From positions 1 to 26,094 of the IMG/VR virus record IMGVR_UViG_3300037069_003566: 26,094 nucleotides of DNA. One strand, 5' to 3'. Every line of letters starts with the position of its first letter. Position 1 is the stretch's first letter. Positions 1 through 26,094 of this stretch are shown in pieces. Source of the DNA: a virus. A program made the position numbers and the translations under genes. Below the pieces are notes generated by a model that worked only from the letters and a program-made list of their open reading frames with translations, was not told the origin of the DNA and made no database searches.

Positions 1-342
1 GAAGGAAGAAGCGGGCCGATGGGTGCAACCCTTAGCGTGAAAGTAGAGCACGTACCAGTCAGGGTGCGTCGGCGCCCAGCGTTCGAGCTCAACTATGGTG
101 AGGTTCTCAGCGTGCGAGGCTAAGCCGTGCATGACAAAACGCGCCTTGGCCGGGCAAACGATGCTGGCCACGTTCCGGCTCTCATCGCCACCGTTAATCC
201 CGATCACTATCTCGCTCGCGGCATCGGCCAAGCCCGAGGACTTGAGCAGGTTCATTTGGTGGGTAACGATCTCCAAAGCACGAGGCCGAAATTCATCGGC
301 CATATAAAAGAGGCAGTGGAAGAAGATAGCAATAGGTCTCAT
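1..342 (-). CDS. Glycosyltransferase-like protein, cut by left window edge
   Basis: The frame opens with ATG at 342 and stays open for 114 codons to the window start, so the C-terminal part is missing. The start lies in an ATGA overlap with the stop of the upstream gene. The visible protein has a hydrophobic N-terminal strand (IAIFFHCLFYM), a 'VIGINGGDES' segment, and 'DWYVLYFHAKGCTH'. The 'Y-hydrophobic-H-x-KG' motif is a hallmark of a group of GT-A-like glycosyltransferases often found in polysaccharide loci and phages. It is the third glycosyltransferase-like gene in this operon, but it does not align obviously with the other two. The acceptor is unknown: cell-surface glycan, virion protein or modified DNA are all possible. 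Confidence 0.6.
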   Translation of the reverse strand, partial: MRPIAIFFHCLFYMADEFRPRALEIVTHQMNLLKSSGLADAASEIVIGINGGDESRNVASIVCPAKARFVMHGLASHAENLTIVELERWAPTHPDWYVLYFHAKGCTHRPASSF

Positions 343-1019
343 GCGTAGTAGGGAGGATCGCTAAGCCGGTCTCGAAATAGCAGGTTGCTTTGGTCGCCCC
401 GGTGGAACCCGTTTGGCATCGCGTCGCACACATCGACCTCGTACTCGCCATCGAATCCTACAACCCACACCTTCATACCTTCGCCTTTAATCCAGTTGGC
501 GAAGCACTGCGGGCCGTGCTCGAATGGGTACCGTTGGCCAGGCTCAGTAACCCGGATCGGGTAACGATTCATTAGCGCCGGGTTGCACCAGAAGCCCGTA
601 GTCCTGACGTGTGGCCATACGCTGACATTCTTATCGCCCTGGTTGCCATGAGCACCAAAGAGGCCCAACCCGCGCAATCTCGACGCCTCGACCACCCGAT
701 TGAGCCAGCCTTCTTTCGGGAACCACGCCGTAGCGCCAAAGAACACCATCAAATCACACGGCACTTCGCGTGCGGCCTTTTGAAACCCGCCAATGTCCCA
801 CCCGCTGTTATCGTGCTGGAGAATGCGCAGATTTGGCAAAGCGGCAAAGAGCGCCTGGGCAAACCCGCTCCCGCCGCCGCTACTGCCGTTGAGCACTACG
901 ATAGATTCATGGTCCATGCCCGGCGGGTTAGCGCCGTAGCTGGTAACGAAGCGCGCAGCCTGCTCGGTGCGCTGCGCTTCGGCGGTGTTGGGAAAGACGT
1001 AAACTATTGCTAAGCGCAT
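339..1019 (-). CDS. Glycosyltransferase-like protein (paralogue A)
   Basis: 226 residues. An N-terminal strand (MRLAIVYVFP) is followed by 'VVLNGSSGG', 'DNSGWDIGGFQKAA', 'DLMVFFGATAWFPKEGWL', 'HVRTTGFWCNP' and a C-terminal 'RGDQSNLLFRDR'. The order and spacing match the gene at 1395-2108, so the two are paralogues. The N-x-GWD block followed by an acidic-hydrophobic strand and 'GWL' recalls GT-A glycosyltransferases related to rhamnan-synthesis RgpF and family GT2. Where a DxD metal motif would be expected I see 'FGAT', so the nucleotide-sugar site may be atypical or inactive. The start overlaps the end of the 67-residue gene by 10 bases. The GT fold is inferred from motifs only. Confidence 0.6.
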   Translation of the reverse strand: MRLAIVYVFPNTAEAQRTEQAARFVTSYGANPPGMDHESIVVLNGSSGGGSGFAQALFAALPNLRILQHDNSGWDIGGFQKAAREVPCDLMVFFGATAWFPKEGWLNRVVEASRLRGLGLFGAHGNQGDKNVSVWPHVRTTGFWCNPALMNRYPIRVTEPGQRYPFEHGPQCFANWIKGEGMKVWVVGFDGEYEVDVCDAMPNGFHRGDQSNLLFRDRLSDPPYYA

Positions 1020-1213
1020 TCGGGATAGTCTCTGAGATTTTTGAGAAGCAAATCGTTAAATTCTTGCGTTGCTTCAACCTTATTTTCGTCATTGAACATC
1101 GGGCCTTGGACTTCATGCCGGCGCTTTTGGTAACCATCCCAAGCCAGCCAGCGAGCCACCCGTCGCTTGTAGTCGCTCATCGGTTCAGGACATGTAATCG
1201 TGATGACCTTCAT
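1010..1213 (-). CDS. Hypothetical protein, 67 aa
   Basis: A small soluble protein beginning MKVITITCPEP, with a basic middle (DYKRRVARWLAWDGYQKRRH) and an acidic C-terminal half. I chose the ATG at 1213 because it forms an ATGA overlap with the stop of the zinc-ribbon gene; a longer reading to 1240 would overlap that gene by 31 bases. The gene sits between the two glycosyltransferase-like paralogues, suggesting a role with them, but no family is recognised. Confidence 0.6.
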   Translation of the reverse strand: MKVITITCPEPMSDYKRRVARWLAWDGYQKRRHEVQGPMFNDENKVEATQEFNDLLLKNLRDYPECA

Positions 1214-1398
1214 TGCACAAATCCGTTTCGCCTGAGCCAATCGGCGTGGGCAGTAGCGGCGTCTTTACCAAATCCAGGATCGGAAACCCCTTTGCAATAG
1301 GATGTGGGGCACCGACAGACGCAACTAAAGTCCGGCAACTGCTCAAATTTTAGAGCCATCCCGCACTTCGGACATTTATATCGGGTATCGTCCTTCAT
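1210..1398 (-). CDS. Small zinc-ribbon protein, Lar-like
   Basis: 62 residues with two cysteine knuckles, CPKCG near residue 9 and a CVCRCPTSYC cluster near residue 27, followed by 'DAATAHADWLRRNGF'. A CPxCG knuckle, a second cysteine cluster and a terminal 'A...A..W..R' resembles the restriction-alleviation protein Lar family of lambdoid phages, which modulate host type I restriction-modification. That fits a neighbourhood with a DNA methyltransferase, but the match rests on pattern only. Both ends lie in ATGA overlaps with their neighbours. Confidence 0.65.
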   Translation of the reverse strand: MKDDTRYKCPKCGMALKFEQLPDFSCVCRCPTSYCKGVSDPGFGKDAATAHADWLRRNGFVQ

Positions 1399-2108
1399 AC
1401 CGCCACCCGATCAATCGACGCTGACCAATTAAGCTGCCGCGCTTTCTCTGCGTCTCGGTAAATGTCGTTATGGCGGCACCAAATCAGGCAATTTGACTGG
1501 TCGCCGCGCCACAAGATGTTCTGCGGCAAGCGCCATTGGCCCGGGTTCCAGTCGCCGTCCCAGGTCACCAGCTTAACCGGACCCGCCTTGGCGTGAACAT
1601 GGCGCCAGAAACTGAATTCGCCGTGCTCGAAGTGGTAGCGCTCGTCGCGTGAGCGCACCTGGCGCGGGTAATCGGTGAGCCACTTTGGCCACACGGCAAA
1701 CCCGGTGGTGTTCAGGTGCGGCCGTACGACGTGGCTGGAAAAGAAGCCATACATGCCGCGGGGATAGCGCTCGACCACTTCGACCAGGCGCGCGAGCCAG
1801 TCAGGGCGATGGAAATAGCACGACTCGCCGCAGCAGATCATCAGATCGTAATCGGTGGCCATGTTGCGGGCGACGTCCACGAAGGCGCTCACGTCCCAGC
1901 CGGGGTCGTTTGGCCGCGGGTAGAACGCGGCTTCGAACGGTCGAAATAGCAGGCCAAGCTCGGTTGCGGGCGGCCCGCCATTGCAAACCACGAGCAGCTT
2001 GTGAGGGTAACCCGGCGGAAATTGCAGGTAGGTCGCGGCGAATCGGCTGGCAAATTGTTGCGTAACGAGGCCGCCGGTCACAGAAATGTAAGTAAGGAGG
2101 ACCTTCAC
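1395..2108 (-). CDS. Glycosyltransferase-like protein (paralogue B)
   Basis: 237 residues starting with GTG in a GTGA overlap with the methyltransferase stop. Motifs in order: MKVLLTYISV strand, 'KLLVVCNGGPP', 'NDPGWDVSAFVDVARN', 'DLMICCGESCYFHRPDWL', 'HLNTTGFAVWP', 'RYHFEHGEFSFWRHV', and 'LWRGDQSNCLIWCRH'. These line up one for one with paralogue A at 339-1019, notably GWD, TTGF, R-Y-x-FEHG and RGDQSN. As in A, the expected DxD position is degenerate (CGES). It directly follows a cytosine-C5 methyltransferase, which makes glycosylation of modified DNA worth considering; a cell-surface or virion target is equally possible. Confidence 0.65.
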   Translation of the reverse strand: MKVLLTYISVTGGLVTQQFASRFAATYLQFPPGYPHKLLVVCNGGPPATELGLLFRPFEAAFYPRPNDPGWDVSAFVDVARNMATDYDLMICCGESCYFHRPDWLARLVEVVERYPRGMYGFFSSHVVRPHLNTTGFAVWPKWLTDYPRQVRSRDERYHFEHGEFSFWRHVHAKAGPVKLVTWDGDWNPGQWRLPQNILWRGDQSNCLIWCRHNDIYRDAEKARQLNWSASIDRVAV

Positions 2109-3340
2109 AGCTTATGCACCATCTCAATCCTCTGCCCGATCCACTTTAGCACCGGTACCGCCATCGAATTGCCCAGTGCCTTGTAGCGCGGTCCATCGGC
2201 GGCGGGTTTGCCTCGGTATTGGATCGCCGTCCAGCCATCTGGAAAGCCCTGGAGTCTTTCGCACTCGGTTGGAGTCAATCGGCGCACAGCGTAGCCCTGT
2301 TGCACGGCTGGCTTATTGTTCCCTCCCATCGCGCTTTCGAGTGTTGGCGCAACGTGCTCGGAAGCTCCCAAGGTTCGGCTCTTAGCGCCCTGGTTTGGCT
2401 TAAACGCAATCGCCGGTGGCGCTCCCGAATTGGCGTGCGATTTGTCGTGTGGCGCGGCTCGCAGTGTTGGTGCGGTGTGTCCCGCATCCGCGCCGTGGTC
2501 TTTGGAACTGAACGCGAGCATTGTTTCTGTTTCAAAGTCTCCATGAAATGAGCCGTGCGCCCTGCACGCAGTAGCAATTTCTATTGGCCCCGAACAGTTA
2601 TCGCCGCCAAATGCGGCAACCACCGGCGTGCCCCGCGCGGTGCTGTCCTCGCTCGCGTCGAAGCCATCGGCGCGTAGGCTGTGGGTGATCAGCGCCCCGT
2701 CTAAGTCCGCGTCTGTCCCAAGTCCGCCACCGCCTTTAGTGCGTGCGCTAATTGTTGGGGCAAGTCTTTCCCGCGTTTCTCGGCGCGGCGCAGGATTCCC
2801 GCACAGGCTTTCGCGCTCAAATAATACCGCTGCGGCACGCTGCCATTGTCCTCCAGCACATCCGACAACGAACACACGGCGGCGTCTTTGGGCCACTCCG
2901 AAGAATTGAGCGTCCAAAACTCGGTAGGCGAACCCATACCCGAGTTCTGCCAGCCCTCCGAGGAAGGCTCCAAAAGCCCGCCCTCCGTCGATGGACAGCA
3001 CGCCAGGCACATTTTCCCAAACGACCCAGGTGGGAGCATAGCGGCCAGTGATGGCCAGGAAGGTGAGCATAAGGTTGCCACGCGGATCAGCCAGTCCCTT
3101 TCGGAGTCCGGCGACGGAAAAGCTCTGGCATGGTGTGCCTCCAACGAGAATGTCGATTGATTGCTCTGGCCATTCTTTGAATTTCGTAATGTCGCCATAG
3201 TTTGGTACTCCAGGGAAACGGTGAGCATGAACGGCGGAAGGGAAAACGTCTATCTCTGCGGCGAACTGGCACTTCCAGCCGAGGTCAGACCAGGCGCATT
3301 CCGGCGCACCAATCCCGCTGCATACCGTGCCGTAATTCAT
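2105..3340 (-). CDS. DNA (cytosine-5-)-methyltransferase
   Basis: 411 residues and apparently complete. Motif I is GTVCSGIGAPE (residues 4-14). Motif IV is GGTPCQSFSVAG with catalytic Cys71. Motif VI is WENVPGVL (about 108-115), motif VIII is QRRRRVFVVG (151-160), and near the C-terminus lie 'LTPTECERLQGFPDGW' and 'ALGNSMAVPV' (motifs IX-X). The enzyme transfers a methyl group from S-adenosylmethionine to C5 of cytosine in DNA. The variable target-recognition region lies between motif VIII and the C-terminus. I chose the ATG at 3340 (MNYGTV) because it overlaps the upstream stop as ATGA. There is no cognate restriction endonuclease beside it, so protection from host restriction, or the first step of a further base modification, are likely roles. 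Confidence 0.93.
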   Translation of the reverse strand: MNYGTVCSGIGAPECAWSDLGWKCQFAAEIDVFPSAVHAHRFPGVPNYGDITKFKEWPEQSIDILVGGTPCQSFSVAGLRKGLADPRGNLMLTFLAITGRYAPTWVVWENVPGVLSIDGGRAFGAFLGGLAELGYGFAYRVLDAQFFGVAQRRRRVFVVGCAGGQWQRAAAVLFERESLCGNPAPRRETRERLAPTISARTKGGGGLGTDADLDGALITHSLRADGFDASEDSTARGTPVVAAFGGDNCSGPIEIATACRAHGSFHGDFETETMLAFSSKDHGADAGHTAPTLRAAPHDKSHANSGAPPAIAFKPNQGAKSRTLGASEHVAPTLESAMGGNNKPAVQQGYAVRRLTPTECERLQGFPDGWTAIQYRGKPAADGPRYKALGNSMAVPVLKWIGQRIEMVHKL

Positions 3341-4011
3341 TGGTCTTGCCGCTTTATCCAGCAATGGTCTGGAAACTCAGCCATGGTTGCGGGTTTTGTC
3401 TTGCTCAGAATTACGTCCATGGGCAAATGACATTTAAGCCGCATTGGGCAAAGGCAGATCTGGCAAATTCCTAACTTTTCGTCGTATGGCGTTGAAAGAT
3501 GCAACTCGGTTCGCGCCTCGACCATCTTCTGCAACCGCTCGCTCGCCGGCTGCGTGAAGAACGAGAGGAAGGCTTTCTCCGAATTCTTTGGGCATGTCGA
3601 GCAGACCTCGGCGCGTTTGGCCGCAAGCTCAGGCGCAACCGGTGTCCCGTTGGGAATGAAGTCCAAAAGCAGCCCAATCCCATCGGCCATCTTAGCCACC
3701 GCAGCAACTTGCCCGAGCACGGCTTGTGGCAGTGTCCGGCTGGGCATCGGTTTTGGGTTACCGGCCCCCAGTGGTTGCATCCCGAGCCTCGCCCGGGTGA
3801 AGTTTTCAAGCTCGTTGGCGACGACCGTGCGATCGGTCGAGAGCTTGTGGCGCAGCATCAATGCCGGGTTAGCGAGGCGGTGCTGGATGATTTGGGTAAC
3901 CGTGGTGTCGAAGGTGGTGGCCTTAGGCATCGGCGCCGACCAGCCTGTGCTGGGCTCAAAAAAAACCCAACCCGATGGGGGAAATTGACTACGACTTATG
4001 ATGGTGTCCAT
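3337..4011 (-). CDS. Hypothetical protein with C-terminal cysteine cluster
   Basis: 224 residues. The N-terminal half is without recognisable motifs. The C-terminal half carries CSTCPK near residue 137 and 'CQICLCPMRLKCHLP' near residue 183, two knuckles that could bind zinc or an iron-sulphur cluster. A hydrophobic stretch (MADGIGLLLDF) sits mid-protein. The start overlaps the HNH gene end by 16 bases, with a weak AAAGAAA purine run upstream. The gene sits between an HNH endonuclease and the cytosine methyltransferase, suggesting DNA-related work, but I do not recognise a family. Confidence 0.7.
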   Translation of the reverse strand: MDTIISRSQFPPSGWVFFEPSTGWSAPMPKATTFDTTVTQIIQHRLANPALMLRHKLSTDRTVVANELENFTRARLGMQPLGAGNPKPMPSRTLPQAVLGQVAAVAKMADGIGLLLDFIPNGTPVAPELAAKRAEVCSTCPKNSEKAFLSFFTQPASERLQKMVEARTELHLSTPYDEKLGICQICLCPMRLKCHLPMDVILSKTKPATMAEFPDHCWIKRQDQ

Positions 4012-4523
4012 GGTATTTCTTTCCAGTGAGTTTTGCTTACTGCGGTTTCCACGCTTTTATAGGGAAGTTTGAGCATGGTTGATATTTTTCGCACGCTAAC
4101 TTTGTAAGGAACCCAAAGTTTGCGAACCAACTTCACCTCTTCGCGAGTGATCTTGTCGTTCCTCGGCGGCTTTGCCCCGCGTCCCTTTTCTCTCATATCG
4201 CGATTATTGTCTGCAATGGTGCCCAGCCACAAATGGGAAGGATTCTGGCAAACTCGGTTGTCGCACTTGTGGCACACGAGCAAACCAAACGGTATTTCTC
4301 CAAAGGTGGCTATCCACGCAAAGCGATGGGCGGAACTCGGTCTGGTGTTCCAAGTGAATTTTCCATAGCCGGTCTCTCGCTCGACATATCCGGTCCATGG
4401 CCAGCATTCGTGTGGTAGGCCGACCTTAACGTGGCTCCAAAATTGCCGTTTAATTTCTTCCGGCGTCAGGTCTTTGTGGTTTCTCGACCCTTTGGGCCTG
4501 CCTATTTTTCTCATTTCACTCAT
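3996..4523 (-). CDS. HNH homing-type endonuclease
   Basis: About 175 residues. The core reads 'CWPWTGYVERETGYGKF', 'AHRFAWIATFGEIP', 'LVCHKCDNRVCQNPSHLWLG' and 'TIADNNRDMREKGRG'. This is the signature of the zinc-supported HNH endonucleases commonly free-standing in phage genomes: CxxC and CxNPxHL coordinate zinc, and the His-Asn-His residues form the catalytic site. The tail 'VRKISTMLKLPYKSVETAVSK' looks like a helix-turn-helix DNA-binding segment, as in modular homing endonucleases. Several in-frame ATGs (4559, 4529, 4523, 4514) exist; 4523 gives an 8-base overlap with the upstream gene. It may be a homing intruder in the operon or a packaging or replication nuclease. Confidence 0.88.
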   Translation of the reverse strand: MSEMRKIGRPKGSRNHKDLTPEEIKRQFWSHVKVGLPHECWPWTGYVERETGYGKFTWNTRPSSAHRFAWIATFGEIPFGLLVCHKCDNRVCQNPSHLWLGTIADNNRDMREKGRGAKPPRNDKITREEVKLVRKLWVPYKVSVRKISTMLKLPYKSVETAVSKTHWKEIPWTPS

Positions 4524-5208
4524 GGCCATTTGGTAGCGGGTTAATGTCGTTTTGTCCAAAGTGAATCGAAAGGCAGTGGTCGCGGATGCGGCGCACCATG
4601 GCGTACCCGAGCTTGAAGGTGTAAGTGATCTCCTCGCCGGTGCTGTTGCCGGTCATCAGCACGGGTTTGCGCCCCATGCGGTTGCTCAAGACGGCGAAAA
4701 AGTCTTTCTCCATCTCGCGGGTGAGGTTCATTTTGTCGAGGTCATCGATGAAGAGCACGTCCACGCTTGAGAGCTTCTTGAGCCAGGGGCCGCGCTTCCA
4801 CTCCTTCAACTCGCAGTTCTGTCGAAAATCGCCGGGGCCAAACGCCACCACTGACAGGCCACCTTCCAGCATCCCTTTAATAACGAGGCTCATCGTGCGG
4901 GTTTTGCCGGTGCCAGGGTAACCCCACAGGTTCAAGCCCGAATGGCCAAAGCACCATTCCAGTGCCTGTTTGGATTTGGCCGGGCATGGGAGATTCTCGA
5001 AAGCGGTGTCCTCGAAGCACGGTGGGCAATAGGTGCTGAACGGCAGCGGTTTGGGCAATAGTTCCTCGCGGGCAATCTCGGACTGAGCGGCCATGCAGGT
5101 GTCGCAGTAAATGCCCACTTCCTGAGCCAGTCTGGCAACCTCACTTCCCGCTTCGACTTCCACCAAAGCGGTGCAACCGGTGCATGGAACGGCGACGGTT
5201 TCAGCCAT
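4516..5208 (-). CDS. AAA+ ATPase, DnaC/IstB-like helicase loader
   Basis: 230 residues. The N-terminal part carries CxxC pairs (CTGC at 9-12, CDTC at 35-38, CPPC at 61-64) that form a likely zinc-binding module. The ATPase core has Walker A GYPGTGKT (96-103), Walker B VLFIDDLDK (151-159), sensor-1 'LMTGNSTG' (184-191) and a C-terminal 'RRIRDHC' that may supply the arginine finger. This is the layout of DnaC-type loaders, which place the replicative helicase on DNA at the origin; IstB-type transposition ATPases are the alternative but there is no transposase nearby. It overlaps the 73-residue gene by 8 bases. Being in one operon with the terminase is unusual. Confidence 0.85.
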   Translation of the reverse strand: MAETVAVPCTGCTALVEVEAGSEVARLAQEVGIYCDTCMAAQSEIAREELLPKPLPFSTYCPPCFEDTAFENLPCPAKSKQALEWCFGHSGLNLWGYPGTGKTRTMSLVIKGMLEGGLSVVAFGPGDFRQNCELKEWKRGPWLKKLSSVDVLFIDDLDKMNLTREMEKDFFAVLSNRMGRKPVLMTGNSTGEEITYTFKLGYAMVRRIRDHCLSIHFGQNDINPLPNGHE

Positions 5209-5422
5209 GACGCATGAGTGTAAGTGAGTCTGCTTTCCCCTGGAAAATAGCGAATAGTCGCTGAGCTAATTCAGGATCTCGCCCCTGCGCTTCCGCTTGA
5301 GCAATCCATGCCGCGCCTCGCAGGGCATCGGCCTGAATGTTTTGCACAGTTTCCTCTGTCGCAAAACCGCGTGTTTTGGCAATGTGAGTAATCCACTCCT
5401 TTGCACTTTTAATTTCAGCCAT
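5201..5422 (-). CDS. Hypothetical protein, 73 aa
   Basis: A small, mostly helical, soluble protein (MAEIKSAKEWITHIAKTRGF...). It overlaps the terminase stop by 8 bases and the AAA+ gene start by 8 bases, so translation is probably coupled to both. No motif or family is recognised. A helper role for the downstream helicase loader can be imagined from position alone. Confidence 0.65.
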   Translation of the reverse strand: MAEIKSAKEWITHIAKTRGFATEETVQNIQADALRGAAWIAQAEAQGRDPELAQRLFAIFQGKADSLTLMRHG

Positions 5423-7205
5423 ATTTCAACTCGCTCTTTTTGACCACCTTGCGCCATTTCTCCTGCTCGCGTTCCAGCCAATTATCTTCCTCGACCGCCG
5501 CGCCTTCCTTCACCGATTGAATCACAAAGCCCAACCGGCGCGCGCCCTCGCCACCGATGCTGAGCACGTCAGCCTTATTCGGGCTGTGGCCGCTGTTACG
5601 CAACTTGTACTCTGGCTTGGTTTCCAGCTCGTAGCGCTCGCCCAATGGCCCGGGCACCCAACGCCATTCGCGTTGCGAGAATTCCTCGGCGGCGCTCTTT
5701 GGAAAATTCCGCGCCTGTTTGCACTCGACCGCCTTCCGGATCGAGTACCACATTTCCGTAACAAATTTGCTGTAGAGCTCGTTGCACTTCATCAGCCGGC
5801 GCTCACCGGTCTTGGGGTCGTCGATAAAGCTGCCATCGTCCACCGGCCGATCAGTCGCCGGGCCGCCAAAGTTCACCGCGTTTACCGCGTTGCCGCAAAC
5901 TCGCGCCATGCTGATTGCCAGGGTGGCCCGCATACCAGCGTCGAAGAAGATGTTTTGCGGTGGCACCTTGAGCCGCTCGGCGTCGGCTTTCACAAAGTAG
6001 GCAATTTGGTCCTCGGCCGTAATGCGCGAGCTTACCTCGATGGGAATTGAGCGGGTCTCGTTGAAGCGAATGACCTGCCGCCCTTCAACGTCCTCGCCAA
6101 ACTCCAAATCCATCACTTCGCACGGGTCACCACCGAAACCCGCGTCAATCGCGTAAACCCGGGTGCGCTCGCCACCGCGCCAGATGACGTCTTTGAACGC
6201 CCCGCAGCGCTCGCACATCTCGACCGTGAGCACCCGGTAGGCATCGGCGCCAATCTTGCGCACACCCAGCCCCAGGGTCCAATACTGCGCCGAGTCTTTC
6301 CCGTTGCGCTGCTCGATTTTCTTTAAATCGGCTTCATCGGTGAGGTAGGGGTAATACTTGGGCCGGTCCTTATCGAAGTTGGGGCTGTCGCTGCCGACAA
6401 GCTGGACGGTTACCCCGTCGTACTTGTTGCGCCAGGTGGTGGTCTTGGTGATCTCGCCCAGGCTCGACCAGCCGGCCAAAGGTTCAGCTATTTTGTCGAG
6501 AGCTTTACCGTTACCGCCGATGGGATTGCCAGCGAAAACGCCTTTGAAATCGCCTTTGTCCATGGCGTCGAGCACGTTCACATACATCGGCGCCATAAAC
6601 TGGAGCTCGTCGCCCAGGATGCGGCGGCGCCTCTGCTTGATCCCAACGTAGCGGTCCATGCCTATCCACTCGCCTTCACCACCCACGCACGGCACAGCTA
6701 TCATCCCGCGGCGGATATCGCGAACGTCGCCGGTGTCTTCGAGCAAATCGGTGAAAATGCCGGTCATCGTGTTGGACATGCGCCCGGCCAGCCACGGGTA
6801 GCGGTCTTTGGCCTCTTTGAACAGGCTAGTAATGTCGCCCCAAATGCGCAGCTTGAGTTCGCGGATACCGGTCGAGGAAACCAAGGTCAGCGTGTCGCTC
6901 GGGCTGGCCCAGTAGTCGATGAGTCCCCACTTGGAAATTGTGCGGGTTTTTGACGAATCCTTGGTCCCCTGCAGGACGGTTATACGTTCCTCGCAAATGG
7001 TTCTGAGAGAGAGGTCTGACCAGCGATGGTGATCGTCGTTAGGCCAGCAAAGTGATTGAGCGGCCCGCTGGTGATGGAAAACCCCTTGCCCGTGCTTCCG
7101 GCCGTAGCGCTCGATAAACCCGCCCGCAGCGATCATGGCCAGTTCGATTGCGAGCAGGTCTTCACCCTCAGACCACGGCAATCCGTAAACTGTTTTGCTC
7201 GCCAC
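5415..7205 (-). CDS. terL: Terminase large subunit
   Basis: 596 residues from a GTG start. The ATPase domain has Walker A GTKDSSKT (80-87) and Walker B ILGDE (196-200). The C-terminal RNase-H-like nuclease shows 'VYAIDAGFGGDP' (Asp354), 'IFFDAGMRATLA' (Asp422) and 'SPNKADVLSIGG' (Asp546), the three acidic positions of the metal site. The protein packages phage DNA into preformed heads and cuts concatemers. The Walker A loop has Ser where most P-loops have the Gly before Lys, a variation found among viral terminases. No small terminase is recognised. The gene is first in the leftward operon and reads away from the divergent control region at 7206-7289. Confidence 0.88.
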   Translation of the reverse strand: MASKTVYGLPWSEGEDLLAIELAMIAAGGFIERYGRKHGQGVFHHQRAAQSLCWPNDDHHRWSDLSLRTICEERITVLQGTKDSSKTRTISKWGLIDYWASPSDTLTLVSSTGIRELKLRIWGDITSLFKEAKDRYPWLAGRMSNTMTGIFTDLLEDTGDVRDIRRGMIAVPCVGGEGEWIGMDRYVGIKQRRRRILGDELQFMAPMYVNVLDAMDKGDFKGVFAGNPIGGNGKALDKIAEPLAGWSSLGEITKTTTWRNKYDGVTVQLVGSDSPNFDKDRPKYYPYLTDEADLKKIEQRNGKDSAQYWTLGLGVRKIGADAYRVLTVEMCERCGAFKDVIWRGGERTRVYAIDAGFGGDPCEVMDLEFGEDVEGRQVIRFNETRSIPIEVSSRITAEDQIAYFVKADAERLKVPPQNIFFDAGMRATLAISMARVCGNAVNAVNFGGPATDRPVDDGSFIDDPKTGERRLMKCNELYSKFVTEMWYSIRKAVECKQARNFPKSAAEEFSQREWRWVPGPLGERYELETKPEYKLRNSGHSPNKADVLSIGGEGARRLGFVIQSVKEGAAVEEDNWLEREQEKWRKVVKKSELKYG

Positions 7206-7251
7206 GCCCGCGATTTGCTCACAGGTGGAAATTTAATGCAAGCAGAAAGTT

Positions 7252-7267
7252 GTTGACATTTGTCAAC
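7252..7267. promoter_or_regulatory. Inverted repeat / divergent operator with -35-like boxes
   Basis: GTTGACA-TT-TGTCAAC is a perfect 7-base inverted repeat in the 84-base gap between the leftward terminase operon and the rightward small-gene operon. Each arm contains TTGACA, the consensus -35 box, one on each strand. That suits two back-to-back promoters controlled by a dimeric repressor. I cannot see convincing -10 boxes at the right distance on either strand, so the operator reading is firmer than the promoter reading. Confidence 0.5.
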
Positions 7268-7289
7268 GCCTGTTGGAAAACATAGCCCG

Positions 7290-7472
7290 ATGGCAGCAAA
7301 ACGTAAGTTCGTAGAAATTGACGCCAAACATCATCGCCGATTACAGGCGATTCGGCGCGACTGCAAAAGCGCGAAGGACGCCGTAGTGCCGAGCATGACT
7401 TTCCTTGTTTACCGCGCGCTTGAAATGACGCTTCCGCAGCTTGAGAATCTATTTCGGCCGGTCAAAGATTAA
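7290..7472 (+). CDS. Small basic protein, possible DNA-binding
   Basis: 60 residues (MAAKRKFVEIDAKHHRRLQ...). The N-terminal strand-like 'KRKFVEID', a basic helix and a second helix 'TFLVYRALEMTLPQLENLF' would fit a ribbon-helix-helix-type DNA-binding protein. Its place just right of the inverted repeat at 7252-7267 would suit a regulator of the divergent promoters. That function is an inference. ATG 7290 is preferred over an upstream TTG at 7260 because the TTG lies within the palindrome. Confidence 0.6.
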   Translation: MAAKRKFVEIDAKHHRRLQAIRRDCKSAKDAVVPSMTFLVYRALEMTLPQLENLFRPVKD

Positions 7473-7925
7473 GTGAACCTCAAAAACTATACTTCGTCCA
7501 TCGCGGTCAACACCACGATCTCTTACATCGAGACCTACCTCGCTGAGTGCGGCGTGACTGGTATTTCGAAGCAATTCGCCGATGGGTTTCCGGTGGCTCT
7601 GTTCTTTCATGTCGATGTTGGTGGCAAAGGATTTACGATTCGGCTGCCAGCCAAGGTCGATGAAGTTCACGAGTTTCTTTGGCGCGAATACGTGAGTAGC
7701 CGAAGTCGGCCGCAAAAGGGAAAAGATGATTTCCGCGACCAAGCCGCTCGAACTGCCTGGAAGATCCAGCAGGATTGGGTTCAGGTGCAAATGAGTCTCA
7801 TCAAACTAAAGCAGGTCGATTTTATTCAGGTCTTTATGGGTTTCGTGTGGGACGGCGAGCAGACTTATTACGACCGGCTCAAGGGCGGTGGATTCAAAGC
7901 GCTCCCAGAGAAAGCCGCCGCATGA
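7473..7925 (+). CDS. Conserved phage hypothetical protein, 150 aa
   Basis: It starts with GTG immediately after the upstream stop. The protein runs 'LKNYTSSIAVNTTISYIETYLAE', 'DGFPVALFFHVDVGGKGFTIRLPAKVDEV', 'AARTAWKIQQDWVQVQMSLIKL' and 'GFKALPEKAAA'. I recognise this as a recurrent phage and prophage family of unknown function in early gene regions; the beta-rich N-terminal half and the 'RTAWK...DWV..Q.SLI' helix are its conserved blocks. It is coupled to the PolX-like gene through an ATGA overlap, suggesting a DNA-metabolism context. Confidence 0.75.
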   Translation: MNLKNYTSSIAVNTTISYIETYLAECGVTGISKQFADGFPVALFFHVDVGGKGFTIRLPAKVDEVHEFLWREYVSSRSRPQKGKDDFRDQAARTAWKIQQDWVQVQMSLIKLKQVDFIQVFMGFVWDGEQTYYDRLKGGGFKALPEKAAA

Positions 7926-8506
7926 CCACCGAGGCCCGCAGACACACCCTCGAAGACGCGCTGCGCGTGGCCAATGTGCTCAAGGCGATGCTCTTGCCCT
8001 TTGTCGAGCGCATCGAAATTGTCGGGTCCATCCGGCGGCGCAGGCCGTTTCCCAAGGACGTCGAGCTGCTTTTCATCCCCAAGTACGCGCTCAAATCGGC
8101 GGATCTCTTTAGCGTTAAAGCCTCGGAAATGAAGGATTTGGCGGATGCTTTTATCAATTCGCTTGAGGAAACGGTTGTGCTCAGAAAGCGGCTCAGCGTT
8201 ACCGGCGTGCCGGCCTGGGGCAAAGAGAACAAGCTGGCCGTGCACATCGAGACTGGCATCCCCGTCGATTTCTTCGCCACCACCGAGGACAAATGGTGGA
8301 ATTCGCTGGTAGTTCGCACCGGCGGCAAGAAAACCAACATTGCCATAGCGACCGCGGCTCAGAAAAAGGGGTACTCGCTCGAAGCTTATGGCACCGGGTT
8401 CCGAAGCCTTTGCCTTGGGTGCCAGCCACACCACCGAACCACTTCCGAGGCTGACGTCTTCGAGTTTGTCGGCCTGCCTTTCCTTTCACCACCACAACGT
8501 CCATAA
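7922..8506 (+). CDS. DNA polymerase X-like nucleotidyltransferase
   Basis: 194 residues from an ATGA-overlap start. 'IVGSIRRRRPFPKDVELLFIP' (residues 33-53) matches the polymerase beta/PolX palm: GS-x-RR followed by the D-x-E metal pair (Asp46, Glu48). 'IPVDFF' supplies the third acid (Asp116), and 'VVRTGGKKTNIAIATAAQKKGY' (130-151) corresponds to the nucleotide-binding TGSKxHN region, followed by the 'L..YG.G' turn. The N-terminal 8-kDa and helix-hairpin-helix domains of full PolX are absent, so this is a minimal palm-thumb protein. A gap-filling repair or end-processing role is likely. Confidence 0.78.
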   Translation: MTTEARRHTLEDALRVANVLKAMLLPFVERIEIVGSIRRRRPFPKDVELLFIPKYALKSADLFSVKASEMKDLADAFINSLEETVVLRKRLSVTGVPAWGKENKLAVHIETGIPVDFFATTEDKWWNSLVVRTGGKKTNIAIATAAQKKGYSLEAYGTGFRSLCLGCQPHHRTTSEADVFEFVGLPFLSPPQRP

Positions 8507-8525
8507 CCATCAACAACACAAACAC

Positions 8526-8852
8526 ATGGCTGAAAAACAACAACGCCTGCCCGGCGTACTACCCAAACAAATCCCGGCAATCGAAGACGCGGCTGAAGAA
8601 TTGCGCAAGCTGCGCACCCGGCGCCAAAAGCTGGCCGCCGATGAGGAAGAGGCGCAACAAAAGCTGCGCGACCTTCTCAAAGAACACCGGTTCACAGCGA
8701 AACGGCCGTACATCTTCGAATGCGAAGAGGACGGCGAAACCGTGAAACTCGACGCCTTTCTCGAAAAGCCCGAGGAACGCGCGTACGTGCGACGTCACAA
8801 AGATCCGAAAGCTGAAGAAGAAGAAGAGGTTGAAGAAAGCACCGGGGACTAA
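8526..8852 (+). CDS. Hypothetical coiled-coil protein, 108 aa
   Basis: The sequence opens MAEKQQRLPGVLPKQIPAIEDAAEEL, continues as a charged heptad-rich helix (LRKLRTRRQKLAADEEEAQQKLRDLLKEH), then a short strand region (YIFECEEDGETVKLDAF) and a very acidic tail (EEEEEVEESTGD). Similar small helical proteins with an 'IEDAAEE' opening are frequent in phage early operons, function unknown. ATG 8526 is chosen because the preceding bases, though open, give a low-complexity His/Ser-rich stretch. The stop overlaps the next start as TAATG. Confidence 0.75.
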   Translation: MAEKQQRLPGVLPKQIPAIEDAAEELRKLRTRRQKLAADEEEAQQKLRDLLKEHRFTAKRPYIFECEEDGETVKLDAFLEKPEERAYVRRHKDPKAEEEEEVEESTGD

Positions 8853-10102
8853 TGTTCCGCTTCCTCCAAGGCCACGTTCTGGACATGCTCGCCGGGCTGC
8901 CAGATGAGTCGGTCCAGTGCTGCGTGACCTCGCCGCCGTACTGGGGTTTGCGCGACTACAAGCTCCCACCGGTGACATGGCCCACCGGCTGGACGGGTTG
9001 CCACGGTCTTGAGCCCACACCGCAGCTTTTCATCGAGCACGAGGTTTTAATCTTCCGTGAAGTGCGCCGGGTGCTCAGGGACGATGGCGTTTGCTGGATC
9101 AATCTCGGTGATTCATTCGCATCGGTTGGCAAGTGGGGTGGTTCATCCGGTGGCAAAAACCAAGCCTGTAAGGAGTCCGGTGCTTACATCCGAGAGCGCA
9201 AAGAGTGGGGCACGCTTAAATCAAAGGACTTGGTTGGAATCCCATGGGCCGTCGCATTCGCACTCCGCGCCGATGGCTGGTATCTGCGCTCGGACATTAT
9301 TTGGAACAAGCCCAATCCCATGCCTGAGAGCGTGACCGACCGGCCAACCAAATCGCACGAATACCTGTTCCTGATCACCAAAAGCCCGCACTACTTCTAC
9401 GACGCTGAGGCGGTGAAGGAGCCGGTGAACGGCGGTGCGCACGCTCGCTTACCGGGCAATGTGAACCCGTCAAAAGGTGCACAAGCATACGCTGATGGCG
9501 ACCACCGACAACGCACCAAGGCTGGTCTTTTGGCTTATGGAAAGCGCAAGGCGGCGGAAGTTGGCAGCGGCATCAAAAACAATAAGGGTTTCGAGGAAGC
9601 CTGCAGCGGTCTCGTTTCCAGCCGTAACAAACGCTCAGTCTGGACCATCGCCACCGAGCCGTTTAAGGGCGCACACTTCGCCACGTTTCCCAAGGCGCTC
9701 GTGCTGCCCTGTATCCTGGCCGGAACCTCGGCGCGCGGTTGCTGCCCAAAGTGCGGTGCGCCGTGGGAGCGGATTTTGTCAGAACCAACAGGCGGGACCA
9801 CGGGCAAATCATGGCACGACCATGCTGACGACGCCGCACGAGGCAATGACCAAGGAAGTCACGGGCAAGCCGTTTGGGACACGTATCAAGGGGCAAAAAC
9901 CATGGGCTGGCAACCCACCTGCCAATGCGGCGAAACCAAAACCGTGCCCTGCACCGTCCTTGACCCGTTCCTGGGTAGCGGCACCACGGCCCAAGTGGCC
10001 CTGGAACACGGCCGCCATTGCATCGGGATCGACCTGTCGGGCGAGTACGCCAAGCTGATTGAGCGCAGAACCGACGTCACTCCCGGCCTCGCCCTAGCAT
10101 GA
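8852..10102 (+). CDS. DNA amino-methyltransferase (adenine-N6 or cytosine-N4)
   Basis: 416 residues. Catalytic motif IV is TSPPYWGLRDY (26-36) and the SAM-binding motif I, DPFLGSGTT, comes late (371-379), followed by 'GIDLSGEYAKLIERR'. The IV-then-I order is that of the beta class, whose members methylate the exocyclic amine of adenine or cytosine; the S-PP-Y form occurs in both N4-cytosine and N6-adenine enzymes. A cysteine knuckle CPKCGAPW (near 294) and CQCGE (near 357) lie in the insertion before motif I and could form a zinc ribbon. There is no cognate endonuclease beside it. Together with the C5 enzyme it gives this phage two chemically distinct methylations. Confidence 0.92.
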   Translation: MFRFLQGHVLDMLAGLPDESVQCCVTSPPYWGLRDYKLPPVTWPTGWTGCHGLEPTPQLFIEHEVLIFREVRRVLRDDGVCWINLGDSFASVGKWGGSSGGKNQACKESGAYIRERKEWGTLKSKDLVGIPWAVAFALRADGWYLRSDIIWNKPNPMPESVTDRPTKSHEYLFLITKSPHYFYDAEAVKEPVNGGAHARLPGNVNPSKGAQAYADGDHRQRTKAGLLAYGKRKAAEVGSGIKNNKGFEEACSGLVSSRNKRSVWTIATEPFKGAHFATFPKALVLPCILAGTSARGCCPKCGAPWERILSEPTGGTTGKSWHDHADDAARGNDQGSHGQAVWDTYQGAKTMGWQPTCQCGETKTVPCTVLDPFLGSGTTAQVALEHGRHCIGIDLSGEYAKLIERRTDVTPGLALA

Positions 10103-10338
10103 ACGATCCCACACCCTATATTTGTTCGACGTGCAAGTGTGCGCTCTGTTTCTCAACCGAGGTCATCGCCTTTGCCTGCACCGGAATATGCTGCTGCAAG
10201 TGCCCTGACTGCTTTCCGAAGACCGGAATAATCGGCCGCGGTACAACTCCCAGTAAATCGTTCTGCGACTGGACGATGCAAATGGATGAAAAAAAATCCA
10301 AAAATAATTCTTGCCACACCCCCGGGGTGCGGGTGTAA
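10099..10338 (+). CDS. Cysteine-rich small protein
   Basis: 79 residues with ten cysteines in the first 57: CSTCKCALC, then ACTGICCCKCPDC, then FCDW. The density suggests binding of two zinc ions or an iron-sulphur cluster. The start overlaps the methyltransferase stop as ATGA. The last 18 residues, after 'MDEKKSKNNS', run into the likely promoter and hairpin of the downstream RNA, so the C-terminus overlaps a regulatory element. Function unknown. Confidence 0.65.
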   Translation: MNDPTPYICSTCKCALCFSTEVIAFACTGICCCKCPDCFPKTGIIGRGTTPSKSFCDWTMQMDEKKSKNNSCHTPGVRV

Positions 10339-10339
10339 A
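10311..10339 (+). promoter_or_regulatory. Sigma-70-type promoter for the large RNA
   Basis: TTGCCA (10311-10316, five of six consensus bases), a 17-base spacer, and TGTAAA (10334-10339, four of six). Predicted transcription start is near 10346, exactly where the structured region begins. The spacer is GC-rich and contains arms ACACCC (10316-10321) and GGGTGT (10331-10336) that could form a hairpin in read-through RNA. Host promoter preferences are unknown, so confidence is moderate. Confidence 0.5.
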
Positions 10340-10344
10340 AGCTG

Positions 10345-11160
10345 AAACATGAAAGCGCTTTACGAGAGCGGTGGCAGGGAATCATCCGAATCCCTTTCGG
10401 CTCCCTGCCGAAATACAACCGCCAGTCGAGGTCGCCCCTCTGCTGGCAATCCCATCGCTGCTCGTAACAGTGATGGGGCTCTTTTCGTAATTCCCAAGAC
10501 CGCGAGCCGATGCCGCACAGTTCCCGGCTGTAGTGTTGGAGCAGGCTCACCCAAAGGACTGGGTTGCGAGGTTTATAAGCCACTGATGCAAAAGCCTAGA
10601 GCCCCTGTTGAGGGCCGCGCCGATAGGGATACTGCCGGGAACATTTTCCAGCGCAAACAAACGGCGGCTTGTCGCGTCGTAAGGCCCGGTGCGCGTGACG
10701 GGAAGCTGGATAGCCGGCTCATAGGCGACTGCTTGCACCCTAACCGGGCCAGCGACAAGGCACACCCTGCAAGGCTTGCCGATAGCGTAGTGACTCGGCT
10801 TTGTCGGGTGTCTCTTTTGGCGCGGTCTTGGGGTTTCTTCTCTCCCGCGCCATCCCGGTACCATGCCCCGGTGCCGGGTCCAATTTCCCAAAACACGCGG
10901 GGCTTGGCAGCAACGGCGAATATCATCGGGAGCGAGATGGGTTATATGCTAGCAAGGAATCCCAGATCCTTCACAAGAAGGGGCGTTTGCCGGTCGGTTT
11001 TGGCCGAAGCGTTAAAACCGGATATGGACCCGATGAAGCTAACCGCCAAGTGCCAAGCCCCATTACTTTCCCCGGAACCGATCATTGTCGAGTTGCCAAC
11101 AGGAATCCAAAAGTCGTTTCTATACCCCAGAGTTCGCACTCAACCTATTGCCGGGGATTA
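10345..11160 (+). ncRNA. Large structured RNA candidate, about 820 nt
   Basis: The stretch has no convincing protein but many strong helices. 5' domain: GGCAGGGA 10373-10380 with TCCCTGCC 10402-10409, enclosing CCGAA/TTCGG; GCCAG..GAGG 10421-10431 with CCTC..CTGGC 10437-10447; a 10-bp stem 10451-10460/10468-10477; ACCCA/TGGGT 10549-10564. Middle: CTTGTCGC 10668-10675 with GCGACAAG 10752-10759, enclosing GGCCCGGT 10683-10690 with ACCGGGCC 10743-10750 and AGCTGG/CCGGCT 10704-10719; ACACCC 10762-10767 with GGGTGT 10806-10811, enclosing GCCGA/TCGGC; TGGCGCGG 10818-10825 with CCGCGCCA 10845-10852; CCCGGTACC/GGTGCCGGG 10854-10878. 3' domain: GGGGCTTGGCA 10899-10909 with TGCCAAGCCCC 11051-11061, enclosing CATCGGG 10924-10930 with CCCGATG 11029-11035 and CGGTTTT/AAAACCG 10995-11020; CCCCGG 11070-11075 with CCGGGG 11151-11156. 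Wobbles are G-U only on the plus strand. Size recalls GOLLD and ROOL; identity is not established. Confidence 0.8.
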
Positions 11161-11164
11161 CTTT

Positions 11165-11401
11165 ATGATAAATATAACCATTGAACAGGCCAGCAACGGC
11201 TGGATAGTGGGATTTGCTCAACATTCCGGGCACTCGGTGGTAAATGAGCCCGTACTGTCGGTGTTCAAATCGGTCGAGGAGATCCAGGCGGCGCTGCCAA
11301 CCCTTCTGGCTCAATACTTTGCGGCTTACCAATTGGCCAAGGTGGAATTGGCACCCGCACCCGAAATCGACACCGTAAACCCGCCGGCGCCTGGCACATG
11401 A
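11165..11401 (+). CDS. Hypothetical protein, 78 aa
   Basis: Reads MINITIEQASNGWIVGFAQHSGHSVVNEPVLSVFKSVEEIQAALPTLL... with a proline-rich end. The strand-strand-helix pattern (IEQASNGWIVGF..., then VFKSVEEIQAALPTLLAQY) is typical of small phage proteins of unknown function. The frame is open far upstream through the RNA region, but the sequence before residue 1 has no protein-like character. The GGGG that could act as Shine-Dalgarno (11153-11156) is also the 3' arm of the RNA's last helix, so translation may depend on RNA folding. Confidence 0.75.
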   Translation: MINITIEQASNGWIVGFAQHSGHSVVNEPVLSVFKSVEEIQAALPTLLAQYFAAYQLAKVELAPAPEIDTVNPPAPGT

Positions 11402-11667
11402 TCGACCAGGCCATGATCAACCTTTTGGCCGAACGAAAAGCGGCTCGAAAACCCGCCATTGTTCCACATCCAGAACTCGATTTTCAGCTCGAAATTGAGC
11501 TCAAATGCAAGGAGTTAACCGATGGACAAGTAGCGTTCCTTGAACATGTTGCATACAACGCAGCGCACGCTTCGGTGCGTAAGGCAATAGACTTCTACAG
11601 CAAGGGCGCCGATGTTCCACAGCGCGAGTATCCACGCTGCCCGTCATGCAATCCACGATCCGCATGA
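11398..11667 (+). CDS. Hypothetical protein, 89 aa
   Basis: It starts in an ATGA overlap with the previous stop. The middle is 'ELDFQLEIELKCKELTDGQVAFLEHVAYNAAHASVRKAIDFYSKG' with a C-terminal CPSC knuckle that is the only metal-site hint. It is probably helical and soluble. No family is recognised. Confidence 0.65.
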   Translation: MIDQAMINLLAERKAARKPAIVPHPELDFQLEIELKCKELTDGQVAFLEHVAYNAAHASVRKAIDFYSKGADVPQREYPRCPSCNPRSA

Positions 11668-11891
11668 GCAGCACCTTCCAACCCGGCCTGAGTATCGACG
11701 CCATCGAGCGCTGGCGCAATTTCTACCACCAGCGCCACAGCGCCAACCCCGCGGCGCACCCGCTCTCCTTCCTCGAGCCGCGCTTCGCGAACGCCTCCAA
11801 AGGCACCCTGTTTCCCAACTCTGGCCCCTTTGATTTTGAACGATTTCAGGGCTTCGGTGAGTTTTGGAAGGGATTGGAGGGCAAGCCGTGA
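11664..11891 (+). CDS. Hypothetical protein, 75 aa
   Basis: The ATG at 11664 overlaps the previous stop (ATGA). The protein is rich in aromatic residues ('IERWRNFYHQRH', 'FDFERFQGFGEFWKGLEGKP'). No known motif. The position in an unbroken chain of overlapping small genes supports it being real. Confidence 0.6.
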   Translation: MSSTFQPGLSIDAIERWRNFYHQRHSANPAAHPLSFLEPRFANASKGTLFPNSGPFDFERFQGFGEFWKGLEGKP

Positions 11892-12151
11892 GCCCCAAAT
11901 GGCATAGGAAATACCGCAAGGCCATCAAGGCCCGGGCGCGCTACGATACGCCGGTACCGCAATTTGCAGGCACCCCGGCGGGTGTCCACATGTCCCGGCG
12001 CCCAACCTCGCCCGACCGCGCTGCCTGGCTCGCCGCTCAGGCATCCAACGATTTCTGGTCGAAGAACCGACCCAAAACCGCTCGCGCTGCGGTGAACGCG
12101 CCAGCCCCATCCCCGCCTGATAGCCGGGATGCGTGTACCGTCCTTACATAA
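11888..12151 (+). CDS. Hypothetical basic protein, 87 aa
   Basis: GTG start in a GTGA overlap with the previous stop. The N-terminus is strongly basic (SPKWHRKYRKAIKARARYD), the middle holds 'DRAAWLAAQASNDFW', and the end is proline/alanine-rich and probably disordered. The basic N-terminal segment could bind nucleic acid, which is only an inference. It is the last gene of this rightward operon. Confidence 0.6.
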   Translation: MSPKWHRKYRKAIKARARYDTPVPQFAGTPAGVHMSRRPTSPDRAAWLAAQASNDFWSKNRPKTARAAVNAPAPSPPDSRDACTVLT

Positions 12152-12479
12152 CGCTTGTAACCACGGGAATTCGAAGCGCGCCGGCTTTTGTCCAACGGCG
12201 CTTAATAAAGTCGCGGACCTTCCGGGAATCCTTATCTGTGGTCCGGTGAAGTAATCGCGGCACTCCGATCGGCAGGCCACGTTAAAGGCCAACCCCAGGC
12301 TGAGGTAAACTTCAGGGTACGCCAATCGCAGTAGTCCCAAAAATCTCGCCGGGACTTGTTGTACCTACGCAAAAACATGCTGTATGCCTTTGGCTTCCCT
12401 ACCAGCCTCTCAGGAAAAAGTACCGGAAATTTGTCCCGCGAATCAAACCCACAGTTGGACAATCCCACGCGCATCGGTG
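12152..12479 (+). ncRNA. Second hairpin-rich region, possible structured RNA or 3' UTR
   Basis: A stretch of about 330 bases without a convincing gene. Helices seen: GCGCCG 12178-12183 with CGGCGC 12196-12201; CGGACC 12214-12219 with GGTCCG 12240-12245; CTGAGG 12300-12305 with CTTCAG 12310-12315 (TAAA loop, one G-U); GGTAC 12316-12320 with GTACC 12361-12365, enclosing AGTCCC 12333-12338 with GGGACT 12351-12356; TTGTCC 12431-12436 with GGACAA 12457-12462, enclosed by TACCGG 12421-12426 with TCGGTG 12474-12479, which needs two wobbles. The wobbles are G-U on the plus strand. No promoter is evident, so it could be the tail of the upstream transcript. A minus-strand reading frame through it is a weaker alternative. 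Confidence 0.4.
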
Positions 12480-12515
12480 GCCCCCCGGGGTGGGGGGTGC
12501 CCGGGACGGTCCGGG
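12480..12515. terminator. GC-rich convergent hairpins
   Basis: Two compact hairpins lie between the converging operons: CCCCCC 12481-12486 with GGGGGG 12492-12497, and CCCGG 12500-12504 with CCGGG 12511-12515. Neither is followed by a clean T run in either direction (a T5 run on the minus strand comes before them), so they may act as RNA 3'-end stabilisers or as imperfect terminators. Confidence 0.35.
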
Positions 12516-12531
12516 AGCAAAAAGAGATTCC

Positions 12532-13131
12532 TTACTCAGCCGGGCCGTAGTCGAGGGGGGGATCGTCCTGCTCGTCACTATCATCGGCGCCGGGTGTGAG
12601 AGGCTGAGGCTCGGGCGCACTCTTGGTATGTGTGGCAGGCGTTCTATCTACCTTCGGCAGGGGCGTTGGTATGCATAGAGCATCCCTTCCGAAGGTAGGA
12701 AGAGCGGAGCTACTCGATTGATTGGGTGCGTTAGGCAGCGGTGGTAGAGGGACAGCCGGCGAGTAAGCTGGTGTTCGAGCGGCGCCAGGTGCCACTGGCT
12801 TCAGTGTGCCAGGACCGGGGCGGCCGGCAAGCTGCTGCTCCTGGGCCTGCAGGCGTGTGGTTGCATCGGCCAGCTCTTTGATCGCTTTGGGCTCGGTGGC
12901 ATTGGCGAGCAGGGCATCGAGCCGATCAAGTTGCGCGCGCACGCGGGCGAGTCTCTTGGAAATGAAGGATTGGGGCTCAGCCGGTGGCAAACCGGGTGCA
13001 ACCGGGTTATTGGACGGGATAGCCGGCGGGTTTGCAAGCCGGTATGCCCGGTTGCGGCGCCGGGCTTCAACGCCGGCGATGGATGCGGACCGGGCCTTGA
13101 CCGGGTCCCAGGTGGTGGACGAGCGAGGCAT
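12532..13131 (-). CDS. Hypothetical protein with basic N-terminus and Pro-rich tail
   Basis: 199 residues from ATG 13131 (MPRSSTTWDPVKARSASIAG...); a TTG at 13167 in the same frame is less likely. The N-terminal 45 residues are basic (VEARRRNRAYRL). A helical, coiled-coil-prone segment follows (SKRLARVRAQLDRLDALLAN, then KELADATTRLQAQEQQL). The rest is a long Pro/Ala/Ser-rich acidic tail, probably disordered. The layout of DNA-binding head plus oligomerising helix would suit a small terminase or a regulator, but nothing identifies either. Confidence 0.6.
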   Translation of the reverse strand: MPRSSTTWDPVKARSASIAGVEARRRNRAYRLANPPAIPSNNPVAPGLPPAEPQSFISKRLARVRAQLDRLDALLANATEPKAIKELADATTRLQAQEQQLAGRPGPGTLKPVAPGAARTPAYSPAVPLPPLPNAPNQSSSSALPTFGRDALCIPTPLPKVDRTPATHTKSAPEPQPLTPGADDSDEQDDPPLDYGPAE

Positions 13132-13209
13132 AAGCGGCTTTATCCCCCATGCTGTGGTAAGGGTCAAGGGCTAAAAGCTGCGGGTGGTCCAAACGTATCG
13201 TTAAAGTAA

Positions 13210-13245
13210 AGCCCGCCGCAGTGGCTTTGGGCCAAAGGGCGGGTT
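13210..13245 (-). terminator. Rho-independent-like terminator
   Basis: Arms 13210-13217 and 13238-13245 form an 8-bp GC-rich stem (one wobble), with an inner CTTTG/CAAAG hairpin. Read on the minus strand, the stem ends in GGCGGG followed by CTTTACTTT, a broken T tract. It lies 20 bases after the stop of the 208-residue gene and before the start of the 199-residue gene, so it separates two leftward units. Confidence 0.55.
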
Positions 13246-13264
13246 GGGGGGTGAAGGGGTGCTT

Positions 13265-13891
13265 TTATAACCCGGGATCGGCGTCGCTGGTTACCTGGGT
13301 GCCGTCAAACGCCCCACCGCAATCGGATTCGTTGAAGGGTGGCGCTTGCGGGCGGTCGGCAGCTTGGGCTTTCAGGTCGGCTTTTGCGTCATGTATCCAG
13401 CCTTTGACAACGTACCAGTCCGCCGGCGATAGCTCGGAAGTATTTTCAAGATCGGCTGTCAGGTTGGCGAGGTCGGCTTGCGCCCAATCCAGGCAGGCGC
13501 CACAAAGCACAAGTTGAGTATGGGGTTGGCCGGCGAGGCTGAAAGGGTAGTTTTCCTTTGGCACGATGCGATCTCCGCAAGCTGCGCAATCGGCCCATTT
13601 TTCCAGCCGCGGCGGTGGCGCCGGCTTCATCGCGTTGATCGTGGCTTGCATCGGCGCCCGGGCGGCTTTGATTGTGTCCGGGTGAATGCTGACGTCGCGC
13701 AAATGCCCACCGCCGGCGCGCACATAACCCAGGAGCACGGGCAGGTCCTGCACCGCGCATATAAAGCGGCAGCATTCGCAGCGCACAACCAAAGGGCAAA
13801 GGCGGTCCAGTTCGAGTAACTCCCGGCGGTCATCATCGGTGATAAAGCCGAATGGCCGGGCCAGAATGAATTTGGCAAGAGCCGGGTTCAT
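13265..13891 (-). CDS. Hypothetical zinc-binding protein, 208 aa
   Basis: It carries CECC near residue 38, then CAACGDR near residue 102 and CGAC near residue 129; the last two probably form one zinc ribbon. N-terminal 'LARPFGFITDDDRREL' and C-terminal 'ADWYVVKGWIHDAKADL' are helical. The start overlaps the upstream stop (ATGA). A nucleic-acid or regulatory role is typical of such ribbons, but no family is recognised. Confidence 0.65.
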   Translation of the reverse strand: MNPALAKFILARPFGFITDDDRRELLELDRLCPLVVRCECCRFICAVQDLPVLLGYVRAGGGHLRDVSIHPDTIKAARAPMQATINAMKPAPPPRLEKWADCAACGDRIVPKENYPFSLAGQPHTQLVLCGACLDWAQADLANLTADLENTSELSPADWYVVKGWIHDAKADLKAQAADRPQAPPFNESDCGGAFDGTQVTSDADPGL

Positions 13892-14169
13892 GCGACCTCG
13901 CTTTCAGCCATTGCAAGGGCGGCAGCTTCGGCAGAACCATCATCTAATTTCAGTACCGCTTCGCGGAGTGCGTTGATCAACGCGTAATGCGAATTGCAAG
14001 CGCGAACGAAGTAATCCGCAAGGGCGCGTTGCTGATCGGGTGTGCCCCCTTCCGAGTTGATCTCGCCAACAATATCAAAGGCGCCATCGGCGCGCTTATG
14101 GCCTATCGGGTAAACATTCCGATTAGTGTAAGGATCAAGAACTACAAAGGGCGGTGTGTGTTTTGGCAT
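13888..14169 (-). CDS. Conserved phage hypothetical protein, 93 aa
   Basis: The N-terminal half is strand-rich (FVVLDPYTNRNVYPIG, then DGAFDIVGEI). The second half matches a pattern common in phage early proteins: 'ADYFVRACNSHYALINALREAVLKL', that is, an 'N-S-H-x-A-L' helix followed by a short acidic tail. These proteins are of unknown function. It is the first gene after the promoter at 14311-14338. Confidence 0.7.
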   Translation of the reverse strand: MPKHTPPFVVLDPYTNRNVYPIGHKRADGAFDIVGEINSEGGTPDQQRALADYFVRACNSHYALINALREAVLKLDDGSAEAAALAMAESEVA

Positions 14170-14310
14170 TGGCTTTTCTTTCGTTTGAACCCCTCGCCCC
14201 GGGTGCCAATGCAGGCGCGCCGGCGGGCATTGGTTGCCGACTCGAAACGCGCAAGAATTTTCCCAAGGCGAGGGAGATTTAGGTTTGACTGATACTGCAT
14301 TGGCGAAGTC

Positions 14311-14338
14311 ACATTAGCAGAGCTTAGAGAAGTGTCAA
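14311..14338 (-). promoter_or_regulatory. Sigma-70-type promoter
   Basis: On the minus strand TTGACA (14333-14338, perfect consensus) is followed after 16 bases by TAATGT (14311-14316, three of six bases). Transcription would start near 14304 and run left into the genes at 14169 and 13891. The leader of about 135 bases (14170-14304) includes two copies of the motif GCATTGG on the plus strand and no gene that I can support. Confidence 0.5.
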
Positions 14339-14355
14339 GACCGTAGTTTTACTGA

Positions 14356-14601
14356 TTAGTCCCGGCGTTGCACTTGATGCTCAGGCTGGCCGTACACCTC
14401 GCAATCAGTCCAGAGCGGCAGCTTATAGGCGCACTCTTTGGCCAGGTCGAGATTGCGCAGGCGCCGGTAGGCCAGTTCCCGCTCAAAGCAATAGCGGCAC
14501 AAGATAAGGTTGCCGTGATCGGGAATGCTGCCCAAGGGCAGGACCCGCACTTCCAGAGCCGAGCACGGCCCGGACCCGTCGCACATGGGGTTAGTGATCA
14601 T
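14356..14601 (-). CDS. Conserved phage hypothetical protein, 81 aa
   Basis: Reads MITNPMCDGSGPCSALEVRVLPLG, then 'NLILCRYCFERELAYRRLRNLDL' and 'LPLWTDCEVY'. I recognise the arrangement 'MCDGSGP...VRVLP...LCR.CF..E..YRR.RN...LP.W....VY' as a small family recurrent in metagenomic phages. The CRYC knuckle with earlier cysteines may bind zinc. The start overlaps the RadC stop (ATGA). Function unknown. Confidence 0.7.
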   Translation of the reverse strand: MITNPMCDGSGPCSALEVRVLPLGSIPDHGNLILCRYCFERELAYRRLRNLDLAKECAYKLPLWTDCEVYGQPEHQVQRRD

Positions 14602-15107
14602 ATAGCGAAGTATCCCAATTCCCGCAAACTGGCATAATCCTTGGTGCGTTCAGGCGTCGCGCTCCCGAGGATGACATGATCCAGCACTTCGATTTTCAGT
14701 AACTGCCCAGCTCGGATCAGATCGCGCGTAACCTTAATGTCGCTTTCCGATGGGCTCGGATCACCGCTCGGATGATTGTGTGCAAGAACGATAGCGGCGG
14801 CCCCAAGCACGATGGCAGGCTTGAAAACCTCGCGCGGGTGGATTAGCAACGTGTCTAATGTCCCATTACTCACGATTTCAAAGCCGATGACACGTCGGCG
14901 CGTGTTGAGCAGAACGGCAATGAAGTTTTCCGTATCGGGATTGTAGCGTAGCGAGCCGGGCAGGCTTTTGCGCAGGAAGTCAGCAACTCGCTCGGGAGTG
15001 TCCGCCATATCCTCTTGCGACGGGCTTTCATTTAGTCGCATAACCTTGAATTCAGAGGCGCCCAAGCGCAGGCGCCATGATTTAAGACTGCGGGTTTCGG
15101 TATTCAT
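14598..15107 (-). CDS. radC: RadC-like JAB/MPN-domain protein
   Basis: 169 residues. The metal-binding signature 'LAHNHPSGDPSPSESD' (108-123) supplies His110, His112 and Asp123, as in RadC/YeeS-type JAB1/MPN+ proteins; 'NTRRRVIGFEIVSNGTLDTLLIHPREVF' before it is also typical. The helix-hairpin-helix domain of full-length RadC is missing, as is usual in the short mobile-element versions. The biochemical role is unsettled; these proteins travel with phages, plasmids and islands and are presumed to act on DNA or isopeptide bonds. Transcription would start at the promoter at 15141-15169. Confidence 0.88.
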   Translation of the reverse strand: MNTETRSLKSWRLRLGASEFKVMRLNESPSQEDMADTPERVADFLRKSLPGSLRYNPDTENFIAVLLNTRRRVIGFEIVSNGTLDTLLIHPREVFKPAIVLGAAAIVLAHNHPSGDPSPSESDIKVTRDLIRAGQLLKIEVLDHVILGSATPERTKDYASLRELGYFAI

Positions 15108-15140
15108 AAGACTACATTGGCTTTCTTCCGCGCTGTGGTG

Positions 15141-15169
15141 ACTTTACGCAATGCGTAAAAGTATTTCAA
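15141..15169 (-). promoter_or_regulatory. Promoter of the radC unit with embedded operator
   Basis: On the minus strand TTGAAA (15164-15169, five of six) and TAAAGT (15141-15146, four of six) are separated by exactly 17 bases. The spacer and -10 box contain a 17-base palindrome, TTTACGCA-A-TGCGTAAA (15143-15159), so a dimer bound there would block RNA polymerase. Expected start near 15134, 27 bases before the RadC ATG. Confidence 0.65.
15143..15159. promoter_or_regulatory. Palindromic operator-like site 1
   Basis: TTTACGCAATGCGTAAA has 8-base arms around one central base. The half-site GCGTAAAAG (15153-15161) recurs as a direct copy at 15198-15206. A hairpin-like CAAGA-TTTT-TCTTG (15167-15180) lies between them. 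Confidence 0.6.
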
Positions 15170-15186
15170 GATTTTTCTTGCAGTAT

Positions 15187-15205
15187 TTTTACTGAAAGCG
15201 TAAAA
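15187..15205. promoter_or_regulatory. Operator-like site 2 before the rightward operon
   Basis: TTTTAC-TGAAAGC-GTAAAA is an inverted repeat with 6-base arms sharing the GCGTAAAAG half-site of site 1. It lies directly upstream of the AAGGG Shine-Dalgarno-like bases (15204-15208) and the GTG start at 15214. A weak rightward promoter TTGCAG (15178-15183)/TAAAAG (15201-15206) with 17-base spacing overlaps it but would leave almost no leader. Confidence 0.45.
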
Positions 15206-15213
15206 GGGCTTTT

Positions 15214-15378
15214 GTGGCAATTAAAACAACCCGCCGCTTTGGATTGAATGTCTGCACCTGTTTGCGCTGCGGGCATCAATGGGCCGCGCGCGTAAAACTC
15301 CCGGCGGTGTGCGCCAGTTGCAAAAACCCGCATTGGCGAACGCCGCGCGGTAGGAAGAACGGAAAGAACGGAAAATGA
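15214..15378 (+). CDS. Small zinc-ribbon protein
   Basis: 54 residues from GTG 15214: MAIKTTRRFGLNVCTCLRCGHQW (first part), then 'LPAVCASCKNPHWRTPRGRKN'. The pattern C-x-RCGHxW followed by P-x-x-C-x-x-CKNPxW is a classic rubredoxin-like zinc ribbon of the kind abundant in archaeal and phage small proteins. The basic tail could touch DNA or RNA. AGGG lies five bases before the start. The stop overlaps the next ATG (ATGA). It opens the rightward recombination operon next to the operators, so a regulator role is possible. Confidence 0.8.
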   Translation: MAIKTTRRFGLNVCTCLRCGHQWAARVKLPAVCASCKNPHWRTPRGRKNGKNGK

Positions 15379-15617
15379 ACACCCCCGACCTAACCACCGT
15401 TGCCGCCGGCCAGATGCGCGACGAGATGAAGCGCCGAATCGAGATAATGATCCACCAGCCGCCGAGTCTCACCGTACGGTTGAAGATCGCCGAGGCCGCC
15501 GAATGGTTGCGGGCCGGCGCACCTGGGCGCGCGCTCGAAATGCTCGAGGAGTTGTTAACCGAGTTTGAGCGGGAGGACTTTGAACCGCGCAAACCGGGCG
15601 AACCACCACCGTTTTAA
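15375..15617 (+). CDS. Hypothetical protein, 80 aa
   Basis: A helical, charged protein (MNTPDLTTVAAGQMRDEMKRRIEIMI...). 'IAEAAEWLRAGAPGRALEMLEELLTEFE' looks like a helix-turn-helix pair of TPR type. The end is proline-rich. ATGA overlap with the zinc-ribbon gene. No family recognised. Confidence 0.65.
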   Translation: MNTPDLTTVAAGQMRDEMKRRIEIMIHQPPSLTVRLKIAEAAEWLRAGAPGRALEMLEELLTEFEREDFEPRKPGEPPPF

Positions 15618-15627
15618 GTACCGCACG

Positions 15628-15963
15628 ATGAGCACAGAGGTAAGTCCTATGGGTTTCTGGCTTGATAACGCCTTCGAGGCCGGCAAGCACATCATCGTTG
15701 ACTGTGGTTATGTGCGCCACGCCAATGCGCGCAATAATGCCGATCGCCTGCGCGTGGCTTTGGGCTTCGACACGAAACAGGCACGCCGAAAGGAAATCGT
15801 TGCGGTTGTTGCCTGTGGTCGTGTTCTGGTTAGGGTCCCTAAGCCCAAAGAGCATTTGCTAAAACGCTTTCGCCGCATACGGCAAGGCACTGCCTACGCT
15901 TGGTGTACACACGTTTATGATAAAAACGGGCCGCAATTTAAATTGGTTTACGCACTGAAATGA
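15628..15963 (+). CDS. Hypothetical basic protein, 111 aa
   Basis: ATG 15628 begins MSTEVSPMGFWLDNAFEAGKHIIVDCGYVRHANARNN (first part). A central strand-rich part 'KEIVAVVACGRVLVRVPKPKEHLLKRF' and 'GPQFKLVYAL' at the end suggest a small alpha/beta or beta-barrel fold. The many Arg and Lys residues would fit nucleic-acid binding. It overlaps the annealing-like gene by ATGA, placing it in the recombination unit. Confidence 0.65.
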   Translation: MSTEVSPMGFWLDNAFEAGKHIIVDCGYVRHANARNNADRLRVALGFDTKQARRKEIVAVVACGRVLVRVPKPKEHLLKRFRRIRQGTAYAWCTHVYDKNGPQFKLVYALK

Positions 15964-17489
15964 GCACCGAGACAATCGATATCGAAACCACCAGCCAACC
16001 ACAAACGATGGCGGTCGAGCGCCGCGGTGAGACCGGCGTTGGCAAAGCCCTGAGCATTGATGAGCTCTCCGCTCGCCTCAAATTCGTGCGCGACGTGATG
16101 CGCCAAGAGATGAAGGAGGGCACCGACTACGGTGTTATTCCCGGTACGGGCCAAAAGCCGACCCTCTTGCAGCCAGGCGCGCAAAAGCTCCTGCTCACGT
16201 TCAATCTCACCGAGGAGGTCAAAAAGGAAGTGTTGCGGGAGTACCCCGACATGCACCGGGAATATGAATTTACCGTGACAGTGTGCGCGGCCAACGGCAA
16301 GCGGTGGGACGGCGTAGGCACCTGCAGCACCCTCGAAACCAAGTACCGGTACCGCAAAGCCGAGCGGGTTTGCCCGACCTGCGGCAAAAAGGCGCTGATT
16401 GCGGAGAATCCCAAGTTCTTACAGCCCGGCGAGGTCCCAGGCTGGATTTGCTGGAAGAAAAAGAGCGGTTGCGGCACCCGGTTTCGGAAGGATCACCCCG
16501 GGATTGCCCAGGATGCCGAGCCGACCGCCAATCCCGACCCGGCCGATTGCTGGAACACGGTGCGCAAGATGGCATTCAAGCGGGCCCTGGTCGCCGCGGC
16601 CATCAACGCGACCAACACCAGCGAACTCTGGACCCAAGACCTCGAGGAAGGCGCCGAACCCGCCGAGAACACCCCAAAACCGCCTAAAACGCCCCAGGAC
16701 AAGAAAGCGGGTGTCAGCACACCACCCCCGGCCGCAAGGCCTCAGCAACCCCCCGCGACGGCGGCGAGCACTAGCCAAAAGCCCGCGACGGCGCCCACCG
16801 GACCCCGGTTTGCGACTGAAAAGACCCGGGATTGGATGATCCGCCAGCTCGACGGCGCCGAGGATATCGCCCTCGAGTACTTTCGCAATTTAGAGAAACC
16901 GGCCGTGCTGCTGGAAAACGAGCAACTAAAGGACGTGCCTTTTGAGTGGGTGCCCATGAGCCGGGAGCAAATGAAGCTGCTGGATAAAGCGCTTAGGGCG
17001 TTCGCCAATGGCGATCCACCGGTGCACCCTTATCCGCCCAATCCGATCAAGGAAGAGGAAAAGCAGCGCCGGGTTGCGGCCGCCAAACCAAAGCCAGCAC
17101 CAGCGCCAGCGGCTAAACCCGTGGAGGTGCCCAGGGATGAGAATTGCGATCCCAACTCGCCTAGTGCGCCCTGGCGTTCCTTTCCTTTTCCATTTGGCAA
17201 ATCGGCAGGACGCAAACTGGCCGACGTTGACAAAAAGTATCTCTTTGGCTTCTGGGCGAACTATAAGGTTGAGGAAACCTTTAACGGCAAGCCCAGGCGA
17301 CCCGAGACCATCGCCAAAGACACCAGGTTTCGTCAGATGCTGGATGAGGCCGGAAAGCATTACGAGTTTGGCAAGCCGCGCGACGCACAGCCCGATACCG
17401 CCTACAGCAAGGCAGTTGTCACCGATGGCTCACGCGAAGCTGAACTACAGGCCGAGCTCGCCGCCGAGCAAGACGGCGTGCCGTTTTGA
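15960..17489 (+). CDS. Putative recombination protein (ssDNA-annealing-like) with C-terminal FGK domain
   Basis: 509 residues. The N-terminal domain contains 'MKEGTDYGVIPGTGQKPTLLQPGAQKLLLTFNL' (split across residues 51-83) and 'DCWNTVRKMAFKRALVAAAINATNTSELWTQDLEE' (196-230); these blocks characterise a phage family commonly placed with recombination genes and suspected of Rad52/Sak-type single-strand annealing. A zinc ribbon (CPTCG at 138-142, CWKKKSGC near 164-171) is inserted between them. A Pro/Ala-rich linker (about 235-300) leads to a helical segment. A last module, 'FPFPFGKSAGRKLADVDKKYL', resembles the DUF3820/exonuclease-X C-terminal DNA-binding motif. The next recognisable genes, a PD-(D/E)XK nuclease and a RusA-like protein, support a recombination role. 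Confidence 0.65.
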   Translation: MSTETIDIETTSQPQTMAVERRGETGVGKALSIDELSARLKFVRDVMRQEMKEGTDYGVIPGTGQKPTLLQPGAQKLLLTFNLTEEVKKEVLREYPDMHREYEFTVTVCAANGKRWDGVGTCSTLETKYRYRKAERVCPTCGKKALIAENPKFLQPGEVPGWICWKKKSGCGTRFRKDHPGIAQDAEPTANPDPADCWNTVRKMAFKRALVAAAINATNTSELWTQDLEEGAEPAENTPKPPKTPQDKKAGVSTPPPAARPQQPPATAASTSQKPATAPTGPRFATEKTRDWMIRQLDGAEDIALEYFRNLEKPAVLLENEQLKDVPFEWVPMSREQMKLLDKALRAFANGDPPVHPYPPNPIKEEEKQRRVAAAKPKPAPAPAAKPVEVPRDENCDPNSPSAPWRSFPFPFGKSAGRKLADVDKKYLFGFWANYKVEETFNGKPRRPETIAKDTRFRQMLDEAGKHYEFGKPRDAQPDTAYSKAVVTDGSREAELQAELAAEQDGVPF

Positions 17490-17493
17490 CCTT

Positions 17494-17754
17494 ATGGCGC
17501 AAATCGTCATTAACTATCCACCGAACCGCAACCAGTCAGCGGAAAAGCTTTGGTGCTATATCGCCATCGACAAAGAAGGGAACGAAAGCCCTTGCGGCAT
17601 GATGGGTTCTCATGGCTGGATGGCCATGATGAGCTCTGAATGGCGATTGGTCGAAAAGATGCGCCCGGCGGCGATTTCGATGGCACGCCACACGCCCGAG
17701 TTGCGGATCGTCCTTCGTCAATACTCAGAGTTTACCGATTTGGAAACCTTATGA
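17494..17754 (+). CDS. Hypothetical protein, 86 aa
   Basis: Reads MAQIVINYPPNRNQSAEKLWCYIAIDKEGNES (first part, in two blocks), then 'GMMGSHGWMAMMSSEWRLVEKMRP'. Methionine-rich middle. The ATG is four bases after the previous stop and the end overlaps the next start (ATGA). No recognised family. Confidence 0.65.
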   Translation: MAQIVINYPPNRNQSAEKLWCYIAIDKEGNESPCGMMGSHGWMAMMSSEWRLVEKMRPAAISMARHTPELRIVLRQYSEFTDLETL

Positions 17755-18062
17755 GTGTGCCCTTTACTCAATACATGATGCCCAACGGCAGAAAGGTGCC
17801 AGTCACGATTGACCTTTCGCCGATGCACGAAGGCCTCGCCCGAGTGATTATTTCCAGGGGGTACCGGTTCGAAATCGAAGTTCTTAGGACCGGCGAGGTT
17901 TCAGCCGAAATCGTTAAGAATGTTTCCGACCCGGATATTGATGACTCTCTCGCCACTGAGATTTGCTCAAACGGGCCTCAGGTGCCCGTGAGTATTAGCA
18001 AAATGATCGAGGATGCCGCTAGAGCTATCGGCATCGAAATAACCACACACCAAAACTTATGA
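17751..18062 (+). CDS. Conserved phage hypothetical protein, 103 aa
   Basis: Begins MSVPFTQYMMPNGRKVPVTI, with 'RVIISRGYRFEIEVLRTGEVSAEI' and 'DIDDSLATEICSNGPQVPVSI' following. The 'P-x-GRKxPVxIDL...G.RFE.EVL.TGEVS' strand pattern recurs in small phage early proteins of unknown function. ATGA overlaps at both ends, directly before the nuclease. Confidence 0.7.
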   Translation: MSVPFTQYMMPNGRKVPVTIDLSPMHEGLARVIISRGYRFEIEVLRTGEVSAEIVKNVSDPDIDDSLATEICSNGPQVPVSISKMIEDAARAIGIEITTHQNL

Positions 18063-19075
18063 CCACACCTGCAACACCTACCGCCGCTCGAACCTTCTCT
18101 AAAGACTCTTCGCATTGGTATCGGATCACGGGCGAGAGTTGCTACCAAATCGAGAAGAAGGACAAAAGCGGGATGCGCGCGACTACCTTGCGCGATGCCC
18201 GCACGCTTAATCTCGTGCCCTCGGTGACCACCATCCTGCAAATCCTGCACAAAGAGGCCCTAGTGCAATGGAAGATTGAGCAAGCCGTCCTGGCCGTGGT
18301 GACCGCACCGCGGCAGCCAAATGAGGCAGACGACGCTTTCATTCGCCGGGTGTTGCACGAGGAAGAGCAACAGCACGAAGAAGCCGCCGCAGCCCGCGAT
18401 CTGGGCACGCAGATCCACGACGCCCTTGAGCTTTACCTCGTGGGCGCCGAAGTGCCGGCGGATATGATGCCCTGGATTGGCCCGGCCGCCGAATCCATCC
18501 TCGCCTTTGGAAAAGTGGTTACCACGGAGCAAAACCTTGTGGGCGAGGGTTACGCCGGCAGGTGTGACCTGATTCAAGACGGTGGCGAGTTTTGGGCGAT
18601 GACGGATTACAAGAGCGCCAAGAAGCTGCCGAATCCGACCAAGGGTGCATGGCCTGAGCACCGCCTGCAACTTAGCGGCGGCTATGCCCCAGCCTGGGCC
18701 CACAAATGCCGCAAAGACGGCTTGCCCGAGCGCACCATCATTCGCCGCAACGTCTATATTTCCAGCGTCAACCAAGGCCAGTTTGTCATCTGCGAGCATG
18801 AGGAAGATTGGCAGGACGTTTACGAGCGCGGGTTTGCCCCGCTGGTAAAACACTGGCAATGGATGACTGGCCACGTCCCGAACCAACCCGAATTCGCGAT
18901 GCTACAGCGCCACGAGCCGACCGAAGCTGACCGGGAAGCGATTACGAAAGCGGCAAAAGCTGGTTTCCCAGTGCTGCCGCCACCCGCACCCACCAACGGC
19001 CCCGAGCGCAAGCGCAAGGTGGTGGTGACCGAAGGCGTTCGAGTGATACAAACCGCGCCGATGATTGAGCCGTGA
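18059..19075 (+). CDS. PD-(D/E)XK exonuclease (RecB/Cas4-like)
   Basis: 338 residues. 'VPSVTTIL' near residue 53 and GTQIHDALE (116-124) form the N-terminal motif with His120. 'GYAGRCDLIQ' (164-173) gives Asp170, 'MTDYKSAKK' (181-189) gives the D-x-K catalytic pair (Asp183, Lys185), and 'HRLQLSGGY' (201-209) supplies the Gln-x3-Y helix. These are the hallmarks of RecB-family nucleases used by phages to resect ends for annealing. Placed two genes after the annealing-like protein, it would form an exonuclease-annealer pair analogous in logic to lambda Exo-Beta. Confidence 0.85.
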   Translation: MTTPATPTAARTFSKDSSHWYRITGESCYQIEKKDKSGMRATTLRDARTLNLVPSVTTILQILHKEALVQWKIEQAVLAVVTAPRQPNEADDAFIRRVLHEEEQQHEEAAAARDLGTQIHDALELYLVGAEVPADMMPWIGPAAESILAFGKVVTTEQNLVGEGYAGRCDLIQDGGEFWAMTDYKSAKKLPNPTKGAWPEHRLQLSGGYAPAWAHKCRKDGLPERTIIRRNVYISSVNQGQFVICEHEEDWQDVYERGFAPLVKHWQWMTGHVPNQPEFAMLQRHEPTEADREAITKAAKAGFPVLPPPAPTNGPERKRKVVVTEGVRVIQTAPMIEP

Positions 19076-19257
19076 GTGGTGAGCCGCAATGGAAGGTCTT
19101 TAGGGCTGGCCAAGCTACCGGGCGAGCCATGAAAGCAAAGAGCCGGTTTTGGCGCTACGGCTGGTTGAGACTCGCCCGAAAACACATTCTATCCTTGCCC
19201 GAAAATCAGCGACCCAGCTATTGGCGCGAAATCGTTACGCCTGAAAGCTTTTGGTAA
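19072..19257 (+). CDS. Hypothetical basic protein, 61 aa
   Basis: GTG start in a GTGA overlap with the nuclease stop. Strongly basic and aromatic ('SRFWRYGWLRLARKHIL', 'RPSYWREIVTPESFW'). Probably a small nucleic-acid-associated factor, from charge and position only. Confidence 0.6.
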   Translation: MSGEPQWKVFRAGQATGRAMKAKSRFWRYGWLRLARKHILSLPENQRPSYWREIVTPESFW

Positions 19258-19258
19258 T

Positions 19259-19627
19259 GTGACCCGTGAGCAGCTCAAAGCCAAGTTCCCGAATGCGACA
19301 GAAGATTTCATCGCACTCAACTCCGCTGCTCCTGTGGGTGGACTGGTCGCCTCTCAGCTACAACACAACCCGCGGCCACCACTGGGGCACGTTGCAAAAA
19401 AACAAAAAAGCGGCAAAAGAGGCTTGGTTGCAGTCGTTACGATCGTCAAGTGCGGCCCGGGATGCGCTGATGACGATAATATCGGGACTGGCGCCAAGCC
19501 TCTTAGAGACGCTATCGCGACAAGCCTCGGTGTTGACGACGGGGATAAGCGGCTGCGCTGGCAATATCGAGGACTTGATTCGAGCGGACCAAAAGGCACC
19601 CTCGTCATCATACAGCGGCTCAAATGA
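19259..19627 (+). CDS. RusA-like Holliday-junction resolvase
   Basis: 122 residues from a GTG start. The signature 'ADDDNIGTGAKPLRDAIATSLGVDDGDKRL' (in blocks, residues 70-99) matches the RusA pattern D-x-DN-x(2-6)-K-x-x-x-DAL followed by DD, which holds the acidic catalytic residues. The C-terminal 'KGTLVIIQRL' strand is also typical. The N-terminal 50 residues are less RusA-like, so it is somewhat divergent. Phages use such enzymes to resolve branched recombination and packaging intermediates. Confidence 0.7.
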   Translation: MTREQLKAKFPNATEDFIALNSAAPVGGLVASQLQHNPRPPLGHVAKKQKSGKRGLVAVVTIVKCGPGCADDDNIGTGAKPLRDAIATSLGVDDGDKRLRWQYRGLDSSGPKGTLVIIQRLK

Positions 19628-19833
19628 AACCGGAGCGGCCAGTTAATGTTTCGCGCTTGGTCACCGGCCAGTGCCACACCTGCCGGCGCACGCTCAAGGT
19701 TTACGTGAAGCATTACGAGGTCTTTCGCTGCCAGTGCGGCGCCGAGTCCTGGGCGTTGCAACCCAAGCGCGACGGTTCGCTTGTTCTTTTTCCTCACCCA
19801 AACGGTCATGCAAAGCCAATGGAAACATTTTAA
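19624..19833 (+). CDS. Small zinc-ribbon protein, 69 aa
   Basis: 'GQCHTCRRTLKVYVKHYEVFRCQCGAESWAL' (in two blocks) shows CxxC and CxC knuckles about 17 residues apart, a compact zinc ribbon. ATGA overlap with the resolvase stop. Its last 26 bases overlap the next gene in another frame. Function unknown. Confidence 0.65.
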   Translation: MKPERPVNVSRLVTGQCHTCRRTLKVYVKHYEVFRCQCGAESWALQPKRDGSLVLFPHPNGHAKPMETF

Positions 19834-19987
19834 GGCTGAGTGGGAGCGGCTCAGTCTAGCGGATCGAATCCTGTTGATCCTTCTGCTCGTGACGCTCTTA
19901 ACCGCATGGCTGGTGCCAAGGCCGCAAGTGTTGGGTTATAAATGGAAGCTGCCGCCGCACCGGCCGATTACCTACTACATGAAATGA
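19808..19987 (+). CDS. Single-pass membrane protein, 59 aa
   Basis: A charged amphipathic N-terminus (MQSQWKHFKAEWERLSLADR) is followed by one strong transmembrane helix (ILLILLLVTLLTAWLV) and a short Pro/Lys-rich tail. Size and topology would fit a holin, an inner-membrane spanin or a superinfection-exclusion peptide. It directly precedes two exported proteins, making a membrane/envelope cassette. The start overlaps the zinc-ribbon gene by 26 bases, a little unusual here. Confidence 0.65.
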   Translation: MQSQWKHFKAEWERLSLADRILLILLLVTLLTAWLVPRPQVLGYKWKLPPHRPITYYMK

Positions 19988-20553
19988 AAACATTAGTCAG
20001 TGTCGCCCTCGTATTGGGACTACTATTCGCTCCCGTCGCCGTCAATGCTCGCCCTGATCCACCGCCGCCGCCCATGCCAACAACGTGCATCGTGCTTGGG
20101 ATCGCCGCTGTTGTTACCGGGGTGCTGGTTTATGGTCTGATCAGATGCTGCGAGAACATGCCAGCAGATCAAGGTGCGCCAGTTGTCCCGCCGGACCTTG
20201 AATCTCAACTGCCGCCACCGGGTGGAATTTACATCTTCCGAGTCCCGCCGAAGCTCTCAATGGGTTGGGCCATGCTCAACCAAGGCATTGAAATTCAGCA
20301 TGGCTCGCCGCTTGTCGATAATCGCTCGCCTAACTGGCAGGCGGATTACTCTTTCAGGGCCATCAACAATTATGACGGGACGATGAGTATGATCGCCTCG
20401 GACGCAAACGGCGTGCCACTGCAAACCAACACCGTCTCAATCATCAACTGGAACGACGGCAAGAATTACGCGTTCTTCGACTTCTCAACGCTGGGCAGCA
20501 TTCCTACCAACATGCCGCCAAAAATGTTCTTTCGGCTGGCAACAACGCGATGA
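19984..20553 (+). CDS. Exported membrane-anchored protein, 189 aa
   Basis: A textbook signal peptide (MKTLVSVALVLGLLFAPVA ending VNA, cleavage likely after residue 22) precedes a proline run (RPDPPPPPMP), then a transmembrane helix (CIVLGIAAVVTGVLVYGLI, about 34-52). The remaining 130 residues are beta-rich and end 'PPKMFFRLATTR', a C-terminal signature common in secreted Verrucomicrobia proteins ('P-x-x-FFRL/FYRL'). It is probably anchored with the C-terminal domain outside the membrane. A role in lysis, adhesion or exclusion of other phages is possible; no enzyme motif is seen. Confidence 0.7.
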   Translation: MKTLVSVALVLGLLFAPVAVNARPDPPPPPMPTTCIVLGIAAVVTGVLVYGLIRCCENMPADQGAPVVPPDLESQLPPPGGIYIFRVPPKLSMGWAMLNQGIEIQHGSPLVDNRSPNWQADYSFRAINNYDGTMSMIASDANGVPLQTNTVSIINWNDGKNYAFFDFSTLGSIPTNMPPKMFFRLATTR

Positions 20554-20774
20554 CCACCCAAGTTCAAAAGCTGGTCGATGACGCGCGGGCAACCCTCTGG
20601 CTCGCGTTCAAAGCTGATGCGCAGTTTCAAAGGGAAAACGAAGACGCGATCGCTGCCGTCATTGCCGAGTTCGATAAGGAACGGTGCCGCATCTCCGGTG
20701 CGGCGCCTTTAACCACGATTGATAGAAACATTCTGGCATGTCGCATTTTCGCACGATTGTTTGCGGGGGAGTAA
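20550..20774 (+). CDS. Hypothetical protein, 74 aa
   Basis: Helical protein (MTTQVQKLVDDARATLWLAF...) with one cysteine pair spaced widely. The start overlaps the previous stop (ATGA); its last 37 bases overlap the lipoprotein gene in another frame. No recognised family. Confidence 0.6.
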   Translation: MTTQVQKLVDDARATLWLAFKADAQFQRENEDAIAAVIAEFDKERCRISGAAPLTTIDRNILACRIFARLFAGE

Positions 20775-21109
20775 TCTTCCTGGTTGGCTGTGTTGGCTTG
20801 ATAGCGCCAAAGCCACCTAGGCCGGCGGTTTCCATTAAGAGCCTGACGAACCTTCGCTGGCCACCGCCGCACACCAACCGTATCGACACAAACTTTGTTT
20901 ACCGGCCATTTACCAACATCACCCTTCAGTGGAATTGCGACCCGCCGCCGGTTTCGTGGTGGTCCACAACTTACGTCACGGGCATCGTGTCTGCGACAAA
21001 CCTGGCTGGCCCGTGGACCGAGGAAACGAATTTGCCGTATGCGAGAACCAACCGGGTGACTTTGAACGTGAGTGGTCCAGTGCGCTTTTACCGCGCCTTC
21101 AACCGATGA
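20738..21109 (+). CDS. Probable lipoprotein with verrucomicrobial-type C-terminus
   Basis: 123 residues. The N-terminus MSHFRTIVCGGVIFLVGC contains a hydrophobic core and a lipobox-like L-V-G-C with Cys18, the predicted lipid-modified residue. The mature part is short and beta-rich and includes 'ATNLAGPWTEETNLPYA' and the ending 'GPVRFYRAFNR'. The 'NLxGPW...FYR' pairing is a repeated C-terminal beta-domain motif in Verrucomicrobia exported proteins. With the transmembrane and signal-peptide genes just upstream it could be an outer spanin or a surface modifier of the infected cell. An acquired host gene fragment is also possible. Confidence 0.65.
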   Translation: MSHFRTIVCGGVIFLVGCVGLIAPKPPRPAVSIKSLTNLRWPPPHTNRIDTNFVYRPFTNITLQWNCDPPPVSWWSTTYVTGIVSATNLAGPWTEETNLPYARTNRVTLNVSGPVRFYRAFNR

Positions 21110-21396
21110 AACCCACCCAAGCGCAGATAGAGAGGTTGTCCAGACACTTGAAGCGGCTCTTTGGCGAAGAGCCGACGTGGCAAGAAGTAGCTGACTACGT
21201 CCTCCGCAGGATAGCGGCAGCGGAGAGAAGGGGTGAACGAAGGTCGGATGCTCGTTGTGAAACCCGCATCAATAACATGGAGCAATTGAGGCCGCGCACT
21301 CCTTGGGATCGGTTAGCGGAGAATTTCCGCAAGGTTGACCCGGCAGGAACAAAACTAGCCAAACTCGTGCGAGCACAGAAAGGCAGGCGGAAATGA
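21106..21396 (+). CDS. Hypothetical protein, 96 aa
   Basis: Reads MKPTQAQIERLSRHLKRLFG, 'EPTWQEVADYVLRRIAAAERR', then 'PRTPWDRLAENFRKVDPAGTKLAKLVRAQ'. All-helical, basic; the first half could be a small DNA-binding domain. ATGA overlaps at both ends. No recognised family. Confidence 0.65.
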   Translation: MKPTQAQIERLSRHLKRLFGEEPTWQEVADYVLRRIAAAERRGERRSDARCETRINNMEQLRPRTPWDRLAENFRKVDPAGTKLAKLVRAQKGRRK

Positions 21397-21752
21397 CTGA
21401 CCAAGAAATCAACGTGGCGATTGCGGAGGCGTGTGGACGCGATGGATGGTGGTGTCCACAGTGCAAAAAACTTGTAGATGAGTATTCACTGGGATACCAG
21501 AATCGTCACGCAAACTGCACGGACTCCGCTCTGCAATCCCCTTCCTACGCCACCGACCTCAACGCGATGCGAGAGGCGAGAAGGGGATGGACACTAAAAC
21601 AGGTGATGCGGTTCTCTGATTTGTTAAAGAATATCATTCAAGACGAGCACTGCATTGAAAGCGCGGTCGATGCTCGATACCAGACCTTGCAGGCCACGGC
21701 GAGACAGGAAGCAAAAGCGCATTTGCAAATGCTTGGCAAATGGAAGGACTAA
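21393..21752 (+). CDS. Conserved phage hypothetical protein, 119 aa
   Basis: 'MTDQEINVAIAEACG' at the start, 'YATDLNAMREARRGW' in the middle and 'ATARQEAKAHLQMLGKWKD' at the end match a widespread phage protein pattern (TDQEIN.AIAEACG ... Y..DLNAM.EA ... ATA.QRAEA.L..LG.W). Function is unknown. This copy has an added cysteine pair (WWCPQCKKLVDEY) and NCT that may bind zinc. It is preceded by an ATGA overlap. Confidence 0.78.
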   Translation: MTDQEINVAIAEACGRDGWWCPQCKKLVDEYSLGYQNRHANCTDSALQSPSYATDLNAMREARRGWTLKQVMRFSDLLKNIIQDEHCIESAVDARYQTLQATARQEAKAHLQMLGKWKD

Positions 21753-21753
21753 C

Positions 21754-22572
21754 ATGAGCGAAATGACGTGTGAGAAGTGCGGCGAAGAATACGCCCTGCG
21801 CGACGGGATGGACCCAACGCCGCTATGTGATGAGTGCGCCCACAAAGAAGTTGAGGAATTGACGCAACGCCTCAAAACTTCCGAGCGCCAGAAGGAAGCT
21901 ATGCGGGAGGCTGGAAATCAACTTCACGAACTATGCTCTGGATATAGTCGCGGTGCTGATGTGAGAGAGGCGTGGAAACAAGCCCTTTCCCCCGACGCCG
22001 GTTCAGACTTCGTGCCCAAGAGCGAAGTCGAGGCGCTTCGACGCGAACTTGCGTTAATGAGCGGATCGGGTCCGGGCAGCTTCATCGAGAGAGTGGTGAT
22101 TAAACCACTCGAGGCAGAAGTCGAAACGCTTCGACGCGAGAGGGATGAGTTGGCAGCGTTGTTCAAATTCATTCGCGATGAGTGCGACCACGAGACAGAC
22201 CCTCGCATTGAAAATGCTTTTCGACAGCACCTTAACGCACTTTCATTGGAGATGCATGATAACCAGCTCTTGAATAATTTCAGAGTTGGACAGACGAAAC
22301 ACGACGCCGAGTTGCCAATGCAAGCCGAAGTCGAAACGCTTCGACGCGAGAGGGATGAGTTGGCGGCGGTGTGTGAAAAGTATTGCAATGCGCTTTCAGT
22401 GGAAACTCGACAGCAAGTGCTCGCCCAACACGACTCCGACCTGCTCAAGCCGACGGTGGAGTTGTTGAGAATTTTCCCAGGTCGTAATTGCTGCGAGCGG
22501 GAGTGGAATGATTGGATAGACAAATTAAGAAACGAGAGAGTTCGCCTCAACGGGCTGAAAGGAACTGCGTAA
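21754..22572 (+). CDS. Modular coiled-coil protein with N-terminal zinc ribbon
   Basis: 272 residues from ATG 21754, preceded by a good GGAAGGA Shine-Dalgarno. The N-terminus has CEKCGEEYALRDG and CDECAH (a zinc ribbon), then long charged helices. 'EVETLRRERDELAA' occurs twice and a third, weaker 'EVEALRRELA' precedes them; each perfect copy is followed later by 'NALS-x-E'. This indicates internal duplication of a coiled-coil module. The architecture recalls the modular Ea22-like early proteins of phages, whose segments shuffle by recombination. It ends six bases before the converging minus-strand gene. Confidence 0.7.
   Translation: MSEMTCEKCGEEYALRDGMDPTPLCDECAHKEVEELTQRLKTSERQKEAMREAGNQLHELCSGYSRGADVREAWKQALSPDAGSDFVPKSEVEALRRELALMSGSGPGSFIERVVIKPLEAEVETLRRERDELAALFKFIRDECDHETDPRIENAFRQHLNALSLEMHDNQLLNNFRVGQTKHDAELPMQAEVETLRRERDELAAVCEKYCNALSVETRQQVLAQHDSDLLKPTVELLRIFPGRNCCEREWNDWIDKLRNERVRLNGLKGTA
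22117..22154 (+). repeat. 38-bp direct repeat, copy 1
   Basis: Identical over 38 bases to 22327-22364, 210 bases apart and in the same reading frame. A degenerate third copy lies at 22024-22047. It encodes the coiled-coil heptads of the modular protein. Confidence 0.9.
22327..22364 (+). repeat. 38-bp direct repeat, copy 2
   Basis: Second perfect copy. The base identity extends through synonymous positions, so the duplication is recent or kept uniform by recombination. Confidence 0.9.
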
Positions 22573-22578
22573 TTATGC

Positions 22579-22788
22579 TCAGTAAAATCCGTTTTTATCC
22601 TTCTTGGGCATCACGAAAGCCGAGCGTTTCTTCATGTGGCCACCCTTGACGTGGCCGGTGCCTTTCTCTGTCCCGCCACCGCTGCTGACCATGCCGGTTT
22701 TAATGCCGCCGGTAATATGGCGAACGTGCGAGCCGCGTTTCTTTCGCGGGTGCGGGCGGTGAATTGAGCCTGGAAACATCATGTTCAT
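22579..22788 (-). CDS. Small basic Gly/His/Lys-rich protein, 69 aa
   Basis: Reads MNMMFPGSIHRPHPRKKRGSH (start shown in part), then 'VRHITGGIKTGMVSSGGGTEKG' in pieces and 'MPKKDKNGFY' at the end. Very basic, probably disordered. GAAAGG eight bases before ATG 22788 is a fair Shine-Dalgarno; the longer open frame upstream overlaps the 56-residue gene and is unlikely. Small basic proteins after a large virion gene may be DNA-condensing or scaffold-like, which is only an inference. Confidence 0.65.
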   Translation of the reverse strand: MNMMFPGSIHRPHPRKKRGSHVRHITGGIKTGMVSSGGGTEKGTGHVKGGHMKKRSAFVMPKKDKNGFY

Positions 22789-22801
22789 TTTGTGAGCCTT
22801 T

Positions 22802-22972
22802 CTAATAGAATTTGCCGGTGTAGCCGTCGCCCACCGATTCGTGTTTTTTCTTTTTACTCTTGTGCGCGTATTTGGGCAACTTTCCCTTGTTGTCGAAATG
22901 ATGCTTCTTAACCCACTCGTGCCCGAATTTCGCCTCGAGAAAACCACGCTGCTTTTGAGATTTGGCTGGCAT
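22802..22972 (-). CDS. Small basic protein, 56 aa
   Basis: ATG 22972, with AGGA six bases upstream. The protein starts MPAKSQKQRGFLEAKFG, continues 'HEWVKKHHFDNKGKLPKYAHK', and ends 'SVGDGYTGKFY'. 'MPAKS-x-x-QR-x-F' openings with a 'G-W.KKHHFD' helix are typical of a tiny phage protein family found near structural or packaging genes. It is easy to miss because it is short. Function unknown. Confidence 0.75.
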   Translation of the reverse strand: MPAKSQKQRGFLEAKFGHEWVKKHHFDNKGKLPKYAHKSKKKKHESVGDGYTGKFY

Positions 22973-22979
22973 AAGTGTC

Positions 22980-25900
22980 CTATTGCTGTGGAGCGTTTAA
23001 CATCTGCTGGAATTTGCGGTAGAGCTCGCGGCGTTCCTCAATCGCTTGATCATAGGTCTTACGGTCCTCGGGACTCAGCGAGCGCTTAAACTTGGCCTCG
23101 GCAGCCGCGCTGCCAGTAAAAGGGTGCGGGTGCTGCATGGTCTGCCGGATGGCGCTCGGCTTCTTACCCTTCTGGCGTAGTTCCTGATAAGCCTCCCGGG
23201 CGCCCTTGGTGTCATTGCGCAGGAGCGCACCACGCAGGTCCTGATACTCACTGCTGAAACTTTCCTTTGTATGCTGCTCGTACTCAGAGCGGATCTTCGG
23301 GTCCTCGGAGCGGCTCGCCCAGGAGTTGGCCAGGTCATGCACCTGGGACACTGTGGAGAGCGGCGCTCGCGTCTTAATGCCGGCGGCGCTGGACAGCGTT
23401 GACACCGCCGATTCGACGCCCGGCGTAATTCCGGTGCCCTGCTTCTGAAACCAGCCGTGAAGTAGGGGGTTTACGTTGCGCATCGCGGCCAGGAAGTTTT
23501 GCCAATAATCGCCCGGGTCCTTTGACTCTTTGTAGAACGAGGTCGTATAACCGGTAGCACCGATAACCGGCACTTGCACGACGGGTCCAGCCCAGGGATG
23601 CACTGCGGCGCCGATGATATCATGGATGGCTTGCTTACCTATTTGCTTTGCTGGTTGCCCTCGGCGCATACCCTCGATCAGCGCGTTGATGCCGGTCAGG
23701 CGCATCCCGCGGCGCAACCCAATCCACTGCGCCGGATCGATGTAGATCATCTTGCCGTTCTTATCGTTCTTACCGGTATCGATGGTGCCGAATGGCACGC
23801 CTTTGCGGCCGGTAGGCGAACCGGTCAGGACGGTGTTCAAGAGTGTGGGAATGGCGACCAGGGTGGCGATAACACCTGTTGCCTCGACGGCTCGCATCGC
23901 GGCGGCCGATTTTAGATTGGCGGCTCGCACACCCGGCGAGAGAGAGATCCGGCGCAAGGCCATGCGGTTGAAGTTGCGGCCGGCGACCACGAAAGGCGAT
24001 AACCCGACCTCTTTGAAGAAGGATTCAATCTGGCCCATGATGCGCGGGTTATACTGGCCAAGCTGATTGACGAATTCCCGCCGGCCAACCTCGCTCGGCT
24101 CGACCAAGCCGCGGTTGACCAGGTTCTTGTACATGTCGTCGCGCACCACGCGGCCCGCCTTGTCCACGAGGTTAATGAGGCGGCTGGTAAACCATCCTTG
24201 CGGCCGGGCGGCTCGCACCGCTCCAATTTCAGAGAGCTCGGCAATCTGCTGCATTACAGCCGGGTCATTGGCTAGCACCTTTTTGCCTGCACTCACGACG
24301 CGCACTGCGGCATCGACCGCGTTCACCAGGGGAAGCTTGCGGGCGAGGTCTGCAAGGAGGGATTTGCCACCTTGCGAACCCGCGATCGTGCTCATCATGT
24401 TGGCGATATGCCAAACGGCATCGGTAGGCCCGGCCAACTGGATGCGGTTTAGGACATTAGCCACCCTCGCCAGCGCCACGTTGCTGACTGGGCTGCCCAG
24501 GTTCTCAGCCTGGCGCAACTCGGGCGCTACGGCCGGATCAACCCAAAGGTTCTCGTATTGCGGGATAACCCGGGTGCCTTCCGGCCCACGGCTCACCGTC
24601 ACCTGGCGGCGGATTTGAAATTTCTCAGCGGGTTTGCCATCGAACGTCGGACGCGGGCGCCCGGGCGCGTCGATGACGGCGAGCCCGTCCTTCACCAGTT
24701 GATCGTAAAGCTGGCGCTTGGTGTATTCCTCGTAATTGCCCTGGATCATGCGTTCGACTAACGGCAGGTAATCGGTCTCGTACTTCTCAGCGGTACCCTT
24801 CGCACGGCGGGCGAATATCGACCGGCGCTTGAACGGCCGGGTGTAATCGCCCTTGCGCGCGCTGGCAAAGATTTGCTGCGGGTTATCCTCAAAAATGGGC
24901 AAGAGGTTGACGAAAGCACCAGTTTGCACGCCTGGCCCGGCAAATTGGCCTTCAGCCTCGGTATGAAATTGCAACGCATCGACCTGAGGGCCTTGCTTGT
25001 GCCGCTCAATGGCCGCGGCGATCTCGGGGTCTCTGAGTGCGGCTTGGTAATCGCGCTCCGTGGCGAATGGTTTGCCCTTGCCGACAAGGGTGTTCACGTC
25101 GCTGGCCTGAGAGAGCAGGTCAAACTGGGCGTCACCCTCGGCCTTGTTGGCGGCATCCATCAGCCCTTTTTGGATGGCACGCAACCGGTCCTCGACCAGG
25201 ACGGCGCCCAGGCGGTTGCGAAACTCGACGTCCTTAAACTTGTCGCCCAGGACTTCGACGGCATGAGCGCGGGCGATAGCGGGACCGGCGGTAGTAGCGG
25301 CGGCAAAGCGCACCATCTTGTTCCCGGCCTCGCCTGAGCGGGCCATGGTCTTTGGCACAGCCTCACCGGCCAACTTGCGCTGAAGCGCATCGACAACCTC
25401 AGCGGCTCGAGTACCAAAGAGACGCTCGGTAATGTTGCCCAGGAGGCGACGGCGGTTCTCGCGGGCGGTAAACTCGGCGGCGGAAGCAGCACCAGGGCCT
25501 ATGCCACCGGTTGGGCCAAGGTCGGAAGGTGGTTGTTCTTTTAGTTGCTGCTCGATCCAATCCTTATCCTTCTTGGGAATGCCAGACCGGCTCACCTTGA
25601 CCGGCTCGGTTGGCTTAATGCTGATCGCTTTCGCTCTTTCGAGAACGCTGCCAAGGGCCTCTTTGGTGTTCCAAATCTCGAAGCGACCATCACCGGGAAT
25701 GTCGATAGTGACTTTGCCAACGGTCTCTTCGAGCCGCTTCATCGTGCGGTCATAATCGGCTTTGCGATTTTGGTAAGCCTCGGGCGTGAGGTTTTTGCCC
25801 TTCTCTGGTGGCCCTTTTCGAATTGCCAGAAAATCACCCGCAATCTCGTTTGAGTCTTTTTCGCTTTTAGCTGTTTTAATCGCGTCCTCAAGGCGCTGAA

Positions 25901-26094
25901 CCAACTCGCTCTTAACCTCTTTGGCCGGGCGCTGGCCCTCAGTCGCCGCAACCTTGCTTACTTCGGCCTGCGCTTTGGCGGCGGGCGCGACGGTTTCAGA
26001 AACAGGCGCAACCGTTGCAGCTTCGGCAGGTTTCGTTTCAGCAACAGGCGCTTTCGTTTCAGCCGGTGGCGCAACTGGCTCAGCGGGTGTGGGT
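22980..26094 (-). CDS. Very large virion-type protein, start beyond right edge
   Basis: The frame is open from the stop at 22980 to the window edge, at least 1037 residues, so the N-terminus is missing; a TTG at 25904 is not needed as a start. The most N-terminal visible part is a Pro/Ala/Glu/Val linker with repeated 'APVAETKP'-like units. Long amphipathic helices follow ('FTARENRRRLLGNITERLFG', 'VRFAAATTAGPAIARAHAVEV'), then 'PTDAVWHIANMMSTIAGSQG', 'VEATGVIATLVAIPTLLNTVL' (a membrane-type helix), and near the C-terminus 'DPGDYWQNFLAAMRNVNPLL'. Size, helical nature and a late hydrophobic segment suit an internal/ejection protein or the C-terminal part of a phage 'large polyvalent protein'. 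No catalytic motif is seen in the visible part. Confidence 0.6.
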   Translation of the reverse strand, partial: PTPAEPVAPPAETKAPVAETKPAEAATVAPVSETVAPAAKAQAEVSKVAATEGQRPAKEVKSELVQRLEDAIKTAKSEKDSNEIAGDFLAIRKGPPEKGKNLTPEAYQNRKADYDRTMKRLEETVGKVTIDIPGDGRFEIWNTKEALGSVLERAKAISIKPTEPVKVSRSGIPKKDKDWIEQQLKEQPPSDLGPTGGIGPGAASAAEFTARENRRRLLGNITERLFGTRAAEVVDALQRKLAGEAVPKTMARSGEAGNKMVRFAAATTAGPAIARAHAVEVLGDKFKDVEFRNRLGAVLVEDRLRAIQKGLMDAANKAEGDAQFDLLSQASDVNTLVGKGKPFATERDYQAALRDPEIAAAIERHKQGPQVDALQFHTEAEGQFAGPGVQTGAFVNLLPIFEDNPQQIFASARKGDYTRPFKRRSIFARRAKGTAEKYETDYLPLVERMIQGNYEEYTKRQLYDQLVKDGLAVIDAPGRPRPTFDGKPAEKFQIRRQVTVSRGPEGTRVIPQYENLWVDPAVAPELRQAENLGSPVSNVALARVANVLNRIQLAGPTDAVWHIANMMSTIAGSQGGKSLLADLARKLPLVNAVDAAVRVVSAGKKVLANDPAVMQQIAELSEIGAVRAARPQGWFTSRLINLVDKAGRVVRDDMYKNLVNRGLVEPSEVGRREFVNQLGQYNPRIMGQIESFFKEVGLSPFVVAGRNFNRMALRRISLSPGVRAANLKSAAAMRAVEATGVIATLVAIPTLLNTVLTGSPTGRKGVPFGTIDTGKNDKNGKMIYIDPAQWIGLRRGMRLTGINALIEGMRRGQPAKQIGKQAIHDIIGAAVHPWAGPVVQVPVIGATGYTTSFYKESKDPGDYWQNFLAAMRNVNPLLHGWFQKQGTGITPGVESAVSTLSSAAGIKTRAPLSTVSQVHDLANSWASRSEDPKIRSEYEQHTKESFSSEYQDLRGALLRNDTKGAREAYQELRQKGKKPSAIRQTMQHPHPFTGSAAAEAKFKRSLSPEDRKTYDQAIEERRELYRKFQQMLNAPQQ

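Follow-up and report, generated by a model that had tools for sequence, protein, structure and literature searches.

Several kinds of small phage-encoded envelope proteins have been described. Llp of phage T5 is a small lipoprotein that blocks FhuA from the periplasm and so provides superinfection exclusion; its gene adjoins that of the receptor-binding protein, and mature lipoproteins of the Llp/Cor type contain an intramolecular disulphide (PMC9586334). Ltp-type lipoproteins of Streptococcus phages are likewise described as superinfection exclusion proteins (PMC3952083). Two-component spanins, such as Mu gp23 and its o-spanin, pair a lipoprotein with a membrane-anchored protein whose gene lies nearby. 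In these systems the outer component has a lipobox, its gene is nested in or overlaps that of the inner component, the inner component has a helical coiled-coil periplasmic domain, and a holin and an endolysin adjoin; a unimolecular spanin is a lipoprotein with a C-terminal transmembrane helix. Lambda Lom and Bor represent a further type, exported accessory proteins altering the host surface. Here, a group of genes with features shared by these systems is presented from an uncultured phage.

The cassette and its coupled gene run

The window, meaning the whole stretch of DNA that was analysed, is the linear IMG/VR viral record IMGVR_UViG_3300037069_003566 of 26,094 bases. As the initial annotation had proposed, a one-helix peptide, a protein with signal and transmembrane segments, and a lipoprotein stand together at 19808-21109, and the open reading frames, hydropathy and lipobox all agree on this. 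P1 (19808..19987, plus strand) is a 59-aa single-helix membrane peptide with its hydrophobic residues at about 18-36; the best 19-residue Kyte-Doolittle mean of 2.16 was matched by only 4 of 2000 shuffles. P2 (19984..20553, plus strand) is a 189-aa exported protein composed of a signal-like N-terminus, a second hydrophobic helix, a Pro-rich linker and the end FFRLATTR. Its N-terminal hydrophobic stretch covers residues of about 4-22 and ends ahead of VNA/R, and the second covers residues 35-53 (mean 2.57, 7 of 2000 shuffles). P3 (20738..21109, plus strand) is a 123-aa lipoprotein with the lipobox LVGC, Cys18 and the end FYRAFNR; its N-terminal hydrophobic stretch has a mean of 2.29 (6 of 2000 shuffles), and hydrophobic windows over 1.6 occur at this terminus only. 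Both endings and the export signals of P2 and P3 are therefore present as first described, the signals as judged from hydropathy and motif.

A fourth gene, overlooked in the initial annotation, lies between P2 and P3 and encodes a soluble protein of 74 aa (20550..20774, plus strand), whose maximum hydropathy mean of 0.87 was reached by 1498 of 2000 shuffles. Upstream, the gene of a 69-aa Cys-rich protein (19624..19833, plus strand), with a relative in the related contig G009, overlaps the start of P1, and downstream of P3 follow two coupled genes (21106-21396 and 21393-21752, plus strand). Neighbours overlap by 4 to 37 bases (ATGA or longer), and because every gene from 19624 to 21752 overlaps the next, they form one coupled run. 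The same plus-strand run encodes an exonuclease (18059..19075; Pfam PDDEXK_1, phrog_298), in keeping with the earlier view of an envelope cassette embedded among DNA-metabolism genes. The sole promoter-like site found scores under the shuffle mean.

For P1 and P2, the annotated frame had the better coding score. For the 74-aa gene the score was barely above that of the antisense frame (0.19 v 0.17), and for P3 the two were tied (0.08 v 0.08). The reading frame of P3 was assigned from its position in the run and from its lipobox. Single-sequence AlphaFold2 models gave helices at 2-21 and 33-57 of P2, followed by strands after residue 120, and a helix at 3-20 of P3, again followed by strands; with mean pLDDT values of 49.6 and 48.9, the confidence of both models is below usable and too poor for a fold search.

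No family was found for P1, P2, P3 or the 74-aa protein in Pfam, PHROGs, NCBIfam and PADLOC (best E 0.06-0.24, chance level); for P1 and the 74-aa protein, the searches consisted of these family libraries. For P2 and P3, peptide patterns found no relative in IMG/VR, tblastn gave no match in INPHARED and chance rows only in PLSDB (E 1 or above), and sequence searches of the PDB also gave chance rows only (best E 0.18). Peptide patterns, which reach close relatives only, retrieved no relative of P3 from 84,980 species genomes, and P2 had none in 20 related phage records. Relatives sought by way of the exonuclease and the phrog_10048 protein were also not found. At the sensitivities used and in the databases searched, the cassette proteins thus appear to be orphans.

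Several candidate matches were rejected. Among 301 Chloroflexota genomes, 9 gave P3 matches whose best E lay between 1.2e-4 and 0.0083, and these were taken as chance, with internal stops in 3 of the 9 rows. The P3 matches in L021-L023 (E 0.05-0.26) were dismissed, as the open reading frames there look non-coding. A fibronectin type III domain in P2 or P3 received no Pfam match up to E 1, and the scores of P3 against a pair of FnIII-like repeats in L020 were equalled in 243 and 70 of 500 shuffles.

The phage record and its relatives

That the record derives from a phage is supported by its IMG/VR virus entry and by PHROG matches of the exonuclease and the DnaC-like loader. Family matches identify the DnaC-like loader (4516-5208), a RadC-like protein (14598-15107), a cytosine methylase (2105-3364) and an N6/N4 methylase (8852-10102). 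A DNA polymerase beta thumb domain is encoded at 7775-8506 (plus strand; Pfam E 5e-8); this family X-like polymerase piece in a phage has one relative, of 40% identity, in G009 only. A large minus-strand gene is open to the right edge of the window, indicating that the genome is incomplete. A 49-base direct repeat with 94% identity was seen at 22114-22162 and 22324-22372, within an open reading frame with a coiled-coil look (21655-22572).

Two further IMG/VR contigs are 100% identical to the window over 12-14859 and 12-13823. Both extend beyond its left end, and neither reaches the cassette; positions 1-11 differ from both, suggesting either the end of an assembly or a genuine variant junction. 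The longer contig, L016, extends the sequence by about 18.6 kb, in which portal-, scaffold- and capsid-like genes are found. These names, as well as that of the terminase, were inferred from size, order and conservation, without a meaningful PHROG match. The terminase-like large subunit (5415..7205, minus strand), which has no PHROG or Pfam family, served as the query for finding relatives. Paralogous glycosyltransferase-like genes adjoin the structural genes (window 339-1019 and 1395-2108, minus strand; L016:1163-1879). The copies are 31-39% identical to each other with a Glycos_transf_2 E of 0.0019, below the cut-off, and are perhaps responsible for capsid or surface glycosylation. An Rfam search gave no match.

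In two relatives, an intein/Hint-type insert interrupts the terminase-like gene (L020:3459-5519; L073:13137-15890, minus strand), with Intein_splicing E values of 5e-7 and 1.4e-8 that are just under or below Pfam's cut-off. The terminase match is likewise in two pieces in G017 and G018.

The comparison set consisted of 10 related contigs over 40 kb, with shorter relatives left out and with G017 and G018 being near-duplicates. In all 10, at least one Sec-signal gene, in some cases a short one, follows the capsid-like gene on the same strand and no more than 11 kb away. A lipoprotein was flagged in that downstream stretch in 7 of the 10, and small transmembrane genes after or beside it in at least 6. 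In G009, an unflagged lipoprotein at 36789 stands directly before an open reading frame at 37007 with a hydrolase-like look. The stretch downstream of the capsid-like gene would be where the lysis genes of the lineage are to be sought. For the phage of the window, L016 has the capsid-like gene at 14770-16329 and stops at 19418, which leaves the equivalent stretch behind this gene unsequenced. The cassette lies on the strand opposite to the terminase-like and capsid-like genes. Since the exported and lipoprotein module of the relatives is on the strand of the capsid-like gene, the cassette is not its positional equivalent.

These comparisons bear on whether the cassette is a lysis cassette, in which P1 would act as a holin or pinholin and P2 and P3 as an inner and outer spanin-like pair breaching the outer membrane, one of the uses suggested at first. 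A small transmembrane peptide, a transmembrane or exported protein and a lipoprotein do stand side by side, the outer candidate P3 has a lipobox as in two-component spanins, and neither the window nor L016 contains another recognisable holin-like gene. Among the proteins scanned, which come from an incomplete genome, there was no recognisable holin or endolysin. Other defining features of spanins are absent here, however: the P3 gene (20738-21109) is clear of that of P2 (19984-20553) instead of being nested, an extra soluble gene stands between them, no endolysin family occurs among the neighbours scanned, and P3 is without a C-terminal transmembrane helix. Furthermore, the outer part of P2 is predicted, at low confidence, to form strands rather than a coiled coil, the run also encodes an exonuclease, and the relatives hold their exported, lipoprotein and transmembrane genes in the stretch that is unsequenced here. 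With these spanin features absent and the cassette sharing an exonuclease run on the opposite strand, a lysis role is unlikely and ranks below envelope modification.

C-terminal endings and host evidence

Endings of the FFRLATTR and FYRAFNR type, putatively typical of exported Verrucomicrobia proteins, led to the proposal that the C-termini of P2 and P3 may be captured verrucomicrobial surface domains displayed as mimics. A [FY][FY]R motif in the last ten residues occurs in 2 of the 42 window genes, compared to 0.155 expected from shuffled last-40 residues. Two such endings were reached in 18 of 2000 shuffles, a mild over-representation of a motif that was picked post hoc, after being noticed. 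The greedy gene caller behind these counts loses small genes that overlap others. It did not flag P3, and for the motif count five such genes were reinstated by hand where they had been lost. In the 10 related contigs, the ending is found in 1 of 678 genes versus 1.69 expected. It is therefore not a clade trait, and a clade-wide domain marked by it was rejected.

The only clade gene with the ending, G019 36783-37322, encodes a 179-aa, N-terminally hydrophobic protein of exported type that reads STDLVNWDW...FYRVEP, and this related phage protein speaks in favour of a host-derived domain. The comparable part of P3 is SATNLAGPW...FYRAFNR, but the pair fails against shuffles, 291 of 500 being as high. 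In the alignment of the P2 and P3 C-termini, 489 of 500 shuffles do as well; the two ends are unlike each other and hence not two copies of one detectable domain. Neither aligns with the G019 protein beyond shuffles (129 to 489 of 500 across these comparisons), and P3 is without a relative in genome contigs by peptide patterns. A search of IMG/VR, INPHARED and PLSDB with the FYRVEP protein retrieved only itself. This protein is the last of a two-gene unit (G019 36445-37322, plus strand, equal to L083:16445-17322) on the strand opposite to the structural genes, with a moron-like appearance.

Evidence on the host of the lineage was obtained from the terminase-like gene, whose relatives comprise 43 IMG/VR loci, two of them belonging to the window's own phage. 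In cellular genomes, one 5.5-kb contig of an Anaerolineae fen MAG was found. Of 301 Chloroflexota genomes searched, two matched strongly, one being this same Anaerolineae MAG, and a further six had weak partial matches (E 8.5e-5 to 7.6e-4); the cellular matches lie on short contigs, which are easily mis-binned. Such host evidence would seem to lead elsewhere than Verrucomicrobia, or nowhere. When positions 6100-26094 were compared with 400 Chloroflexota genomes, 270 of the 400 had some match at E up to 0.1. Among the matches listed, the best spacer-like rows were 69-76% identical over 119-191 bases and 91-92% over about 47, in the 8852-10102 methylase, and the longest perfect matches were 25 bases, so that no CRISPR spacer was seen among them. 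RadC in plasmids, considered as a host clue, gave matches that were all below 60% identity and from mixed taxa.

A direct comparison is offered by P8625, a cultured lytic tailed phage of Verrucomicrobia, the host group first proposed, for which no exported protein was predicted by SignalP as published (PMC4642752). At E 1e-3, no open reading frame of the window or gene of L016 matches this phage. None of its 45 called genes was flagged as exported, and none has FYR-type ends. With no homologue of P2 or P3 in any collection searched, C-termini that are unalike, nothing shared with P8625 and the cellular matches of the lineage in Chloroflexota bins, the verrucomicrobial origin of the C-termini is unsupported, and host-derived surface mimics are an improbable explanation of the two proteins.

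Predicted envelope function and exported proteins of the lineage

P1-P3 are best read, tentatively and at somewhat less than even chance, as an accessory envelope-modifying cassette, most simply used for superinfection exclusion. An envelope role is supported by hydrophobic segments that are each rarer than 8 in 2000 shuffles and by a consensus lipobox. P1 would be a single-pass inner-membrane peptide, P2 an exported protein whose second helix holds it in the inner membrane, and P3 a lipoprotein. Judging from the operon company and the strand, synthesis of these proteins most likely precedes that of the late proteins. They probably change the envelope of the infected cell, and may do so to exclude other phages rather than to lyse it; both the final location of P1-P3 and the exclusion function are predicted from sequence features.

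With Llp and Cor, P3 shares a plausible action on the host envelope; it is also a small phage lipoprotein without known domains and has, by motif, a signal peptide with a lipobox. P3 is larger than Llp, though, and the two have no detected sequence relation, and a neighbouring receptor-binding protein gene is not known for P3. After Cys18, P3 contains one further cysteine, Cys67. The mature chain thus has a single cysteine besides the lipidated one and would form no intramolecular disulphide, unlike Llp. For these two reasons, the disulphide and the sequence relation, P3 was not classed with the Llp-type lipoproteins, and the likeness would at best be one of working. Ltp resembles P3 as a phage lipoprotein of the cell surface with a use in exclusion, which for P3 is proposed. 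It differs in its other bacteria and its lysogeny-module setting, and family searches gave no sequence relation.

Lambda Lom and Bor are similar to the role proposed for P1-P3, and the cassette could consist of lysogenic-conversion (moron) genes, whose exported products alter the fitness of the lysogen and take no part in the lytic cycle. The same crude predictor picks Lom together with a second, unannotated lipoprotein gene of lambda, which we take to be Bor, and the two-gene unit of G019 on the strand opposite to the structural genes is consistent with such elements in related phages. Nevertheless, no sequence relation to Lom or Bor was detected, the proteins scanned included no recognisable integrase or repressor, and the overlaps fuse the cassette into a gene run instead of leaving it free-standing. 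A moron origin is doubtful, and superinfection exclusion, at the tentative level given above, stays the simplest predicted use of the cassette.

Stranger than the cassette are long Thr/Asn-rich fibre- or spike-like proteins of related phages that start with Sec-type signal peptides, as virion fibres are not expected to bear export signals. They are encoded at L083:10827-12965 (minus strand; equal to G019 30827-32965), L065:8115-12079, L062:7266-9275 (minus strand), L073:16162-17247, L085:4402-6156 and L018:12763-14340. The protein of L085, a shorter relative, has a match of tail-spike type (Pfam E 1.8e-4, below the cut-off; PHROG tail spike E 5.2e-6). Long Sec-signal proteins occur in 7 of the 10 contigs, several of them being fibre- or spike-like, and Sec signals were flagged in 13 of 196 long genes (at least 250 aa) of these contigs, as opposed to 1 of 76 for the reference set of lambda, T7, HK97, Mu and part of N4. 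An unusual overall export rate in the clade was rejected, the counts being 32 of 678 genes and 9 of 275 in the five reference phages. The G019 fibre-like protein had no match in INPHARED and PLSDB, and a literature search by listings found no paper on signal-peptide-bearing tail fibres.

It is conceivable, but quite unlikely, that the clade systematically uses the Sec pathway of its host to export phage proteins, with fibres or spikes encoded downstream of the capsid gene and envelope cassettes beside DNA-metabolism genes. Before being lysed, infected cells would then carry fibres of the phage together with host-like beta domains on their surface, where these might serve as decoys, as adhesins or in exclusion. 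Phage envelope proteins for exclusion or surface remodelling are known mostly from phages of cultured bacteria, and the range would be broadened by an orphan envelope set from an uncultured lineage. If the clade-wide pattern of Sec-signal fibres were confirmed, it would raise the testable question of why a phage exports what appear to be its own adhesins.
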